Source: Halorussus vallis (GTDB taxonomy: Archaea > Halobacteriota > Halobacteria > Halobacteriales > Haladaptataceae). Taken from it: a stretch of DNA of 64,000 nt. A model generated the notes under the pieces. That model was not told where the DNA came from, searched no databases, and saw only the letters and a list, made by a program, of their open reading frames with translations. The number at the start of each line of letters is the position of its first letter. The stretch's first letter is position 1. Positions 1-64,000 of this stretch are shown here, in pieces. Made by a program: the position numbers and the translations under genes. The stretch spans positions 1 to 64,000 of the forward strand of contig NZ_CP100004.1 in NCBI RefSeq assembly GCF_024138165.1. The letters run 5' to 3'.

Positions 1-852
1 ACGTGGACGAGTTCGGCGGTTGCTGCGAATACGTCGAACGACTCGCACGACGGCGTTGTGCCGGGCGCTCGACTGCTCGTCTTGAAGGCGCTTTCGGACG
101 ATGGCAGTGGGTCGACGTCGGATATTGCTGAGGCGATTCGGTACGCGGCCGACCAGAACGCCGACGTGGTTACGATGTCGCTTGGTTCGCCGGTGTACGA
201 CGAGGCAATCGTCTCGGCCGTCGAATACGCGTACGCGCACGGGGTTGATGTGGTGACGGTCGCGGCCGGGAACAGTCGATTCGCGCGAAGTCCTGGTATC
301 GCGTCACCGGGAGACGCGCAAGACGTGATTACGGTCGGCGCGACGAACGGCAGTGAACCATCGCACGCGGCGAGCGCGTACTTCTCGCAGTACGGCCCTG
401 ACAGCGGGGCGACGGACCTCTCTACTGGGATGTCGCGCGGTGCGAGCATCGACGTGGTTGCGCCGGGAATGGCGACCGTCGTGCGCGTTCCCGTTGAGGA
501 TAGTAGTCGGACGAAGCTCTCGAAGCTCTCGGGGACTTCGATGGCGACCCCGATGGTCGCTGGTGGTGCGGCGCTCCTCGTCGACGCACACCCGTCGTGG
601 GAGAACAAGACGTTCCGCGACTGGATTCGAGACGGCGCGGTCGCCGTCCCTCACGCGGCTGAGACTGAGGTTGGACACGGGATGTTCAACGCCGCGAATT
701 CGATTTCGAAGACGGACCCGAAGACCGAGCAGGAGGGCGCGATGACCAAGGCCGCCGAGCGTCGTGACGATTTCCAGCGGGCTCGCGGGCGATACGTCGT
801 GGCTTCCGTTCTCGGTCGCACCCGTCATCGCAGAAGGAGTCTAAGGATATGA
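1..852 (+). CDS. Subtilisin-family (S8) secreted serine protease, 3' part
   Basis: The frame is open from base 1, so the N-terminus lies outside the window and about 283 residues are visible. The first residues (TWTSSAVAANT) look like the stretch just after the catalytic His of subtilases. The oxyanion-region AAGNS is near visible residue 88, and the catalytic Ser is in GTSMATP near residue 178. The family (halolysin-like in haloarchaea) is exported and degrades proteins at high salt. Only about 100 residues follow the active-site Ser, ending in a basic tail that does not look like a folded halolysin C-domain; a late frameshift is possible but cannot be shown. The stop overlaps the next ATG (ATGA), which implies co-translation with the Tat protein downstream. 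Confidence 0.9.
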   Translation, partial: TWTSSAVAANTSNDSHDGVVPGARLLVLKALSDDGSGSTSDIAEAIRYAADQNADVVTMSLGSPVYDEAIVSAVEYAYAHGVDVVTVAAGNSRFARSPGIASPGDAQDVITVGATNGSEPSHAASAYFSQYGPDSGATDLSTGMSRGASIDVVAPGMATVVRVPVEDSSRTKLSKLSGTSMATPMVAGGAALLVDAHPSWENKTFRDWIRDGAVAVPHAAETEVGHGMFNAANSISKTDPKTEQEGAMTKAAERRDDFQRARGRYVVASVLGRTRHRRRSLRI

Positions 853-1613
853 GTCAGGTTTCTCGACGACAGTTCCTCCGAGCGACAGCCCTCGCTGGAA
901 CCGTTACGGCCGTAGGGAGTACGCACGTTCATGCCGACCACGGTGAGCATCAACCGGACCACGTTTCGGTGACGTTCGACCGAGTGTTTCTCGAATCCTA
1001 CCAACCGCGTCTCGACCTCACGGCGGTCAAGACGAACCCGGAGGACACTCTCCCGAAAGCGATCTACGGATGGAAGGCATCGAGTCCCGAGCATTCGACG
1101 GACGTCGCCGTGTTCTGGACTGCCTATTCCTTTCAAGCAGGCCTCTCACCGTTCGGGCATGACTCGCACCTCGGCGACCATGAGCCGGTCTACGTGTTCG
1201 TCGATGACGAAACGGGCGAGGTCCGAGAGGTCATCTACAGCGCGTACCACTGGCTTCGCGGCCGGGCGACAGTACCACCGCTCTATGACGGGAGACACCC
1301 CGAGGCGACGGTAGTTAGCCCGTGGCACCAGTACTCGCTCGGAGCAAGTCCGGAAGCGGAGTTCGTCTCCGTCGAAGACCTGCTCGATGTCTTCAACAAT
1401 TGGCTTGACGATGGCCTTGAAGACGACCTGGCTCCTGGGACTGCACGGAATCCCTGGAAGATGTCCGGACGGTCTGGCCGCCGTCACTGGTGGCGGGAAG
1501 GACGAGACGGAGTGAGCATGAACAAGCTGTTCTATAGTTCGATGCTTAGCATCAGCGGGTTAGTTCCTGGTATCGACATCGGCGGTGCGAGCGCAAGCGA
1601 CAACACGGAGTAA
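849..1613 (+). CDS. Tat-exported protein of unknown function
   Basis: 254 residues. The N-terminus has a twin-arginine motif (SRRQFLRA) followed by a hydrophobic stretch and an A-rich cleavage region, so export through the Tat pathway is expected. The mature part is rich in His, Trp and acidic residues and I do not recognise its domain. A second hydrophobic stretch near the C-terminus (residues about 225-245) could be a membrane anchor. It overlaps the protease gene by 4 nt and precedes the large surface protein by 9 nt, so the three genes form one transcription unit. A role with the protease or cell surface is inference from position only. Confidence 0.85.
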   Translation: MSQVSRRQFLRATALAGTVTAVGSTHVHADHGEHQPDHVSVTFDRVFLESYQPRLDLTAVKTNPEDTLPKAIYGWKASSPEHSTDVAVFWTAYSFQAGLSPFGHDSHLGDHEPVYVFVDDETGEVREVIYSAYHWLRGRATVPPLYDGRHPEATVVSPWHQYSLGASPEAEFVSVEDLLDVFNNWLDDGLEDDLAPGTARNPWKMSGRSGRRHWWREGRDGVSMNKLFYSSMLSISGLVPGIDIGGASASDNTE

Positions 1614-1622
1614 ACTACAAAC

Positions 1623-4600
1623 ATGTTAGAAGAACCCTGGTTTGAGAGTGGTATCGTTATCGGAATGCCCAACACCGGTTTGACGGTCACCGTCGCCGCG
1701 GCCGTGTTCGTCCTGGGCCTGCTCGCCGCCCTGGTCGCCTCGAGCCGCGACCCGCGAGCCCTGGCCGGCCGTGCTGGATTCATGGACTGGAAACTACCTC
1801 GCAAAGCCCTTTCTCTCGTTTTCTGCCTGTTTCTCATTACCAGCGGTATCGGGCCGTTCGTTCATGTTTCCCCGACTGACACGGCAGAAGCTCACGGGAC
1901 TTCAACGATAGACTGGCAAAATTCTCCAATGGATGGAGATTACATGGATTCGGCATATGATAAGCAGAACAAAACCGTCTTTGGTGCGTCTAACTCTAAA
2001 GTAGTTGCTATAGATGCCGAGACTGGTTCTTATAAATACAATATTTCCACAGGAGAAGTTTATGGGGTATCCTACGAGGGGAATTACCTCTATCTAACAT
2101 ACAGGGCCAGTACCATAGGAATATATGACGCGTCAAACGGACAATTTGTGAAGAACATCTCTATAAAACAGAAATACATAAGAGCAATAGAGGTTTCGGA
2201 CTCCGGAACTATATTCTTCGCAGGTCAATCAAACATAACGGCAATGAACCAGGATGGTTCAGTAAAATGGACTAGCCCAACTGGGGACTGGGGAAGGGAG
2301 CTCGTTTACTCAAAATCGGATAATCGCGTATATCTTGCGTCTGATGCCGGTATCTATGCAGTTAACGCTACTGATGGCTCTCGAGAATGGGTCTATAGCC
2401 CTTCGACAATTCAGTATAAGACTCTCACTGTTGATTCCACAGGAGTCTATTTCGGCGGGAGAGACGGGAATCCGGTATATATCGGGGGCGTAGATAAATC
2501 GGGTAATCAACTGTTCTCCGACCAAATAGCTTCGGCGGGGGAACAACCAAGGGGTATGCGAAAATTTGAAGAATTCCTCTACTATGGCCTTCAGTCGGCG
2601 TCTGAAGTTCATGCCTATAACGTTTCGTCTCAAGGAGTCGCACACGCATATACCGGACTGGCGAACACCGACCAAACGGGCGAAGCGATTGAACGGGGCG
2701 GTAACGTACATTACGTTAACTTCGGGATTGATTCGGTTGGGTCACTCGATACGGGGCACGTCGCGTCTTATTCGTCTCCGGTTTCGGGGACTGTCAGTGA
2801 TTCATCCGGCAACCCAATTGCTCAAGCGAATCTGACCATCACGGATACATCTGACAGTTCCGAAGTGTTCTCAGGCCAGTCGAACAACACCGGGGAATTC
2901 TCTGCCCAGCTTGAAGATGGCGACTACCGTCTAACCGCAAACAAGAACGGCTACGTAGAGTTCTCAAAGACGTTCACAGTCTCGGGCAGTCCAAAGACCG
3001 TGGACATCACGCTCACCGCGAAGCAGACGATTTCGGGGACGGTCGTTCACTGTTCAGACGGTCAAGCGATAACTCGCATCCAGCAGGGTTCTGACGCTAC
3101 GTGCCCGACTGTCTCGAACGCGACGGTCGAAATCTGGGCGGTGTCGCACGCGAACATCACGCCTGAGGGCGTCCAGTCGAAGTTCGACCGTGCGAAGGAA
3201 CTCCTCGAACAAGCAAAGAATCCGAAACCACCGAACTTCCGGTTGAACCGCACACTCACCGGACAAACGGGCATCTTCCGCAACACGAGTAAGCTCTACC
3301 CGGCGCTCTACACCCAGGAGGACATGGGGACTGCGCCGTGGGTGTCCGACAGCGCGGATCTCCGAACGCCTCGACTCCAACTCCCTGCTGGTGAACCCAT
3401 CATCGTCACAGCCTGGAATCCCGAGAGGGGCGGCGTTGGCTGTGGTGTCGGTGCGTGGGTGACGAGCAACGAGTATAACTGCCAGCTTCCGGGCAAGCAT
3501 GTTCGGAATGGGAAGGTAGTGTTCCAGCGCGTTGACCACCTCGGAGATGAAGTCGGTAGTCCGCACGAGGTTGCGTTGTCGAAAACGAAGGGTGGCGGGC
3601 TCGGCGACCCGAGTAGCCTCAAGTACGGCCGGACGCGTCTCTCGGCAGGTTTCTACGAGGTCACGGTCAATAAGGACGGCAAAGAAGCCGTCTCGTATCC
3701 CGTGGTTGTCGGCAGTCCGAACGAGGTCGCTGAGACGATTCAGAAGGACCTCCGGAATGACGCGAACCAGTTGACAGAACAGGCGAAACAAACTCTCCAA
3801 CGGCTCCAGTCAGGGAAGTTCGAGCGTATCACTGTCCAGGCGGATGAGAACGGGAAGTTCTCGTATCAAGTCGACGACCCGATGCTGAAGACGGTGGCTG
3901 TTCAGGCGTACAAGGGAGGGCAGGTTCTCGAAGACGCGAAGAACCCGTCGATGGAGCGGCTTCGAACGGTGATGGAAAACGGCGGCTACAACGGCTCCGT
4001 CTACATCTCTACGGAAGTCGAGACGGTTCGTGTCGAGAACGCCCAAGGCCTCACAGTCGAGACGCGCGAACTGTCTGCGCCGCCGTTCTACAATTCGTCA
4101 CTGTTCAACCAGTCGTGGACGGACTTCCTCAAGCAACTCCGGAATCAGTCGTTCTCGGAGCTTCCGGCGTTCCTACAACAGCAGTTGAACGGGACGTCGC
4201 GCGAGCGTCTCCAGCAGGTCTACGAGCAGTTGAACCAACTGACGAAACAGAATGACCGGCTTCGCGACCGCTACGAGGAACTGTTGAATCGCCAGAACCA
4301 GGACATCAACGTCGAAATTAATGGGTCGGACGCGAGCAATGAGGAGCTCCGTCAACGGATTCAGGCGCTCCAGCAGACGATTACGGAACTCCGAGATACG
4401 ATAGAGGTCGGCGACGGAAGCACGAACGTCGGCCAAAACGCGGTGACGGCGATCCGGACGTTCGGTGCGGACCTCACGAAAGACCAAGTGGTCGTAACCG
4501 GCCACTGGTCGAACGGGACGTCGTTCGTGGTTCCCGATGAGTACATCACGCTCGACCAGAGTACGACGACGAACATCCCTGGAGTGAACTTCGGGACGAC

Positions 4601-5567
4601 AACAGTGCGTGTGGAGGACTACCCGATTACGGAGTCGGACCCGGCGGGCCTATCGTTCTCGTTCCGCGTTGCTGGCGAGAACGGAATTGGCAGTGCAACG
4701 AATCGTCTCTCCAACCCGCACGCGGAGGGTGAACCCCCGAAGATATCGAGCATCGACCTTTCGACACTCCGACCGGGGCCGCAGGAGACGGTCGCTGTGG
4801 CAGTGAATCCGGCCGAGGACTCGTCGTTCCGGCGCGTAACCGGTGCGACGGTGTATGGACCAAGTGGTGCTGAACTGAACACGTCGAACGTCTCAGAAGG
4901 CAATCGATTCACCTTCAAGACCAAGGGCGCGGGCGTGTACTCGCTCCGAATCGGGATAGAGACGACGGATGGGACGCAGCACGTTGAGACGTTCCGGCTA
5001 TCGGCCGCAAAGAAGAGCGAGGCGCGACCGCCGAGCATCCGCGCGAAGAGCGGTGTCGTCGGCGTCTACGCCCTCACAGGCGATACGTTCCAAGACGGAA
5101 GCATCGACGTCGAATCGAACGGTCAGTCAGTGAGCATCGTCGGCCAACTCCCCTGCGAGGTGGATGCACCGTCGAGCGTTCACGTCTACACTGAGAGTGT
5201 CCAACCGAGTAGCACCGCAACGACGGAGATTCGGCTCGTTCGCTGTGGCGACCACCGCGAACTCAAGCGCCACGTCGAAGTGACGGTTCACGGGAAGGCA
5301 CTCTCGGAGAACGCGCTCGTCTACCGGAACGGAGAGCCACTCACGATGGACGGAAGCACGCGATACGGCCAGTACTCCATCTCAGCGAACGGGACAGTCT
5401 ACGAGACGTACACGGACGCGAGCGGGACGCTAACGCTGAAGGTGAACAACGACCCCGGTTACATCGACCGACTGCTCTTCAGCCTCAACAAGCGCGTTTC
5501 GTTCTCGATGCCGGACGTCCTCAGCTTCACAACCGTACCGAAGCTTCCGGACGTTTCTGCGAACTAA
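1623..5567 (+). CDS. Large surface protein: beta-propeller, Cna-B-like domain, coiled coil
   Basis: 1,314 residues. Two N-terminal hydrophobic segments (about 20-42 and 58-78) precede an exported body. Residues about 97-375 show repeated 'AID/VNA..G...W' blades typical of PQQ/WD-like propellers. Residues about 385-465 resemble a carboxypeptidase-regulatory/Cna-B fold, and a second such fold may follow from about 468. A Gln/Glu/Arg-rich coiled coil lies near 860-920, and the C-terminal third looks beta-rich. Many N-x-S/T sequons indicate a glycosylated surface protein. The propeller DNA is much more AT-rich than the rest (22-24 G/C per 60 bases in lines 2041 and 2161 against 38 per 60 at 5041). 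The start could also be ATG 1665. It precedes the membrane-protein operon and probably supplies the extracellular part of the same apparatus (inference). Confidence 0.88.
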   Translation: MLEEPWFESGIVIGMPNTGLTVTVAAAVFVLGLLAALVASSRDPRALAGRAGFMDWKLPRKALSLVFCLFLITSGIGPFVHVSPTDTAEAHGTSTIDWQNSPMDGDYMDSAYDKQNKTVFGASNSKVVAIDAETGSYKYNISTGEVYGVSYEGNYLYLTYRASTIGIYDASNGQFVKNISIKQKYIRAIEVSDSGTIFFAGQSNITAMNQDGSVKWTSPTGDWGRELVYSKSDNRVYLASDAGIYAVNATDGSREWVYSPSTIQYKTLTVDSTGVYFGGRDGNPVYIGGVDKSGNQLFSDQIASAGEQPRGMRKFEEFLYYGLQSASEVHAYNVSSQGVAHAYTGLANTDQTGEAIERGGNVHYVNFGIDSVGSLDTGHVASYSSPVSGTVSDSSGNPIAQANLTITDTSDSSEVFSGQSNNTGEFSAQLEDGDYRLTANKNGYVEFSKTFTVSGSPKTVDITLTAKQTISGTVVHCSDGQAITRIQQGSDATCPTVSNATVEIWAVSHANITPEGVQSKFDRAKELLEQAKNPKPPNFRLNRTLTGQTGIFRNTSKLYPALYTQEDMGTAPWVSDSADLRTPRLQLPAGEPIIVTAWNPERGGVGCGVGAWVTSNEYNCQLPGKHVRNGKVVFQRVDHLGDEVGSPHEVALSKTKGGGLGDPSSLKYGRTRLSAGFYEVTVNKDGKEAVSYPVVVGSPNEVAETIQKDLRNDANQLTEQAKQTLQRLQSGKFERITVQADENGKFSYQVDDPMLKTVAVQAYKGGQVLEDAKNPSMERLRTVMENGGYNGSVYISTEVETVRVENAQGLTVETRELSAPPFYNSSLFNQSWTDFLKQLRNQSFSELPAFLQQQLNGTSRERLQQVYEQLNQLTKQNDRLRDRYEELLNRQNQDINVEINGSDASNEELRQRIQALQQTITELRDTIEVGDGSTNVGQNAVTAIRTFGADLTKDQVVVTGHWSNGTSFVVPDEYITLDQSTTTNIPGVNFGTTTVRVEDYPITESDPAGLSFSFRVAGENGIGSATNRLSNPHAEGEPPKISSIDLSTLRPGPQETVAVAVNPAEDSSFRRVTGATVYGPSGAELNTSNVSEGNRFTFKTKGAGVYSLRIGIETTDGTQHVETFRLSAAKKSEARPPSIRAKSGVVGVYALTGDTFQDGSIDVESNGQSVSIVGQLPCEVDAPSSVHVYTESVQPSSTATTEIRLVRCGDHRELKRHVEVTVHGKALSENALVYRNGEPLTMDGSTRYGQYSISANGTVYETYTDASGTLTLKVNNDPGYIDRLLFSLNKRVSFSMPDVLSFTTVPKLPDVSAN

Positions 5568-5616
5568 TCCGCAACTACAGTTCTACGAGATTCCGAACCA
5601 ACAGAGTGTGAGAGCC

Positions 5617-5748
5617 ATGTTTACGAATCCACGACAGAACCACCTCCGGTACGAGACAGGTGGAGTACCCCCGCCTCCGAAACTGGCGGCCATACTCCCC
5701 AGTGAATCATCTTCTGACCATCCCAATTCCGGCAGTCTTCAGCAATGA
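5617..5748 (+). CDS. Possible 43-aa Pro-rich peptide upstream of the secreted protein
   Basis: ATG at 5617 opens a 43-codon frame whose TGA (5746-5748) overlaps the ATG of the next gene (ATGA), the junction used by most genes in this operon. The product has a PPPPK motif, no membrane segment and no recognised domain. The alternative is a non-coding leader of the next gene. The support is the junction geometry only. Confidence 0.35.
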   Translation: MFTNPRQNHLRYETGGVPPPPKLAAILPSESSSDHPNSGSLQQ

Positions 5749-6728
5749 GCAACAGCAAGACCTACGTCAAGAAGTTCGTCGCACTCGCCATCGCCGCCCT
5801 CCTCGTCACGGGCGGTATGCAGGGCGCACTCGCGGCGAAACCCAGCATCGACACAGAAACTACGAACACGACCTCTACCTCCGAGATTACGGATGGGTCG
5901 GTCATCGATGTTCGCAACGGTGCGAACGCGTCGGACTACCACTCCATCCAGTACACCGCCGACAGTGAGAACTCGAAACTCAAAGTCACGCTGAACGGCA
6001 GCAAGGAAGGTGACGCCGTGTTCTACGCGAACAGTTCGGCAGAGGTCGTCGACTCCGCGTCGAACACGTACAAGGTGAACTTCTCAGAAGTGGAGCTCGC
6101 AGACGTTCCGCGGAAGGTGAACCAGAACGTCACGCTCGACTTCACCATCATCAACAATACGGCGGCGGCCAACTCCGACACGACGACCATCCAGGTCACG
6201 CTCCGAAACGGCGCGAACAACAGCGTCGTCTACGTCTCGGACTTCGACGTCGAGGATTCGAACGACATCGAGACGTTCAACAAGAACACGACGATTGCGG
6301 GCCTCACGATTCCGTTCACGACGAAGGACTACTCGCAGATCTCCGACCTTGACCGGAACGTGAATGGGAGTGCGACGGACGTGACGGTCGTCTTCGGTAA
6401 CGGCACGGTCGCAGAAGACTACTCGAACGCGGTCGCGAGCGATGCGTCGGAGGGCGACTGGCTCATCAGTCAGGCATCGCTGCTCAGTACGACGCCCGTG
6501 AAGGTCTACAACGAGGAAGCGCCCGACAGCGTTTCGGACGGCGATAGCTACGGTGTCTACTCGTCGGATATCGGCGGCCAAGCCGGTATCACGTACGAAC
6601 TCGGTGAGACGTTCGAGGACGAGGACGAGGTGACGGTGAACTCGTTCGGGAACAAGAACTACGGGTTCTCCTACAGCCTCCTCAAGTCGTTCGGCGCGCT
6701 CGACGCCATCAAGGCCGCGAGTTTCTAG
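5745..6728 (+). CDS. Secreted, heavily glycosylated surface protein (unknown)
   Basis: 327 residues with a Sec-type signal peptide: a basic start, a hydrophobic core near residues 11-28 and an ALAA cleavage site. The mature protein is Asp/Asn/Ser/Thr-rich and beta-prone, with more than ten N-x-S/T sequons, and it lacks cysteine. It ends in a weakly hydrophobic tail. No family is recognised. Size, sequon density and place at the head of an operon of small membrane proteins fit a structural subunit of a surface layer, pilus, vesicle coat or virion-like particle (inference). The base composition matches its neighbours. Confidence 0.85.
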   Translation: MSNSKTYVKKFVALAIAALLVTGGMQGALAAKPSIDTETTNTTSTSEITDGSVIDVRNGANASDYHSIQYTADSENSKLKVTLNGSKEGDAVFYANSSAEVVDSASNTYKVNFSEVELADVPRKVNQNVTLDFTIINNTAAANSDTTTIQVTLRNGANNSVVYVSDFDVEDSNDIETFNKNTTIAGLTIPFTTKDYSQISDLDRNVNGSATDVTVVFGNGTVAEDYSNAVASDASEGDWLISQASLLSTTPVKVYNEEAPDSVSDGDSYGVYSSDIGGQAGITYELGETFEDEDEVTVNSFGNKNYGFSYSLLKSFGALDAIKAASF

Positions 6729-6735
6729 CTGAACG

Positions 6736-6996
6736 ATGGCTGGAAGTAAACGTAGAGATGCGGCCGTTCGCTTCGGCGGCGGCCTGTTCTACTATCTTGC
6801 GTTCATACTCGTCGCACCGATCTTGTTCGGTGTGTCGATACTCTGGTTCCTCGTCGACGTTCTCTACCAGCTTGTTACTGGCAAGGAGGGCTTGAGCGAC
6901 GACGGTATGGTGCCCCGAGCGTACAGGAAGACGCAGGGCACCGGGACGTGGGCGTTGTTCGGTGATTCCGACAGTCCGCGTTGGGGCCGGAAGTAG
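6736..6996 (+). CDS. Small membrane protein (1-2 TM)
   Basis: 86 residues. A basic N-terminus (SKRRD) is followed by a long hydrophobic region (about 13-50) that can form one long or two short membrane helices, then a polar C-terminus. It begins 7 nt after the stop of the secreted protein. No known family. The topology suggests an inner scaffold subunit of the complex encoded by this operon (inference). Confidence 0.75.
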   Translation: MAGSKRRDAAVRFGGGLFYYLAFILVAPILFGVSILWFLVDVLYQLVTGKEGLSDDGMVPRAYRKTQGTGTWALFGDSDSPRWGRK

Positions 6997-7086
6997 CACC
7001 GACACCAGTAGTACCCCTACCTGAAACCCATCTTTGGAGCAGTTGGTCTGGTTCGACTCCGGACGTGGGCGTTATAGACTGTTATC

Positions 7087-7728
7087 ATGATACAGGTACA
7101 TCCCAGATTCGCGAGTATCGTTTTCGCCGTGCTCCTCGTGTCGAGTGCGGTCGCAACACCAACCCTTGCCGCTGAAGAAGACGATAATTTCTTTGACGGT
7201 CTTGTGAGCGACGACGATGGGCCGAGTCTGCTTGAACGTGCCGCGGTGAAAGCCGCCGGGATTTCGGGGTGGTTCGCTCGCGCGGACTTCCCCGGCTTCG
7301 GGAGTGACGAGTCGGGGAGTGCGATCGAGTACGCGAATGATTTCCAGTCGGAGTTCAATTCGAACAACAAGAGTATCGAGTCGTATGCGAGCGAGCGACT
7401 GAACCCCACAACTGGGTACGATACGTTCGCGGTGTACTTCCACGACAAGAGCGGCGCGAACGTGACGCGGTACGTTGTCGCGGACGTGTCGAACGGAAGC
7501 TGGTCGAACGCCCGTGTCGTCGCGTCGACGAATCGGAGTGTCGACCACTGGATTTCGGCGGACTGGTACGCGAGCAAGCACACCGCCGACGAGTTGGATA
7601 CGTTCGTCGAGGAGTACGCGGAACTGAACCAGGGCCTCACGCGGGGCTACCAGCTAAAGCTCGTCGCGAAGTACGGGAGTGGCCTTGAGAGCGACATGTG
7701 GGCGCGGAATCGGAGTGACTCGGAATGA
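7087..7728 (+). CDS. Secreted protein of unknown function
   Basis: 213 residues with a clear signal peptide (hydrophobic core about 8-25, cleavage near TLAAEE). The mature part is acidic, with an amphipathic segment near 45-70 (KAAGISGWFARADF) and several sequons. The final TGA overlaps the ATG of the next membrane-protein gene (ATGA at 7725). ATG 7087 is preceded by 90 nt that contain only a weak TATA-like 'gttatag' close to the start, so the gene probably stays in the upstream operon. No domain recognised. Confidence 0.8.
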   Translation: MIQVHPRFASIVFAVLLVSSAVATPTLAAEEDDNFFDGLVSDDDGPSLLERAAVKAAGISGWFARADFPGFGSDESGSAIEYANDFQSEFNSNNKSIESYASERLNPTTGYDTFAVYFHDKSGANVTRYVVADVSNGSWSNARVVASTNRSVDHWISADWYASKHTADELDTFVEEYAELNQGLTRGYQLKLVAKYGSGLESDMWARNRSDSE

Positions 7729-7982
7729 ATCTCGATAGAATACAGCGACGGAACGGGATGAATCGGCTTGGAATGCATGTCCTTCTCTTGCTCGCGGTTT
7801 CGATCATCGTCTGGCTAGGGATAACAACACGGGCATGGCCGGTGTTTGACGCGGGCCAGTTCATCTACGAGCATATCCAAATCGTCCCCCCGGAGTTCGA
7901 GGACGGCCTCGCTCAAGTCCTTCTCGTCGACGTGGTGTTCGTGTTCGTCGAACTCGGCTTCTATCTCGGAGGTGACGCCTGA
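7725..7982 (+). CDS. Small two-TM membrane protein
   Basis: 85 residues with hydrophobic helices near 14-35 and 62-80 and an extracytoplasmic loop between them. It overlaps both neighbours: ATGA with the upstream gene and TGATG with the downstream one. Such 1-nt and 4-nt overlaps recur through this block and imply translational coupling and fixed stoichiometry. Unknown family. Confidence 0.75.
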   Translation: MNLDRIQRRNGMNRLGMHVLLLLAVSIIVWLGITTRAWPVFDAGQFIYEHIQIVPPEFEDGLAQVLLVDVVFVFVELGFYLGGDA

Positions 7983-8515
7983 TGCCGTTTGACGATGACC
8001 GTCGAGAGAAGTCGAAACAGCATCGTGAAGCCGCCTATTCGCGGTGGGAGAACACCACGGACCATGTGAAACGCAAGTCACGAGAGGGCGTGACGGACGC
8101 GCTCATATTCGTGCTGGGACTCCCGATGACCCTGTTCGGGTTCCTCGCCCGACAGACCGTGGGGACGTGGCGGCGGACTCGCGGATTCCTCGGATGGATT
8201 ACGCTAGACCGCTTGATGCCGTCGGGGTTGGCGGGCGCGATTCAGGAAGTAATCGACCTTCTCCCGAAGGCGCTTGGACTCCGGGGGACGCCACGCACGA
8301 AGCAGTTCTCGGCGGCTGTGATTCTCGGTGTGCTCGCGTATTTTGCGACGTTCCTGACGGGTGGCCTGCTCATCGGCGCGGCGGTGGTTCTTACGCTCAT
8401 GGTGGTTGTCGCGCTCGGTCGGAATATCCCGTTCGTGAATCGGACGTGGCAGGACACGACGGCGAAACTCCCCGTCAAGAACGACTACGATATTATCGGG
8501 TGGGAGCGTGACTGA
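7982..8515 (+). CDS. Membrane protein, three TM segments
   Basis: 177 residues. A highly charged N-terminus (about 1-35) precedes a hydrophobic segment near 38-58. A linker containing an amphipathic helix follows, then two adjacent helices near 107-147 and a polar C-terminus. The ATG overlaps the previous TGA by one base (TGATG). No cysteines and no enzymatic motif. It is probably a structural membrane subunit of the same complex (inference from operon and topology). Confidence 0.78.
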   Translation: MPFDDDRREKSKQHREAAYSRWENTTDHVKRKSREGVTDALIFVLGLPMTLFGFLARQTVGTWRRTRGFLGWITLDRLMPSGLAGAIQEVIDLLPKALGLRGTPRTKQFSAAVILGVLAYFATFLTGGLLIGAAVVLTLMVVVALGRNIPFVNRTWQDTTAKLPVKNDYDIIGWERD

Positions 8516-8517
8516 TT

Positions 8518-8835
8518 ATGCCTGACCTCCGTCAACGACTCCGCGGAAGCGGAAGCGTGGACCGTGACGTGTTCTCGGGGCGCTCGATAGCGAAGGGCGT
8601 CTCGATAGGGTTGTTCTTCGCGCTTGTGCTCGTGTTCCTCGTGTTGAGTGTGGCCGCGAATTCGGTCGTTATCGTCGTTTTCGCGGGCGTCATCCTCAGC
8701 CAGTTCCTCTACGTGGTTCTCCCGATTCAGCGAATCCGGGGGAAGGCACATCGACTGTGGACGGGTGAGGCGGGGGAGGACGCCTACGAGGACGCACAGT
8801 CCTATCGCTCGAAGGCCTGGGGGTGGTTCAAGTGA
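8518..8835 (+). CDS. Small two-TM membrane protein
   Basis: 105 residues with two neighbouring helices (about 27-48 and 50-70) flanked by charged termini. It starts 2 nt after the upstream stop, and its TGA overlaps the GTG start of the next gene. Unknown family; one of a series of small membrane proteins in this operon. Confidence 0.75.
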   Translation: MPDLRQRLRGSGSVDRDVFSGRSIAKGVSIGLFFALVLVFLVLSVAANSVVIVVFAGVILSQFLYVVLPIQRIRGKAHRLWTGEAGEDAYEDAQSYRSKAWGWFK

Positions 8836-9764
8836 CTGCTCGAAATCCGGCGGTCGCGCTCGCGGTCATGCTCGTCGTCGCGTCGATTACAGCGGTCGTT
8901 CCGGCGACGCCCGCCCGCGCAGGCGAGTCCGAGAGCCAGTGTTCGAACATGGTCGTGCATGATGCCTTCCGGTTCGATAATAGTACGGTGGAGAAGGCAC
9001 GGAATTCGTCGGCGACCTCCACAGTCTCGAATACGGAAGTCACCATCGAACAGGCAACCGGGTTCATTCGAGTCTCGGCGGAGAACCCGAATGGGTACTG
9101 TAACGAATTCCACGTCCGTCTCGACAAATCCATCGTCTCGCCCGCGGAACTCGGGTCGGTTGATTCGAACGACGGGAATTACTCGGCGGACTGGCATGCC
9201 ACCCGTGACTTCTCGCGGAACGAGACGTACACGGAGGTTGTGTTAACGCTTCCCGCCGGAACCAAAGCCACGTTCGCGCCCTCCGAACTCCGCGTGAAAT
9301 CGCTGTCGTGGACAGGGAAGGCTGAGAGCGCCGGGTCCGAACTGTTCGGGAACATCAGTCTCCCGGACTTCTTCGGGTCGGACGACCTCGAACAACGCAC
9401 CTACGATTTCTCGCCGGAGGGCGCGAACAACTCGACGATTATCACGGTCGCGCTCTCGAATCAGTCGGACGGCCGGAGCATCGACGAATGGCAGGCGTCC
9501 TACCGCACGAGTCCGGACGGCGAGTGGTCTCCCGTCTCGAAAGAGAGCACCGCGCCCGTGTTCTACCGGAAGACCGACAGCGAACACGTCCAGTTCATCT
9601 TCAACGATGCGAACGCGACCGTCGAGTTCACGGCGAATCCAACGTTCACGGACAAAGCCCGCCACTCGTGGCGGAGCTACGACTTCGGACTCGACCGACT
9701 CAAAGGACTCGTGAACATCTCAAATCTATTCTGGATACAGCCCCCGAGGAGCCTGATAGCATGA
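8832..9764 (+). CDS. Secreted sequon-rich protein (unknown)
   Basis: The GTG at 8832 is chosen because it overlaps the previous stop (GTGA) and starts directly in a signal peptide (hydrophobic core near 6-25, cleavage after ARA). An upstream in-frame GTG at 8823 would add three residues. About 310 residues. The mature part has two Cys (near residues 36 and 93) that could form a disulfide, more than eight N-x-S/T sequons and beta-rich composition. The C-terminus (about 285-305) is amphipathic and may touch the membrane. No known domain. It is the third exported protein of the cluster. Confidence 0.8.
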   Translation: MTARNPAVALAVMLVVASITAVVPATPARAGESESQCSNMVVHDAFRFDNSTVEKARNSSATSTVSNTEVTIEQATGFIRVSAENPNGYCNEFHVRLDKSIVSPAELGSVDSNDGNYSADWHATRDFSRNETYTEVVLTLPAGTKATFAPSELRVKSLSWTGKAESAGSELFGNISLPDFFGSDDLEQRTYDFSPEGANNSTIITVALSNQSDGRSIDEWQASYRTSPDGEWSPVSKESTAPVFYRKTDSEHVQFIFNDANATVEFTANPTFTDKARHSWRSYDFGLDRLKGLVNISNLFWIQPPRSLIA

Positions 9765-10012
9765 GTGGAACGTTCGACAAGATCGTCTTCGGCCTCGCGG
9801 CCGTCGCGTTCCTACCTGCGGTCTTGGCGGGCGGCGGATTCATCATCGCGTTCGTGCTCGCCGTGTCGGTCGTCGTGGGCGCGTACGGCGGCCGTGAGGG
9901 CCTCGATTTGCTGAAGAAACAGCACATCGGGTCGAAGGCTGGCGCGCGACGGCGAGACGTACAGGACGCTATCAGTGGCGACAGTACGGACGATACCTGG
10001 GGGCGAGAATAG
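9761..10012 (+). CDS. Small membrane protein
   Basis: 83 residues. Start ATG 9761 overlaps the upstream TGA (ATGA); a longer frame upstream is a shadow. A hydrophobic hairpin at about 8-45 is rich in Ala, Val and Gly and is followed by a basic and then acidic tail. The next gene begins at the base after the stop. Unknown family. Confidence 0.75.
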   Translation: MSGTFDKIVFGLAAVAFLPAVLAGGGFIIAFVLAVSVVVGAYGGREGLDLLKKQHIGSKAGARRRDVQDAISGDSTDDTWGRE

Positions 10013-10300
10013 ATGGAGCCGATGTACTTCATCCCGATAGCCGTTCTCGTCGCGGTCGTCGTTGGCAATCTGCTGTTCGGCCGCTATTCGGGCGGGTCGC
10101 ACACGCTCGCGGCGACGTTCGGCCTCGTGCGGAACGTCGGGCTTGCGCTCGTCGGGATTCTCACGATGATGGGCGGCACGTGGTTTCACATTGCGGTCGG
10201 CATGACGCTGTTGACCGCGAGTTGGTATCTCGGCCGCGGCCACGCCTCCCGACTTGACGGTACGAACAGCGGAAGCCTCCGCGGGAAACTCAACGGCTAA
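10013..10300 (+). CDS. Small membrane protein, three hydrophobic segments
   Basis: 95 residues with hydrophobic segments near 4-22, 42-58 and 60-78. The ATG abuts the previous TAG. It is the last gene of the first membrane sub-operon: 123 nt of non-coding DNA follow before the next start. Confidence 0.72.
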   Translation: MEPMYFIPIAVLVAVVVGNLLFGRYSGGSHTLAATFGLVRNVGLALVGILTMMGGTWFHIAVGMTLLTASWYLGRGHASRLDGTNSGSLRGKLNG

Positions 10301-10423
10301 ATGCACACCCCCGCATCTGTCGGGGCGACGTCGCGTCGCTCCAACGTCTTTTTCTCGCGGTCGGGATTCTAACCGGGTTCGAACTCACCGACAGTACGCG
10401 GAATCAACGACAATTCACGAACC
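10301..10423 (+). promoter_or_regulatory. Intergenic break between the two membrane-protein sub-operons
   Basis: The stretch begins with a GC-rich segment containing complementary pieces (CCCCGC near 10307 and GTCGGGGC near 10319). A run of T (TCTTTTTCTC near 10348) follows, which could end transcription of the upstream block. No convincing TATA box is visible before ATG 10424; the nearest AT-rich piece is GGGATTCTAACC near 10365. Internal promoter versus attenuating spacer cannot be decided from sequence. Confidence 0.35.
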
Positions 10424-11599
10424 ATGATTCACGAATCAATAACGAAGCTTCGGCAGACGTATCGAGTGGTAAACCGGAAAGCGGTCGCGGGTGACCTGTT
10501 CGGGACGATGGTCGCTATCGTCCTCGCGTATGTAGTCACGGAATACCTGACGCTGTGGGAGGTCGGCAGTGGCGAATGGTCGGTCGCAGACCTCGGATTC
10601 TCGACCGGGCTACTGTCGACAGTCGCCCTCGGAATCATCGCTGCATTCATCGTAGCACCGTTTTTCTATGGCGTCTGGCAACTCGTCGACCGGCGGTATG
10701 GCGACCAACGACCCTTACTCCAAATAGTCGGCGTTTGGGCCGTCACGGGACTCATCGTGCCGGCCGTTGTAGTCGCTGTCTACATCCTCTCGGATTTGGA
10801 CGGTATCGCCCGACTCATTACGTCGCCGGAACTCATGCAGGTCGCCACCGAAGCGTGGGAGTCGTTCACCACGGCCGCCGGGAAAACCCTCTGCTTGTCG
10901 CTGTTCCCGTCGCTGTTCACGGGCGTCTACCACCGCTTCTCGACCGGCGACTGGACGGTCCGAACGCGACGCTTCCACGTGACCGTCGCGGTCGTCCTTG
11001 TGGTCCTCGTCGCGGCCGTTGGTGCGTCTGCAACGCTCTCACCGACGAGCGAGACCGCCGAATCCAGCACCGACATTAGCGTCGCTGACCCGTCCGACCC
11101 GGCGGCGTATGGGGACGGACTCTACGGGCCGAGTTTCGACCCGGCGGAGAATGTAAACCAGTCCTACGGCGAGTACCAGTCCGGCACGGTCCTCGCGTGC
11201 GGTTCTATAGACTCGCCGAAAGCCGTCGAATCCTACACGCCAAAACAGACGTACGCTGGCCCGAAGAACTTCGAAATCGCTCCCGGTCAAATCAATACCG
11301 AGAGCAGTGTCGTCACGCTCGACACTCGGTACTCCGTCCGTTTGACAGACTGGGCGCTTCGGAACGCGACAATCATCAACAGCGGATACTACGGTGAGAA
11401 TCCTACGGACCACAATTACTGGGTTGGGACGACCTCCTACGACGAACCTGGTGGGTATGACGATATCCACGACGGGCTTCGGGTTCCGATGGAGAACGTC
11501 GAATCAGTTCACGTCTACGTCGACGTAGTTCGGGACGGCGAGATTCACCGCTACGTGACCGCGGTCTGCCCGAACGGAGGAGGTTCCGGTGGCGCTTGA
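10424..11599 (+). CDS. Membrane protein with four TM helices and an exported C-domain
   Basis: 391 residues. Hydrophobic helices lie near 25-45, 62-90, 105-125 and 190-210, followed by a soluble domain of about 180 residues with sequons (NQS, NAT) and two Cys that could pair across the domain. The terminal Gly/Ser-rich tail overlaps the next gene by 11 nt. The domain is not recognised. It is one of the two largest membrane proteins of the cluster and a candidate platform component (inference). Confidence 0.8.
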   Translation: MIHESITKLRQTYRVVNRKAVAGDLFGTMVAIVLAYVVTEYLTLWEVGSGEWSVADLGFSTGLLSTVALGIIAAFIVAPFFYGVWQLVDRRYGDQRPLLQIVGVWAVTGLIVPAVVVAVYILSDLDGIARLITSPELMQVATEAWESFTTAAGKTLCLSLFPSLFTGVYHRFSTGDWTVRTRRFHVTVAVVLVVLVAAVGASATLSPTSETAESSTDISVADPSDPAAYGDGLYGPSFDPAENVNQSYGEYQSGTVLACGSIDSPKAVESYTPKQTYAGPKNFEIAPGQINTESSVVTLDTRYSVRLTDWALRNATIINSGYYGENPTDHNYWVGTTSYDEPGGYDDIHDGLRVPMENVESVHVYVDVVRDGEIHRYVTAVCPNGGGSGGA

Positions 11600-11864
11600 A
11601 GGCGAAGGCACCGTCCAGGGCGTCGGCCACACGGACAACATCCAGTTCTACGTCCCGAAGGACGTGCGCGCCGACTCCTTACAGGTGTTCGACCCCGGCG
11701 ACGAGTTCGTGGTCCGCGTCCTCCCGCACTCGGGCCTGCTACTCCGACCGCCCGACGTCGACGTATCATTCGCCACGCTCCTCGCGGCGCTCGGAGAATC
11801 CCCCGACCGCTTCGCCGACAACTGCTCGCTCACCGCGACCGACCTCAAGGAACTAACCTTATGA
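11589..11864 (+). CDS. Small soluble protein, possible AbrB-like fold
   Basis: 91 residues from GTG 11589, with GGAGGAGG about 6 nt upstream as a strong Shine-Dalgarno, which is unusual here. Residues about 18-50 (VPKDVR, then FDPGDEFVVRV and LLLRP) match the pattern of AbrB/SpoVT swapped-hairpin proteins: 'IPKxVR..L.PGDxVxV..... LxL.P'. If so it may be a DNA-binding regulator or an assembly adaptor. The match is by pattern only. The ATGA junction with the next gene places it in the operon. Confidence 0.65.
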   Translation: MALEGEGTVQGVGHTDNIQFYVPKDVRADSLQVFDPGDEFVVRVLPHSGLLLRPPDVDVSFATLLAALGESPDRFADNCSLTATDLKELTL

Positions 11865-12469
11865 GTTACACGCCCACGCCTACGGTACGCCAGCAGACTC
11901 GCCAGCAGAGCATCGACTACCTACAGAACGAGTTCCGACTCTCGCTCGGGTACGTCACGGACGCCGAACTGAAATCGGACATCATCGACTGGATGACCCG
12001 GAGCGACCAACTCCCGGAGTCAACCGTGCTCGACTATATCGAGCGGCGGCTGTCGGACCTCCGGAGTCGCGACGACGGCACGCACGTCTCTCAGTTCGAT
12101 ATGTATCGGTCAGGCGACGACGGGACCGCGGAGTTCCCGGACGCCTGCCAAGGCTGTACGCACTACGGGACGCGGTGTCCCGTGTTCTGTGGGACGACCC
12201 AACAATCACAGCGCGAACAGCTACAGGACGAACTGGTCGATGAACCCCCGGCGCGAGTCAAGAATCAGTATCGGTCGTTCGCCCAACGCAACGACTGCCA
12301 CCGGATTCCGGCGTTCATCGCGGAGTACGAGGACCGCTACAAAGATCTCACGCGGGAAGGCTGGGAACTATACCGGCGTCTCGACACGGACGTTGGACAC
12401 ACGGACGAACAGTTAGAGGGCGAGTCGCTCGCGTCGGACCCGTCGACGGAGGCGGTCGCCGATGACTAA
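11861..12469 (+). CDS. Cys-cluster protein of unknown function
   Basis: 202 residues, soluble and acidic. Residues about 92-107 hold a CQGC...C...C cluster that could bind zinc or an Fe-S centre (see CxxCTHYGTRCPVFC). The C-terminal half has His/Cys (NDCHRIP) that may join the site. The start overlaps the previous stop (ATGA) and the stop overlaps the next gene by 8 nt. No family recognised. It is the only cytosolic metal-site protein in the membrane cluster. Confidence 0.75.
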   Translation: MSYTPTPTVRQQTRQQSIDYLQNEFRLSLGYVTDAELKSDIIDWMTRSDQLPESTVLDYIERRLSDLRSRDDGTHVSQFDMYRSGDDGTAEFPDACQGCTHYGTRCPVFCGTTQQSQREQLQDELVDEPPARVKNQYRSFAQRNDCHRIPAFIAEYEDRYKDLTREGWELYRRLDTDVGHTDEQLEGESLASDPSTEAVADD

Positions 12470-13490
12470 CACAACGCTGATTCTCGGCGGTGTCGCCGTG
12501 CTCATCGTCGTCCTGGTGCTCGTCGCTATCGACCGATGGGGTGTCTTCGAGTCCGACGACGAGAACGCGAACTCCGGGACAGAGCGACTCCGCCAAGAGG
12601 CTGAACGCGAGTACGACGACTACACCGTATCGATATTCAAGAAACATAAGACGCTCACCCTACCGGCGAAGGTTCTGACGGTGTGCGTCTCGCTCATCTT
12701 CGTCGGTGGCCTCGCCTACGTCTATCTCACCTTGAAGAACGGCGCACCGGTCGAATTACCCTACGCGAACGCGATGCAGCAGTTCGCCGTCGTCGCCGTA
12801 TCGTTCTTCGTCGGCGTCGGGTACGCGAATCGGCGGGAGCGCGGGCGTCTCGAAATCATCCACGAGGACCGCGACGGCGAAGTCCGGAAGTCCGAGACGA
12901 AGTACTTCCGGCCGAGCGAGATGGAGGCCGACCGCGACGGCAACCCCATCGTTTACGAGACGTTCCGCACGCGGATTCTCGGCCTGTTCGAACGCCGGAA
13001 ACTCGCCGTACACGACCGCGAACTCCGCGGGAAACGCGCGATTCTCCACGACAAGATTGCTCACGAAATCCCCTCTCACGCGACCCAGATCAGGGATAAC
13101 GAGTGGGTGATTCTCACGACTCAACGGAAAACGACCGAAAACCCCGACCAGAAAGCCGCGGACTACCGGTACGCGCCGCCGATTCAACTCGACTACGAGT
13201 CCTACGTGAAACAGCGCGAGCGCGTCCAGAAGATGGAGATGAAGTACGATTCCATGAAAGCACAGCTAGCCGAGACGGAACAGGAGGTCCGGCGGCTCAG
13301 CGACCGCCTAGAAGCGAAGGACACGGACGTTCGGGAGAGCTTCAAGAACGACATGCTGGAGATTCTAAACACGCTCCAGCAGACTTCCGCAAAGTACACG
13401 GTGAAACAGGACCGTGGGCGAGAGCGACAGCCACGGAGTCAGCGCGACATCGAGGAGTTGAACGGCGACGGAGAGGGGGTGTCGGCGTGA
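12462..13490 (+). CDS. Membrane-anchored coiled-coil protein
   Basis: 342 residues. There is one helix at the N-terminus (about 5-23), a charged linker, then two helices near 67-90 and 105-122. A long cytosolic region ends in a coiled coil (about 245-315, heptad-like K/E/R with MKAQLAETEQEV). The final TGA overlaps the next GTG. The arrangement resembles a membrane scaffold that could hand over to a cytosolic ATPase such as the HerA-like protein downstream (inference). Confidence 0.78.
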   Translation: MTNTTLILGGVAVLIVVLVLVAIDRWGVFESDDENANSGTERLRQEAEREYDDYTVSIFKKHKTLTLPAKVLTVCVSLIFVGGLAYVYLTLKNGAPVELPYANAMQQFAVVAVSFFVGVGYANRRERGRLEIIHEDRDGEVRKSETKYFRPSEMEADRDGNPIVYETFRTRILGLFERRKLAVHDRELRGKRAILHDKIAHEIPSHATQIRDNEWVILTTQRKTTENPDQKAADYRYAPPIQLDYESYVKQRERVQKMEMKYDSMKAQLAETEQEVRRLSDRLEAKDTDVRESFKNDMLEILNTLQQTSAKYTVKQDRGRERQPRSQRDIEELNGDGEGVSA

Positions 13491-14737
13491 CCCGACGACT
13501 CCTCGTCTCGGTCCTCTTGGTATTCGCCGTGCTTGTCTGTCCCGTTGGGGCTGTCACCGCGAGCGATTCGGCGAGTACGCCAGCGCAAACCGTGTTCGAT
13601 TCGCCGCAGTACGCCGTATCGGTCCAAGAGGCCGTGAACAATTCGACGGCCGGGCCGACGACTGCGGGGTCGGTGCGTATCTCGCCGGTTCAGTACGACG
13701 AGAAACACCTCGGCGTCACCGTCGCCGACGCTGACGCGGTGTTCAACACGACAGGCCCGCACGCGCTCTTCTCCGTCTCGGAGCGCGTGAAAGCCGCCCG
13801 TATCAGCCAACAACCGGCGAGCGCCACCGTGCTCGCTGGCGGACGACAGGTTCTCGTTGAGTACGAGGACGACGCCGCACCGTCCGGCGAGCAGTCGCTC
13901 TACCAGCTCGAACTGTACTTCGAAGACGGCAGCCAAAAGACCGTCTCGCTGTACGCGAAGAAGACGGGCGTCTCGGTCGCAGCGTCGGACCTCGAATCGT
14001 ACGCACCCGTCATCGAGGAACTACAAGACCGCGCCGAAGAACACGGCTACGAGACGAATCCTGACGCGCTTCTCGACTATATCTCGTGGGTGAACGAGCG
14101 CGCGGATCTCGTCGAAGGCTGGCTGTCACAGAAGGCCGCGCAACTCGCGGCGTTGATGCTGGCGCTCGCGATGAACTGGTTGTTCTGGCTGTTGTTCCTC
14201 GCGGGTGTCGCGCTGCTCGCTCAGTACATCCGCAAGAAGTTCGGCGGCCTGCTCGACGTGCTTGAGAACGACTCGGGGAAGTCCTACCGGAAGCGCAAGG
14301 ACCTCGCGATTCAGTACGAGGAGCAAAAGCAGAGCGCCGCCGAAGAATCACTCCGAGAGGTGAAAGCGGTCGGGTCGGACGACGTGTACTGGGAGGACGC
14401 ATTCGGCGCGCGCTCGCCGAAGGACCTCGCGGACCTCGCCGCGCGCGGTGTGCATCGGCGCACGACCGACGGGCTTGCACAGGAGCACGCGGGCGTCTCG
14501 GACCTCGACGTCGACTCGATAGGGACGCCTGATTGCTGGCTGAACGGCGTGCTCCGCCAGAACCGAATTTCCTCCCCCCGGCACGCCTTGAGCGAACTGA
14601 AGGCCGCGTGCGAGCACATGGAGACGAAATGGAGTATGGGCCACGTCTACCGGGAGGCCCGCGACGAGTGCGCGCAGTTGATTCGCGAACTCGACAAGCG
14701 CCGTGAGACGCCCACCGTCTCCGGAGGGAGCGACTAA
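13487..14737 (+). CDS. Signal-peptide protein with one TM helix and a cytosolic domain
   Basis: GTG 13487 is preferred over a much longer upstream frame because it overlaps the previous stop (GTGA) and starts a signal peptide (hydrophobic core 4-22). 416 residues. The exported domain (about 25-215) has sequons; a TM helix at 217-247 leads to a charged cytosolic domain of about 170 residues containing several His/Cys (PDCWL, KAACEHME). This bitopic architecture could couple an outside event to an inside partner. Unknown family; TAATG junction with the next gene. Confidence 0.8.
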   Translation: MTRRLLVSVLLVFAVLVCPVGAVTASDSASTPAQTVFDSPQYAVSVQEAVNNSTAGPTTAGSVRISPVQYDEKHLGVTVADADAVFNTTGPHALFSVSERVKAARISQQPASATVLAGGRQVLVEYEDDAAPSGEQSLYQLELYFEDGSQKTVSLYAKKTGVSVAASDLESYAPVIEELQDRAEEHGYETNPDALLDYISWVNERADLVEGWLSQKAAQLAALMLALAMNWLFWLLFLAGVALLAQYIRKKFGGLLDVLENDSGKSYRKRKDLAIQYEEQKQSAAEESLREVKAVGSDDVYWEDAFGARSPKDLADLAARGVHRRTTDGLAQEHAGVSDLDVDSIGTPDCWLNGVLRQNRISSPRHALSELKAACEHMETKWSMGHVYREARDECAQLIRELDKRRETPTVSGGSD

Positions 14738-15030
14738 TGTTCTCTGACCGATTCCGCCAACGCTTGCACCCTCGGGCGGTACAGTTCGCTATTGGTTTTA
14801 TGGCGATAAACGTGCTCGGCGGCCTCTTTCATTCAGTGTTCCTCGTTTGGCTACTCGGCCTTGACGCGTTCAAGCCGTGGATGTACGCCGCCGTTATCGC
14901 TATCGACATCCTCAAACCGTTCGCGTATCCGTCTCAGACGACGACGGCCGCCTACGCACTCGCGACCGTCGTGGTCGCAGGGTGGTACGCCCGCCAGTAT
15001 CGTGGTACCGGACAGGGAGGGAGCGACTAA
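14737..15030 (+). CDS. Small membrane protein (about three TM)
   Basis: 97 residues with hydrophobic stretches near 16-40, 46-62 and 70-88 and a basic start (FRQRLHPR). The ATG and the TAA both share a base with neighbouring genes (TAATG on each side). Unknown family. Confidence 0.72.
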   Translation: MFSDRFRQRLHPRAVQFAIGFMAINVLGGLFHSVFLVWLLGLDAFKPWMYAAVIAIDILKPFAYPSQTTTAAYALATVVVAGWYARQYRGTGQGGSD

Positions 15031-16526
15031 TGCGACGACCACGCCTCTCGGGTCTGCTCGGCCTGCCGAGACGGACCGCAGGCGGTCTCGCGTCGGCGTT
15101 GGTGTCGCGGGTTGCCGGACCCGGCGGATCGTACACGACGCGCCTGCTCGTCGGTCTCGTCGTCCTCCTTGGCGCGGTGAGTCTCACCGGCTTGTTCGTC
15201 GCGCTCACGTCTTCGATGGAAACCTCGGGGTCGAGCGTCCCGTTCCTCACGACGATGCTGGAATGGGGTACGAACGGATGGGGGTACGTCCTGGTCGCGC
15301 TCATCTTCGCGCGGTCGAGTCTCTGGGGCTTCCGGAAATCCCTCGTGCATCTGGCCGCGCGCAAGACCGGCTACGACACAGGGACTATCGAACGACTCGC
15401 GGCCGAAGCCCGGACGCCCGACGGTGCGACTCGCGTGCTCGCGCTCTCGTCGGACTCCATCGAGGAACTCGCACAGAACCTCCGCTGGGGGTTCGACGGA
15501 CGGAACGAACGTATCAAGGCCGAAATCGAGGAGACGGAGTACGTCGACACGGAGTCGTGGTGGTCGCGGGCGCTTACCGTCGAGTGGCCGCGAGACGACA
15601 ACGAGCGCGCGCTCTCGGGGCCGGAACGCATGAAGTTGTTCCGGATGGACCTCGCGAGCGCGTTGAACACCGACGACGTGCTGTGGCGGTTCGCCGTCCC
15701 CGCGCTCGTCGTGTTCGTCCTCGAAGTGCTCGTCGTTCGGGTATGGGTCGTTTGGTGGCTGTACCTCGTGCTTGCGTCGGTCGCGTTGTTCGTCGCGGCA
15801 CTCGGGTACGTCACGGTGAAATGGCGTCGCCATCGGCGTCTCGACACACTCCGTGCGGACGCGACTGCCAACCAGTGGGACGAGGTATCCGTCCTCGTCA
15901 AGAAAGCCGAGACGGACGAACTCACCATCTTCTACGGCTTTCTCGCAGGTCGGGTGTATGCGAGTGACGACCCCGACGGACTCGCTCGCGTGCTCGCTGA
16001 GCGCGCTCACCAGCGCGCGAACGGACTCCAACCTGCGCCCGCGCTCGAAGAGCGGAACGCGTGGTGTCTGAAACGCTACCTGCCGTCGCTCGCGTCGTGG
16101 CGGGAGAACGTCGAGAAGCCCGCCGTCATGGACGAACTCGTTGAGACGGTGCGGCGAGCGCCGGACGGGATTATCGCGAAAGACCACCTCGTCGACGCGG
16201 TGGTCGAACACGACCGCCGGTACATCTGGCGGGGCTTGCGGTTCGTCGGGTTCGGCTACGACCCGGAACTCATTGCGGAAGCCTACGAGGAACTCGTCCC
16301 ACAGGCGCTCGTCGAGGAGACCGTCAGGGTGACGGGCGGGAACGGCGACGAGTCCGAGCGCACGGTCGTTCGACTCCGGACCGAACCACTCCCGAAGAAC
16401 ACCGAGCAGCTCCGCGCGGCGTTCTCACAACGGTTCCACGCCCGCGACGACGAGAGCCGGTACGACCTGCCGGAGTTCGAAATCCAGGAGGACGCCGACC
16501 GGTTCGTCGTTCCCGAGCGAACGTAG
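15030..16526 (+). CDS. Large polytopic membrane protein of unknown function
   Basis: 498 residues from ATG 15030 (TAATG with the upstream gene; an earlier in-frame start would overlap the previous gene by 150 nt). Hydrophobic helices lie near 38-60, 80-98 and, as a hairpin, 218-262. Between them is a helical cytosolic region of about 110 residues, and after them about 230 residues of soluble domain with wHTH-like charged helices. No NTPase motif. As the last gene of the operon, and the largest membrane protein in it, it is a candidate docking partner for the ATPase at 17.4 kb (inference). Confidence 0.82.
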   Translation: MRRPRLSGLLGLPRRTAGGLASALVSRVAGPGGSYTTRLLVGLVVLLGAVSLTGLFVALTSSMETSGSSVPFLTTMLEWGTNGWGYVLVALIFARSSLWGFRKSLVHLAARKTGYDTGTIERLAAEARTPDGATRVLALSSDSIEELAQNLRWGFDGRNERIKAEIEETEYVDTESWWSRALTVEWPRDDNERALSGPERMKLFRMDLASALNTDDVLWRFAVPALVVFVLEVLVVRVWVVWWLYLVLASVALFVAALGYVTVKWRRHRRLDTLRADATANQWDEVSVLVKKAETDELTIFYGFLAGRVYASDDPDGLARVLAERAHQRANGLQPAPALEERNAWCLKRYLPSLASWRENVEKPAVMDELVETVRRAPDGIIAKDHLVDAVVEHDRRYIWRGLRFVGFGYDPELIAEAYEELVPQALVEETVRVTGGNGDESERTVVRLRTEPLPKNTEQLRAAFSQRFHARDDESRYDLPEFEIQEDADRFVVPERT

Positions 16527-16617
16527 TTCGCCTACTCTCGCTCTTCCAGGTACAGACACATCGAGACGATTCGGTCAGTACGGACTCAAACCAGTGCTTA
16601 CCAAAAATCTCGGAGGT

Positions 16618-16818
16618 TTAGACGACCGCGATTCCGTGTTTGGTGAACAACGACTTGATGTCAGTCGGAAGGTGGGGTTCTCCGAGGGGCTTCTCTCCGC
16701 CAAAGGCGGTGAACCGAACGACGTTCGGCGAGAGGACCGTGAAAAAGTGGGAGGCAAGGCCGTCGCGGACCTCAATGAAGTCGCGTTCGTTTTCAGGGCA
16801 GTGGGGTATTACTCTCAT
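16618..16818 (-). CDS. 66-aa hypothetical protein, leaderless
   Basis: Reads MRVIPHCPENERDF at its start. On the minus strand a TTTATATA box (16853-16846) sits about 30 nt before the ATG, giving a leaderless transcript, which supports a real gene. The product is soluble with one Cys and no known domain. The frame lies opposite no other good candidate. Confidence 0.6.
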   Translation of the reverse strand: MRVIPHCPENERDFIEVRDGLASHFFTVLSPNVVRFTAFGGEKPLGEPHLPTDIKSLFTKHGIAVV

Positions 16819-16845
16819 ACCTCAATCTACAATTCTCACAGGCGG

Positions 16846-16853
16846 TATATAAA
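16846..16853 (+). promoter_or_regulatory. Near-symmetric TATA box between divergent genes
   Basis: TATATAAA reads as a usable TATA box on both strands. Leftwards it places a start about 5 nt before ATG 16818. Rightwards it places a start near 16876, just before the tRNA-like element. Confidence 0.5.
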
Positions 16854-16880
16854 CCATTGTGGTTGTTTGAACTTCTCCCA

Positions 16881-16923
16881 CCCTCGTAAGGACGCGTGAG
16901 CGGTTCGACCCCGCTCCGAGGGC
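16881..16923 (+). other. tRNA-like minihelix (acceptor/T-arm) in the leader of the 16927 gene
   Basis: CCCTCG (16881-16886), an 11-nt linker, then GAGCGG-TTCGACC-CCGCTC (16898-16916), which is a perfect 6-bp stem with a canonical 7-nt T-loop (TTCGA). It is followed immediately by CGAGGG (16917-16922), which pairs with CCCTCG. Counted as tRNA, this is a 5-bp T-stem stacked on a 7-bp acceptor, 12 bp in all, with D and anticodon arms replaced by an 11-nt linker and no CCA. It starts about 5 nt after the predicted transcription start and ends 3 nt before ATG 16927. A copy with the same segment lengths and compensatory changes is at 51367-51408. Confidence 0.6.
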
Positions 16924-16926
16924 CTG

Positions 16927-17256
16927 ATGGTAAAAATTTCTCTCAGCATAGTCGTACTGCAAGCACTTATCGACGACCGAACCGTCGAAATCCAGTGCGC
17001 GAAGAACCACGGGTTCCACATCGTCGCCGACGGCGTGCGGATCGCCAACGACAACGCGAAGGGCGGACTCCCGATAGAGCACTTCGAGTACCCGTTAGAG
17101 CGCGTCGACCTCTCGGCGGACGCCGAAGACCTCTGCGTCGAACTGAAACGGCGGTCGAAGCGCCGCAGGCATCGTCGCCGGATGGAGCGCCTGAACACCG
17201 AAAGCCACTGCTTGGCTGAAGGCGAGGAACTCCCAATTCCGCGTCCGAGCGAATAG
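16927..17256 (+). CDS. Small basic-tailed protein of unknown function
   Basis: 109 residues: an N-terminal beta/alpha-like part (about 1-75) with two Cys, then a strongly basic helix (KRRSKRRRHRRRMERL, about 79-95), unusual in an acidic proteome and suggestive of nucleic-acid binding. The ATG lies 3 nt after the tRNA-like hairpin, so translation may depend on unfolding of that structure. The stop TAG leads directly into the 9-nt tandem repeat. Unknown family. Confidence 0.65.
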   Translation: MVKISLSIVVLQALIDDRTVEIQCAKNHGFHIVADGVRIANDNAKGGLPIEHFEYPLERVDLSADAEDLCVELKRRSKRRRHRRRMERLNTESHCLAEGEELPIPRPSE

Positions 17257-17417
17257 CCTACGGTCCCTCAGCCACCTCCGTCCCCTGAACCACTGTAGGA
17301 ACCTTAGGTACCTTAGCCACCTAAGCCACCTAAGCCATCTAAGCTACCTAAGCCACCCCAGGTACATACGCCAGCGAAGCTACCTCAGCCACCGAAGCCC
17401 CCACAGCCACCATAGCC
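17256..17417 (+). repeat. 9-nt tandem repeat array, consensus ACCTAAGCC, about 18 units
   Basis: From the last base of the previous stop to the base before ATG 17418 the whole spacer divides into 18 in-register 9-mers. The best units are ACCTTAGGT (17301), ACCTTAGCC (17310), ACCTAAGCC (17319, 17328, 17346), ATCTAAGCT (17337), ACCTCAGCC (17382) and ACCATAGCC (17409). Units decay towards the left. No TATA box is visible, so the array replaces or hides the promoter of the ATPase gene. The same 9-mer reappears at 21537-21590. Confidence 0.85.
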
Positions 17418-19796
17418 ATGTCTACGTTCGACAAAATTCAGAGTCAAGACGACACGTCGGCGGCCGTCGCCGCCGAGAACAAGGTCAAGAAACGAATCCG
17501 GGACCGACTCCGCCGGGAGAACCGCGAAGTCGAAGCCGAGGTCCGCTCGATCATCTCGAAAGCCGAGGAAGCCCTCGCCGGAGAGAGCGAGCACATCCCC
17601 GAGAAACTCCTGGGGAAACTCCATTGGTACCTCTGGCTCGACCCTGACCGGGCCGAGGTCCTCCATCCGCAGAACGACGACCTCGCTCGCAAGTATAAGC
17701 GGTACTTCCAGCGGTGTCACGTGGACCGTGAGCGCGGCATCCGACCCGACCCCCAAGAGGAGTACAAGATTCTCAACGAAGTCGCGAAGGCGCTCGGGTA
17801 TCAGTCCTCCGTGACCGACCGCAGCCAGTACGCACCCGTTCGCCTCGAAAGCATCGACGAACCGGGCGCGAAGTCAGTCGAGAACCCGACTCCAATCGGA
17901 CGGCGACGGATCGGCCACGACGACCCCGCTGACCCCGAGGACCGCGCGGTCGAAATCCCACATCAATCCTGCGACCACATCCTTGCGGTCGCCCTCCCCC
18001 GGAGTGGGAAAGACTCGACGCTCGCCAGCATCGGGAAGAATCTGTGGGACGAACACGGCTATAGCTATTTCTCGATTCTCGACGACGGCCGGATGGAGAC
18101 GCCGATGCTCGCCATTCCGAACGACGAGAAGGTGATTCAACAGAACCTCGAACGCTTCGGACAAGAACCGGATGCCTTCGACGCCGAGGTGTTCGTCCCC
18201 GCGATGGACGGCCTCCCCGAGCGCCTCCCGCAGAACTTTACACGGTTCAGCATCGGCATCGACTCGCTCACTCCGCACTTGATTCTCCGACTTGCGGGTG
18301 TCACGAAGAGCGACGAGACGGTCGAAGCGCGAATCAAGCAGGCGCTCGACGATACACTCGCCGGAACCGGTCAGGTGACCGAACTCGTCGCGCGCCTGCA
18401 AAGCTACGCGAAGCAGATGGAGGCGACTATCGAGTGGACCGAGATTCACGAGCGTCAGTCCGGTAAGCATGAGACCGAGACGTATACGGCGAACTTCCAG
18501 ATGGACGCCGAGGACGCGCTGAACACGGCCGCCCAACGACTCGGCCAACTTGCGGGCGAAGGCCTCGTCACGTCACCCGACGCGGTGACGAATCTCGACA
18601 TGCAGAAGGTCATCGCACGCCAGGAACAGGCGGCGGTGCTCTGCTGTAATTTCCTGAAACAGGGCCAGGAGGCGTTGAAGTACACGATTATGGACCTCTG
18701 GCTTAGACTCATCTATCAGGCCCGAGACGACAACCCGCGACTGCCGCGGGTCTGCCTGGAGATTCGCGAGTTGAAGAACGTCGCACCGTCGAAACTCGCC
18801 GACGTGCGGTACAAGGACGCGATAAAGACGCTCCAGCAGACGATTTTCTTCATCTCGACGCAGGGCGGGTCACGCCGGATTCTGATGCTCGGGAGTACGC
18901 AGAAGCTGAACGACGTATACAAGCCCGTGCGGTCGAATATGGCGACGAAGATACTGCTCCGTCTCGGTGAAGAGGAAATCGAGACTCTCGACCGGTCGTA
19001 CCACTTCGACTATCGGCAGAAGGACCAACTCGCGGAGTTCTCCATCGGCCAGGGCATGATTCTCGCGGGTGGGGAGGCGTACTGGCCGATAGACCTCCGA
19101 GGAGCACCGTGCGGGCTTGGACTCGGCGACCAGCACTGGTTCGACCGCTACGGCCGCGCGTGGGGCGCTCGCGTCCGCCAGAGCCTGAACGACTACTGGA
19201 ACACGAAACACAGCGACAGCGAGTGGTGGGTACACGTCCCCGACGCGGAAGTCCGCGAGATGGACGACCCGCCGAAAATTGGGGATACGTACTCCGAGTG
19301 GTACCTGCTCTCCGAGGATTTCCCCGACGAGACGGAGCGGGAGGACGTCGACCGCGCGCTCATTCGAGACGTGCTTGAGAACCGCCGCGAGTATCCGGTG
19401 AAGACGGACCTCTCGCTCGCGGAGACGGGCGCGGGCAACCGCCAGCGCGACCTCTCGATAGCGCCTGCGGACCCCGAGGATAGCGGTGTAGACGACCTCG
19501 CCGAGGAGTTCGGCGTGCCGCAGGACGTGCAGCCGTGGCTGGCGGACCGAACGCGGCCCGGCCGCCAGCGGATGGTCGAAGCCTGCCGCATCCTCCAGGA
19601 ACACGGCCCGTTCCAGTGGTACAAGGACATGGACGAATTCCTCTCGTATCCCGAGTCGACGATGCGGAATTACGTCGAACCCGAGGGCCTCGAACCCTGT
19701 TTCGACACCTCTGGGTCGAAGATAAAGCTGACACCGGTCGGCGAGCAGGTGGCGAACATCGAGTGGGAAGTCCTCGAAGAAAAACTTAGAGCGTAA
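17418..19796 (+). CDS. HerA/FtsK-superfamily P-loop ATPase (DNA translocase-like)
   Basis: 792 residues. An N-terminal helical region (about 1-130) precedes the motor domain. The P-loop is ALPRSGKDST (about 192-201), a variant without the usual second Gly. The Walker B-like strand is LPRVCLEIREL (about 443-452) with Glu where Asp is common, and a following ISTQGG strand (about 478) fits the sensor Gln of HerA/FtsK ATPases. The C-terminus (about 690-790) looks like a winged helix. The family pumps DNA or protein through membranes. It follows the membrane-protein operon and the 9-mer array, so it is the likely motor of that apparatus (inference). It could instead package or segregate DNA. Confidence 0.8.
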   Translation: MSTFDKIQSQDDTSAAVAAENKVKKRIRDRLRRENREVEAEVRSIISKAEEALAGESEHIPEKLLGKLHWYLWLDPDRAEVLHPQNDDLARKYKRYFQRCHVDRERGIRPDPQEEYKILNEVAKALGYQSSVTDRSQYAPVRLESIDEPGAKSVENPTPIGRRRIGHDDPADPEDRAVEIPHQSCDHILAVALPRSGKDSTLASIGKNLWDEHGYSYFSILDDGRMETPMLAIPNDEKVIQQNLERFGQEPDAFDAEVFVPAMDGLPERLPQNFTRFSIGIDSLTPHLILRLAGVTKSDETVEARIKQALDDTLAGTGQVTELVARLQSYAKQMEATIEWTEIHERQSGKHETETYTANFQMDAEDALNTAAQRLGQLAGEGLVTSPDAVTNLDMQKVIARQEQAAVLCCNFLKQGQEALKYTIMDLWLRLIYQARDDNPRLPRVCLEIRELKNVAPSKLADVRYKDAIKTLQQTIFFISTQGGSRRILMLGSTQKLNDVYKPVRSNMATKILLRLGEEEIETLDRSYHFDYRQKDQLAEFSIGQGMILAGGEAYWPIDLRGAPCGLGLGDQHWFDRYGRAWGARVRQSLNDYWNTKHSDSEWWVHVPDAEVREMDDPPKIGDTYSEWYLLSEDFPDETEREDVDRALIRDVLENRREYPVKTDLSLAETGAGNRQRDLSIAPADPEDSGVDDLAEEFGVPQDVQPWLADRTRPGRQRMVEACRILQEHGPFQWYKDMDEFLSYPESTMRNYVEPEGLEPCFDTSGSKIKLTPVGEQVANIEWEVLEEKLRA

Positions 19797-19813
19797 TACA
19801 GTTTATTGAGACG

Positions 19814-20788
19814 ATGAACGACCAACAGCACACCCATAACCCTGACGGCCTCGAAGCACAGTTCGGACAGTTCTTCCGACGCTACTACAGCGACGAAATC
19901 GGCAACCTCGCCCGGAACTACCCGACCGACCGAGCGTTGTACGTCGATTGGACCGACCTCTACCAGTACGACAACAGTCTCGCCGACGACCTGCTCTCAA
20001 ACGGCAGCCAACTCCGCGAGTACGCGGAAGAGGCGCTTCGAAACTACGACCTCCCCATCGACGTGAGTCTCGGCCGCGCGAGCTTTCGCGTGCGGAACCT
20101 CCCGGACGAAGCAACGTTCGACGTGGGCGACTACCGCGTCTCGGACCTCGGAAGTCTGCTCGCAATCGAGGGCGAAGTCGTTTGGTGTTCGGAAGTCGAA
20201 CCGTTTGCCGAGGACGCTGCGTTCGCCTGCCAACGGTGCGGCACCCTGACCTACATCCCACAGTCGTTCGGCGACCTCCGCGAACCCGCCGAATGCCAGG
20301 GATGCGAGCAACAGGGACCGTTCACCATCAATCAGAAGCAGTCAGAACTCGTCGATTATCGGAAGCTCAAGCTGGAAGCCGTCGACAGCAATCTTGCCGA
20401 TCCGCCGACGCTCGACGCTGCCGTAAAGGAGGACCTTGTGGACCGCGTGGGGCCGGGCGACTTCGTGACGGTCGTCGGCGTCTACAAGACGCTCCCGCAG
20501 CAGGACGACTGTATCTTCGACACCTACGTCGACGTGTGGGACATCGACCGCGACGTCGACGCGAAGGCGGATAAGCTTTCGAAGTCGGCGCTCGAAGACC
20601 GAATTCTCGCATTCGTCGAGGGCGAACAGGCGAGTGACGAGTTCGGCGTCCCCCAACAGGCGGTCGTCGACGACCTCGCCAACGAAGGTGTCCGGGAAGA
20701 AGAAACGACGGACAGAATCGCCGAGTTGGTCGAGGACGCGAACGAACCGTTAGACGAAATCGGCGGTGGCCGGTTGATGATGCGGTAG
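19814..20788 (+). CDS. MCM-like protein lacking the AAA+ ATPase domain
   Basis: 324 residues. Residues about 1-245 match the MCM N-terminal tier: helical A-domain, OB-fold and a zinc site CQRC...CQGC (about 139-164), closely similar to the full MCM at 24.5 kb (for example the CQRCGTLTYIPQS block in both). The sequence then passes straight to a wHTH-like tail (about 258-324). The whole AAA+ module of about 300 residues is absent without any frameshift, so this is an intact N-tier/wHTH protein. It begins 17 nt after the ATPase gene. It may bind ssDNA, dock on MCM rings or compete with them (inference). Confidence 0.85.
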   Translation: MNDQQHTHNPDGLEAQFGQFFRRYYSDEIGNLARNYPTDRALYVDWTDLYQYDNSLADDLLSNGSQLREYAEEALRNYDLPIDVSLGRASFRVRNLPDEATFDVGDYRVSDLGSLLAIEGEVVWCSEVEPFAEDAAFACQRCGTLTYIPQSFGDLREPAECQGCEQQGPFTINQKQSELVDYRKLKLEAVDSNLADPPTLDAAVKEDLVDRVGPGDFVTVVGVYKTLPQQDDCIFDTYVDVWDIDRDVDAKADKLSKSALEDRILAFVEGEQASDEFGVPQQAVVDDLANEGVREEETTDRIAELVEDANEPLDEIGGGRLMMR

Positions 20789-20789
20789 T

Positions 20790-21446
20790 CTACAGCGCGT
20801 AGGTCGGCATGTACTCATGGCCGGTGTCCGCGGCGTAGAGGGCAATGTTCGCCTCGATGTCCGATTCTGTGTATTTGAGAACCGTCTGCTCAAGCGCGTC
20901 CCACTGTTCACGGCCGTCCTCCGGAAGCGACTCGATGTACTTCGGTGCGAGTTCCTCGCCGAATCGCGTGTTGTCGAGTTTCGCACCTTCCCACGTGGTG
21001 ACGCACTCGGGAATCTCGTAGTAGTCGAGTGCTTCTTCGAGTGACGGCCATTTCTTGTTCATCTCGTCGGCGATGGGTTTGCGGATTTCCAGCAGGTCGA
21101 CGTGCTCGCTCGCGCACGCAAGCGTTGGACAGTCCGAGAACCCGAGCGCCTCGATTTTGTCGCCGAGGAATGTGAGGTCGAAGAAGTCCGCGCCGTAGGA
21201 GACGAGTGCTTCCGGGTCGCGGTCGTTCAGCCACTCGTAGGCCGACCGAATCACGTCAGTTTCATCGCCGACGACGTTCTTCCGTGAAAACATCGTCACG
21301 TCGGCGTCGTCGCTGCCGAGTTCGTGGTAGCCGACGCCGATGGCTATGAGGTCGTCGGAGTCGCCGTCAAACCCGCTTGTTTCGATGTCGAGAGTGCCGA
21401 TGCTGTCGTAGCATTTGTCAGCAGGGAGGTTCAGTTCGAACATCAT
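20790..21446 (-). CDS. Stand-alone DEDDy 3'-5' exonuclease (PolB-type)
   Basis: 218 residues. ExoI is LDIETSGF (Asp20, Glu22), ExoII is in VSYGADFFDLTFL (Asp near 87-90) and ExoIII is KYTESDIEAN (Tyr192, Asp196). These are the four acidic residues plus Tyr of the proofreading domain of B-family polymerases, here without a polymerase. The family removes 3' nucleotides. It ends 1 nt from the convergent MCM-like gene. The start is the first or second Met. It may supply exonuclease activity for the PolB at 41.4 kb, whose own exonuclease motifs are not visible (inference). Confidence 0.85.
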   Translation of the reverse strand: MMFELNLPADKCYDSIGTLDIETSGFDGDSDDLIAIGVGYHELGSDDADVTMFSRKNVVGDETDVIRSAYEWLNDRDPEALVSYGADFFDLTFLGDKIEALGFSDCPTLACASEHVDLLEIRKPIADEMNKKWPSLEEALDYYEIPECVTTWEGAKLDNTRFGEELAPKYIESLPEDGREQWDALEQTVLKYTESDIEANIALYAADTGHEYMPTYAL

Positions 21447-21789
21447 TTTATTCTGTCAGTCGGACTAATTAGTTCTTACTGTAAGGCGTCCTCTCAGCGG
21501 GCGCTGTCACGCGCCTCAGCCATTCCACGTCCGGATACCTCAGCCACCGTAGGTAGCTTAGGCACCTTAGCCAGCACAGCCAGCGCGCCGAGAAACACCG
21601 GCTCCGTCCGGTCGTCCACTCGCGAGCGCGCCCCCTTACGCACTATCAACTAGAGTCAACCACGACTAGAAGAAATCTGAACCTGAGACGTACACTTTGG
21701 TGTTCGGCGGCGGAGTCTATCGTGTCCTCCAGGGACGGTCACAACAAGACGAATCTTTCAGCTCGACCAACAGAAATAGCGGGGTTACT
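21447..21789. promoter_or_regulatory. Intergenic region holding the second 9-mer repeat cluster
   Basis: The stretch contains the exonuclease promoter (AT-rich TTAGTTCTTACT near 21470 on the plus strand) and six consecutive 9-mers of the ACCTAAGCC type at 21537-21590 (ACCTCAGCC, ACCGTAGGT, AGCTTAGGC, ACCTTAGCC, AGCACAGCC, AGCGCGCCG). Two weaker units lie just upstream. The right half (21600-21789) shows no gene or structure I can support. Confidence 0.6.
21537..21590 (+). repeat. 9-nt tandem repeat, second cluster (six units)
   Basis: Six contiguous 9-mers in register, related to the array at 17256-17417 and in the same orientation. The two clusters bracket the block ATPase/MCM-like/exonuclease (17.4-21.4 kb). 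Confidence 0.75.
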
Positions 21790-22026
21790 TCAGCGGTCGG
21801 ACTCGTCGTTCTCGCCCTGTAACTCGCGGTCTATAATCGCGTCAACCGATTGACCTCGCCCGATGACAGGCGGCCCCTCTGCTTCGACCTCCCGCGGCGT
21901 TAAGAACGAATACTTCCGCGCAAGGTCGCGGTCTGAACAGACTCCCCACGCGTACAAGAGCAAGTCGTCACGATTCACTCGCTCCCACTTCTCCTCCGGA
22001 ACGTACTCGCCCTCCTCTCGACCCAT
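21790..22026 (-). CDS. Small hypothetical protein
   Basis: 78 residues, charged and soluble, with a single Cys and a PREVEAEG segment. Its composition matches haloarchaeal proteins. No domain or motif recognised, and its neighbours give no functional hint. Confidence 0.55.
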   Translation of the reverse strand: MGREEGEYVPEEKWERVNRDDLLLYAWGVCSDRDLARKYSFLTPREVEAEGPPVIGRGQSVDAIIDRELQGENDESDR

Positions 22027-22099
22027 ACACCGAGCACGTTCCCCGAAAGCATAGCCGTACCTCGAACCAACTACTATCCGACAGAGAAGTAGTTGAGAT

Positions 22100-22737
22100 T
22101 CACAGTGAGATTGTTCTACCCTCTCCCTCTACTTCTTCGATTGAAACCTCTGCGTCTTCGGTATAGGCCCACTTATCTACCGTTTCCCCCTCATTAGTGA
22201 ACGCTTGTTGATTCCATACGACGTGAAGCTGAAGCTCAGAGGGCGAGAAATTCTCGGCAATTTTGTTGAATACCCAGCCATCTACCTTCTTGCCGGGATA
22301 TACACCGCTTGTAGCATCATTTTCATAGAGAGAGTTCCGGTACGTCTGGAGCTTCTTTCCCTCAACAATGTATCTCTCGGTTATGTCGTCCCTCATCCCC
22401 CCATCATCAACTCGTTCGCCTTTATAGTAGAGATCTATTGCATCCCCCGATGGGCCTGTCGTCGGAAATTCCTGTTCTGAATCGCCGTTGTGAACTACAC
22501 TTAGATGAGTGAGAAGAAACACGGCCCCTGACTCAGTATGTAGTTTTTGCTTATTTCTTCCGTAAACGCGCATTAGAGAATCCGTCAAGACGTATTTCGT
22601 AGGGGTAAACTCCACTCCGTTATGTGTCGAAGAGTCCCCAACTTTCCGGTTCTGGAGCATCCCGCTTATAGACGAGCAACCGGCAATAGAAGCAGTTCCC
22701 ATTCCCGTGATGGTTGCTGAAGCTTTCGTCTGTACAT
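22100..22737 (-). pseudogene. Lipoprotein gene with a frameshift in the Tat signal peptide
   Basis: The long frame (22702 down to 22100, 200 aa) begins inside a lipobox (TASIAGCSS) without a signal n-region. Upstream, ATG 22737 encodes MYRRKL, a twin-arginine start. A one-base loss near 22720 separates this start from the ASATITGMGTASIAGC continuation. A TATATA box at about 22755-22765 points to ATG 22737 as the true start. The mature part looks like a small beta-rich surface lipoprotein (DUF4352-like at best). The gene is AT-rich compared with its neighbours, suggesting transfer. Alternatives are a sequencing error or programmed frameshifting. Confidence 0.6.
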
Positions 22738-22803
22738 AACACCGAATTGCTGTATCTATATAAGTATTTTATCCTAATCGGTAAGTTCGATAATCTGTAT
22801 CTT

Positions 22804-24366
22804 CTATGAGTACCGAACGTCGAACTCCTTGTACGCCCGCAGTTGCTCGTGGAACCCACGTCGCGTATCCAGTAACGCACCGTCTGAACCCCCGGTTTCA
22901 GTCTCCGGGAACGCCACGTCAACGTCCGAGAGAACATCGTCCTCGTCGACGCCCCGGATCTCGTCGCGCAGCTTGTCTCGCTTGGTTTCGATTTTCAGTT
23001 CTCGGCGGACCAATTTCTCTTCATGCCGGAGGTCTTCAAGGGCCTCGCGCGCCTGTCGGAACTCACCATGTAGGCGACGCTCGTACTTGTCGAGTGCGTC
23101 ATCGAGGACCGTGAGCGCAGCGTCAATCGTGTCCTCGTGCTGTTCGAACGCGTCGAACAGTCGCCACTCGGCCTCTCGGCGCGCGTCGTCGACAGCCTGG
23201 TCGAGACGGTCGCCGAGGTCTTGGTCGTAGTACCGGTCGAGCACGTCCCGGAGCGCGTCCCGGTACGCTTCGGGGTGGCGGGCTTCGAATGCGTTGACCT
23301 CCACGGGATCCATGTCGTCGGCGTACTCGGCGAACGTATCCTTCTGGCGCTCGTAGGCGAGCGCGCCCGGATTTCGGTATTCCAGGCCGGACGGGTCCTT
23401 CGCCGGAGTCCCTGGCAGGTCGTACTCGACGACCTGCTCAAGCGTGAGCGCAGCGTGGTGGACGTAGGCTTCAACGTCGTGAAAGGCCGCCTCGATTTCG
23501 AGTTTCCGCGCTGCCGAGACGGGCATATCGACGCCTTTCGGGTCCCAGTCCGAGACGACGACCACCACGAGGTCCTGGTCGCGCGCGTCCGCGATACGGA
23601 TTGCGTCCCGGACCATTTGGTAGGAGAACTCACCGCCGCCCGCGGGCCGGAGGGTTGCGCCGTACTCGCGTGCTAGGTCTTCGTCGAGCACGCCCGATTT
23701 CTCCGCCCACAGTTCGAGGTAGTAGTCCTGCCGCCCCAATTCGTCGTACTGAACGCCCGCGAACGCCTGCGCGATAATCTGCTGAATACGAGCACGAATC
23801 AGTTCGTCCGCATCGTCGGCCTCGACGCGCGCCGGAGAGAGTTCGAGCGCGAGCCTGGCATCCCGATAGCTGTCGGCGGCCGACCGACTCACGGCCCCGA
23901 ACTTGACACCGGACGCCTGTGGCGAGCAGGGGTCGTCGTGGCTGTCGAACGCAGTCGGCGTGACCGTCGTGTTCTTGCTGTCGCCGATCCGCTCGGGGTC
24001 GACGAACCCGAGGACTTGCGCCCAGAACGCGCCTTTCTTCAACTCATTCCAGCACTTCTGCGTGTTCTGGTAGTCGTCGCCGTCGCGTAGCTGGTAGTCT
24101 TTCGCGAAGATTCTGTAGTGAAACCCGCGCGGGTGGGTTTCCGGACAGCCCTCCTGGTCGTAGATGTCGGCGAACCATTCGGCGCGCTCTAAATCTGAGG
24201 GTTGGACGTAGGCGGTGTCGTTGTTCCGCGAGAGCGCGAGAAAATCCTCCACGGAGGCGTCCTCGCCCTGCGAGCGCGCTTGGGCGGCCATCTCCTTGAT
24301 TCGCCCGCGGAGGTCGGGAATATCGCTCCGGGAATCGAGGAGGTCAGAAAGCGGCGGGTCGTTCAT
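22804..24366 (-). CDS. Toprim-domain protein related to Spo11/TopoVI-A
   Basis: 520 residues. The central part has two features of TopoVI-A-type Toprim folds: an LWAEKSGV strand with the conserved Glu (near 219) and SDWDPKGVDM (about 269-278), matching the DxDPxG Toprim aspartates. Residues about 75-115 could be the winged helix carrying the DNA-cleaving Tyr (several Tyr near 84-100). The C-terminal 150 residues are a long charged coiled coil absent from TopoVI-A. The family breaks or remodels DNA backbones. The gene is divergent from MCM with a shared regulatory gap, so a replication or recombination role is likely (inference). Confidence 0.7.
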   Translation of the reverse strand: MNDPPLSDLLDSRSDIPDLRGRIKEMAAQARSQGEDASVEDFLALSRNNDTAYVQPSDLERAEWFADIYDQEGCPETHPRGFHYRIFAKDYQLRDGDDYQNTQKCWNELKKGAFWAQVLGFVDPERIGDSKNTTVTPTAFDSHDDPCSPQASGVKFGAVSRSAADSYRDARLALELSPARVEADDADELIRARIQQIIAQAFAGVQYDELGRQDYYLELWAEKSGVLDEDLAREYGATLRPAGGGEFSYQMVRDAIRIADARDQDLVVVVVSDWDPKGVDMPVSAARKLEIEAAFHDVEAYVHHAALTLEQVVEYDLPGTPAKDPSGLEYRNPGALAYERQKDTFAEYADDMDPVEVNAFEARHPEAYRDALRDVLDRYYDQDLGDRLDQAVDDARREAEWRLFDAFEQHEDTIDAALTVLDDALDKYERRLHGEFRQAREALEDLRHEEKLVRRELKIETKRDKLRDEIRGVDEDDVLSDVDVAFPETETGGSDGALLDTRRGFHEQLRAYKEFDVRYS

Positions 24367-24501
24367 ATCACCGTGTTAGCACTCAGAGTCTAAATAGGTT
24401 AGTACGACTCTTTCGACTACTACAGACGGGGTTCTCGGTCCAAGAATTGAGAACCTTGCGAGTCCGAAGAACTATAGGATTTGCCACACTCTCCCCGAGA
24501 G
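24367..24501. promoter_or_regulatory. Divergent promoter region of the Toprim and MCM genes
   Basis: Leftward: CTATTTAG near 24395 lies about 28 nt before ATG 24366. Rightward: ACTATAGG near 24471 lies about 30 nt before ATG 24502. Between them is an inverted repeat GGTTCTC (24430-24436) / GAGAACC (24449-24455) with a 12-nt spacer, a plausible operator controlling both genes. Confidence 0.6.
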
Positions 24502-26595
24502 ATGGCGCGAGCAGAAAATAATGGACTCATAGACATAATCGAGCAGTTCTATCGGCGCTACTACAAGGAAGAAATCGGCGAACTCGCCCAAAACTACCCG
24601 GAGGACCAACGGTCACTCTACGTCGATTGGTCGGACCTCTACCGGTACGATGCCGACCTCGCTGACGACTTTCTCTCGAAACCCGACCAGCTTCGCGAGT
24701 ACGCCGAAGAGGCTCTCCGACTCTACGACCTGCCCGTGGACGTATCTCTCGGGCAAGCGCACGTCCGCATCCGAAACCTCCCCGAAACGACGGACATCGG
24801 TAAAATTCGCTCTCGGCACATCAACACGCACTTGTCCATCGAGGGGACCGTCGAGCGAGCATCCGAAGTAAAAAGCGACCTCCGAGACGCTGCATTCGAA
24901 TGCCAGCGGTGTGGGACGCTGACGTACATCCCACAAAGTACACTGGGAAAAACGCAAGAGCCTCACGAGTGCCAGGGTTGTGATCGACAGGGGCCGTTCC
25001 AAGTCAACCAGGACCAGTCTGAATACGTAGACGCTCAGACGATACACGTCAAACAGCGGCTCTCCGGCGTCAAAACGGACGACCAAGCGAGCATCGTCGT
25101 CGAACTGGAAGACGACCTCGCCGGAACGGTTTCTCCCGGTGATAACGTCACTGTGACCGGCGTCGTCCATCTCGCGAGCGAGAATCGAACGGAAGCGTCG
25201 GTCGCGGATAAATTCATCGGCGCGCACTCCGTGACCGTCGAGGATGCCACCGAGGTTCACGGTCTCGACATCACCGACGAGGACAAACGCCAAATCGTCG
25301 AACTCTCGACCGAGGACGCCATCTACGAGCAGATGGTCGAATCGTTCGCACCCTCCGTCTACGGCAACGAGAAGGCGAAACTCGCGATTCTGCTCCAACT
25401 GTTCTCCGGCGTCACGAAACACCTCCCAGACGGAACGCGGATTCGTGGAGATCTACACGTCGCGCTCATCGGCGACCCCGGCACGGCGAAAAGCCGTCTC
25501 ATCGGCTACGCCGGGAACCTCGCACCGCGGACGGTCAAGATTTCGGGGAAGAACACGTCCTCGGTCGGGCTGACCGCAACGACGAAGAAAACGAGCAGCG
25601 GGTCAGAGACCTGGACGTTCGAAGCGGGTGCGCTCCCGATGGCGGACAAGGGCCTCGCGCGAATCGACAACATCACCGACCTCCGAAGCGAGCATCTACG
25701 GACGCTGCATGACGTGCTCGAAGAGCAGGTTATCGAACTCACGAAGGCGACCGTCTCGGCGACCATTCAAGCGCGAGCGTCCGTTCTCGCCGCCGGAAAC
25801 CCGAAGTACGGCCGGTTCGACCAGTACGAACCCATCGGCGAACAGGTCGATCTCGACCCCGGTCTGATTTCGCAGTTCGACCTTATCTTCATCACCACCG
25901 ACCAACCGGACGAAGTCGAAGACGAGAAGATTGCCGACCATGTTCTTCAATCGAACTACGTCGGCGAACTGAACACCCAACGCACTGAATCGAATGCGCC
26001 GAGCGTGTCGGCGAACGATTTCCGGAACCAGTCGGAGCAAGTCGCACCAACAATTGACCCCGGCCTTCTGCGGAAGTATATCGCGTACGCTCGCCAGAAC
26101 TGCTTCCCGACGATGACCGACGAGGCGATGGAGTCCATCAAGGACTTCTACGTCGACCTGCGCTCGAAGGGCGCAGACGAGGACGCGCCTGTGCCCGTGA
26201 CAGCGCGGAAGCTGGAAGGCTTGGTTCGACTCGCCGAATCAAGCGCGAAGATGCGGCTCTCCGACAGCGTGGAAGTCGAGGACGCCGAGCGCGTAATCGA
26301 ATTGCTTCGGTCGTGCTTGTTGGACCTCGGTGTTGACCCAGAGACGGGTGAATTTAACACTGACGTCGCAGAGCAAGTCAGTGCAAAGAGACAACGAGAA
26401 CGTATTAAAAACGTCAAACAACTTATTGCTGAGATTGAAATGGAAAACGACGATGGAGCACCGATAGACCAGGTTATAGAAGAAGCCAGTGCGTATCTTG
26501 GGATGGAAGAGAAGAAGTTTGCTCACGAACTAGACAGACTCAAGCAGAAGGGAGAGGTGTACGAACCAGCCGAGGGATACCTCCGAACGACGTAA
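24502..26595 (+). CDS. mcm: MCM helicase paralogue with altered catalytic residues
   Basis: ATG 24502 is chosen over an in-frame TTG at 24481 because the TATA box fits it; 697 residues. Order: A-domain, zinc site CQRC...CQGC (about 134-160), OB-fold, AAA+ domain and wHTH tail (about 640-697). Walker A is intact (GDPGTAKS, about 324-331) and the sensor-1 Asn is present (AAGNPK). Walker B reads ARIDNI, where canonical MCMs have IDEFDK, so the catalytic Glu is Asn. The arginine-finger motif SRFD reads SQFD. These changes predict a protein that binds ATP but hydrolyses it poorly alone. It may be a regulator, or may share a hexamer with the host MCM (inference). Confidence 0.93.
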   Translation: MARAENNGLIDIIEQFYRRYYKEEIGELAQNYPEDQRSLYVDWSDLYRYDADLADDFLSKPDQLREYAEEALRLYDLPVDVSLGQAHVRIRNLPETTDIGKIRSRHINTHLSIEGTVERASEVKSDLRDAAFECQRCGTLTYIPQSTLGKTQEPHECQGCDRQGPFQVNQDQSEYVDAQTIHVKQRLSGVKTDDQASIVVELEDDLAGTVSPGDNVTVTGVVHLASENRTEASVADKFIGAHSVTVEDATEVHGLDITDEDKRQIVELSTEDAIYEQMVESFAPSVYGNEKAKLAILLQLFSGVTKHLPDGTRIRGDLHVALIGDPGTAKSRLIGYAGNLAPRTVKISGKNTSSVGLTATTKKTSSGSETWTFEAGALPMADKGLARIDNITDLRSEHLRTLHDVLEEQVIELTKATVSATIQARASVLAAGNPKYGRFDQYEPIGEQVDLDPGLISQFDLIFITTDQPDEVEDEKIADHVLQSNYVGELNTQRTESNAPSVSANDFRNQSEQVAPTIDPGLLRKYIAYARQNCFPTMTDEAMESIKDFYVDLRSKGADEDAPVPVTARKLEGLVRLAESSAKMRLSDSVEVEDAERVIELLRSCLLDLGVDPETGEFNTDVAEQVSAKRQRERIKNVKQLIAEIEMENDDGAPIDQVIEEASAYLGMEEKKFAHELDRLKQKGEVYEPAEGYLRTT

Positions 26596-26608
26596 CAAGG
26601 TGACAGTA

Positions 26609-26977
26609 CTACTGGTTGTCGAGATATTCTAACTCGACATCCCGTTCTTCTCGCGACCACCGTTTTCCGAACTGATTTCGCTCACTCCCGGCCTTCTTCC
26701 GATAGAACGTCGCACTTCCGTCTTCATGGACGTGGAGGTAGTACTCGCCCGACTGCTGGCCTTCAAGGTAGAGTTTTCGTCCGTTTACGCGCGTGACGGT
26801 GAGCGGGTTCTTGAGGTCGCCGACGCGGAACTCATCGCCGACGTCGACGGTTGTGACGATCTGCTCGGTCGGGAGGTCTATCCATTCTCGCCCACACCAC
26901 TTGCAGTGCCAGCCGTCGAAGAAACCGCGGTACTCGGTCTTCTCGGACTTGCACTGGGGGCACGATTCAGCGGTCAC
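26609..26977 (-). CDS. Small Zn-ribbon protein
   Basis: 122 residues with an N-terminal zinc ribbon (CPQC near 6-9, CKWC near 25-28) followed by a beta-rich domain. GTG 26977 overlaps the stop of the 41-aa gene upstream (GTGA). The function is unknown; such ribbons often bind nucleic acid or protein partners. It is convergent with mcm, 13 nt away. Confidence 0.75.
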   Translation of the reverse strand: MTAESCPQCKSEKTEYRGFFDGWHCKWCGREWIDLPTEQIVTTVDVGDEFRVGDLKNPLTVTRVNGRKLYLEGQQSGEYYLHVHEDGSATFYRKKAGSERNQFGKRWSREERDVELEYLDNQ

Positions 26978-27099
26978 GACTGTCCTCCGTAGTACGAGAG
27001 CGTTTCCTGTCTACTTAGTTCGTCTGCTCGCCGTCGTTCGTAGGCGGCCTTTGCGTCGTCGCAGGGAGCTGGTCGGCTCTGTAGGGTCGTGGTTTGCAT
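26974..27099 (-). CDS. 41-aa microprotein
   Basis: ATG 27099 opens 41 codons ending in TGA that overlaps the GTG of the Zn-ribbon gene (GTGA). The product is a charged helix-prone peptide (middle part KAAYERRRADELSRQETL). The overlap geometry and composition support it. It is probably the second gene of a three-gene unit starting at 27442. Confidence 0.6.
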   Translation of the reverse strand: MQTTTLQSRPAPCDDAKAAYERRRADELSRQETLSYYGGQS

Positions 27100-27136
27100 C
27101 GGAGGAAGTAGTCCGTCGTGGAGCTACGAGTGCTCT

Positions 27137-27442
27137 CTACCACCGGTTCTCGGGGATGTTGCCCTTCGGGACGCACTTTCCTGGCGTGTACTCCCGGAGG
27201 TCGGGGGTATAGAGGAGTTCTTGGGACCACTGTGCGACGACCCACTTCGCTCGGTCGCGGTCGGTGTCGAACTCCTCGCTCCGCAGTGCCTCGCCCGTGA
27301 GTCCGAGCAGGTAGTCGAGGTCGTTGTTCATCCGAAGGCCGTTGTCCCTCGATAGGAGGTCGGCGAAGTCGGGGATGTCTTGGTCGTCTCTCGGGTCGAC
27401 GTCTGCTTGCTCGTCGGTCACGTCGGATTCTCGGTGTGCCAT
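27137..27442 (-). CDS. Small acidic protein under the 31-nt promoter box
   Basis: 101 residues, acidic and soluble, with a DFADLL-type amphipathic helix. No recognised domain. The start is ATG in the context CCCCAAATGGCAC, shared with three other starts in this window. It is the first gene of the 27.4-26.6 kb unit. Confidence 0.75.
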   Translation of the reverse strand: MAHRESDVTDEQADVDPRDDQDIPDFADLLSRDNGLRMNNDLDYLLGLTGEALRSEEFDTDRDRAKWVVAQWSQELLYTPDLREYTPGKCVPKGNIPENRW

Positions 27443-27463
27443 TTGGGGTGCCTCGCTCGAATA

Positions 27464-27494
27464 GATTCACCCCCGCCACTTATATTTTACTATC
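27464..27494 (-). promoter_or_regulatory. 31-nt promoter box, copy 1
   Basis: On the minus strand: GATAGTAAAATATAAG, TG, then GCGGGGGTGAATC. It contains an AT-rich TATA-like centre and a G-run, and ends 21 nt before ATG 27442. The same 31-nt box, without gaps, stands before the genes starting at 63161, 63837 and 63980. Confidence 0.75.
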
Positions 27495-27570
27495 TTATAT
27501 TGGGTTTCAAGAGAAACATCGAAACCCACCAAACCCGCCACACTTCGACAGTCGAAACACCCGAGCAGGC

Positions 27571-28062
27571 TTAAGATTCGTCTACGGACGCTGGCGACCG
27601 GGGGTCTACCTTCCACGGTTCCTGCCACCCTCGGACAGCACCGTACATATCGTCCTCTTCGCGGAGTATCGTCAGCGCGGCCTGGATACCTTCGATTCGA
27701 CTCACAAGAGCGGGATTGGTCGTTGCGTCCTGCGCTTCGAGGTAGTCGAGCAAGGTTTTGAGTTCCAATTCGGGGTCGATATTGTAGGGCTGACAGCGCC
27801 GCGGCGGAGACCACGAGTCGAACGTCTCTTCGAGAACGCAGATCCGTTCAAGTTCGCGCGCAGGGTCGGCGCGGATCTCTCGCTCGCAAACTGCTGCATG
27901 GTAGGGACAGTAGAGAACATGGCCGTTTCCACACACGTCTCCTTCGTCGTCGAGAAGGTAGTATTGGAAACTGTACTGTCCTTCGTCAGTACAACTGTCA
28001 GTTCCGCAGAGAAGCCAGCGGTCGTACTCGCTTTCGCCGGTTGCATCGTGCTGTGTCGCCAT
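27571..28062 (-). CDS. Cys/His-rich protein of unknown function
   Basis: 163 residues. The N-terminal half has Cys and His pairs (CGTDSC near 19-24, CGNGH, CPYHAAVC near 52-59) that could form a treble-clef-like zinc site. The C-terminal half is helical. A GAATATATTT box about 28 nt upstream of ATG 28062 gives a leaderless transcript. Confidence 0.75.
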   Translation of the reverse strand: MATQHDATGESEYDRWLLCGTDSCTDEGQYSFQYYLLDDEGDVCGNGHVLYCPYHAAVCEREIRADPARELERICVLEETFDSWSPPRRCQPYNIDPELELKTLLDYLEAQDATTNPALVSRIEGIQAALTILREEDDMYGAVRGWQEPWKVDPRSPASVDES

Positions 28063-28084
28063 AGTTCGATGTTCTCTGAGGGCG

Positions 28085-28126
28085 CAAATATATTCGTGCC
28101 AGCCGTGGTGAAACTGAAAGTAGTCG
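28085..28126 (-). promoter_or_regulatory. Promoter with a 23-nt conserved upstream element, copy 1
   Basis: The TATA box is at 28096-28087. The element at 28126-28104 begins CGACTACTTTCA on the minus strand. The same 23 nt, with 21 identical, is at 30196-30174 upstream of another small-protein gene, and a shorter match is at 45310-45320. Both full sites are followed by GAGAACATCG (28076-28067 and 30098-30089). Confidence 0.6.
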
Positions 28127-28263
28127 CGAGAGCTTTGAGAGTCACAGGATGCGGGGTCGGGTGAATGTGGAAGCCGACCTCCGCGATTTCGTTTTCCTAT
28201 GTGCCGGAAATAAGGGTTTTGGTATCGGGAACACGCGGCCAGCTATCGATGGTCGGTGAGCGA

Positions 28264-28269
28264 AAAAAT
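28264..28269 (-). terminator. T-run after the 28324 gene
   Basis: On the minus strand, TTTTTT follows the gene ending at 28324 by about 55 nt, in an otherwise featureless spacer. T-runs of this kind terminate archaeal transcription. Confidence 0.45.
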
Positions 28270-28323
28270 TACGGGTTCGTGGTTCGTAGGCGATACCGCA
28301 GAGCGAGCGCCCGTAGGGGGCTA

Positions 28324-28614
28324 CTACTTCAAATCCCACGGGAGCGCGCTTTCGTCGTGACGCCGTATCCAGTCGGCGACCCAGTCTTCCGAGTCGTTTT
28401 CCAGATAAACGGCGTTCGTGCCACTTTTCGGTTTGTAGACGACCGGACAGGCGTCGTCTGCCGCCATGTCGTGGATTAGGTCTTTGGCCCGTCCACGGTC
28501 GTGGGTTTCGACACCGAATTTGGCGGCGTTCTCGACACGGACCGCCCGGTTGTACTTCTCCTTGCGGTGGAGTTTCGCGACCACAACGGCCTTGATTTCG
28601 TCGTCAGTTGCCAT
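28324..28614 (-). CDS. Small putative wHTH protein
   Basis: 96 residues from ATG 28614, preceded by GGAGGTG as Shine-Dalgarno. An earlier in-frame Met at 28659 would start inside the leader hairpin. The sequence is Lys/Arg-rich at the N-terminus with helix-turn-helix-like spacing and an NAVYLEND strand. A DNA-binding role is possible but no family is recognised. Confidence 0.7.
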   Translation of the reverse strand: MATDDEIKAVVVAKLHRKEKYNRAVRVENAAKFGVETHDRGRAKDLIHDMAADDACPVVYKPKSGTNAVYLENDSEDWVADWIRRHDESALPWDLK

Positions 28615-28690
28615 GTTTTTCCACCTCCTACGCCCCTTCGGGCGCATTTGACACATCACACCCCCACTATTTATACCTGTGTATTCAGAA
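28615..28690 (-). promoter_or_regulatory. Promoter and leader of the 28614 gene
   Basis: GGTATAAATAG is followed after one base by GGGGGTG, like the G-run of the 31-nt box. The leader contains a hairpin GCGCCC-GAA-GGGGCG (about 28633-28648) just before the Shine-Dalgarno GGAGGTG, so translation may be structure-controlled. Confidence 0.55.
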
Positions 28691-28753
28691 ATACAGTGCT
28701 GTCCAAACTAACCAACAGTATTAAGCAATCTCAGATAGAAGACATGGGCAGAG

Positions 28754-29137
28754 ATGACCGAATCAGAGAATACCGAAACCCTCGAAAGTATCGAAGAGAT
28801 CGTCGCCACCGACCCGCTCGCACAAGTCGTCGGCGACCACCCCCGAACGCGCATCCTCATCGCGCTCCTCGACGTCTACCCGCGCGGGCTCAACCCGACT
28901 TCCATCAAGGAGAACGCCGCCCTCGGGTCCCGGAGTACCGTCTATAATCACCTCGACAGTCTCCTCGCCACCGGCCTCGTCGTCGAAGATGAGCAAGCCA
29001 GCGAGCAGGCCGGGAACTCGACCATCTACAAACTCGTGGACCACGAGGACGACGAACGAACTGAATGGCTCGGGAGACTCCGCGACTTCACCGCCAAGCA
29101 TCTTCGCGAAAAGACCGACGAGACCGACAATGAGTGA
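28754..29137 (+). CDS. wHTH transcriptional regulator (ArsR/MarR-like)
   Basis: 127 residues. A winged helix spans about 25-95: helix LIALLDVYPRGLN, recognition part GSRSTVYNHLDSLLATG, and a wing ending STIYKLV. This is the common haloarchaeal regulator layout. It is co-translated with a small Cys protein (8-nt overlap). The target is unknown; it may be the nearby small-gene promoters (inference). Confidence 0.85.
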   Translation: MTESENTETLESIEEIVATDPLAQVVGDHPRTRILIALLDVYPRGLNPTSIKENAALGSRSTVYNHLDSLLATGLVVEDEQASEQAGNSTIYKLVDHEDDERTEWLGRLRDFTAKHLREKTDETDNE

Positions 29138-29336
29138 GGAATCCGAGACGGGGAGTGAACCCGAGAAGTTCTTGCGTTGTCTGAAATGTGGTGAAATAGC
29201 CGACGCAGTGGCGAGAACCGAAAACTCGGGAATGGTAGCGGTCACGACGAAAGAAAATGTCGTCTCGCACAGTGTAGACGACGGGACCGAGAAAGCGGTT
29301 TGGTTCCACTTCGAAAAAGCGGAGAAACAGTTCTAA
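29130..29336 (+). CDS. 68-aa protein with one CxxC
   Basis: ATG 29130 overlaps the regulator's stop by 8 nt. One CLKC knuckle (residues about 17-20) and a beta-rich remainder; half of a zinc ribbon, which could bind metal as a dimer. It may act with the wHTH regulator. Confidence 0.7.
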   Translation: MSEESETGSEPEKFLRCLKCGEIADAVARTENSGMVAVTTKENVVSHSVDDGTEKAVWFHFEKAEKQF

Positions 29337-29427
29337 GCCTTCACGAATGGTCTGAGTGTGGCATAGCAGTAGCGGCGAACCAAAACGCCAGAACGCTTAT
29401 GGGTGAACTATCCTACAATTCGGAGTG

Positions 29428-29802
29428 ATGTCTCAAAGAACGAACGAAGGCGACGAGATATTCTACGTCATCCTCGCCATCGCTGGTATCATAGCCGTAA
29501 CCCTCCTCGGTGTCTCGAAGACGTTCGGGAACTGCCCGGCCTCCGCGACGTTCAACGCTCGCGCTGCTGAAGGCGCGGTGATTCTCACCCAGCTTCTCAT
29601 GCTTCTCGGCTTCGGCATCGTCGGGAGTCTCTTCAGCCTCGGTCGTGTGAGTCGGACGGTCGGCCTCACCCGGAACCCGAAACTCCTACTCCTCGGTATG
29701 TTCCTGTTCGCTGGCGGTGCTCTCTCCTCGGATTATATCCTCGGGAACTTCAACGGCGCCGCGACGTGCGTCGACGGCCTGTTTACGTTCCTGCCGTTCT
29801 GA
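29428..29802 (+). CDS. Small membrane protein (three TM)
   Basis: 124 residues from ATG 29428 (an in-frame GTG lies directly before it). Hydrophobic helices near 14-32, 50-70 and 86-104. Cys residues near the loop (NCPAS) and the C-terminus (ATCVDG) could form an outside disulfide. A GCTTATGGG box near 29394 provides a promoter. Unknown family. Confidence 0.75.
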   Translation: MSQRTNEGDEIFYVILAIAGIIAVTLLGVSKTFGNCPASATFNARAAEGAVILTQLLMLLGFGIVGSLFSLGRVSRTVGLTRNPKLLLLGMFLFAGGALSSDYILGNFNGAATCVDGLFTFLPF

Positions 29803-29854
29803 CCGCTACTGACTTCGGAATAGAGAAGAACGAATGTAGGCGTGGGCGTCGATT

Positions 29855-30061
29855 CTAGTCTGCGAGGCCGCTGTCTCGACGTGACTGGTCGAACGGATTC
29901 TCGACGAGTCCGGCGTGACTCGCTAGCCCGTCCCGTTCGATTCCCTCCTGGTGCTGGCGAAGAACCGCGACGAGTTCGTCTTCGTCGAGTCCTTCGCTTG
30001 CGGCCTGATAGAGATGTTCGCGTAGAATGTCGTTGAAACGCTCTACGTCGTACTCGCTCAT
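29855..30061 (-). CDS. Small acidic helical protein
   Basis: 68 residues from ATG 30061 (a GTG codon precedes it). Charged helices and no Cys. It is expressed from a promoter carrying the conserved 23-nt element, so it is probably co-regulated with the Cys/His-rich gene at 28062. Confidence 0.65.
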   Translation of the reverse strand: MSEYDVERFNDILREHLYQAASEGLDEDELVAVLRQHQEGIERDGLASHAGLVENPFDQSRRDSGLAD

Positions 30062-30132
30062 CACAGTAGCCTCCGATTGCTTGCTAACCGATGTTCTCGG
30101 GGGCGTCCGACTTGTTTCAGTGACATCCTCGC

Positions 30133-30196
30133 GTTAATATACTGGGTCGGGGGTGAAATACCTCCGCCGTCCACGTAGTGAAAGTGAAAGTAGTCG
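30133..30196 (-). promoter_or_regulatory. Promoter with the 23-nt conserved element, copy 2
   Basis: The element at 30196-30174 is identical to copy 1 at 21 of 23 positions. TATA-like GTATTTC (near 30158) or GTATATTAA (30142-30133) could serve, giving a leader of about 70 nt to ATG 30061. Read on the plus strand the same spot shows AATATAC followed by CGGGGGTG, so antisense transcription is conceivable. Confidence 0.5.
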
Positions 30197-30216
30197 TGTT
30201 CCCGACCGTTCGACCT

Positions 30217-30498
30217 CTACATCTCCGTCTTCTCTTCCGGGGTAAGCGTCATCACGGACTCCGCCCGATTCTCGACTTCTTCGTCGGACAGCCAATACCG
30301 CTCCCCGTCAGTTTCGAGGCGGCCCGCCTCGACCGCCGCTGCGAGCGCATCCCGCACGCTGTCTGAGTCCCGCGACCCATGCACCGAGAGCACGATGAGG
30401 ATCGTTCGCTCGCGCGCTCGGTCCGGCACGGGGCCAGCAGTCTGCGATTCGACGGTCTTGACAACGCGGTCAACGAGATTAGTAGAATTCTCAGGCAT
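30217..30498 (-). CDS. Small putative wHTH protein
   Basis: 93 residues. Helices around VRDALAAAVEAGRL followed by a short wing (GERYWLS) look like a winged helix. It lies downstream of, and in the same direction as, the integrase/ParB genes and could regulate them (inference). Confidence 0.65.
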   Translation of the reverse strand: MPENSTNLVDRVVKTVESQTAGPVPDRARERTILIVLSVHGSRDSDSVRDALAAAVEAGRLETDGERYWLSDEEVENRAESVMTLTPEEKTEM

Positions 30499-30570
30499 AG
30501 GTTTCTACCAGCGGGTACGCATGAGTGCCCGTAAAGAGCAGGGGTTGGCCTGGAGAGACTTCGAGAAGTA

Positions 30571-31719
30571 CTATCGGTCTGTCTGCTCGAACGCGTCGCT
30601 CGCTTCGTCAGCTACCTCCTCGGCGGAGATATGCGAGTAGGCGTCCATCGTTGTCTTTGGATCTGCATGGAGCAGGTGCCGTTGGGCTTGCTCCCACCCT
30701 TTCTCGCGCACGAGCGTATCGCCAGCGCCACGTCGACCACCGTGGAGTTCGAGGTACTCGCCGTTCTCAGTGTCGAGTCCTGGTACGTCAGCAGCCGCCG
30801 AGAGCCGTTTCATGACGGTCCGCGCCCCGGCGGTCGTCAGTGCAGGCAGTGGTATCCCGTAGTCGTAGCAGACCTCCAGGGCCGTCTGCTCGGCGCGAAT
30901 CGACTCGATTTCGTCCTCACTATACCCCTGGTCTTGTAGACCAGCGGTCGCGGTTGAGGAAATCGTCGGCGCGTGCAGCGTCGGGAACACCGGCCACGCA
31001 TCGCTCGGCGGCTGATAGATTTCTCTCCATCGTCGAAGCGCCGACAAACACTGTCGCGGGAGGCCGGTGTCTTGGTACTGCTGTGACCCTTTTTCGAGGA
31101 TGTTCATCGTCCCCGTTTCGAGGTCGACGTCGGACCACCGAACGCCGTCGCGCCGGTCGTCGTTCCGGTCTTTCAGGACTTCGCCACCACGAACTCCGGA
31201 GTAAGCGATTGTTGCGACGAACGCGCGGTCACGCGCCTCTGCGAGCGCGTCGAAACCTCGCTCGTCTATCGCGTCGTGCGCTCGCCGGTTCACGTACGCC
31301 ATAATCGCAGTCCGTTGTCGCGGTTTCCAGAGCTGTTGGCTGTGCTCGTCTCGCTGGTCGTCGTTCGGAAGCGCGTTCATCGCTCGACTCTTCGCCGCGG
31401 GGTTGTCCAAGAGGTATTCTCGCTTCTGGCACCACGTCAGGTAGGCTCGCACGTAGTCGTAGTACTTCCGCGCAGAGGACGCCGCGAGTCCGTCCGTATC
31501 GCTCGTACGGCGCTTCAACTGGCGGGCGTAGGCTTCGAGGTCGTCGACGCCGAGGCCCGCGAACGTGTACGTGCGGCGTTCCTCTTCGGTCCACGACAGC
31601 CACTCGCGGAGGACGCGTTCGGCGTTCCGCCGATAGTTCCCCGTGCCGTTGTCCTTCGACTTGTCGATGAGGTAGTCGTCGAGCGGGCTATCGAGCGACT
31701 GGCTCTGCTTACTCGGCAT
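30571..31719 (-). CDS. Tyrosine recombinase (XerC/D-like integrase)
   Basis: 382 residues. The N-terminal SAM-like core-binding domain (about 10-115) precedes the catalytic domain with Arg177 (SGVRGGE), a candidate Lys near 210, HGGR (His326/Arg329), His348/351 and the nucleophile Tyr361 (DAYSHI). All catalytic positions are present, so it should be active. It overlaps the upstream ParB-like gene by 11 nt. The pairing suggests resolution of plasmid dimers or integration. No flanking att site could be identified. Confidence 0.92.
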   Translation of the reverse strand: MPSKQSQSLDSPLDDYLIDKSKDNGTGNYRRNAERVLREWLSWTEEERRTYTFAGLGVDDLEAYARQLKRRTSDTDGLAASSARKYYDYVRAYLTWCQKREYLLDNPAAKSRAMNALPNDDQRDEHSQQLWKPRQRTAIMAYVNRRAHDAIDERGFDALAEARDRAFVATIAYSGVRGGEVLKDRNDDRRDGVRWSDVDLETGTMNILEKGSQQYQDTGLPRQCLSALRRWREIYQPPSDAWPVFPTLHAPTISSTATAGLQDQGYSEDEIESIRAEQTALEVCYDYGIPLPALTTAGARTVMKRLSAAADVPGLDTENGEYLELHGGRRGAGDTLVREKGWEQAQRHLLHADPKTTMDAYSHISAEEVADEASDAFEQTDR

Positions 31720-32401
31720 CAGCTACCTCTATCGACCGTGGTTCGTCGATTCGCTCCGGTTCGAGAAGATCTTCGAACTGCGGCAACTGGCCGAGTCGTT
31801 CGTCCGGCCAATCTTCTCGGAGTCGTTCGAACGAGTCGCGGACCTGCTCTCGGGTGTACCATCCACGGTGGGTACTGTTACTGTTGTCAGCACCCATGTC
31901 GGGCGTGGGGATGTGGTCTTCAACCCAGTGAACCGTGTACTCCCAGTCGGTGAAAGCGGTCGTCGTGCGAACAGGTACCGTGTCGAGTCCGGCACGGCGG
32001 GCGGCTTCAAGGCGCTTGTGTCCTTCGAGCGTTAGGAGGCTCTGGTCGGTCTCCCAGACGAGTGGGTACGACCCGAGACTGTCGTGCTGACGGACCTGCC
32101 GCACGTAGTGATAGAAGTCTCGGTTGTCGAACTCGCGGACGCTGTACGGGCATGGTTCGACTGCTTCGGGGTCTACGCGCCGAATCTCGTCCTTTGGGTT
32201 GGTCCGGTAGACGATATCTGGCTGCCGGAGTTGCGTTTGGCCGAGGCGGTCACCATCCGGGCCGGTCGCGTCGAGCAGGATAAGAGACTTGTCGTTGAAG
32301 TTCCAGACCTTCACCCACCCGGTGTAGCGGTCGCCGTCCTTGATGGCGACGACCTCCTCACACCGAAAGTCGTCTAGCGCGTCGTGGTAGGGATTAGACA
32401 T
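31709..32401 (-). CDS. ParB-like nuclease-fold protein
   Basis: 230 residues from ATG 32401 (a longer frame to 32458 overlaps the small upstream gene). The region LTLEGHKRLEAARRAGL (about 135-152) followed by VPVR matches the ParB N-domain motif 'GhrRleAak.lG...vPv'. Classical ParB HTH sequences are not obvious. Such proteins act in partition or regulation. It is co-translated with the integrase; no ParA is visible in the window. Confidence 0.75.
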   Translation of the reverse strand: MSNPYHDALDDFRCEEVVAIKDGDRYTGWVKVWNFNDKSLILLDATGPDGDRLGQTQLRQPDIVYRTNPKDEIRRVDPEAVEPCPYSVREFDNRDFYHYVRQVRQHDSLGSYPLVWETDQSLLTLEGHKRLEAARRAGLDTVPVRTTTAFTDWEYTVHWVEDHIPTPDMGADNSNSTHRGWYTREQVRDSFERLREDWPDERLGQLPQFEDLLEPERIDEPRSIEVADAE

Positions 32402-32501
32402 TGTGACCACATTCTGAGTCGTAGTATTGAGTTGCAACGCCTGCTCGACCGCTGTCAAGATTTGGATTCTCCGTGGAACCTGTTGTCTTTGGCGTAGGCA
32501 T
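32394..32501 (-). CDS. 35-aa microprotein upstream of ParB
   Basis: ATG 32501 opens 35 codons whose TAA overlaps the ParB ATG by 8 nt, a coupling geometry seen at other junctions here. The product ends in YYDSECGHNV. No promoter is clear; ACTTATG near 32608 is the nearest. Confidence 0.4.
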   Translation of the reverse strand: MPTPKTTGSTENPNLDSGRAGVATQYYDSECGHNV

Positions 32502-32831
32502 GGTTGGTCTCTGGCCGTCGAATCGGGGGGTTTGACCGCCGAGAAGGTGGTCTCTGCCTGAATTGGACGGTTCGTGCTTCACCGAGGGCGGCGACCTACT
32601 AAAATCTACTTATGATTCCTCGCCTAATCACAAGTGCAATGCGTTTTATGATTATCCTCCGTTTCTAGAGGGTTAGAAGGCTATACTTCAGGAATTAGCG
32701 GAAATTTCCTAAGCTTAAACTGCATAGAGATATACCGAACCAAGGGTGGTTTTCATTCATGTTGATTTCCATCGAATCACCATACGGCGTTAAGCCGACG
32801 GATTTATTGTGACTGCTATAGTAGCTACTAC

Positions 32832-33156
32832 TGGGAACGGAGCGGCGAGGGGTCGTTTTCTCTTGCCGTACCGCATCATTAGAAGTTACTTCTCTATCTC
32901 GCCGTTTCTGGTTATGGATACTTCATTTAGTATTCACCGATATGTTAATTATCTATTCATAGTTTCTCCAGTAGAAATGAGGGTGGCCATTTGAGGTAAT
33001 ATTTATTAATTAATTTGTTCTGGAATAGACTCTCCTCGGGCGTTTTTAGTGAATTTCCCCATTGAGATATTATTGAGGTGTGGGACAAGAACATTTATAA
33101 CCCCATAGGACCATAATTTCGACTGGGTCTAGCCGACCCGCGCCGCTCCGTTCCCA
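32832..33156. repeat. 16-bp inverted repeat pair enclosing AT-rich DNA
   Basis: TGGGAACGGAGCGGCG (32832-32847) is repeated exactly in inverse at 33141-33156. Total span 325 nt. No target duplication or coding frame was found. It may be a non-autonomous mobile element or a long-range RNA/DNA pairing involving the leader. Confidence 0.55.
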
Positions 33157-33351
33157 TCGGTGTCGTGGTCCGGTTCCCCGCTTAATCGGTAAGCGGATTT
33201 CGGAACACGCACGCGGCAAATCTAAAGGTCACGTCAGCCCTCTCGGTTAGCTGTAGGTAATCGTGTTCTTCGCGATACCACCCAGCCGTCACAGCTTTCA
33301 CGAGGAGCCGACGGCCTCCGCTCGCAGGTCAACGCGAGCAGGAGACTAACC
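33094..33351 (+). promoter_or_regulatory. TATA box and about 230-nt structured leader of the ubiquitin-like operon
   Basis: ATTTATAA (33094-33101) predicts a transcript start near 33122. The leader contains GGGTC-TAGCC-GACCC (33125-33139) at its 5' end and CCGCTTA-ATCGG-TAAGCGG (33178-33196), the latter enclosed by GTTCC/GGAAC. Long leaders are unusual beside the leaderless promoters elsewhere in this window, so riboswitch-like or protein-mediated control is possible. Confidence 0.5.
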
Positions 33352-33663
33352 ATGACCGAAGAAAACCGCAGTACGGAAGAATCTCACGACAACCACCACG
33401 GCGACGACAACGGACGAGGCAACGGTAACAACCCTCACGTCGTCTTTGTGGACAACATCAAGGACAAAATCTCCGAGGACACGGTGAAGGCTAGCCGCCT
33501 CATCGAAATCTCGTTCGACAAGCCCGGGAACTACGACCTCGTAGCAACCAAGGGTGAAAACGGCCCCGAACAGGCCGTCTTCGACCACAACGACTCAGTC
33601 GACCTCACCGAGGAACATCGCAAGTTCTTCGACACGAAAGGCGACGGCGAGAACTACGTCTAA
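33352..33663 (+). CDS. Ubiquitin-like protein (single multiubiquitin-type domain)
   Basis: 103 residues: a disordered Asp/Asn/His-rich N-terminus (about 1-28), then a compact beta-grasp-like domain. The pattern 'VFVDNIKDKIS...VKASRLIEIS', 'NYDLVA' and 'VDLTEEHRKFF' matches the prokaryotic multiubiquitin family, in which a final 'VdL.....Ff' strand is typical. There is no C-terminal Gly-Gly; the protein ends GDGENYV, so conjugation would need C-terminal processing or another chemistry. TAATG junction with the E2-like gene. It is likely the modifier of the three-gene system. Confidence 0.75.
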   Translation: MTEENRSTEESHDNHHGDDNGRGNGNNPHVVFVDNIKDKISEDTVKASRLIEISFDKPGNYDLVATKGENGPEQAVFDHNDSVDLTEEHRKFFDTKGDGENYV

Positions 33664-34217
33664 TGTCGGCCGGCGACGAACGAACTGAGGACGATTCAAA
33701 CCTCGGTGCCGAAACGCCATCCGAACCACGGCGGGAGTATCCGCAGCACGACGAACTCCTCAGCAGTCTCCCGCAAGCGTTCCAAGACGGCTTCGAAGAG
33801 TTAGAAGCCATGGACGCTGTTGACCCGCGAATTGTGACGATAACGGACGACGGCGACCCTGCTGGGGGTAACTACGTCTTCATCAGCCTGGGCGTCGTCA
33901 ACGTATCGAAGTTTGCGGACTACGACAACGACCATGCAGAAGTGTTCGTTCGTCTGAAGAACTGCTTCCCTGCGGGCCAGAAATATGGGTTCGCAACGGA
34001 TGAAGTTCTTCGGGTGGACGGGAATCTCCCAGAAAGCAGTCAGACTGACCGCGACCACGCCGAGCCGCTCTGTGACGCGCTCGGCGTCGAAGAGGTCCTG
34101 TACTGGAGCCGAAGATGGGACTACCTGGACATCGACGACAGGGACCCCTCGGCCATGCGGAACGCAGTTCCGTGGATGCGAGCGGTACTCAGTCGGCCGT
34201 TCGAGGAGAGTGAGTGA
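33663..34217 (+). CDS. E2-like protein (resembles prokaryotic E2 family E)
   Basis: 184 residues. After an acidic N-terminus the core 'VRLKNCFPAGQKYGF' (about 96-110) recalls the 'lP..YP...P' segment of E2 folds, and the C-terminal 'YWSRRWDY' plus a terminal helix resembles the WSRH-type ending of prokaryotic E2 family E proteins. Cys101 is the only Cys in the core and is not at the usual E2 active-site position, so catalysis is uncertain. It lies between the ubiquitin-like gene and the JAB-E1 gene, spacing -1 and +1 nt. Confidence 0.65.
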   Translation: MSAGDERTEDDSNLGAETPSEPRREYPQHDELLSSLPQAFQDGFEELEAMDAVDPRIVTITDDGDPAGGNYVFISLGVVNVSKFADYDNDHAEVFVRLKNCFPAGQKYGFATDEVLRVDGNLPESSQTDRDHAEPLCDALGVEEVLYWSRRWDYLDIDDRDPSAMRNAVPWMRAVLSRPFEESE

Positions 34218-34218
34218 G

Positions 34219-35826
34219 ATGACGACTAGCTCACTTCTCGACCGACACCGGTCGCTTTCAGAAGCCAACGGCTTCCATCTCGGAATGTCCGAGGGCGCAC
34301 ACGAAGATATCATGGAGGTCTTATTCGAGGACCCCGAGACGAAGGCAGAATGGGAACGCGGCGTCATCTGTGTTGTTACCCGAAGTAGCGGCACAGAGCG
34401 TGTCTCGTTCCTCGTCCACGACGTGCTCAAACCCGACGCTGGTGACGTTAACTACGACGGCCGTGTTCAATTCACGGCTGACTACCGCTACGAAGCCGTC
34501 CAAAAGGCGCGAAATGTGGGTGAGAGCGCAGGACTTCTCTACGTCCACACGCACCCAAACCTCGCGAACGACGAGACGGCGCAACCAAACCCATCACGTG
34601 GCGATCTCGACGCGGCGGAGTCCGACCTGTTCGAAGACGCCTGCAAGCTCGGTGAGGAAGCACCACTCGGAATCGCTATCGTGAAAGACGACTCTCGGGA
34701 GTGGCGTGTTCTCGGGTACGAGTTCGACACGCCAGAGACCGCCGGCCAGCGAGAAAATCCCGCGTACAGCCCGGATTCAGTGAACGTGTACGAGGGTGAC
34801 TGTGTTCGCGTTGTCGGTGAATCTCTCACTGAGTATCCAACAACCGTCCAGACTCCCGGTGTCGAAGGCGCAGTCGCGCCCGTTGACGAAGACGCTCAAG
34901 AGAGCACAGTCAACATCTGGGGTGAAGAAGGACAAGAGCAGTTGAACGCGCTACGAGTCGGACTCGTCGGCCTCGGAGGTGGCGGTTCAATTCTTGCCGA
35001 ACACCTCGCACGGATGGGCGTAGGGGAAGTGGTCCAGGTGGACTACGACCGCCTCGAACCCGCAAACCTGAACCGCGCCCAAGGTGCGACGCAAGCTGAC
35101 GTAGACGCACGTCGACCGAAGGCGAAAATCGGGGAACGACTTGCGAGACTCGGTGCCACCGCACCGGAGTTCTCTGTGGATGCGATTGAAGCGAGTGTGA
35201 CAGAAAGTCGTCCGGAATACGGTGCGCTTCATCGCCTTCTCGACTGTGACGTTATTCTCCATGCAGCGGAAGGAGAGTGGCCAACTCGTGTCCTCGACGA
35301 GATAGCGCACGCCCATCTTATCCCCGTCATCAGTGGCGGGTCGAACCTTCTCAACCAAGCGGGAGTTCTAACCGAGAAGGCGTACGCACAGAACATCGTC
35401 TCAGGTCCAGGGCAACCCTGTCAGAACTGCGCTCGGCATTGGACGAAAACGGGTGCAAATGACGAGATGAACGACCCTGACGCGACCGGTCCGGGTGACT
35501 ACGGACTCGACATGGAGTCGGACGAGGAGGTTGGTGAGAACGTCGATACCGAGAACGAAGACGAGGACGAGCGAGAACCGAGTACGAATGCGCTGAATCT
35601 AATCGTCGCAGGTCAGATGCTACTACGATTGCAGGACCTCGTAGTCGGTGTCTCCGGGACGCAGGTCGGGATCCGCAGGTTCAAACCGGGTACTTGGTCG
35701 ATGGAGAACGGTATTCCCAGTTGTAAGAACAGTTGTCCAATGAAGGCGATGGAGGCCGATGGTGACACTGCCCACCTTCCACTGTCTTCAGATCCGAAAT
35801 TCGCGAAGTTGAGACGGAGTTTGTAA
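34219..35826 (+). CDS. JAB metalloprotease-E1 (ThiF) fusion protein
   Basis: 535 residues from ATG 34219 (a longer frame is a shadow of the E2-like gene). Residues about 20-170 form a JAB/JAMM deubiquitinase-type domain: His110, His112, Ser126 and Asp129 in VHTHPN...PSRGDL. Residues about 240-510 form an E1/ThiF adenylation domain: GLGGGGS (251-257), Asp275 in VDYD, NLNR with Arg286, then CQNC (401-404) and CKNSC (502-506) as zinc ligands. An acidic insertion lies at about 410-455. No obvious catalytic Cys is seen between the zinc pairs. It would activate and trim the upstream ubiquitin-like protein. Distinct from the SAMP/UbaA system. Confidence 0.88.
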   Translation: MTTSSLLDRHRSLSEANGFHLGMSEGAHEDIMEVLFEDPETKAEWERGVICVVTRSSGTERVSFLVHDVLKPDAGDVNYDGRVQFTADYRYEAVQKARNVGESAGLLYVHTHPNLANDETAQPNPSRGDLDAAESDLFEDACKLGEEAPLGIAIVKDDSREWRVLGYEFDTPETAGQRENPAYSPDSVNVYEGDCVRVVGESLTEYPTTVQTPGVEGAVAPVDEDAQESTVNIWGEEGQEQLNALRVGLVGLGGGGSILAEHLARMGVGEVVQVDYDRLEPANLNRAQGATQADVDARRPKAKIGERLARLGATAPEFSVDAIEASVTESRPEYGALHRLLDCDVILHAAEGEWPTRVLDEIAHAHLIPVISGGSNLLNQAGVLTEKAYAQNIVSGPGQPCQNCARHWTKTGANDEMNDPDATGPGDYGLDMESDEEVGENVDTENEDEDEREPSTNALNLIVAGQMLLRLQDLVVGVSGTQVGIRRFKPGTWSMENGIPSCKNSCPMKAMEADGDTAHLPLSSDPKFAKLRRSL

Positions 35827-36128
35827 CTTAACTCCGACCGTTCCATTCCACTCGTTTCGCGGATAGGCGAACTGTTTTGCCGATACATATACCCATATTG
35901 CCAAATAACCGACCTGAAAGATACATTCAAATATATCTGTCAAAGTTGTTCATTTGGTGAGCGACAATACGACCGTAACCCGCCATTATAAGTGCCACTG
36001 TCAGGAGACGCCTCAGTGGGTTGCACGCCAACATCAACAGTAGCGGTCATCCCCATGCTCACACCGGACGCAAAATAAAACCTTTGAAAAGGCAAACATA
36101 TTAATATCTATTTTATTTTAGAATACTT
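35827..36128. other. Intergenic region with the promoter of the zincin gene
   Basis: About 300 nt. A T-rich stretch follows the JAB-E1 stop. The last 60 nt are AT-rich (CATATTAATATC and TATTTTATTTTAG) and supply a promoter for ATG 36129. No gene seen. Confidence 0.5.
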
Positions 36129-36749
36129 ATGGACCACAACGACCCCAACGAAAGCGGGGTACCGCGGCCCGACGCTGGCTTCCGCGACCCCGTAGTTATC
36201 CCCGAGTTTGAACTCCGGAAACATCTTCTCGTTGCAGGACTCTTCATTGGGATTCATTTCCAACTCTGGCCATCGATGACGGTTGCATACGTCTCATTGA
36301 TTCTGGAGAACCCCGTGAACTTCTTACTCGCTGGGACGTACATTGACGCCCAGTTCATTGGAGTCTTCGTGGGGATCACAGTAATTCACGAAGCAATTCA
36401 TGTCGCAGTCGCAGAACATTACGGGTTCGAATGGACGGCAGGCGTGAACTGGGTGGGAGCGTACATCCTCATTGCCGAACAGTACATTTCTCGATCACAG
36501 TACATGCGAATGGTTCTCGCGCCAGTGGTAGCAATCACGGCCCTCGCAGGGGGAGGTATCGTGCTCCCGCTCGGGCAAACTGCTACGGTAATCTTCCAAC
36601 TCAGTCTATTGGTGAACACAGCAGCCTCAGCAGGGGATTTGATAGATTACCTGCTGTACCGTCGAACACCGACAGAAACTAAGTTCTACAATCTCCCAGG
36701 GAATAGTCTGGGCGAAATCAACACCTACGCCTACATGCCCGAAGAGTAG
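36129..36749 (+). CDS. Membrane zincin peptidase (DUF3267-like)
   Basis: 206 residues. Hydrophobic helices near 32-62, 72-90, 122-150 and 155-172. HEAIH (about 87-91) is an HExxH zinc motif inside a helix, and the later NTAASAGDLIDYLL (about 162-175) carries a conserved Asp that can be the third ligand, as in DUF3267/M50-like intramembrane peptidases. Its own promoter separates it from the ubiquitin-like operon by 300 nt. A functional link with that operon is possible but only positional. Confidence 0.8.
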   Translation: MDHNDPNESGVPRPDAGFRDPVVIPEFELRKHLLVAGLFIGIHFQLWPSMTVAYVSLILENPVNFLLAGTYIDAQFIGVFVGITVIHEAIHVAVAEHYGFEWTAGVNWVGAYILIAEQYISRSQYMRMVLAPVVAITALAGGGIVLPLGQTATVIFQLSLLVNTAASAGDLIDYLLYRRTPTETKFYNLPGNSLGEINTYAYMPEE

Positions 36750-36821
36750 GCTGTCCGAACAGTACGTACCCAACGACAGGCCTCAGCCGATTGTACCCTG
36801 CTTGCGTGTCCCCTGGGTGGG

Positions 36822-37001
36822 TCATTTGTCAGTCTCCTCTAGTCCTGCGTTGACGGTCTGGCGTACCGATTTGCTGAAGTTCACGTACTCGCCGTCCTCA
36901 ACGAGTGCGTCGGTGGTCTTGGTATCGAAGCGGACGGTCCGCCGATCGGTCTGCTGGTCTCGGCCTCGGTTGCGGTCTGCGGAAAAGGCGCACTGGCTCA
37001 C
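36822..37001 (-). CDS. RHH-type (CopG-like) regulator, 59 aa, paralogue of the 46442 gene
   Basis: GTG 37001 to TGA 36822. The sequence RRTVRFDTKTTDAL...DGEYVNFSKSVRQTVN has the strand-helix-helix pattern of ribbon-helix-helix proteins and aligns with the regulator at 46442-46633. Helix 1 is about three residues shorter here, and a Cys near the start is unusual. The copy may be active or decaying. It sits in a stretch with other remnants. Confidence 0.6.
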   Translation of the reverse strand: MSQCAFSADRNRGRDQQTDRRTVRFDTKTTDALVEDGEYVNFSKSVRQTVNAGLEETDK

Positions 37002-37333
37002 AGGCGAGTGGGCCGGACTGAAGAAACTCGCCGCGTTACGGGACGAGAATCGAGATCGGAATCTCGTGACATAATCGCAGTCCTGGCACGGTGACGTACT
37101 TCACGACCTCCGTGAGCGGAACCCCGACGTCCCACCGTGAGCGTTCGAACCTGTGACACAAGACAAGATGCGATGGACGGGGATTCGACCGTCGTTTGCG
37201 AAAGAGACTGAGTACGACCCGAACGACTGGGACAAACGCGGGAGGTTAGTCAATCGGCCAGAGTCTTGAGGCACCGACAAACTATATTTCAACCGATAGA
37301 AGATTTTTCTTGACACAGGCAGAGGACTAGATA
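37002..37333. other. Gene-poor region with probable coding remnants
   Basis: Plus-strand fragments look like decayed coding sequence: one reading HGDVLHDLRERNPDVPP (ending near 37140), and another from ATG 37168 to TGA 37269 with KETEYDPNDWDKRGR. Neither has a full-length gene around it. The rest shows no structure. Confidence 0.45.
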
Positions 37334-37516
37334 GTGTCAGAGATAGAGATACAGTTACTCGGTGTAAAACACACAGACGACAGGATTCACAAAGATATTG
37401 ACGACGTAGCGGAACTATCCCTCAAAGATGGACCAGTACGATGTGATTCAATCCGAGGGAACGAGCCGGGACCGGACGTACTGCTCGGTGGCGGAGTCCT
37501 TCGAATGCGCTACTGA
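37334..37516 (+). CDS. Possible 60-aa protein
   Basis: GTG 37334 opens 60 codons with a sensible composition (VSEIEIQLLGVKH..., two Asp-rich helices). An ACTATATTTC box at about 37281 is some 50 nt upstream. No homology is recognised, and it lies beside a decayed region, so it may be a remnant. Confidence 0.4.
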   Translation: MSEIEIQLLGVKHTDDRIHKDIDDVAELSLKDGPVRCDSIRGNEPGPDVLLGGGVLRMRY

Positions 37517-37582
37517 GTCCCCCGGGTAGGAGGATTTGTTGAAACTAGCAGTCAGGCTAGTTCGTCGGAGAGAGTACGGAGT

Positions 37583-37975
37583 TCAGATTTCCTCAAACGG
37601 GTACTGGTCGTAGATATGGTCGAGACAATCGCCAACGAACGAGTTGAGACTCTGTGCTACCTCCGGTTCTAGGGAGACGACGACGCCCGTTCGATTCTCA
37701 ATCGGGAAATGCATGAAAATGGTCTCGTCAAATACGCGAAGCGTTGCGTGCATATGACCGAACGGGAATGATTGCTCTTCGTTCGCAGTTCCTTCCTGTT
37801 TGATACGGGTCAGCATTTGTTTGACCTCATCCTGATGGCGGTGTTCCCGAATATCGTCACGAAGATACACGACGTTAAATTCGTCTTCTCGATAGTGTGC
37901 GACTCCACGAAGCTGATCGTCGACTCGCTCGTTCAGGTACTTCGATAGTGACTGAGAAATCTGTTGCCGAGTCAT
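37583..37975 (-). CDS. Conserved paralogue A of a tandem pair (unknown function)
   Basis: 130 residues. It shares a clear pattern with the next gene: LRGV..Y..DE....Y.RDDIR..H, SFPFG, MHFP and LEPEVA..LN.F.G.CL. Soluble, alpha/beta, no catalytic motif recognised. The pair probably arose by tandem duplication, and each copy has its own promoter (TCTATAG near 38013 for this one). The pattern feels like a small haloarchaeal sensor or output domain. Confidence 0.8.
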   Translation of the reverse strand: MTRQQISQSLSKYLNERVDDQLRGVAHYREDEFNVVYLRDDIREHRHQDEVKQMLTRIKQEGTANEEQSFPFGHMHATLRVFDETIFMHFPIENRTGVVVSLEPEVAQSLNSFVGDCLDHIYDQYPFEEI

Positions 37976-38049
37976 CTTCTAGGGTAGAAACAGAGATACG
38001 ACAAGGCTATAGAATTTGTCTTCGATGCTGGTCTTCGGTCGTCAGTATT

Positions 38050-38415
38050 TTATTCCATCCGTTGGAGGCAGTTCCCCAGAAACGTGTTTAGCTGGCGAGC
38101 GACTTCCGGTTCGAGGGTGACGACCGTCCCTCGGCCCTGAGTATCGGGGAAGTGCATCACCATTGCGTTTTCGAACGAACGGACGATGCCATTGAGTTCG
38201 CCGAAGGGGAATGAACGGTGTTCGCTTGGGCGGGACTCTCGGCGTAATCGTTTGATGATTTTGTTGACATCGTTTTTGAGATGCTGTGTGCGAATATCGT
38301 CGCGGATGTAGTGGATTTCGTACTCGTCACTATCGTACGTAATAACACCGCGGAGCAGTTCACCTGTTTCTGATTTCAAATATGAAATTAGTTGATGGTA
38401 GGATTCTTCGGTCAT
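38050..38415 (-). CDS. Conserved paralogue B of a tandem pair (unknown function)
   Basis: 121 residues with the same motif skeleton as paralogue A. CTTTAGCA lies about 27 nt upstream of ATG 38415, so it is expressed as a nearly leaderless transcript. Divergence between copies is high outside the motifs, which suggests an old duplication. Confidence 0.8.
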   Translation of the reverse strand: MTEESYHQLISYLKSETGELLRGVITYDSDEYEIHYIRDDIRTQHLKNDVNKIIKRLRRESRPSEHRSFPFGELNGIVRSFENAMVMHFPDTQGRGTVVTLEPEVARQLNTFLGNCLQRME

Positions 38416-38462
38416 ATATTCCCTTTTGGTACTGTAGTGCTAAAGTTTGAGGGTTGGGGAGG

Positions 38463-39194
38463 TTAGGGAGAGAGGACCCAATTGTATTGGGTTTGGAGTT
38501 TGTAAATAACTGGATGGCCGTTCACGTTACTTTTCGAATTTATATATTTCAATTGGCCCAGGTCCTGTTGCGTGATCTGGTTCAATTCTTGCTTCGAAAG
38601 GAGGTCTACAACGCCTTCGGTCTCGTTTGACCCATACAATCGTTCCTCACGCCGTTTGCGACCTTCAACAGCACGCTCTCCAGGGTTGAGACTGAAGTAG
38701 TATATTTCAAGTGTTGGAAACCAACCATCACGGACTCCTTTCATCGTACGGGTAGCAATGGTGCGTTCGAAGGTGGCTACGGTATCTCGCCGTATCTGTA
38801 GATTGTCGTACTGCTTGGTAAACTGGGTAGTGGCTGCCTCAATCACCGAAATGTGGGCATCAATTAGGGTATGAAGATCACCGAGACAGCGACTTACTTC
38901 TGTAGCAATAATCTCTCGAAGATGCTCTTCAGTAGACGTGTCATATTTATGGAATTGGCCTTGCGTCGCTGTTTTAGTTTGCTGTGCGGCAAAATACCGG
39001 GTGTTGATGTCTTCTATGGCATCAATGTATAGCCTCTTGTCTTGTGTAGGAGTTGCCGGAGCATCGAGGATTTTCTTGGCAATTTGGTAAAGTGACTTCA
39101 GGAATTTATCGTCTTTGTATTGAAGGTATGAGTGCCTCTCGTCCTGTTTCTCCACTATTTTCCACGGTTCAATAGACAAAATAGGGGAAACCAT
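38463..39194 (-). CDS. AT-rich hypothetical protein
   Basis: 243 residues from ATG 39194. A GATTTATTC TATA box about 26 nt upstream makes this start leaderless; an in-frame GTG at 39230 overlaps the box. Helical, with Gln/Thr-rich central helices and less acidic than its neighbours. Its low GC content suggests foreign origin. No domain recognised. Confidence 0.75.
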   Translation of the reverse strand: MVSPILSIEPWKIVEKQDERHSYLQYKDDKFLKSLYQIAKKILDAPATPTQDKRLYIDAIEDINTRYFAAQQTKTATQGQFHKYDTSTEEHLREIIATEVSRCLGDLHTLIDAHISVIEAATTQFTKQYDNLQIRRDTVATFERTIATRTMKGVRDGWFPTLEIYYFSLNPGERAVEGRKRREERLYGSNETEGVVDLLSKQELNQITQQDLGQLKYINSKSNVNGHPVIYKLQTQYNWVLSP

Positions 39195-39273
39195 TATACT
39201 ATATTCAAATAATATGCGTGAATAAATCACCCATCCAAGAACATTATTCTGTCCTTTCTTTCTTTACTCTGTT

Positions 39274-39579
39274 CTAGAGAGAGTGGAGAGTAACGATTCC
39301 CGTTGCTTTTACTGTGATTTGATGGTCACAATACTGGAATATCAGCTGGCCTTCTGGCGGAGTTCCCCCTCCTTGTGACACTTGGAATATCTTATCTAGT
39401 GCGTCTGGGGCGATCACTTCAGGAAGTGGCGGAAGTTCCAAGGGATCACAGTCTTGTATGTCTGCAATTGTAGTAATAATCGCCTCACTTGGCGGTGTTC
39501 CTGGACCGAAGGAGGTTACATATGCGTCAATCTCCGAATTGTATTCAATTGAATGGAGTGCCTCTGATTTTCTGTTCAT
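39274..39579 (-). CDS. HalOD1-domain protein
   Basis: 101 residues covering one HalOD1 output domain: 'SEAIITTIADIQDCDPLELPPL', 'I.PDALD.IF' and the final '.F.Y..H.ITVKA.GIVTL' strands. The domain is a haloarchaeal output module of unknown biochemical role, often in signalling systems. It is a stand-alone copy in AT-rich DNA. Confidence 0.85.
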   Translation of the reverse strand: MNRKSEALHSIEYNSEIDAYVTSFGPGTPPSEAIITTIADIQDCDPLELPPLPEVIAPDALDKIFQVSQGGGTPPEGQLIFQYCDHQITVKATGIVTLHSL

Positions 39580-39808
39580 AATATCACTTGGATGACAGTC
39601 GTTGAACGGGTATCTGAGTCAACTGCTACGCGTCTCTAGATTCGTAGTTAATAAAACCCTAGTTAGTTTCGGGGCTCTACCACAGAACATACGCCAGTAT
39701 CGTTGCCGTTACCATAATCCTTTATAGAAGGCAGAGATTTGGAAGGTAGTTTTCAAGATAGCCTTGGCTGGACGCATAAGGCAGCTAAGAAATCAGAATA
39801 GCCTTCAC

Positions 39809-39976
39809 TTAGAGGTCGCGGGGTTGGACAGTCTTACGGTCATTTGCGTCAGCACGGGTAGCGGCTTCGTCAAGAAGGTTCTCAATACGGTCGTCGAGTG
39901 CATCGTAGAAGTCCGAGGAAACGTTTTTGCCTTCGACGGCGTTCTTAACTGCGGCTTTGACGATGAGATCTGTCAT
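39809..39976 (-). CDS. 55-aa histone-fold protein (DUF1931-like)
   Basis: ATG 39976 to TAA 39809. The sequence MTDLIVKAAVKNAVEG...VSSDFYDALDDRIENLL... and the final NDRKTVQPRDL match the small archaeal DUF1931/histone-fold family, including the RKTVxPRD end typical of histone-fold helix 3. A GTATTTATAGG box lies about 28 nt upstream, so the promoter is good. It probably binds DNA as a dimer. Confidence 0.85.
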   Translation of the reverse strand: MTDLIVKAAVKNAVEGKNVSSDFYDALDDRIENLLDEAATRADANDRKTVQPRDL

Positions 39977-40460
39977 CCATTCGTTGTACCGGGGCGACCT
40001 ATAAATACTTGTCTTTATGTACAGGTGTGACTTTGGTGAAATTCACTAGCATTCTGTTGTTTTACTGTTGAATCCGATATATGAAAAATTAAATACAGGG
40101 GCTAGAAACAGAGAGTTAGACCGAGATACTACTGTTCGCCACTTTGGTGTAGCAACTCGGACTGAGTGAGTTCCGTTACGAAGCGTGTGACACTAATTCG
40201 GTCGGACGGTTTCTTCGACCCGGTCATTTACGGCATAACTGATGAGAACTCGGTAAACGGAGTAGATATACCGTCCATTAACCCCCTATCTGCTCCTTCA
40301 CACGCTTTCAGCCAACCCTGCTCCATCTGGAAGCTTCTGGAAACACCGAGAATCACCGGTTCAGTATAGCTATCAGTCGGTTTCGATACAATACACATAA
40401 TCTGGAACATCTGGAAACCACGCGCAGACGCTTATCCGGATACCTCATGTAGAGGTGTAT
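39977..40460. other. Gene-free region between the histone-fold gene and the PolB operon
   Basis: About 480 nt. The left part is the histone-fold promoter and an AT-rich stretch (40060-40100). The right part has two near-repeats CTGGAAGCTTCTGGAAAC (about 40328) and CTGGAACATCTGGAAACC (about 40402), 74 nt apart, immediately before the PolB operon; they may be operator copies. GCTTATCC near 40431 is the likely TATA box for ATG 40461. Confidence 0.45.
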
Positions 40461-41159
40461 ATGCGAGATAGCTTACAAACAGAGGGTCAGCAGGCACCGG
40501 AACTCCCCAAGTTAGAAGTGGGAATCCGACTGCTTGACGTCGAAGGCGACGACCGGGCGACCGGGCCGCTGCACTCGCTCGTCCTCGACCACCTACTCCT
40601 GAACAGCGGAAGTGCGGTGTGGGTCGACGCGGGCGGCCATGCGGTCACGCAGTCGCTCTCGTCGGTCGCGCCGAGTATGCGGACGCTCGACCGAATCCAG
40701 GTTGCGCGAGCGTTCACGTCCCACCAGCACTACCAACTCATCAGGGAGGTCGCCGAGGAGATCGACGAGGATACGTCGCTGTTGGTCTGTCCGGCGTTCG
40801 ACCAGTTCTACCGGGAAGCCGAGACGTACACTGACGAAGGCGACGACCTCCTGCTCCGGGCGCTGGCGACAGTCGCTCGTCTCGCCGACAAATACGAGAT
40901 TCCCATCCTGATGACGCGAGAGAAGGACGATTCGTTCTCGGGACCGATTGCAGCGGCCGCCGAGGAGACGATTCGATGCGAGCAGACGAAGTTCGGCCCG
41001 CGGTTCGTCGGCGACGACTTCGAGACGCTCGTCTATCCGATGGAGAACGGGATGGTTCAGACGACGCTTGCGTTCTGGAAACACGTATTGGAGGCTCGCG
41101 TGCGTGCGACCGAGACGACGGCGACGCCCCAGGGGGTGAGCGTCGATGGGGCGTACTAA
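40461..41159 (+). CDS. RecA/RadB-like protein without a P-loop, PolB operon
   Basis: 232 residues from ATG 40461 (an in-frame GTG lies 6 nt upstream). The alternation of strands and helices (LVLDHLLLNSGSAVWVDAGG, TSLLVCPAFD, IPILMTREKD) resembles a RecA-type core, but the Walker A position (GSAVWVDAGG) has no GK(T/S), so ATP binding is doubtful. Similar RecA-like genes stand next to plasmid PolB genes in haloarchaea, as I recall. It overlaps the next gene by 14 nt. Confidence 0.75.
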   Translation: MRDSLQTEGQQAPELPKLEVGIRLLDVEGDDRATGPLHSLVLDHLLLNSGSAVWVDAGGHAVTQSLSSVAPSMRTLDRIQVARAFTSHQHYQLIREVAEEIDEDTSLLVCPAFDQFYREAETYTDEGDDLLLRALATVARLADKYEIPILMTREKDDSFSGPIAAAAEETIRCEQTKFGPRFVGDDFETLVYPMENGMVQTTLAFWKHVLEARVRATETTATPQGVSVDGAY

Positions 41160-41436
41160 TCCGACATACCGTGACGTGCTTCGGTCGATAGAGGACAACT
41201 GGCAGGACTACCGGCGGGCGCTTCGGCGGCCCGACCAGGACCGGTTCGACCGATTGTTCGAGGACGCCCACCAGTTCGCCGACGCGGGCGGGTACCTGAA
41301 CTACCCGAACCCAATGGTTGTGGTGCTGTTCTCGATGTGTCTCGGCCAGCAGCGGCGAATCGAGGATCTCGAAGCCGAACTCGAAGGCGAACGCTTTGAA
41401 GCGACCGAGGACGCCAGCGGCGAATCGGCGTCGTAG
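41146..41436 (+). CDS. Small conserved protein of the PolB operon
   Basis: 96 residues starting MGRTNPTYRDVLRSIED, helical, with a hydrophobic central helix (NPMVVVLFSMCL) and an acidic C-terminal helix. It is sandwiched between the RecA-like and PolB genes (overlap 14 nt, gap 5 nt), so it likely acts as an accessory factor of the polymerase (inference). Confidence 0.8.
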   Translation: MGRTNPTYRDVLRSIEDNWQDYRRALRRPDQDRFDRLFEDAHQFADAGGYLNYPNPMVVVLFSMCLGQQRRIEDLEAELEGERFEATEDASGESAS

Positions 41437-41441
41437 GACGG

Positions 41442-43544
41442 ATGCCCTACAAAATCGATTTCTTCGACGGCGAACTCGTTGAGTGGTCGCTGTCCGACAG
41501 GGGAGCGACGAGCGAGCGCGTGCTGGACTATACGCCGACGTTCTACGTCGGCCGGGGCGAAGGCGACGAACATTCGCTCGCGGACGCCCAGAGCGTGCTG
41601 GAGCAGTTTCCGACCGTCGCGCGGACGGTGGTCGAGGAGCGGCGGCCGGGGTTCCGCCACAACGCCGAAAACGTGGTGCGCGTCGACCTCACGTCCGTCG
41701 ACGAAATCCCGCGAATGGCGCGCTGGATACACGAGTGGGGAGACCCCGGCGAGTACCGGTGTTTCAACGTCGATTTCTCCCGAGAATTCCGATACTGTCT
41801 CGAAACCGGACGCGACCCGACGCCCGCGCGGACGCCGACGACACTCTCTATCGAAGGCCAGGCCCACGAGTTCAGCGACTCGGAGGTCCCGGCGCTCTCG
41901 GTTGGCGGCGAACAGGTCGGCCGGTCGCCGGACGTGGCGCTCCCGCGAATCGAGGAGATCGTCGACCGTCGGGACCCGGACGTACTCCTCGTCGATTCGA
42001 GTCAACTGCTTGCCGAACTCCACGGCCTTGCGGACCGCTACGGCTACGGGCTTCAACTCGGTCGGCGACTTGGCTTCCAGCAACTTGCGGGCGCGTCGAC
42101 GTACACGAGTTACGGGCGAGTCGGACACTCGCCTGCCCGGTACAACGTCCCCGGTCGGGTGATTCTCGACCTGTCGAACACGTTCTTCTACCGCGAGTCG
42201 AACCTGGATGGCTGCCTCGACCTCGTGCGCCGGTCGGGCAAGCCCTTGCAGGAACTTGCGTGGGCATCCATCGGGAACGTCCTGACGGCGATACAGATAC
42301 GAGAGGCTTTGTCGCGGAACGTTCTGGTCCCGTGGAAGGCGTGGCGGCCCGAGCAGTTCAAGACCATGCGCCAGCTTCACAACGCCGACCGCGGCGGGTT
42401 CACGTTCGCGCCCGACGTCGGCGTACACGAGAACGTGCATGAACTCGACTTCTCGTCGCTGTACCCGAACATCATCTGTACACGGAACGTCTCACCCGAG
42501 AAGATCCAGTGCGAGTGCCACCGCGGTCGCGAGGACGTCCCCGGACTGGGGTACTGTATCTGCGACGAGCGCGGGTACTTGCCGGACGTGCTCCAGCCGC
42601 TCATCGACGACCGCGACGAGATAAAGGCCGAACTCCGAGCGATCGAGGACCCCGACAGACGGGCCGAGTTGGAGGGCCGGTCGGCGGCGATAAAGTGGAT
42701 TCTCGTCTCGTGTTTTGGCTATCAGGGCTTCTCGAACGCGAAGTTCGGCCGTATCGAGTGCCACGAGGCCATCAACGCGTTCGCTCGCGAGATTCTGTTG
42801 GACGCGAAGACGGCGCTGGAAGACGGCGGGTGGCGCGTCGTTCACGGTATCGTCGACTCGATTTGGGTGACGCCACGCGAGGGCGTTGAGCAGGAGTCGT
42901 TAGATGTGCTGGCCGGGCAGATTACCGCGGATGTGGGGATTCACCTGGAGTACGAGGCCGAGTACGACTGGGTGGCGTTCGTCCCGATGCGCGACAGCGA
43001 CGCCGGGGCGCTCACGAAGTACTTCGGCGCAGTGGCGGACGGCGAGAAGAAGTACAAGTATCGGGGTATCGAGTGCCGCCAGCGGAGTACGTCGCCGTTC
43101 GTCGCCGGCGTGCAGCGAGAGCTAATCGAGACGTTCGACGAGTACCGGTCGCCGGAGGCAGTCTGTGACCGCGTGCAAGCCGCAGTGCAGCGGCTTCGCG
43201 ACGATGACGTAGACCCCGCGGAGTTGGCGGTCACCACGCGAGCGTCGAAGCGCGTCGACGAGTACCAGCACACGACGCGGACCGTTGCGGCGCTCGAAGC
43301 CGCGAGCAATGTCGGCCGGGAGGTGCAGCCCGGCGAGAGCGTCGAGTTCGTCGTCGTAGACGACTCGAAGGCGTCCCAGGACCGCGTCGCGCTCGTCGAC
43401 GAGGCAGAGGACTACGATGCTGAGTACTACCGTGGGGAAGTCCTACGGGCCGCCGAGAGCGTGCTATCGCCGCTCGGTTGGCGGGAGGGCGATATTCGGG
43501 GGTACTTAGCGGATCGGGTAGACGTGGGTTTGAGTCGGTATTGA
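41442..43544 (+). CDS. polB: B-family DNA polymerase without visible exonuclease motifs
   Basis: 700 residues. Motif A is ELDFSSLYPNII (about 334-345), motif B is KWILVSCFGYQGF (about 418-430), and motif C is HGIVDSIW (about 468-475), where the usual DTDS reads IVDS, keeping the second Asp. A Cys cluster CEC...CIC (about 357-374) between motifs A and B may bind zinc. The N-terminal half has the overall PolB layout, but ExoI (DIE), ExoII and ExoIII residues are not visible, so proofreading is probably absent. It likely replicates or repairs this element; the exonuclease at 20.8 kb could complement it. Confidence 0.93.
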   Translation: MPYKIDFFDGELVEWSLSDRGATSERVLDYTPTFYVGRGEGDEHSLADAQSVLEQFPTVARTVVEERRPGFRHNAENVVRVDLTSVDEIPRMARWIHEWGDPGEYRCFNVDFSREFRYCLETGRDPTPARTPTTLSIEGQAHEFSDSEVPALSVGGEQVGRSPDVALPRIEEIVDRRDPDVLLVDSSQLLAELHGLADRYGYGLQLGRRLGFQQLAGASTYTSYGRVGHSPARYNVPGRVILDLSNTFFYRESNLDGCLDLVRRSGKPLQELAWASIGNVLTAIQIREALSRNVLVPWKAWRPEQFKTMRQLHNADRGGFTFAPDVGVHENVHELDFSSLYPNIICTRNVSPEKIQCECHRGREDVPGLGYCICDERGYLPDVLQPLIDDRDEIKAELRAIEDPDRRAELEGRSAAIKWILVSCFGYQGFSNAKFGRIECHEAINAFAREILLDAKTALEDGGWRVVHGIVDSIWVTPREGVEQESLDVLAGQITADVGIHLEYEAEYDWVAFVPMRDSDAGALTKYFGAVADGEKKYKYRGIECRQRSTSPFVAGVQRELIETFDEYRSPEAVCDRVQAAVQRLRDDDVDPAELAVTTRASKRVDEYQHTTRTVAALEAASNVGREVQPGESVEFVVVDDSKASQDRVALVDEAEDYDAEYYRGEVLRAAESVLSPLGWREGDIRGYLADRVDVGLSRY

Positions 43545-43576
43545 AAGCCCATCCGTTAGTTTGGCTCGTTTCTCAA

Positions 43577-44050
43577 TTACCAGAGTAGGGAGAACACCGT
43601 TGTTTGTGCATTTGCTGCTTGTCCCGTCGGATCTCCAGCACTATAAACAGAAATTGCGTAAATTACGAGCAAGACCAAGATTGTCCCGTACAGTATAATT
43701 ACGGAGCGCGAAACCATTATCCGCCAGATTGGTTTGACTTTATTTTTGAACGGGGAAGAGTCCATGCTGAAACTGTCTCGCTGAGCGTTGTCCCGGTTTT
43801 CGCGGACGTGGTTGTACAGCTTTCGATACTGGCGTTCAAGCTTGAGGTAGTAGGCGTCTAAATACCAGAATGCGAACAAGGGGATGAACGCGACGATGAT
43901 TTGCGAATCACTCGTTCGAAATAAGAGCGTCACAACGACGAGCGTGATAGTCCATCCCTTAACCTTGAAGGAGTTATCGGCTTGCCGGTCGATAACGTTC
44001 TGGATGAACTCCAATTCTGTCACGAACGTCTCGTCATCGTCGTCGCTCAT
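43577..44050 (-). CDS. Membrane partner of the TIR-like protein (SLATT-like topology)
   Basis: 157 residues. Two close helices (about 32-45 and 49-66) are followed by a charged helix FWYLDAYYLKLERQYRKLY, then a third helix (about 112-135). It abuts the TIR-like gene with no gap. Membrane proteins of this layout pair with MTH538/TIR-like proteins in prokaryotic conflict systems and may act as the pore-forming effector (family knowledge plus inference). Confidence 0.75.
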   Translation of the reverse strand: MSDDDDETFVTELEFIQNVIDRQADNSFKVKGWTITLVVVTLLFRTSDSQIIVAFIPLFAFWYLDAYYLKLERQYRKLYNHVRENRDNAQRDSFSMDSSPFKNKVKPIWRIMVSRSVIILYGTILVLLVIYAISVYSAGDPTGQAANAQTTVFSLLW

Positions 44051-44536
44051 CTATCTGTTCGCGATTCTCGCGGCTTCTTCTATCCAGTCGGCCAAATTCT
44101 CTTGCCCGTCGTCATGTACCCAGTCGTAGGTGTTGTATTTCTCTGAGAGCTTCTCTCCCGGTTTGCCGAGTGTTGGTTTGCTAAGTGGGTTCTTTCCGAA
44201 TGAGTCCGTTTGGCGGTTCTGGTCCTTGATATTGTGGACTCGGATACCAACAAGGCCCATCTCATCCCTGACGCTCTTGTTGATCTCGTAGTCAACCCAC
44301 TCCCGGCCGTAGGTTTGGCTTCCGATTAAAACGACCGTCACGGAACAGCCTTTCATTTGCTTTCGAATCCACCGTTTTATCCGGTCGTCGCTTTGGCGTT
44401 TGAGGGTTTCCCAGTCCACCCCGTCGAAGAACCCGGTCTCGTCGTAATTGGGCTTGACAACCCCGCTATTGCGGACTTGTCCAGCGCGCCAGTTATCACG
44501 GTCGTAATGAAAGCTGAAGAACACTCTTCTGGCCAT
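44051..44536 (-). CDS. MTH538 TIR-like protein (DUF1863, ThsB-related)
   Basis: 161 residues from ATG 44536; GAATATAG about 30 nt upstream makes this start near-leaderless, and earlier Met codons are upstream of the transcript start. RRVFFSFHYDRDNWRAGQV is the standard beginning of the MTH538 family, and VVLIGSQTYGREWVDYEI is its conserved core strand and helix. Relatives include ThsB of Thoeris, which makes an NAD-derived signal. The gene reads into the membrane-protein gene, forming a two-gene module. Confidence 0.88.
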   Translation of the reverse strand: MARRVFFSFHYDRDNWRAGQVRNSGVVKPNYDETGFFDGVDWETLKRQSDDRIKRWIRKQMKGCSVTVVLIGSQTYGREWVDYEINKSVRDEMGLVGIRVHNIKDQNRQTDSFGKNPLSKPTLGKPGEKLSEKYNTYDWVHDDGQENLADWIEEAARIANR

Positions 44537-44640
44537 GAACTTGGGTGTCACCCCTCGACTATATTCTTTTCTGTCCATCTCCGTGAGGAGGTGGCCTTGG
44601 ACGGCCACCAAGACAAAAATTGGCTCCCCAAGCCGACCGT

Positions 44641-45264
44641 CTACAGGAGCGACGCCAAATTCGACGCCGCGACGATGTACACCGGCTCTCGCACGTCGTG
44701 CTCTTCGACGAACTTCTCGGCGGCACTGAGGTCTGATTCGGGGACCGCGAGCACGGTTCGATACCCGCCGAGTCGGTAGCGTTCGAGCTGGTCGAGCGTG
44801 TGCTCGGTCTGCGTCTCGAAGGCTTCGGCGGTCTCGACTTCGACAATCATGTTTCCGGTCGGCCCGCCAACGTCGGAGTAGATGAGGTCGGGGTCGCCTT
44901 CTATCGCGTCAAGTACGTTCCGCGTCCCGCCTTCCTCAGCGTCTACTCCGTAGTCGCTGCCGTCGATATGGGCCATGTAGAGACTCGCGCTCCGCCCGCC
45001 CTGCTCGTCGGCTATGGTGTTGACTTCTCGGGCGGCGCGTAGGAGCGCGCGGTGGTGGTCGGAGAGGTCGTCGGAGTCGTCGACGCTCTGCTGGTCGAAC
45101 CACGCCGAGATTGCCGCGCCTGCCGCAGCGCCGACCGGCCCTCCGATGGCAAAGCCGATGCCACCACCGGCCGCGACGACCTTCCAGTCCGGTCCGTCGT
45201 TATCGCCGTCGTCGCCGTCGTCGGTCTGTTCCTCAGTCGCATGTTTGTTCACTTGCTGTGACAT
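44641..45264 (-). CDS. Gly-rich membrane segment plus PD-(D/E)xK-like domain
   Basis: 207 residues from ATG 45264 (TTTATACT box about 27 nt upstream; a Met at 45276 lies before the predicted transcript start). Residues about 30-55 form a Gly/Ala-rich segment (GGPVGAAAGAAISAWF) like a glycine-zipper. Residues about 125-205 show DPDLIYSDVGG...NMIVEVET, the D...ExE pattern of PD-(D/E)xK nucleases, followed by a helix and VLAVPE strand. It could be a membrane-associated nuclease in the defence cluster (inference). Confidence 0.75.
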   Translation of the reverse strand: MSQQVNKHATEEQTDDGDDGDNDGPDWKVVAAGGGIGFAIGGPVGAAAGAAISAWFDQQSVDDSDDLSDHHRALLRAAREVNTIADEQGGRSASLYMAHIDGSDYGVDAEEGGTRNVLDAIEGDPDLIYSDVGGPTGNMIVEVETAEAFETQTEHTLDQLERYRLGGYRTVLAVPESDLSAAEKFVEEHDVREPVYIVAASNLASLL

Positions 45265-45358
45265 GCGAATAAACATTTCTGGGGATTAGTATAAAAAGCT
45301 ACGCTACCTTAGTGAAAGTGGAAACGCAAACTTAAGCGGTGTTAGTGTGGTTCTGACG

Positions 45359-45529
45359 CTATAGCTTTGCCGCAAACACTAACAGCACGATTCCAATGAG
45401 GACCATGACGGTCCCAACTGGTTCGCTGCCAAACGTAACTTCTCGACCGCCAGCCATGAGAACTCCGAAACCGAGCAGGCCCGCGACTACCTTCACGATA
45501 CTCGTTTTCAACGTACCAACAATTCCCAT
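45359..45529 (-). CDS. 56-aa two-TM membrane protein
   Basis: ATG 45529 to TAG 45359. Two hydrophobic helices (about 11-27 and 40-55) are separated by a short polar loop. ATTTAAGA lies about 28 nt upstream. It lies between the PD-(D/E)xK gene and the microprotein operon. Confidence 0.65.
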   Translation of the reverse strand: MGIVGTLKTSIVKVVAGLLGFGVLMAGGREVTFGSEPVGTVMVLIGIVLLVFAAKL

Positions 45530-45590
45530 CCGGAACACTTCATAGTGACATGTCTTAAATTCTTTGCAAATAAATGTAATATCTCGGTAG

Positions 45591-45872
45591 TCATGAGTCG
45601 AAGAAGTCCTCTAGGGATTTCGGTTGCGTGCCGACGCGTCGGTCGTACCAGACGTTGACGCAGGTTGGACAGTCGAACATCCCGCGAACGTTCGTCGTCT
45701 GGCGAGCGTTCGTCCCGCAGAACGAACAGAAGCCTATCGCGGCGGGCGGCCCGACTCCCTCGGTGTTCAGCGGCCCTCGCGGCATCCCGTAGCCGCCATA
45801 TTTTCCGGAGTAGTAGCGGTGCGCTTCGAGGCCGCGCCGGACGCGTCGCGGAACGCTCTCACTCTCGGACAC
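45591..45872 (-). CDS. Zn-ribbon protein, last gene of the microprotein operon
   Basis: 93 residues with CSFC (about 49-52) and CPTC (about 68-71) forming a zinc ribbon, and a Tyr/Gly-rich N-terminal linker (YYSGKYGGYG). It overlaps the preceding gene by 14 nt. It is the final member of the operon running from 51300 to 45591. Confidence 0.78.
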   Translation of the reverse strand: MSESESVPRRVRRGLEAHRYYSGKYGGYGMPRGPLNTEGVGPPAAIGFCSFCGTNARQTTNVRGMFDCPTCVNVWYDRRVGTQPKSLEDFFDS

Positions 45873-46158
45873 ACTCGCCCTCCAACCTCACGAGCAGGAC
45901 CGCCGTCGGGTTGTCGGCCGGGGCGAGTCGCTCCATCCGGCCGCCGTGGGGATGGAAGGTGTCGTAGCCACCGTACTCGGTCTCCGTGACGCGTCGGAAC
46001 GCACCGTCGAGCAGGACCGGACCGTCGTGAGCGGCCATCACCGCGGCGCTATCGGCCTCTCCCGCGCGCTTGTAGAGGTCGACGCCCTCCGCCCAGTCGT
46101 GGAGGTAGAGGCGTTGGACACCGAGTTCGTGTTCCGTGACCTCGGGAACGACGCTCAT
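45859..46158 (-). CDS. Small protein of the microprotein operon
   Basis: 99 residues from ATG 46158, which overlaps the upstream stop (ATGA). Beta-rich, with a TEYGGYDTFHPHGGR loop and no Cys pair. The function is unknown. Confidence 0.72.
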   Translation of the reverse strand: MSVVPEVTEHELGVQRLYLHDWAEGVDLYKRAGEADSAAVMAAHDGPVLLDGAFRRVTETEYGGYDTFHPHGGRMERLAPADNPTAVLLVRLEGECVRE

Positions 46159-46445
46159 TCGACGACCAACTCCCGGACGCTCGTCTCCTCGGCGGCAAGT
46201 TCGTCTGCGCGCTCCTCGGAGATCCGGGGGTCGTCGCCCCACTCGTCGGCCGTCTCGTTACACGACGGACAAGTCGGGATGGAGCAGCCGCGCCACCCGC
46301 GTCCGAGATGCATCGGTCGCCCGCACTCGCCGGGACAGTCGACGATGAAGTAGCCGTCCTGCGTTGAGTCGCGGGCGTTCAGGTCTCGGTACTGTTCGAT
46401 TCGCTCGGCGTAGAATTCTTCGAGGTCTCTGTCTGTGACGGTCAT
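46155..46445 (-). CDS. Small Cys-rich zinc protein
   Basis: 96 residues with CPGEC (about 37-41), C near 54 and CPSC (about 59-62): a four-Cys zinc knuckle pair in a sequence otherwise of charged helices. ATGA junctions on both sides. Confidence 0.75.
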   Translation of the reverse strand: MTVTDRDLEEFYAERIEQYRDLNARDSTQDGYFIVDCPGECGRPMHLGRGWRGCSIPTCPSCNETADEWGDDPRISEERADELAAEETSVRELVVE

Positions 46446-46633
46446 TCGTAGTCGGTCTCCTGAAGGCGCTGGTTCACTAGTTCGCGTACTGCGTCGCTGA
46501 AGTTCACGTACTCGCCGTCCGCAACGAGCGCGTCGAGTCGCTCGGTTGTCGATTCGTCGAACCGGACGGTCCGGCGGTCGGTCTGCTCATCTCGGCCGCG
46601 TTGACGGTCGGCAGGGAGGGTTCGCTTGCTCAC
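46442..46633 (-). CDS. Ribbon-helix-helix regulator
   Basis: 63 residues from GTG 46633 (overlaps the upstream stop, GTGA). RRTVRFDESTTERLDALVADGEYVNFSDAVRELVNQ has the RHH pattern: strand with alternating residues, helix, Gly turn, helix. Probably a DNA-binding dimer regulating this operon or plasmid genes. A shorter paralogue is at 36822-37001. Confidence 0.82.
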   Translation of the reverse strand: MSKRTLPADRQRGRDEQTDRRTVRFDESTTERLDALVADGEYVNFSDAVRELVNQRLQETDYE

Positions 46634-47109
46634 GACACCCACTCCGAAAGTTGTTCGTTCTCGTCTGCTCGGTGCTCGATTTCTGCCTCGGCGAGACAGG
46701 CGGCGCACTGCCATTCGTCGAGGTAGCCGTTCTCTTCGTCTACGCGGTCTTCCTCGTTGGGAATCAGGTGATAGCACTCGTCACAGACGCGCTCATTGTC
46801 CGATGGCACCGCATAGCCGTCCTCGTAGCCGATGCACTCCATCACGTCGAAGGACGTGAGATATATTGGGATGCGTTCGACGGTGTACTCGTTACCGTGA
46901 ACGTGGTGGCCGCCGCGTTCGACGGTATCTATCTGCTCGTAGCCGTGCTTCAGGTCGGTATTGTGCTCGCGATTCCAGTGCCAGGCGACCAATTGGGCGA
47001 TACGCGCGAGGTCGACGCCAGACCACGACTTCCCGCACTCGTGGTCGGCACAGTCGAACCGGTAGTCGCCGCGGACTGGCCGCCGACCAGGATTCTCGGC
47101 GTCCGTCAC
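46630..47109 (-). CDS. Multi-Cys zinc protein
   Basis: 159 residues from GTG 47109 (GTGA with the upstream gene). Two Cys pairs (CDEC near 108-111, CAAC near 134-137) form a zinc ribbon, and an N-terminal CADHECGKSW segment may hold another site. A His-rich stretch (HVHGNEYTV, preceded by GGHH) could add ligands. Unknown function. Confidence 0.75.
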   Translation of the reverse strand: MTDAENPGRRPVRGDYRFDCADHECGKSWSGVDLARIAQLVAWHWNREHNTDLKHGYEQIDTVERGGHHVHGNEYTVERIPIYLTSFDVMECIGYEDGYAVPSDNERVCDECYHLIPNEEDRVDEENGYLDEWQCAACLAEAEIEHRADENEQLSEWVS

Positions 47110-47414
47110 AGTCTCACCCGGTCCTGGTCTGGTACTTCGGGGTAGTCGTAGCAGTCGACTGCGCCCCACACGAACTGCTCGACGGGATACTCTGCGTCCA
47201 CGTCGCCGCCGACGATGAGCTGTAAGAGCGCGCGGTCGGTGCCGGGCATCCAGCGGAGTTTCAGGTGCGGATGGCCGCCGCGGTCGCTGAGCGCCACGAC
47301 GTTCATCCCGTCCTCCGTCCAGCTACCGGTGACGCGGTGGACGCCGCCGTTTACCGTCACCTCATCGCCGTGCTCGAATTCATTGGGTTGGGGAAGTTCG
47401 AGGCCGATAGTCAT
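47106..47414 (-). CDS. Small beta-rich protein
   Basis: 102 residues from ATG 47414 (ATGA with the upstream gene). The FEHGDEVTVNGGVHRVTG opening suggests a small SH3-like barrel; no metal site. Unknown function. Confidence 0.7.
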   Translation of the reverse strand: MTIGLELPQPNEFEHGDEVTVNGGVHRVTGSWTEDGMNVVALSDRGGHPHLKLRWMPGTDRALLQLIVGGDVDAEYPVEQFVWGAVDCYDYPEVPDQDRVRL

Positions 47415-47698
47415 GGCAACGCCCTCTCGTTCACGAGTTCGACTTTTACCGTATTGTCCCCCTGGTCGGACTCCGGGACGACCGTTCGATGAATAAGTTT
47501 TCGGCGGAATTCGGTCGTCTCCTCGCCCGTGCCGAACAGCCAGACGCGGTAGATGTAGACCCACTGGGTTCCGTCGTCGTAGGGTTCGTGGCGTGGTTCA
47601 ACGACGAGTACAGTTCGCTTCTCGTAGGGCGGTGCCGACAGCCACTCGTGCCACCGTTTAAGCCGGGAAGCCACTTGCGTGAGAATTGATTGCGACAT
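47411..47698 (-). CDS. Small hypothetical protein
   Basis: 95 residues from ATG 47698, sharing a base with the upstream TAA (TAATG). Amphipathic N-terminal helix, then beta-rich. No motif. Confidence 0.7.
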   Translation of the reverse strand: MSQSILTQVASRLKRWHEWLSAPPYEKRTVLVVEPRHEPYDDGTQWVYIYRVWLFGTGEETTEFRRKLIHRTVVPESDQGDNTVKVELVNERALP

Positions 47699-48198
47699 TA
47701 TGCTTCCGCCTCCGTTGTCGAAGGCCCGAGTATCTGGCCGCTGTCGTCGAACGATTCGTAGCAGTCCGAACAGAGCAGGCACTCGCCATCCTCGGTTGTC
47801 TCGTACCGCGCGAGGTCGTGCGTGCGTTCACTGCCGCCGCACCAGAAACACCGGTCGAACTCGCTGAACACGTCCTGGGCGTCGGCGTCCTCCCAGACGG
47901 TCGGCCCGTCGTCGGTCAGCCCACCGACCGCGTTCTCGACGGCGACGAGACTGATATGCTTAGCGGCGACGATCTCCACGACCGTCGACTCGTCGAGGAT
48001 GCGTCCCGCAACGCGGCGCTGGCGCTCGTAGTCGGCCCACCGCCACTCGCCTGTCTCGGCGTGATAGCGGACGAACGGGTAGGCGTCGCCGTATCCACCG
48101 ACGCGAATGCAGTGGTCGTCGTGCTCGCGGAGTTCGCGGACGATGGCCACCGCGAGACTCGGTTTGCCGGAAGCCTGGCCGTCACTCGGCAAGGCCAA
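47698..48198 (-). CDS. Zinc-ribbon protein with an N-terminal alpha/beta domain
   Basis: About 166 residues. The open frame begins with a TTG at 48198 that overlaps the upstream gene by 17 nt; an internal GTG near 48150 is the alternative. The C-terminal third holds CFWCGG (about 117-120) and CLLCSDC (about 140-146), a zinc ribbon. The N-terminal part is a compact alpha/beta region. Function unknown. Confidence 0.7.
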   Translation of the reverse strand: MALPSDGQASGKPSLAVAIVRELREHDDHCIRVGGYGDAYPFVRYHAETGEWRWADYERQRRVAGRILDESTVVEIVAAKHISLVAVENAVGGLTDDGPTVWEDADAQDVFSEFDRCFWCGGSERTHDLARYETTEDGECLLCSDCYESFDDSGQILGPSTTEAEA

Positions 48199-48484
48199 TC
48201 ACCTCGATGGTCTCTACGTTTTCAACGCGACCGGAGAAGCCCTCGGTGTCGAGTTTCTTGATTCGGAGGCGGCCGTCACGAGAGGGTGAGAGCCGCCAGA
48301 CCGTCTCGTGGTCTTCTCGAAGCGTTACACGTGGTTCGTCGGTCGAAACGTGCGTCACTTCTAACTCCGGCGTCCCGGCCTGAAGGGGCGTGCTGGCATT
48401 GACCGTCACAAGCATCCCCGTCGAGAAGCCTCGGCACACGTCCGCGTAGGGGTCCTCGTCTTCTCTCGTCTCGGTCCGGGGCAT
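48182..48484 (-). CDS. Small beta-rich protein
   Basis: 100 residues from ATG 48484 (TGATG with the upstream gene). The sequence STGMLVTVNAS...LEVTHVS...VTLREDHETVWRLS reads as a small all-beta domain. No motif known. Confidence 0.7.
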   Translation of the reverse strand: MPRTETREDEDPYADVCRGFSTGMLVTVNASTPLQAGTPELEVTHVSTDEPRVTLREDHETVWRLSPSRDGRLRIKKLDTEGFSGRVENVETIEVIGLAE

Positions 48485-48867
48485 CAGACGTCGACCTCCG
48501 CGACGTTCTTGCCCTCTCGGTACTGTTCGAACGCTTGGTAGTGTTCGAGACAGACCGGCACCGGGACCAGATGGTTCTCGTACGATTCGCCGAGCGGAAC
48601 CGATCCGGGGACGAGCATCTGAACGACGGTGTACTTCTTGCAGTTCGGGTGCGGTGCGGCCACGCAGAGGAGGCAATCGTCCTCCTGGTGAGCGGCCTTC
48701 GCCGTCGAAACTTGCTCGATAGTAACTCGCCCTGCGCCTGCACGCTCCCAGAGCGCCTTCTGGTGGAGCGCGTCCTTCTGGTCGGTGAAGCGGTCGTCGG
48801 AGGTCCATAACGCATCATCGGCGTTGGTGTACGCCCGGACCTCCCACTCGTGTTCGCGGGCGGTCAT
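48484..48867 (-). CDS. Small Cys/His protein
   Basis: 127 residues from ATG 48867 (ATGA with the upstream gene). CLLC, CKKY and CLEH in the second half (about 66-103) are candidate zinc ligands with the neighbouring His residues, resembling an HNH-like or treble-clef scaffold but lacking a clear HNH signature. Confidence 0.7.
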   Translation of the reverse strand: MTAREHEWEVRAYTNADDALWTSDDRFTDQKDALHQKALWERAGAGRVTIEQVSTAKAAHQEDDCLLCVAAPHPNCKKYTVVQMLVPGSVPLGESYENHLVPVPVCLEHYQAFEQYREGKNVAEVDV

Positions 48868-49283
48868 GCGTCCGTCACCGCCTCGGGAAGCGTCTCGGAG
48901 TCTACGGTGAATGTCTCGTCGCGGTCGTCGCGCTGAATCGTCCACGACTCGCCTTCGCGGGCGATAGTCGCCTGTTCGCCGTCGACGAACGTCTGCCAGT
49001 TCGCTGGAGTGGCGTCGTTTGGACAGAGGCTCACCGAGAGGTTCGATTCGAACGACCCGTCGCCGATAACGCGTTCGCGTTCGACGGTACAGGAGTCACA
49101 GATGAAGTTGAACTGTTGGCCGTTCCCGTAGAGTGCGTCGAACTGCATCCGCGCGCCGCACGCGCAGGTGACGGTGAACTCGTGGCCGTTGAAGAAGGTC
49201 CGTCCTTTGGAAGCCCACCAACGGTAGTCGGTGCTGTAGGGGTTCTCGTGTGGGCCAGTCGAAATCGCTTGCTCGACCGGCAT
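48864..49283 (-). CDS. Zinc protein with CxC...CxxC
   Basis: 139 residues from ATG 49283 (TGATG with the upstream gene). CACGARM (about 40-43) and CDSC (about 63-66) form a zinc ribbon; the C-terminal half is beta-rich. Unknown function. Confidence 0.72.
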   Translation of the reverse strand: MPVEQAISTGPHENPYSTDYRWWASKGRTFFNGHEFTVTCACGARMQFDALYGNGQQFNFICDSCTVERERVIGDGSFESNLSVSLCPNDATPANWQTFVDGEQATIAREGESWTIQRDDRDETFTVDSETLPEAVTDA

Positions 49284-49447
49284 CACGCATCACTCCGGAG
49301 TTCGAAGATATCCCGGCTGTCGTCGAGCACACAGCCGAACGAACAGTACGACAGGTCCGAGAGTACGTCACGGACTTGGTCGTCGCCAAGAGGTTCCGAA
49401 CAGTCGGGGTTCGGGCACTCAGAGTGCTGTTCCTTCGGATTCCTCAC
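49283..49447 (-). CDS. 54-aa zinc microprotein
   Basis: GTG 49447 overlaps the upstream stop (GTGA) and its TGA shares a base with the next ATG (TGATG). The product has CPNPDC (11-16) and CSFGC (35-39), a compact four-Cys zinc finger. Both junctions and the Cys spacing make this convincing despite the small size. Confidence 0.7.
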   Translation of the reverse strand: MRNPKEQHSECPNPDCSEPLGDDQVRDVLSDLSYCSFGCVLDDSRDIFELRSDA

Positions 49448-49845
49448 AAGTTCTCACCTTCCGTGCTGGACTGCTCTCGGGATTCTGGTTTCTCCCTGCC
49501 TGAGGGATTCAGTCGGTACGCCAGCTTCTCCAACTCGGCGGGGATTTCTTTGACCGGCATTTCCCGGATTTCATCTACGCGGTGGGCGAGTCCTTCGTCT
49601 ATGCCGCCGAGAGTGACTGTATCACCTCTCGCGGTGTTTATTGAACCGAGTGGGGCAGACTCGTCTCCGACGTAAATCTCAGCGAGTACGGGCACGTGGC
49701 GGTTGTTCTGCTTGATGAACAACTGGGTCCCGTTCACATCGATGGTCGCACCGTCTGCCGCGTTGCTCGTAACCTTCACGTCCATGCTTCGGTGCCCTTC
49801 GAAGGGGTCCGACCGCTCGGTAGCGTCTGTGGATTCCCCGCTCAT
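49444..49845 (-). CDS. Small acidic protein
   Basis: 133 residues from ATG 49845 (ATGA with the upstream gene). A beta-hairpin region (VKVTSNAADGATIDVNGT) is followed by a helical tail. No Cys. Unknown. Confidence 0.7.
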   Translation of the reverse strand: MSGESTDATERSDPFEGHRSMDVKVTSNAADGATIDVNGTQLFIKQNNRHVPVLAEIYVGDESAPLGSINTARGDTVTLGGIDEGLAHRVDEIREMPVKEIPAELEKLAYRLNPSGREKPESREQSSTEGENL

Positions 49846-50534
49846 GCGTCCTCCTGCTCGTCGACGCGAGTCCACTGTTCGGACAGCTCTCCGGAGATCG
49901 TGTCGGCGAGCGTCGGGCCTTCTTCGTCGACGAGTGACGTTGACCCGCTCAGCGTAAGGGCGACGCGACTCACCGCGCCTGTCCACTCGCTTTCCGCCGT
50001 CCACGCGACCTGATGTTCGGCCTCTGTCTCGATGGTGGATGGGTCGTCAGGGCGGTTCGCAACCGAGAACGACGAGTTCTCGGAGGTGAGCCGGTCGAAC
50101 ACGGCTTTGGTCGCGGTCCGAATACCCGTCGCGGCGAGCGACTCGGTGCCGTCGGCCTGGAGGACGACGATGAAGTCCTCGCCCCACGTCTCGTCGACGC
50201 TCTCCCAGTCGTCGTTCAACTGCTCGATACGGCCAAGCGACGTCACGTCGTAGGCGTGGCCGTCGTCGACTTTGTTGAACGCCTTCGCCTCGGCCTTCTC
50301 GACGCCGCGAACCTCCGCGACTTCGGCGTTCGGTGCTGCGACGGTCGCGTGGTCCCACGCGCCGCTCGTATCTTCGACGCCGACTTCGTACCACGTCCAT
50401 TCGGCGAGCGTCGCGAGCGCGTCCGCCTCGGATTCGGCTTCCACCGGTACGTCGATACCGAAACCGCCGGGGCCGTCCAGAGTGAACTCGAACTCGTCAC
50501 CGCCGGTCCGTCGCGTCGTACTTGCTGACGGCAT
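49842..50534 (-). CDS. Acidic protein of the microprotein operon
   Basis: 230 residues, the largest of the operon. Beta-rich N-terminal domain and a long acidic C-terminal part. It shares a base with the upstream stop (TAATG). No domain recognised. Confidence 0.72.
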   Translation of the reverse strand: MPSASTTRRTGGDEFEFTLDGPGGFGIDVPVEAESEADALATLAEWTWYEVGVEDTSGAWDHATVAAPNAEVAEVRGVEKAEAKAFNKVDDGHAYDVTSLGRIEQLNDDWESVDETWGEDFIVVLQADGTESLAATGIRTATKAVFDRLTSENSSFSVANRPDDPSTIETEAEHQVAWTAESEWTGAVSRVALTLSGSTSLVDEEGPTLADTISGELSEQWTRVDEQEDA

Positions 50535-50950
50535 TACGCAGACACCTCGTTGAACTTCTCGGCGTCGAACGCCAGCACGTCTCGGGCGTCCGCCATTTCG
50601 AGCATGGTATCGAACTGGTCGTCGGAGACGTGCTTTTTCCGCTGGAACACACCGCGAGAGTTGTAGAACGCCCCGATGAGCGTCCCCCGCTCGTCGGGGG
50701 AGACGTAGACGATACCTTCGGAGGAGCGGTCGATTCGCACCATTTCGTCAGCGCCGAACCCGCGTTCCTTCCGATTCAATTTACTGTCGATCTCGTCCGC
50801 GAGAATCTGTGCTTCGCTCCGCGTCGTCGCGGTCGCGATGTCACCGATTTTCAGGGCTACGTCGTCGCCCTTTCCGAGTACGACGGCGATGTCAATCGGT
50901 GCGTCTCGGAGTTCCTGAACGACGCCGTGTTCGGTCGGTTCGGAGGACAT
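50534..50950 (-). CDS. Small alpha/beta protein
   Basis: 138 residues; TAATG junctions on both sides. N-terminal strand-helix units (APIDIAVVLGKGDDVALKI) and a C-terminal helical region with a KKHVSDDQFD segment. Unknown. Confidence 0.7.
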   Translation of the reverse strand: MSSEPTEHGVVQELRDAPIDIAVVLGKGDDVALKIGDIATATTRSEAQILADEIDSKLNRKERGFGADEMVRIDRSSEGIVYVSPDERGTLIGAFYNSRGVFQRKKHVSDDQFDTMLEMADARDVLAFDAEKFNEVSA

Positions 50951-51300
50951 TACGCCAACACCTCCTCAGGGTCCAGCCCCGCATTCCGGAGGTGGCGTTC
51001 GTCTATCTCGCCGAGTTTCTGTTCGGCGACATCGCCGAGTCGTTCTTCGTAGTCGGCTTCGCTCTCGAAGTCATGATAGCCGAGGCCGACGAGTTGCTCG
51101 ACGTAGGTTTCCCCTGTTTCGAGATTCCGTTTGTCGACGGGAGCCTGCGTGTTTTTCGTCGGACGGGCGTACCGCTTCTCGGTAGCCCGAATCTTCCCGG
51201 ATAGTTCCTCGTCGGGGTGGTCAACGACGAGATACAGGTGTTTCCGTATCCGGTCGGTAGTCTGTGCGCTCTCTCGACTGTGTGCGTGCGTGTCGTGCAT
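50950..51300 (-). CDS. First gene of the microprotein operon
   Basis: 116 residues, charged and helical, with His-rich first residues (MHDTHAHSRE). The transcript leader carries the tRNA-like minihelix 66 nt upstream. ATATAAAT at 51438-51445 is the promoter. Confidence 0.72.
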   Translation of the reverse strand: MHDTHAHSRESAQTTDRIRKHLYLVVDHPDEELSGKIRATEKRYARPTKNTQAPVDKRNLETGETYVEQLVGLGYHDFESEADYEERLGDVAEQKLGEIDERHLRNAGLDPEEVLA

Positions 51301-51366
51301 CTGCTGTCTCCGTGCCCGACACGCGAGGACAGAGTAGGCGTGGGCGCGTCCCGGTGTCGAGCGAAG

Positions 51367-51408
51367 CCCTCTCCGGGGAATCGAACCCCGGACGTGCGCC
51401 AGCGAGGG
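51367..51408 (-). other. tRNA-like minihelix in the leader of the microprotein operon
   Basis: On the minus strand: CCCTCG (51408-51403), 11-nt linker, CCGGGG-TTCGATT-CCCCGG (51391-51373), AGAGGG (51372-51367), then C. The segment lengths are identical to those of the element at 16881-16923; the T-stem differs at most positions yet still pairs perfectly. The acceptor-like stem has one G.A mismatch. The predicted transcript start (TATA 51444-51439) is about 6 nt before the element. No CCA and no D or anticodon arm. Confidence 0.6.
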
Positions 51409-51438
51409 CGGTTCGAGCGTCTGTTATTCGGTCTCCGA

Positions 51439-51444
51439 TATAAA
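51439..51444 (-). promoter_or_regulatory. TATA box of the microprotein operon
   Basis: TTTATA on the minus strand, about 33 nt before the minihelix. This matches the spacing found for the first minihelix (about 31 nt). Confidence 0.6.
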
Positions 51445-51541
51445 TTTCCGGAGTGGTGAACGTATATGCTTGAGTAATAGTTCTAGCGTACTTAAAGATA
51501 TGGAGAACGCGAGAGAAAGAGGCTGAGGGTGAATTTAGCGG

Positions 51542-53470
51542 TTAATCGGCTATCCCACGGTCGTCCAACGCGCTCTCGATTTCTTCCCGAATCACTTCTC
51601 GAAGTTCACCCTCGGACCATCCGTCGTCGTTACGTTGAGCAGCAAGTTCCCGGTCCACCGCCGAAACCCGCTCTACCAGCTCCGAAACGCGCTCTTCGAC
51701 CGCCTTTTCATCTTCATCCCCCGCATCCAATTCGTCCGACGGGGGTTCGTTGGCAGTCTCGGCTTCGGTTCCGTCGTCGGAGTCGCCAGTGAGCGCATCC
51801 GTCAGGTGGCTCGAATCCGTTTCGCTCTCGGTTCGAATCTCAATGCTCGGATGAGCGACGTCGTGGACATTCCGGATAGCCACGAGGCCCTCGTCCGGCG
51901 GATGGACGGGAATCACCGATTGAACCGCGGCGCGGGTGACGAGATCCGCCGAGAGATTTCCCTCCAAATGATTGACCATCGACCGCTGGTTCTCGGGGTC
52001 GCCGTGAACAAGTGCAACGTGGTTCGCGTCGACGTCGCGAGCGAACTGGAGTAGCGTATTGCGAGCGGCGTGCCCGCTCATCCCGGAAACGGTGTGAATC
52101 CAGTCGGTCGGCACGTCGAACGTGTATTCCGGCGGTCCGTCGCCGTCCGTCTCGCGGGCCTCGCGCTCGCTCGTAATCGGCCACGCGTTCACCGTCACCG
52201 TCGCGGTATCGCCATCGGCCTGCTGGAGGTCGTGGCCGGGCGTCCCTGGTGCTTGATAGCCCGTGAAGAGGATACGGGCTTCGTCGTAGTTCTCGACGAG
52301 TTCGAGTAGGTACGCGGGCGAGAGACCGCCCGTGAGCATACCCGACGGACTGACGACAATCGGCGCGGTATCTTGGTCGAGAATCCGCCGCCGGTCATCT
52401 GCATTCGACGGCCGCTCGGCGATTTCCGGGACGAACGGTTCGAAGTCCGCAGCGTTCTCCATGTAGTTCATCACGCTATCGTTGACGTACTCGGGCGATG
52501 CGTACGCATGATAGCGGTCGGTCGCCTCGGTCGCCATGCCGTCGTAGACGATATGGAGTTTCTCACGAGTCTCCTCGGGGAGATTCCGCCAACGTTCCCG
52601 GAAGATTTGGAGAATTTCCTGAGCGCGACCGACCGCGAACGTCGGAATCAAGACTGGAATGCCCCGCTCGATGGCGTCGATAGCTGTTTCGAAGAGTTCT
52701 GTCCGGGCTTTCTGGAATGAATTGTGGGTGTCGCGGTCGCCGTAGGTGGATTCGAGTATAAGCGTGTCTGCGCCCGGCGGGGTTTGGATGTCATGAAGGT
52801 GTGCAGACCGGCCACCGAGGTCACCCGAGAAACAGACGCGACGGCCACCGGATTCGAGGGTGAGCCACGCACTCCCGAGCAGATGGCCTGCGTCGCCGAA
52901 CTCGTACTGGAGGTCTTCGTCATGAATACCTACATGGTCGGTGACGCGGCCGCTTCCGTAACCGCTCAGCGGGTCAAACCGGGCGAGCACGTCCTCAACG
53001 TCAGTTCGCGTGAAATGGCGTTCGCGACCGGGTTTCTTCGCTTCGCTTTCGTGGATTTTGAGCGAGTCGTGGAGAAGAACGTGAGTAAGTGCGGCAGTAC
53101 CCTGCGTACAGATGATTTTCGCGTTCGGCGCAAGCAGGTTCCGGTGTTCGAGGACGGGCAGGCCGCCAGAGTGGTCGATGTGCGCGTGGGTGAGGAACAC
53201 GGCGTCGATAGATTCCGGTTCAAGGCCGCGGAAGTCGGCGAACTGACCGCCACTCCCCTGGTTCAACCCGCAGTCGACGAGGTAAGTTCCCTGGCGCGTC
53301 TCCACGTGATAGCAACTGCGGCCAACCTCACGTGCGCCACCGCGGGGGAGCACGACGAGTGGCGTTTCACCGTCTACGTGCTCCGCAGCATTGACTGGAG
53401 ATGGACGGTCGGCATCCGAATCGTCGCTCGAAGGCGATGCATCGTCGCTCGAATTCGTGTCAGTAGTCAT
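51542..53470 (-). CDS. Beta-CASP metallo-beta-lactamase RNase (CPSF-like/aRNase J type)
   Basis: 642 residues. The metallo-beta-lactamase motif HAHIDH is at 95-100, the later metal ligands are in GDAGHLLGS (about 195) and SGDLGG (about 215), and the beta-CASP region has motifs PTFAVGRAQE and SPSGMLTGG, followed by GHA and VHGD as motifs B and C. The family cleaves or trims RNA and includes archaeal 3'-end processing factors. The C-terminal 110 residues are an acidic coiled extension not present in typical members. No KH domain precedes it. Possibly an element-encoded RNA processing enzyme. Confidence 0.9.
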   Translation of the reverse strand: MTTDTNSSDDASPSSDDSDADRPSPVNAAEHVDGETPLVVLPRGGAREVGRSCYHVETRQGTYLVDCGLNQGSGGQFADFRGLEPESIDAVFLTHAHIDHSGGLPVLEHRNLLAPNAKIICTQGTAALTHVLLHDSLKIHESEAKKPGRERHFTRTDVEDVLARFDPLSGYGSGRVTDHVGIHDEDLQYEFGDAGHLLGSAWLTLESGGRRVCFSGDLGGRSAHLHDIQTPPGADTLILESTYGDRDTHNSFQKARTELFETAIDAIERGIPVLIPTFAVGRAQEILQIFRERWRNLPEETREKLHIVYDGMATEATDRYHAYASPEYVNDSVMNYMENAADFEPFVPEIAERPSNADDRRRILDQDTAPIVVSPSGMLTGGLSPAYLLELVENYDEARILFTGYQAPGTPGHDLQQADGDTATVTVNAWPITSEREARETDGDGPPEYTFDVPTDWIHTVSGMSGHAARNTLLQFARDVDANHVALVHGDPENQRSMVNHLEGNLSADLVTRAAVQSVIPVHPPDEGLVAIRNVHDVAHPSIEIRTESETDSSHLTDALTGDSDDGTEAETANEPPSDELDAGDEDEKAVEERVSELVERVSAVDRELAAQRNDDGWSEGELREVIREEIESALDDRGIAD

Positions 53471-53483
53471 TGATGGATGGAAG

Positions 53484-54377
53484 TTAGTTGCTCAGTATGT
53501 CTTCCGCGTAGAACCGTTCCTGTGACTGGGTATGGCCGGTGAACGTCACGGCTTCGAGCAGGTCGGTCTCCGCGAGCGCCGGGAGGAATGCATCAAGGTC
53601 GTTCACGACCGGCGTAAGTGGACGAACGCTATCGGTCGGACTTGAGACCCGGCGGGCCTGCCAGATAGCAGGCGTCGCGTCGAGACTGTTGTACGCGTCG
53701 GCTTCCGAATCCGTATAGTACTGGCACCGACTCGCCTGCTGTGTCGTCGTTCGGGCAGCCCGCGAGGGTTTGGCGGTCACTTCGTCGACGCGAGTCAGTT
53801 GAAGCGGTGACCGCGAGCGGTCGGGAAGCGCGTCGCCGAGATCGTCACGGACATTGTGAGCGGACAGCGACGAGTCTTTCTGGAAGTACGCGAGCGTCAT
53901 GTCGCCGTTCTCCGAGTAGATGTCTGGGTCAGCGACGTGCTCGCCGTTTTTCGAAGAGAGATACCGCGCCGGGATTTCAACGAAACAGATTCCGACGAGT
54001 TTCAGTCGGTTGGGGTCAGTTCGGGTTTCTTCGTCGAGGTAGTCCACGACGGCCTGGAACTCCTCGATGCACTCACGGGTATTCCAGATGGTCGCGCCAT
54101 CCGGTGCGCGTTCAGCGGGGTTGTTGAAGTAGATAGTCGTCTCGGGGACGTAGGGCGCGTTGATGGGTTCCCGGAGTTCGACCGGCGATGGGGAACGGTC
54201 GAGGCCGTCGTGTCGTCGGTCACCGCTCTTGGTACGTTCGAGTTTCACCTTCGCCGTCACGGGGAAGACGGTCGGAGGAAGTGATTGGAGAACAGCAATC
54301 GGATCTTGTTCCTGCAAGAGAACTGCGCGTTCACGTTCAAAATCAGTTCCGGGTTCGGGGGAGTGTTCCGTACTCAT
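53484..54377 (-). CDS. Hypothetical protein next to the beta-CASP RNase
   Basis: 297 residues from ATG 54377 (a TTG farther upstream is less likely). Acidic N-terminus, alpha/beta middle with a VGICFVEIP strand and Ser/Arg-rich loop. No known domain. It ends 13 nt before the RNase gene, so the two are co-transcribed and may work together. Confidence 0.75.
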   Translation of the reverse strand: MSTEHSPEPGTDFERERAVLLQEQDPIAVLQSLPPTVFPVTAKVKLERTKSGDRRHDGLDRSPSPVELREPINAPYVPETTIYFNNPAERAPDGATIWNTRECIEEFQAVVDYLDEETRTDPNRLKLVGICFVEIPARYLSSKNGEHVADPDIYSENGDMTLAYFQKDSSLSAHNVRDDLGDALPDRSRSPLQLTRVDEVTAKPSRAARTTTQQASRCQYYTDSEADAYNSLDATPAIWQARRVSSPTDSVRPLTPVVNDLDAFLPALAETDLLEAVTFTGHTQSQERFYAEDILSN

Positions 54378-54560
54378 GCTATCAGGCCGCGTCTGCGGCG
54401 ACGACTCGGCCTCCCGCACCCGTTTCCACGAGTGCAAGACGCCGAGTCGAACTGGTCGAGATGTGTTAACTATTCCCCTAAGTAGTTTCTGGATTTAATC
54501 GATTGTACCGACGAGAGACGTGCCAAATGATTATCCTATAGGAGGAGAAACGGATTTCTA

Positions 54561-55079
54561 ATGGTCAGGTTCACGGGGGCGTTCGCCTATGAGTGCGACA
54601 AATGCGCGTTTGGTGGTGAGCGCGATACGCTAAGAGCCGCATTCACGACGGTACAAGAGCACAGACAATCAGAACTTCACGAAGTTCTCTGGACGCAATT
54701 CAACTTCGATCCGCCGCTTGAATCGGCCCTTGGTCCAGAGTGGAAGGTTGAATGCAAGAACTGCTATCAGTCGTGGCGACACGATAGCAAGCAGGCCGCC
54801 GAGGAGTTCGCCGACCAGCATGCGAAGGTCGTCGGCCACGAAATCGATTCCATTACCGAGTACGAGGATGCAGCTCTAGAAACAGAAAGCGTGAAAGGTG
54901 CGTTAGAGCGGTTGACGCCCGAATTTGACCGCGGTGTTCCAAAACCGGTGTTGCTACATCTTCTTGAGCAAGGCGGGTTTACCTCGGAGGAGATTGACCG
55001 AGAAATCCAGCGGCTCTCAAAGCGCGGAGATGTGTATCAGCCGAGTGACCGTCTGTACAGGTACATCTCAGATAGCTAG
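54561..55079 (+). CDS. Zn-knuckle protein with an MCM-like C-terminal wHTH
   Basis: 172 residues with CDKC (12-15) and CKNC (66-69) zinc knuckles. The tail (about 110-170) reads VKGALERLTPEF...VPKPVLLHLLEQGGFTSEEIDREIQRLSKRGDVYQPSDRLYRY, the pattern of the MCM wHTH (compare LDRLKQKGEVYEPAEGYLRT in the MCM here). A strong Shine-Dalgarno GGAGGAG precedes ATG 54561, unlike most genes in the window. Possibly an MCM or origin cofactor (inference). Confidence 0.78.
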   Translation: MVRFTGAFAYECDKCAFGGERDTLRAAFTTVQEHRQSELHEVLWTQFNFDPPLESALGPEWKVECKNCYQSWRHDSKQAAEEFADQHAKVVGHEIDSITEYEDAALETESVKGALERLTPEFDRGVPKPVLLHLLEQGGFTSEEIDREIQRLSKRGDVYQPSDRLYRYISDS

Positions 55080-55606
55080 TAGATGCGGAACGGCCCGTTG
55101 TAGGTACCACCGATGTCACCGCGTTCTCGGAACTTATCGAGCATCGCGAGCGCCTTATCACCGTTCATCCCGAACTGTTCTGCGTATTCGCGAACATCGT
55201 CTCGGTCGGGGTCGGACTGCTCACTTACTGCGTCGAAAACGATGTCCTTCTGGCTTTTTGAACGGTGCTTGTTCTCTAGGGCACGTTCTTCGGCCTCCTT
55301 GGCTGCATCCGAATCTGCTCCCATCTGGTCGAGGTAATCGTCGTTCGCAACGACCTCGGCGATCTCCTCGTCAAGCACGCCATTTTCTCGTGCGCGCTCG
55401 TATGGTTCGTCGAGTGAATTGACGCTTGCTTGTACTTTCGTTCGAACTTGGCGGGCGGCGTCTGCATCCTCGGACTGGTAGTAGTGCTTGAGTTTCTTGA
55501 ACTTGTGACGTTTCCGACATCGTCCGCAGGTCGTCGTTTCTGGGATACTCTGAACGATGAATACGGATTTGCAGTTCGGGCAGACCGTGACGGTTCGGAG
55601 TGACAT
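55076..55606 (-). CDS. Zn-ribbon protein (DUF5817-like) with a wHTH tail
   Basis: 176 residues from ATG 55606. CPNC (9-12) and CGRC (27-30) followed by RHKFKKLKHYYQSEDADAAR resemble the haloarchaeal DUF5817 family. The tail DIVFDAVSEQSDPDRDDVREYAEQFGMNGDKALAMLDKFRERGDI ends in a wing (GPFRIY), again like the MCM C-terminal wHTH. Convergent with the preceding gene with a 4-nt overlap of stops. Confidence 0.75.
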   Translation of the reverse strand: MSLRTVTVCPNCKSVFIVQSIPETTTCGRCRKRHKFKKLKHYYQSEDADAARQVRTKVQASVNSLDEPYERARENGVLDEEIAEVVANDDYLDQMGADSDAAKEAEERALENKHRSKSQKDIVFDAVSEQSDPDRDDVREYAEQFGMNGDKALAMLDKFRERGDIGGTYNGPFRIY

Positions 55607-55656
55607 GAGAACAATCGTGTTGGGCAAGTAATGTAAAGGTTCAGTGTCGGCGTTCG

Positions 55657-57906
55657 CTACAAGAACTCGTTCAGACTAGAGTTCCTGCTGAACGAGGTTG
55701 TCCCACCACTCTCGCTCTCTACGGCGTTCTCGCCGAATAGAGGTTCGACATTACGGTCGCCGTTCTGTTGCTCTGCAAAATCGACGAGTCGCGTAGCGCG
55801 CGCCTTCCCGATTCGATTCACGTTCTGAAGGACGGCTTCAAGCTGGTCTTTGCGTTCGACCTGCTCATAGGCTTCGCACAGACCTCCGACGAGCGTTTCG
55901 GTATCGAAGTTAAATCGCGTATCGCTGCTCCCCAACGTACTGAAGTGGTCTCGAAGATTCCGAATCGTTACTCGACCAACGCCGTAGACGTGGCGCACGA
56001 CCGGCAAGTCCTCGCGGGGAACTCCTTTCTCGACGCACGCTACAAAGTCGTCGTACCACTCGGGCTTGTCTGCTTGGATTGCATCAAAGAGCGCAGTCGC
56101 CGCTTCCAGCGTCATTGAGAGATTTCGGGCAGCCATACGAATCGAAGTTGGGTCGACGTTCGTCCGCTCTTCAATTTCGGTTGCGGGTACTCCCTGACAC
56201 CAGTACCATCCGAGAACGCCAGCGACGATAGCGGCGTCCTCCTCGGGTATCATTTCCTCGTTCAGTATCTTATCCTGAAGTTCCGTCGAGATACCGTCAA
56301 ACGAGAGGTAGGCATCCGAGAATGCGCTAAACTGATATAGGAGGTTCAGTGCCGTGAATGTATCTTTGTTTTCAAGGTCCGCGCAGAGGTCATGGACACT
56401 CCGAAGTGAGTAGCCGCGGAAGACGTTGAAATTGAATTCGACGGCCGCACTCCCCTGGCGGGTGTTCTCGAATCGCTGTTCAGTCTCGCGCTCACGGAGG
56501 AAGCCGAACTTCTGAAGCCAGTCTGCTTCTTCGCGGAGTTTCTGTTGCATCCGCGTCCGCTTATCCATGGTACCATCGTCCCACGCGCGGTCACCGGAGA
56601 GTTGTTGCCAGTACAGCGTTTCTGTGAGGAAGTCCTCAATAGCCTCGGGCGTGTCCCACCCCATCTCTACGAGTTCAAGAACCAACCAGCGAAGGCCATC
56701 TCCTGAGTCAACGTGGGAAGTGACAGGTTCGAGTTCGGGATTGTTGAAGAACCGCTTGCTTGCTTCGTCAAAGTCTGAGTAAAACGGGAATGCGTATCCC
56801 TTCTTGAATCCCTTTCCAGGTCGCGCTGCTCGCCCGATCCACTGAATATACTCGTAAGTGTGAATATAGTCTACTCCAGCACCGTTCCATCGTTTTAAAT
56901 CGGCGACCACCACCGATTGAACGGGTGCGTCGAATCCATAGGCGAGCGTGGGCGTACAGAAGAGGACTGCAATTTCACCTTCTTCGAAGCACTCCTCAAT
57001 CCAGTTGCGGATTGAGGAGGGAAGTCCGGCGTGGTGGTACGCGACGCCCTTCGACATGAGGGTGGCAAGGTCGTGTAATTTTCGCGTCGGCTCCATGCCG
57101 TCAAGTTTCGACCTGAGTTCGCTGTGGAAGCGCCGGTCACTATGGTTGGCAAAAATATTCGTTTCAGCAAGTCCTTCGGCCCGAGCTTCGGTCTTTGGCT
57201 TCGACCCGTTGAATACAAGGTACGGTGCTTTGTCGGGACTCCCTCGTATCTGGTCTATTATTTGTGGTTTCTTATCCTGCTGTTCGTCCAACATCACGGG
57301 TTGCTCCTGGATTTCGATACTCCGTTGTTCGTCGCTGATAACGAGGTTTGCGTCCATCCAGTCGGCGAGTTCCTCCGGGTTACCGACAGTCGCGGACATG
57401 GCGAAGATGTTGATATTATTGTCGAGGACCGCCGCGATGGCTTTTTCGAGACCACGGCCTCGGCCTGAGTCGTAGATGATGTGGAAATCGTCAAGGATGA
57501 CGAGATCGAGGGACCGAACGTCACCAAGTCCTCGGAGGATTGCCTGGTAGAACGAGTCGAAGGTAGCGACAATTACGTCTGCGTTCTGGTAGCCACCTTG
57601 TTGAACATCGTATTCACCTTCGGCCCAAGTATTGAGTTCGTCTTCTTTTGCGCCGACTAGCTGGTTACTCGGTACGAGGTAAGCAACGCGGCCACCCGCA
57701 TCAAGCATCTGCTTCGTGACGGCTTCTGCGCAGAGTGTTTTACCATTTCCAGTCTCAGCGACGAGGAGGTGGTTCCCACCGTCAAGAATTCGTTCGTCAA
57801 ATGCTCGGTATTGGGTGTCAGTGAGGGAGTTGAAACCATGAGCGGCAAGAAGATCTCCTACAAGTGTCTTGTCGTCGGGGGAAAGCGAATGGGGCAGTGA
57901 AGACAT
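55657..57906 (-). CDS. Ski2/Hel308-like superfamily 2 helicase
   Basis: 749 residues. Walker A AETGNGKT (50-57), motif II LDDFH (139-142; Ski2 relatives often have DEVH), motif III MSATVG, motif IV-V region, and motif VI QWIGRAARPG. The C-terminal 300 residues contain a winged helix and helical domains like Hel308, plus an HhH-like GVGRVTIRNL segment. The family unwinds lagging-strand or fork DNA and remodels recombination intermediates. Likely to work at the adjacent origin. Confidence 0.92.
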   Translation of the reverse strand: MSSLPHSLSPDDKTLVGDLLAAHGFNSLTDTQYRAFDERILDGGNHLLVAETGNGKTLCAEAVTKQMLDAGGRVAYLVPSNQLVGAKEDELNTWAEGEYDVQQGGYQNADVIVATFDSFYQAILRGLGDVRSLDLVILDDFHIIYDSGRGRGLEKAIAAVLDNNINIFAMSATVGNPEELADWMDANLVISDEQRSIEIQEQPVMLDEQQDKKPQIIDQIRGSPDKAPYLVFNGSKPKTEARAEGLAETNIFANHSDRRFHSELRSKLDGMEPTRKLHDLATLMSKGVAYHHAGLPSSIRNWIEECFEEGEIAVLFCTPTLAYGFDAPVQSVVVADLKRWNGAGVDYIHTYEYIQWIGRAARPGKGFKKGYAFPFYSDFDEASKRFFNNPELEPVTSHVDSGDGLRWLVLELVEMGWDTPEAIEDFLTETLYWQQLSGDRAWDDGTMDKRTRMQQKLREEADWLQKFGFLRERETEQRFENTRQGSAAVEFNFNVFRGYSLRSVHDLCADLENKDTFTALNLLYQFSAFSDAYLSFDGISTELQDKILNEEMIPEEDAAIVAGVLGWYWCQGVPATEIEERTNVDPTSIRMAARNLSMTLEAATALFDAIQADKPEWYDDFVACVEKGVPREDLPVVRHVYGVGRVTIRNLRDHFSTLGSSDTRFNFDTETLVGGLCEAYEQVERKDQLEAVLQNVNRIGKARATRLVDFAEQQNGDRNVEPLFGENAVESESGGTTSFSRNSSLNEFL

Positions 57907-58517
57907 GTTAGTTTAGACAGGATGTACCTATTAAAGTACTACCTTTGTTAACACATCTGGTCTGGCTGTTTATCGGTCTCAATCTTGATGGAAAGAGAAA
58001 ATTTGCATCGTCCTACCCCGTACTTCCAACGTTCTTTCGGCGGTAGTGACCGGCTGGCGCTCGGACGTTTCCACCCCAGATTTCCAACGTTCTCGGGTGG
58101 TTTTCCGGGATGTGTCGAGAGGACCAACCCCGGAATTCCAACGTTCTTTCGAGTGGCGGTGATCGCGGTCGTTTAGGACGGGGACCCCACACTTCCAACG
58201 TTCCTCGGGGATCGAGTGAGAGAGCACGGACTGGACGAGACCCCCACCCCGGAGTTCCAACGTTCTCGGCAGGAAGGACAGGAGGGATGGTGGTCAAGAC
58301 GGCATATTGCCGTCTTTCTTCTAATAGACCAACTGCAATACGGATTTGGTTTAACAGTATTTCCCTTAAGCTCTTCGGTTACTAAAGACTCCCGTAGAAA
58401 TTAGCAGGGGTTCGATTGTTCGCCAGAACGTTGGAAGTGCGGGGTGGGGGAGTCACCGACAGTCTTTATATGCAACCGATACGGTGGAAACGTTGGAAGT
58501 GGTGGTCCGGTAGTTTT
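57907..58517. other. Replication origin (ORB array and AT-rich DUE) upstream of cdc6
   Basis: Seven copies of an origin-recognition-box core. In the cdc6-strand sense the consensus is GAACGTTGGAA, then N-T-N-Y, then GGGGT. Five (58253-58265, 58191-58203, 58134-58146, 58080-58092, 58022-58034) face one way at 54-62-nt spacing; two (58426-58438, 58488-58500) face the other way. Between the groups is an AT-rich stretch (about 58310-58420) suited to unwinding, preceded by a perfect hairpin. A partial half-site ACGTTTCCACC lies near 58065. The G-run flank resembles archaeal ORBs. The cdc6 TATA box lies inside the array. Confidence 0.85.
58297..58317. terminator. Perfect hairpin beside the origin AT-rich stretch
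   Basis: AAGACGGCA-TAT-TGCCGTCTT, followed by TCTTCTAATAG. It can act as a transcription stop or as a structured boundary of the unwinding region. Confidence 0.5.
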
Positions 58518-59804
58518 ATGTCACGTCCGATAGACCCGTCAACTGAAACGATGCCCACGCCTACAGACGGATACAGCTTCACACCACAGAAATTCCCCTA
58601 CAAGAACCGCGAAGCACTCCTGGACGACTACACCCCCGACACCCTCGTCGGCCGCGACGACGAACTCCAAGAGTACCACGCCGCCCTCCTCCCCGCCATC
58701 AACGGCGAACAACCCGACAACATCTTCCTCTACGGCAAAGCTGGCGTCGGCAAGACCGCCTCGACGCGCTTCCTGCTCGACCGCCTCGAACAGGACGCCG
58801 ACGAATATGCCGTCGACATCCACTCCGAGATGGTCAACTGCGACGGCCTCAACTCCTCGTACCGCGTCACCGTCGAACTCGTCAACAACTACCGCGACCC
58901 CGAAAACCAGATCAGCGAAACCGGCTACGCCCGCTCGCAAGTTTACGACATGCTCTGGCAGGAACTCGACAACCGAGGCGGCCTCCACATCATCGTCCTC
59001 GACGAAGTGGACCACATGAACGACGACTCGATGCTCTACCAGCTTTCGCGAGCGCGCGAAAACGAGAAAATCGAGAACGCACGGGTCGCCGTCATCGGCA
59101 TCAGCAACGACCTGACGTTCAAGGACTCGCTGTCGCCCAAAGTACGGTCGTCGCTCTGCGAGCGCGCGATCTCTTTCTCGACCTACGACGCCAACGAACT
59201 TCGAGCGGTGCTTGACCAACGCCAGCAGGTTGCCTTCCAGGAGGACGTGCTTTCTGAGGACGTCGTACCGCTGTGTGCCGCCTACGGCGCGCAAGAATCC
59301 GGGGATGCACGGAAGGCGCTCGATCTTCTGATGAAAGCGGGGGATAAAGCCCGCGAGGACGCGGGGTCGACCGAAATTGTCACCGAGACGCACGTCCGGG
59401 AGGGCCGGGAGATGCTGGAGCGCGAGGAAATCCAGAAGGGCATCATCGACTTGAACGAACAGGAACGCCTGATACTCTACGCGCTGGCGACGTTCGCGGC
59501 GGAAGGCGAGACGCCGGTTCAGTCCCGAATGCACTACAAGCGTTACAAGCAACTGACCGAGCGGGCTGGAAGCGACTCGCTCTCCGAGCGGTGGATGCGC
59601 GAGCAGACCGACGAACTCGATATGCTCGGACTCGCGTACGTCGAGGAGAAGAACGAGGGCCGACGCGGTGGTCTCTACCGGGAGCATGAACTCCGCCAGG
59701 ACTTAGAAATCGTCCTTGATGCGCTCAGCGAAACCATCGAGAGCGTCGGCATTCACGAGAGCGTCCAACAGTACACCTCGACGAACGAGGCGCTGTCGGA
59801 CTAA
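58518..59804 (+). CDS. cdc6: Orc1/Cdc6 origin-recognition protein
   Basis: 428 residues from ATG 58518 (58551 is an alternative; farther upstream codons lie in the origin). AAA+ domain: Walker A YGKAGVGKT (about 72-80), Walker B VLDEVDHM, sensor region GISNDLTF, followed by the C-terminal winged helix. Archaeal Cdc6 proteins bind ORBs and load MCM. TTTATATG at 58464 gives a transcript start near 58494, inside ORB 58488-58500, so the protein may repress its own gene. Confidence 0.95.
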   Translation: MSRPIDPSTETMPTPTDGYSFTPQKFPYKNREALLDDYTPDTLVGRDDELQEYHAALLPAINGEQPDNIFLYGKAGVGKTASTRFLLDRLEQDADEYAVDIHSEMVNCDGLNSSYRVTVELVNNYRDPENQISETGYARSQVYDMLWQELDNRGGLHIIVLDEVDHMNDDSMLYQLSRARENEKIENARVAVIGISNDLTFKDSLSPKVRSSLCERAISFSTYDANELRAVLDQRQQVAFQEDVLSEDVVPLCAAYGAQESGDARKALDLLMKAGDKAREDAGSTEIVTETHVREGREMLEREEIQKGIIDLNEQERLILYALATFAAEGETPVQSRMHYKRYKQLTERAGSDSLSERWMREQTDELDMLGLAYVEEKNEGRRGGLYREHELRQDLEIVLDALSETIESVGIHESVQQYTSTNEALSD

Positions 59805-59942
59805 ATATAGTCCGAATTTAATAAAGTTCTCTGAATTCAACCCCTCTTCTAATTGCAACCCTTGTTATAGATGAGTAATGTTATGCAAAATGCTCTAAGT
59901 TTTCTTCATGTAGATGGAGCACGGTTATACAACCGGGGAATA

Positions 59943-60107
59943 ATGATGGCAAATCATGTGGGTCGGGCATTCGGCAGATGCTTGGACTGTAAACTCGTCT
60001 GTCCTGTGAACATCCATCCCGATGGGGCTATTACTGCATGCGGATCACCAACCTGTCCATCATGCAACGGAGAATCATTCGAACGTGTTACTGTCGGGGA
60101 CCAGTGA
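59943..60107 (+). CDS. Small multi-Cys zinc protein
   Basis: 55 residues from ATG 59943 or 54 from 59946; a longer frame from 59871 is possible but its first TATA box is too close. CLDCKLVC and CGSPTCPSC give five to six Cys, typical of small haloarchaeal zinc-finger (CPxCG-like) proteins. GTGA junction with a short frame downstream. Confidence 0.7.
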   Translation: MMANHVGRAFGRCLDCKLVCPVNIHPDGAITACGSPTCPSCNGESFERVTVGDQ

Positions 60108-60175
60108 CCACAGCAGTCAATCTCTATCTTGAAGACGACGTTGTTGAGTACCGGTCTGAAGCGGAAGGAGAATAG
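60104..60175 (+). CDS. Possible 23-aa microprotein or remnant
   Basis: GTG 60104 overlaps the stop of the zinc protein (GTGA), and the frame ends at TAG 60175. The sequence (NLYLEDDVVEYRSEAEGE) looks like the start of a longer protein that has been truncated. Low support. Confidence 0.3.
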   Translation: MTTAVNLYLEDDVVEYRSEAEGE

Positions 60176-60400
60176 CGAATGCCGGTAAAGAAAGAGCTAC
60201 TAATTGCAGTACGCTAAATGCGACTTGCCTATCCACCATATTCTCTATACTGCTGGAACGAAAATCGGGCTATTGGCCGACCACACACTCTCAATCGCTG
60301 TTCTCCCATTTCTTCCGACCTAACCCTAACAAGCTCCTAAGATTCCGCCGGGGTTATTATTCCAATGCTCGGGGATTCCACCCTTCAGGCGCGGAGGATA
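60176..60400. other. Gene-free region after the zinc-protein gene
   Basis: About 225 nt, AT-rich at the left, without credible coding frames or repeats. Transcription from the small-protein cluster on the right converges here. Confidence 0.4.
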
Positions 60401-61606
60401 TCAACTGGTTAGAAGTAGTACGTCGTACTTCTGAACCCACTGCTGAGACTCCTCGACACCCGTTTTTAATATAATTTCTTCGGACGCTCGGACGTATGCC
60501 AGCTTCGCAGCTTCGAGCAAGTCCTCGTCAAGCGCTAAGTCGTCAGCGGCGTCCGGCCACGTCTCGGGCGTGACGAAATAGACCGTCACGTCGTCTAACT
60601 GAACCGGCGACGCCTCGTCTATGAGGTTGAGATCGTCTTCCGAGACGGATTCGTTGATGGTTTCGAGCACGTCGACGAGGCGGTCGCGGTTGACGCCGAC
60701 TGTCTGGGCGGCCGCGGTAATCGCCTGCTCGGAGATCGGCGTCGCCGTCGATTCGACGCTCCCGCCGAGCGTCGCCTGCTCGCTCTCCGATTCCTCCGGC
60801 GTTGTCTCTCCGGAGTCCTGGTCGCGGAACGCTCGCGGGACGAACTCGCGGCCGTCCACATAGCCGAGTGGCACGAGGCCGACCAAGCCATCGTCGACGA
60901 GCGGTTCGAACAATAATGGATTCTCGTTGTCGTAGTCGTCGAGATTGAGGCCGAGGCCGAACTCATCGAGGTGGCGACGCGGAATCTTCACCGACAGACT
61001 CGTTCCGGTGTCCATGACGCGGCGGAGTTCCGGATTACTGTCCGGATTCTCGCCGGGGTCGTCGGCGCGATTCAGTATTAGGAGGGGGTCGGTCTCGGCG
61101 TCTTCGAGGTCGCTGTAGAGGTAGTCGCCCGCTTCGATTCCGGCGGCGCGCGCTTCCATCCCGAATCCGATACGCCATCCCGAGGACTCTTTCATGAGCC
61201 GAATTGGGTCTCCCTCTTCGCGATGGTACTTCGAACCAGAACCACCCGCCGAGTTGTCGGTCGGCGTGTCGTCTCGGTCGCGGGTTTCAGGGAGTGGATC
61301 TGGATACGATTCGAGGTCCCGAACGTCGTCGCGGAGGAACTCCCCGTTGCGTTTGTGGTACTCGTAGTGGCGGTGTTGAATCGTCTCGGTCTTGCGGTCG
61401 TACCGAATCTCGACGCGCTCCTCGACGTTCCCGTTCGTGATTGGCAGGGTTTCGAAGACGCGGATTCGGTAGTCGCCGTCGTCGTAGGCGTCCACGTCGA
61501 GCGTCTGGCGGTCGAGTTCGTCCGCGGCGATATCGAGCACGCGGTCGATTAGCTCGCCGAGGTCGCGCATTCGAGGGATGCCCGGCGTAGGGATGTCTCG
61601 TGCCAT
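60401..61606 (-). CDS. Hypothetical protein with a possible AbrB-like segment
   Basis: 401 residues from ATG 61606, which has the shared start context ACACCCAAATGGCAC. N-terminal helical domain, central part with SVKIPRRHLDEFGL (AbrB-like 'IPxxhxxxl.l'), Ser/Glu-rich linker, then a C-terminal helical domain. Function unknown; the start context links it to the genes under the 31-nt box, although no box is visible here. Confidence 0.7.
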   Translation of the reverse strand: MARDIPTPGIPRMRDLGELIDRVLDIAADELDRQTLDVDAYDDGDYRIRVFETLPITNGNVEERVEIRYDRKTETIQHRHYEYHKRNGEFLRDDVRDLESYPDPLPETRDRDDTPTDNSAGGSGSKYHREEGDPIRLMKESSGWRIGFGMEARAAGIEAGDYLYSDLEDAETDPLLILNRADDPGENPDSNPELRRVMDTGTSLSVKIPRRHLDEFGLGLNLDDYDNENPLLFEPLVDDGLVGLVPLGYVDGREFVPRAFRDQDSGETTPEESESEQATLGGSVESTATPISEQAITAAAQTVGVNRDRLVDVLETINESVSEDDLNLIDEASPVQLDDVTVYFVTPETWPDAADDLALDEDLLEAAKLAYVRASEEIILKTGVEESQQWVQKYDVLLLTS

Positions 61607-61664
61607 TTGGGTGTCTGCTAGCATACTGTTGGAGTAGGGTCGTTGAAAAACCGTGCGAGTTCGA

Positions 61665-61760
61665 CTAGACGGTCCCCTCGCGGATGTATTCGAGAATCAC
61701 GTCGCCGTGGCACGCCTTCGAAATGTCCGAGAGGGCCGTCCGAGTCGGTCCGTCAGACAT
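61665..61760 (-). CDS. 31-aa microprotein
   Basis: ATG 61760 overlaps the DUF1643 stop by 8 nt; the frame ends at TAG 61665. The sequence (SDGPTRTALSDISKACHGD) has one Cys-His. The coupling geometry gives moderate support. Confidence 0.4.
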   Translation of the reverse strand: MSDGPTRTALSDISKACHGDVILEYIREGTV

Positions 61761-62265
61761 CTGGCTTGAATTCCTCCGGCTCGGCGTCTTTCGGCTGATA
61801 GAGCGGGTGATTGGGATGCCCGTCTTTTGTCGTGTTGAGCGCGTAGAGATCTGCGTCGAGAAGCGCTGCAACCTCGCGACCACGGTTTTGAAGGCTTCCG
61901 TCCGTCCCCCAGGCAGCGACAACCATTTCGGCATCGTCACAGATAGCGCGGAGGTGGTCGTCATTTTCAGGACCGACCGGATTAGGATGGTCGTGAAGTT
62001 CACGCGGCTTGGTCGCCCGGTACGCGAACAGGTTCCCGACGACCAGACTACCGTATCCCCAGTCTTTCGCGTAGCCGAGACAGCGCCGGATAGTCGGGTC
62101 GTCGTCTGTCTCGTCGGCCGTACTGGGGTTAAGCATGATGAACGCGAGCGTCGGCTTGTTTACGTCCCAGGTTCGGGTCAGTCTGTAGCGGTACTCTCGG
62201 TCGTCGCTGAGGACTGCTCGGCTTCGGGTATCTTGAAGCGGGGATTCTTGGGTCTTGTCTTTCAT
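61753..62265 (-). CDS. DUF1643-family protein
   Basis: 170 residues. FIMLNPSTADETDDDPTIRRC (about 43-63) is the family signature, followed by WGYGSLVVGNLFAYRA and VAAWGTDG. The biochemical function is unknown; members are common on plasmids and phages. Confidence 0.9.
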   Translation of the reverse strand: MKDKTQESPLQDTRSRAVLSDDREYRYRLTRTWDVNKPTLAFIMLNPSTADETDDDPTIRRCLGYAKDWGYGSLVVGNLFAYRATKPRELHDHPNPVGPENDDHLRAICDDAEMVVAAWGTDGSLQNRGREVAALLDADLYALNTTKDGHPNHPLYQPKDAEPEEFKPDV

Positions 62266-62310
62266 GCCGGACGCCTCAGTAATATCTTTCTATAGATATA
62301 ATTTTCGAGA

Positions 62311-62370
62311 CTATTCGGGACTGTCATCTATCATCCAGGCCGTCAATTGAGCGCCGATTGTGGTGGTCAT
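62311..62370 (-). CDS. Possible 19-aa microprotein
   Basis: ATG 62370 shares a base with the stop of the larger gene (TAATG), and the frame ends at TAG 62311. It may be a real coupled peptide or chance. Confidence 0.3.
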   Translation of the reverse strand: MTTTIGAQLTAWMIDDSPE

Positions 62371-63161
62371 TAGTCGTTCTCTCCCGTGAACTGCTTCAGT
62401 CCCGTCTCGACGGCGGAGGTGACGACGATTCGGCCGGGTTCCGCACCGAAGTGGAGTTTCTCGGTCTGCCAGTCGAACATGTATACGAGCGCCTTCGGGA
62501 TGTAGAGGCGGTACTGCTCGGTCAGGTTGTCGTCGACGCCGGACTGGTGGGTTTGAACCAGTCGGACGTTCGGCGTGTCCTCGTCGAGCACGTCGAAGTC
62601 TCCGACGAGCACGAGGTCGCCGTCCCGGACGGAGACCCGCCAGGCCACGGGGTCGCGTTTCGCCAGCCCGAACGCGTCGACGAACCGGTTCGTGAGGTCG
62701 ATGCCGAACTTTGTGTCGAGTTCGAACAGCGACTTGACCATCGGCGCGACGTCGAGCGACTCGCCCGCATTCGCAGCGACCTGTGGGCGGAGTGGGACGG
62801 ACGGCCGCGCGTCGATGTAGCCCTCCTCGGGGTGAGAGTCGTATCGGAAGCGAAGCTCGCTCCATTTCTCGATATGGTCGAGCAGGCCGGTCGCGGCCGC
62901 GGTGACGGGGTTCATCCGGACGGTCATGCTGTTGTTGCGCTCGTTCAGCTTGAGTCGCCGGACGCCCGCACGTTCCTCGGTCACGGTGGTCGAGATTCGG
63001 TAGGTGAACGCCGACTCGTCCAGGTAGGGCGTGATGGCGACGGGCTGGCTATGGGTGAGGCCGTGGGCGTCTCGGAGTGACTGTCCGAGCACCGCTTCGG
63101 GTTGTCGTCTCGACACCCAGAGTGACCCGCTCGTCTGTTCACGGTCGTCGGAGTCTGGCAT
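62370..63161 (-). CDS. Hypothetical protein under the 31-nt box
   Basis: 263 residues. Central region is a beta-rich domain; near the C-terminus RLYIPKALVYMFDW (about 222-235) again resembles the AbrB-type 'IPK' strand. No catalytic motif. Promoter box copy at 63179-63209. Confidence 0.72.
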   Translation of the reverse strand: MPDSDDREQTSGSLWVSRRQPEAVLGQSLRDAHGLTHSQPVAITPYLDESAFTYRISTTVTEERAGVRRLKLNERNNSMTVRMNPVTAAATGLLDHIEKWSELRFRYDSHPEEGYIDARPSVPLRPQVAANAGESLDVAPMVKSLFELDTKFGIDLTNRFVDAFGLAKRDPVAWRVSVRDGDLVLVGDFDVLDEDTPNVRLVQTHQSGVDDNLTEQYRLYIPKALVYMFDWQTEKLHFGAEPGRIVVTSAVETGLKQFTGEND

Positions 63162-63178
63162 TGGAGTTCATTCGATGA

Positions 63179-63209
63179 GATGCACCCCTCTGCCTTAATC
63201 TTTACTACC
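63179..63209 (-). promoter_or_regulatory. 31-nt promoter box, copy 2
   Basis: GGTAGTAAAGATTAAG, GC, AGAGGGGTGCATC on the minus strand, 17 nt before ATG 63161. It keeps the TAGTAAA start and the GGGGT...ATC end of the family, with a degenerate middle. Confidence 0.6.
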
Positions 63210-63220
63210 TTTTCTGGGCT

Positions 63221-63586
63221 TTAGAGTGTGGTGCCTTCGGTCGGCCCACTCCACGCGCGAATCTCGACCGACGAGAGCGACACCCGCACCGTCTGAGCCG
63301 CCCCGAGTTGCGTCGACGCGAGAAACGCCGTCGCCAGCACCTCCGTCACACCAAGCGTCGGCGACCGGATTTCCTCGCGGTCACAGTCCTCGCGACGACA
63401 ATAGACGCGTGGGAGCGCCCACCGGTCGCTGTCGGCAGGCTTCGTGGCATAGACCGTCACCGGGTGGCCGTCGTGGAGGTCGCGGCCGCACGTCGTACAG
63501 CACGCCGCGCTCGGTCCGAGGCGGCCGACCTGGAGGCCGGTCAAGACCTGCTCGACGCTCGTCTCGGCAGTAAGAGAATCGGTCAT
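63221..63586 (-). CDS. Small zinc protein
   Basis: 121 residues with CCTTCGRDL (about 29-33) and CRREDC (about 63-68) as a four-Cys zinc site. It sits between the box-controlled gene at 63161 and the 80-aa gene at 63837, and was not given a promoter of its own. Confidence 0.72.
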   Translation of the reverse strand: MTDSLTAETSVEQVLTGLQVGRLGPSAACCTTCGRDLHDGHPVTVYATKPADSDRWALPRVYCRREDCDREEIRSPTLGVTEVLATAFLASTQLGAAQTVRVSLSSVEIRAWSGPTEGTTL

Positions 63587-63594
63587 TCTAGGTG

Positions 63595-63837
63595 CTACTC
63601 GCGTAACGTCGGGAGGTGGTACAGCGCGCCGACGCCGTGGCCGTGCTTCGCGAGTTCGTCGCGGAGCACGTCCCAGTCGGTCACGTCAGCGAACCCGGCA
63701 AGGCGGCGGCCGTGGCGGTCCGCGGTCGGTTCGTAGACGAGGAGACCGCCGGTCGTCTCCTCGGTCTGCATTCCCGGCGGAATCCGGGCGGGCTTCGGTT
63801 CGACGCTGGTTCTCGGGGGCTGCTCGGTAAGTGCCAT
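63595..63837 (-). CDS. 80-aa protein with the shared start context
   Basis: ATG 63837 in the context CAACCCAAATGGCAC. 80 residues, Pro-rich then helical, ending YHLPTLRE; no domain. Controlled by the 31-nt box at 63859-63889, upstream of the zinc-protein gene. Confidence 0.72.
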   Translation of the reverse strand: MALTEQPPRTSVEPKPARIPPGMQTEETTGGLLVYEPTADRHGRRLAGFADVTDWDVLRDELAKHGHGVGALYHLPTLRE

Positions 63838-63858
63838 TTGGGTTGCCTCGTGTGTAGA

Positions 63859-63955
63859 GATGTACCCCCGCTACAAGTAGTTTACTATCTTATATTGGGT
63901 TTCTACTCGCAAAACCCCGGATAAGATAGTAAAATGTAAGTAGCGGGGGTGAATC
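63859..63955. promoter_or_regulatory. Back-to-back divergent promoter made of two 31-nt boxes (copies 3 and 4)
   Basis: Box 63859-63889 (minus strand GATAGTAAACTACTTG, TA, GCGGGGGTACATC) ends 21 nt before ATG 63837; box 63925-63955 (plus strand GATAGTAAAATGTAAG, TA, GCGGGGGTGAATC) ends 24 nt before ATG 63980. Together with copies at 27464-27494 and 63179-63209 they form a four-member family with identical length. The arrangement suggests coordinated control of the two genes. Confidence 0.75.
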
Positions 63956-63979
63956 GGTCTACTTGGGTGCAAGACCCAA

Positions 63980-64000
63980 ATGGCACGACAAATCACAGTC
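63980..64000 (+). CDS. Start of a gene cut by the window edge
   Basis: ATG 63980 in the context GACCCAAATGGCAC opens MARQITV and runs off the window. Promoter box copy 4 ends 24 nt upstream. Confidence 0.6.

What the first reader, a model, noticed from the sequence alone, without database searches (positions are those of the whole stretch)
33352..35826. Three-gene ubiquitin-like conjugation system: multiubiquitin-type modifier, E2-like protein and JAB-E1 fusion
The operon reads Ubl, E2-like, JAB-E1 with junctions of -1 and +1 nt. The E1 keeps GxGxxG, Asp275 and Arg286, and the JAB keeps HxH...SxxD. Related operons are known in bacteria (prokaryotic E1/E2/JAB systems including CBASS Cap2/Cap3 and Bil). 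Two oddities make this one interesting: the Ubl does not end in Gly-Gly (GDGENYV), and I see no catalytic Cys between the E1 zinc pairs. Haloarchaea also have SAMP/UbaA, so this is a second, plasmid-borne pathway with an unexplained chemistry. A long structured leader and AT-rich surroundings suggest acquired defence cargo.
Basis: partly seen in the sequence, partly recalled or inferred. Interest (0 to 1): 0.78.

Follow-up and report, generated by a model that had tools for sequence, protein, structure and literature searches.

The report
Archaeal Bub-type ubiquitin-like conjugation operon
A haloarchaeal plasmid carries a complete three-gene ubiquitin-like protein-tagging operon whose enzymes appear to work through a serine rather than a cysteine, which makes it an unannotated archaeal branch of the recently described bacterial "Bub" pathways and not an unknown chemistry.

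Summary
The three genes are real and form a tight operon: Ubl (103 aa), E2-like (184 aa) and JAB-E1 (535 aa). Against solved structures, the best match to a profile of the E1 and its haloarchaeal relatives is Citrobacter BubCD, a JAB-E1 fusion (2.6e-27). Profile alignment to a close homologue of BubCD spans JAB and E1 (2e-22). The modelled Ubl is closest to BubA and bacterial multi-ubiquitin structures, and the modelled E2-like protein to UEV/UBC folds. So this is a Bub operon (class 6e of Iyer 2006). I found 15 other haloarchaeal genomes with the operon, many of them on plasmids, and one Thermoplasmata MAG. In an E1 tree they form one fully supported archaeal branch.

The Ubl tail ENYV follows a conserved Gly99, matching BubA, whose crystallised piece ends at a single Gly229. 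The E1 has no crossover Cys, and the only fully invariant E2 residue besides Met1 is Ser149, where Citrobacter BubB also has Ser and a related haloarchaeal class has Cys. Most likely route: JAB trims the Ubl, E1 adenylates it, E2 Ser149 carries it as an oxyester, a target is tagged. Chemistry and antiviral role are inferred, not shown. New: the archaeal lineage.

The parts
33352..33663 (+). Ubl gene (BubA-like, single beta-grasp domain after a disordered N-terminus), 103 aa, P0001
   Evidence: AF2 model; six best structural matches are bacterial multi-ubiquitin/BubA structures, Z 5.9-6.3, next row 4.7
33646..33648 (+). Codon of Gly99, the inferred C-terminal residue of the mature Ubl
   Evidence: Invariant between window, Halobacterium and Thermoplasmata Ubls; BubA crystallised as 155-229, and residue 229 of a close homologue is the Gly of VNNG|EES
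33649..33660 (+). Codons of the tail ENYV, inferred to be removed by the JAB domain
   Evidence: Every archaeal Ubl has Gly followed by 2-5 further residues
33663..34217 (+). E2-like gene (BubB-like, UBC/UEV fold), 184 aa, P0002
   Evidence: family profile reaches PF14462-positive proteins at 1e-5; AF2 model and structural matches UEV/UBC/RWD
34107..34109 (+). Codon of Ser149 in W-S-R-R-W, the proposed E2 nucleophile
   Evidence: The only fully invariant residue besides Met1 among 12 haloarchaeal E2s; Ser in Citrobacter BubB, Cys in a sister class
34219..35826 (+). JAB-E1 fusion gene (BubCD-like), 535 aa, P0003
   Evidence: ThiF 4.5e-25; Citrobacter BubCD; 380 columns aligned, 2.2e-22
34354..34605 (+). 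JAMM metalloprotease motif of the JAB domain: Glu46 ... His110-Thr-His112 ... Ser126-x-x-Asp129
   Evidence: Asp129 aligns with Asp104, mutated to Ala in solved BubCD D104A
34909..35430 (+). ThiF/E1 adenylation domain with GxGGGG, Asp275, Arg286, Lys301, Asp344 and Zn pair C401/C404
35572..35598 (+). E1 crossover-loop motif R452-x-P-S455-x4-N460 (no Cys)
   Evidence: Invariant in archaeal Bub E1s; PS-V-I-x-x-N in Citrobacter BubCD; Ala or Gln in some relatives
33094..33100 (+). Probable archaeal TATA element (TTTATAA) upstream of the operon
   Evidence: read directly from the sequence; inference only

Best explanation
This is an archaeal Bub-type ubiquitin-like conjugation operon (Ubl = BubA-like, E2 = BubB-like, JAB-E1 = BubCD-like). 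Proposed steps: (1) The JAB domain trims the Ubl after Gly99, removing ENYV. (2) The ThiF/E1 domain adenylates the exposed Gly. (3) The acyl group passes to Ser149 of the E2-like protein as an oxyester, because the E1 has no crossover cysteine; E1 Ser455 may take part but is not conserved in all relatives. (4) The E2 passes the Ubl to a lysine (or other nucleophile) of a target, and the JAB domain can also take it off again. (5) The operon is a plasmid-borne module, probably used in conflict with viruses or plasmids. Supported here by sequence and modelled structure: gene order, family relationship, conservation of the catalytic residues and of the Gly-plus-tail, presence in several haloarchaeal families. 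Inferred: every chemical step and the biological role.
For: E1: best PDB match for the archaeal E1 profile is Citrobacter BubCD, 2.6e-27, covering JAB and E1 parts; hhalign against a close homologue of BubCD aligns 380 columns at 2.2e-22. Ubl: the model's best six structural matches are all bacterial multi-ubiquitin or BubA structures. E2: structural matches are dominated by UEV/UBC/RWD domains; the family profile reaches PF14462-positive proteins; Citrobacter BubB is itself of the PF14462 type and carries Ser in WSRHRSW. Catalytic residues: Ser149 is the only invariant E2 residue besides Met1; a haloarchaeal sister class has Cys there; archaeal Bub E1s never have Cys between the Zn pairs. Tail: all 12 distinct haloarchaeal Ubls and the Thermoplasmata one have Gly then 2-5 residues; BubA ends at Gly229 in the crystallised piece. 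Lineage: one archaeal branch in the E1 tree, support 100/100; near-identical operons (91-98% E1) in genomes of three haloarchaeal families.
Against: The window Ubl and E2 themselves hit no Pfam, NCBIfam or PADLOC family in a meaningful way; their assignment rests on operon position, relatives and models of moderate confidence (mean pLDDT 66 and 61), with Z under 8. Profile comparison of haloarchaeal E2s with the fused BubA-BubB protein is weak (probability 8%, though in register), and of haloarchaeal with bacterial Ubls also weak. E1 Ser455 is Ala in a close homologue of BubCD and in some Ser-E2 operons, so an E1 oxyester is not supported. One archaeal subclade has His112 replaced by Gln in the JAMM motif. 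The DUF6527 gene of the enterobacterial operon is missing here. The papers on Bub chemistry (Ye et al. 2026; Gong et al. 2025) could not be read; that they report Ubl-serine oxyesters is my recollection.
Confidence: 0.75

Rival explanations
1. A non-conjugating system: the E2-like protein is catalytically dead (as Iyer et al. labelled class 6e), and the Ubl is activated only for sulfur or AMP transfer, or works as a non-covalent or filament-forming scaffold.
For: Iyer 2006 calls the E2 of this class inactive. PDB titles show that multi-ubiquitin proteins can form filaments. The E1 lacks a crossover Cys.
Against: A single invariant Ser in the E2, at a position held by Cys in a sister class, is hard to explain in a dead enzyme. 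No sulfurtransferase gene was recognised next to the operon. The JAMM motif is kept in most members.
Confidence: 0.13
2. Conjugation runs through two oxyesters: first on E1 Ser455, then on E2 Ser149.
For: Ser455 lies in the invariant R-x-P-S....N motif of the crossover loop, the region where MoeB-type E1s carry their Cys. The haloarchaeal operons with a Cys E2 all have Ala at this E1 position.
Against: Ser455 is Ala or Gln in several Ser-E2 operons (L032, L036, L075, L076, L092) and Ala in a Citrobacter braakii homologue of BubCD. The Cys-E2/Ala-E1 pairing is one clade, so one event.
Confidence: 0.2
3. An offshoot of the SAMP/UbaA pathway that uses SAMPs or feeds the same targets.
For: Same genome holds UbaA; the window E1 matches the UbaA model weakly (40.6 bits).
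Against: Far below the UbaA cut-off (450 bits). UbaA has the Cys in VPDCATTG while the window E1 has none. UbaA forms a separate, fully supported branch. The operon has its own Ubl and E2.
Confidence: 0.03

Closest known systems
Bub (bacterial ubiquitination-like) operons; Citrobacter BubA, BubB, BubCD (PDB 9EA4, 9EA5, 9EA8, 9EAE, 9EAV; Ye et al. 2026, PMC12885553, not readable here)
   Same: Gene order Ubl, E2-like, JAB-E1; JAB fused to E1; Ser at the E2 catalytic position; no E1 crossover Cys; Ubl ending at Gly before a removable stretch; plasmid location
   Different: Archaeal branch; one Ubl domain instead of several; Ubl and E2 are separate genes (fused in the Citrobacter braakii plasmid example); no DUF6527 gene and no regulator recognised next to it; Ubl and E2 too diverged for Pfam; E1 has two Zn Cys pairs that the Citrobacter E1 lacks at the aligned places
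Class 6e polyUbl operons of Iyer, Burroughs and Aravind 2006 (PMC1779556)
   Same: Ubl, E2/RWD-like UBC fold protein, JAB-E1 fusion; a solo-Ubl case is noted there
   Different: Listed only from bacteria; their fourth protein Y (metal-binding) is absent here; they call the E2 inactive
Bil (BilABCD)
   Same: Ubl, E1, E2 and JAB in one operon
   Different: BilB uses Cys138 in a CEHH motif (PMC11354881); JAB and E1 are separate proteins in Bil
CBASS Cap2/Cap3
   Same: E1/E2/JAB chemistry in a prokaryote
   Different: E1 is fused to E2 and JAB is separate; the substrate is a CD-NTase; no such gene recognised next to the window operon
SAMP/UbaA of haloarchaea
   Same: Archaeal Ubl activated by a ThiF/MoeB-type E1
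   Different: No E2; E1 with catalytic Cys; chromosomal; present in the same genome

Membership tests
Bub / class 6e | JAB-E1 fusion homologous to BubCD | tested here: met
   2.6e-27; 380 columns, 2.2e-22
Bub / class 6e | Ubl of the multi-ubiquitin/BubA beta-grasp type encoded first in the operon | tested here: met
   Fold level only: six best structural matches of a moderate-confidence model, Z 5.9-6.3; gene order
Bub / class 6e | Ubl reaches the Pfam Multi_ubiq model (PF14452) | tested here: inconclusive
   No hit for the window Ubl; relatives L049 and L029 hit weakly below the cut-off, E 0.06 and 0.02
Bub / class 6e | E2-like protein of UBC/RWD fold related to Prok-E2_E (PF14462) | tested here: met
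   Profile reaches PF14462-positive proteins at 1e-5; model matches UEV/UBC; the window protein alone has no Pfam hit
Bub / class 6e | Ser in place of Cys at the E2 active position | tested here: met
   Ser149 invariant; same in BubB
Bub / class 6e | Ubl ends at Gly followed by a stretch removed by JAB | tested here: met
   Sequence pattern only; cleavage itself not testable here
Bub / class 6e | Fourth gene DUF6527 / protein Y (accessory; not treated as defining) | tested here: not met
   No + strand ORF of 50 aa or more at 35827-36128; next gene is DUF3267; present in Citrobacter braakii
Bub / class 6e | Covalent Ubl conjugates through a Ser oxyester | not testable with these tools
   needs biochemistry
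Bil | E2 with catalytic Cys (CEHH motif) | tested here: not met
   No conserved Cys in the E2 alignment
CBASS Cap2/Cap3 | E1-E2 fusion with separate JAB | tested here: not met
   JAB is fused to E1 and E2 is a separate gene
SAMP/UbaA | E1 reaches NF047750 and carries a crossover Cys | tested here: not met
   40.6 bits against a cut-off of 450; no Cys

The most novel reading that the evidence does not exclude
Haloarchaea and at least one Thermoplasmata lineage carry their own, so far unannotated, branch of Bub pathways that conjugates a Ubl through a single E2 serine oxyester, charged directly from the E1 adenylate with no covalent E1 intermediate, running alongside SAMPylation and used against haloviruses or plasmids.
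Probability: 0.35. Interest if true: 0.7.

Novelty: new member of a known kind. Interest (0 to 1): 0.5.

Why it matters
[quoted passage not shown] An archaeal Bub branch would give Haloferax genetics, with its SAMP toolbox, access to serine-based ubiquitin-like conjugation. It would also allow a direct test of whether an E2 serine can be charged without a covalent E1 step, since Ser-E2 and Cys-E2 operons of the same superfamily both occur in haloarchaea.

Tried and rejected
Single-protein scan of genome contigs gave nothing; the alignment gave 48 loci.

IMG/VR held no relative of the E1. The operon region has no near DNA match among plasmids.

Rfam: only a chance hit far below threshold. The structured leader was dropped because it is not conserved in the closest relative.

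E1 Ser455 as a universal E1 nucleophile was considered and set aside: Ala or Gln in several Ser-E2 operons, Ala in a Citrobacter braakii homologue.

Invariant C343 as an E1 nucleophile was set aside: it is not conserved in relatives (A, V, I, S). E2 C101 and C138 are not conserved.

Haloarchaeal against bacterial Ubl profiles: no significant link, hence the fold comparison.

No gene besides the three is shared across all the neighbourhoods, so no effector or sensor gene could be named. tRNA search of the window: none.

The key Bub papers (PMC12885553, PMC12145246) and two Burroughs papers are not held.

Full report
WHAT IS THERE. The window lies on contig C5 (130,675 bp) of a 5.05-Mb haloarchaeal genome. 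A genome of the same genus, G006, contains a 158,515-bp contig with the same operon at the same coordinates as a plasmid of Halorussus salilacus, so the genus is probably Halorussus. The three reported ORFs are confirmed: Ubl 33352-33663, E2-like 33663-34217 and JAB-E1 34219-35826, with a 1-nt overlap and a 1-nt gap. Pfam sees only ThiF above its cut-off in the third (4.5e-25); the first two hit nothing in Pfam, NCBIfam or PADLOC that means anything.

RELATIVES. A search of 392 genomes of the order found the full-length JAB-E1 in 15 other genomes, one with a second copy, at 37-69% identity. Together with the window that is about 4% of genomes. Reading the DNA upstream, every locus examined has an E2-like gene and a Ubl gene in the same order. 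A Thermoplasmata MAG, YP3.bin39, has the same three genes. Eleven haloarchaeal plasmids in PLSDB carry the JAB-E1. Five copies of one subtype are 91-98% identical in E1, in genomes of three families, which indicates recent transfer. Only the three genes recur across neighbourhoods; nothing else is shared by all. In the two public haloarchaeal records I opened, the Ubl and E2 are 'hypothetical protein'.

IDENTITY. A profile of twelve haloarchaeal E1s (A4) finds Citrobacter BubCD as the best match among all solved structures, 2.6e-27, ahead of TcdA and UBA5, with pieces over both the JAB part and the E1 part. Profile alignment with a close BubCD homologue from a Citrobacter braakii plasmid covers 380 columns, 2.2e-22. 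The Ubl model (mean pLDDT 66) has as its best six structural matches bacterial multi-ubiquitin proteins and BubA, Z 5.9-6.3, then a step down to 4.7. These Z values are modest and the model is middling, so the weight comes from the fact that all six are of one kind. The E2-like model (mean pLDDT 61, pTM 0.61) matches almost only UEV, UBC and RWD-type folds, best Tsg101 UEV, Z 7.1, rmsd 4.3 over 126 residues. The haloarchaeal E2 profile reaches PF14462-positive haloarchaeal proteins at 1e-5. Citrobacter BubB is itself a PF14462 protein. Iyer et al. 2006 had described this gene set as class 6e: polyUbl, inactive E2/RWD-like protein, JAB-E1 fusion and a metal-binding protein Y (PMC1779556).

THE TWO ODDITIES. 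First, the Ubl end. All twelve distinct haloarchaeal Ubls end with a Gly followed by 2-5 residues (KGDG|ENYV, KGDG|RNYV, PPGG|YI, GSG|RS, GGG|NS, DGG|KIAYE and so on), and the Thermoplasmata Ubl ends GGGG|FS. The position of Gly99 is invariant in a three-way alignment across two classes of archaea. The solved BubA piece is residues 155-229, and in the C. braakii homologue residue 229 is the Gly of VNNG|EES, inside a BubA-BubB fusion. So a single Gly with a stretch to be cut off is the normal state, and the fused JAB domain is the obvious protease; its Asp129 aligns with Asp104, which the depositors mutated. Second, the missing cysteine. None of the archaeal Bub E1s has a Cys between the Zn pairs; they have R-x-(P/I/A)-S....N instead, and Citrobacter BubCD has PSVI..N there. 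In the E2, Ser149 (W-S-R-R-W) is the only residue besides Met1 that is identical in all twelve haloarchaeal members. BubB has WSRHRSW. A related haloarchaeal class has Cys in the same motif (KWCIEELDW, KYCIHTITDW). That exchange of Ser and Cys at one place marks it as the likely nucleophile.

HOW IT PROBABLY WORKS. JAB trims the Ubl to Gly99, E1 adenylates it, Ser149 of E2 takes it as an oxyester, and a target lysine or other nucleophile receives it; JAB can remove it. Whether E1 Ser455 also carries the Ubl is open. For: it is invariant in archaeal Bub, and the Cys-E2 class always has Ala there. Against: several Ser-E2 operons have Gln or Ala there, and so does the C. braakii homologue of BubCD. 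The Ser/Ala pairing with Ser/Cys is a single clade and so a single event. I therefore favour direct transfer from the adenylate to E2.

ROLE. A pair PDC-M50A and PDC-M50B/ThsB-TIR lies at 43577-44611 and a HamB-like helicase at 55657-57906. This fits a defence neighbourhood, but PMC13373217 states that Bub operons have not been shown to protect against phage and may serve stress responses. No CapK, CapS, CapW or CapH/CapP-like gene was recognised beside the window operon; the genes just upstream are an integrase-like and a ParB_N-like gene.

PHYLOGENY AND NOVELTY. In a maximum-likelihood tree of 49 E1s the haloarchaeal and Thermoplasmata operons form one branch, support 100/100, separated by a long stem from the nearest bacterial (Myxococcota) rows; UbaA is a distant outgroup. 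The genome also holds a true UbaA on the chromosome. I found no paper in the library that describes Bub in archaea, but the two central papers were not available, so priority is not established. I rate it a new member of a known kind with a new lineage. The value is an archaeal test bed for serine-based Ubl transfer, rather than a new principle.

Noticed in passing
L037, L039, L054-L059 (haloarchaeal genomes): A separate haloarchaeal clade of E1/E2 operons whose Prok-E2_E-like protein has Cys in the place of Ser149 and whose E1 has Ala at the Ser455 column.
   Followed up: partly
L029 5055-7083, L038, L031-L036: Other haloarchaeal operons with a clear Pfam Prok-E2_E (some with a long N-terminal extension fused to the E2) and a JAB-E1 or E1; more than one Bub-like class exists in haloarchaea.
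   Followed up: partly
L050, L052, L053, L066 JAB domain: The JAMM motif reads HTQ instead of HTH in this subclade, although its Ubls still end DGG plus a tail; JAB activity there is unexplained.
   Followed up: no
L043, L047, L049-L051, L053 Ubl genes: Some archaeal Ubls carry an N-terminal extension of roughly 100-150 residues, acidic and probably helical, before the beta-grasp domain.
   Followed up: no
window 43577-44611 (-): Adjacent PDC-M50A and PDC-M50B/ThsB-like TIR genes, a candidate two-gene defence system.
   Followed up: partly
window 51542-57906 (-): A beta-CASP metallo-beta-lactamase, a gene without a Pfam hit and a HamB-like DEAD helicase in a row.
   Followed up: no
window 24481-26595 (+): A full-length MCM helicase gene on the extrachromosomal contig.
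   Followed up: no
window 37583-37975 and 38050-38415 (-): Two tandem DUF7522-like genes downstream of the operon, probably a duplication.
   Followed up: no
window 33110-33355 (+): The 5' leader folds better than shuffled sequence (z -3.15) but is not conserved in the closest relative.
   Followed up: partly
window 30571-32458 (-): An integrase-like gene and a ParB_N-like gene just upstream of the operon, on the opposite strand.
   Followed up: no
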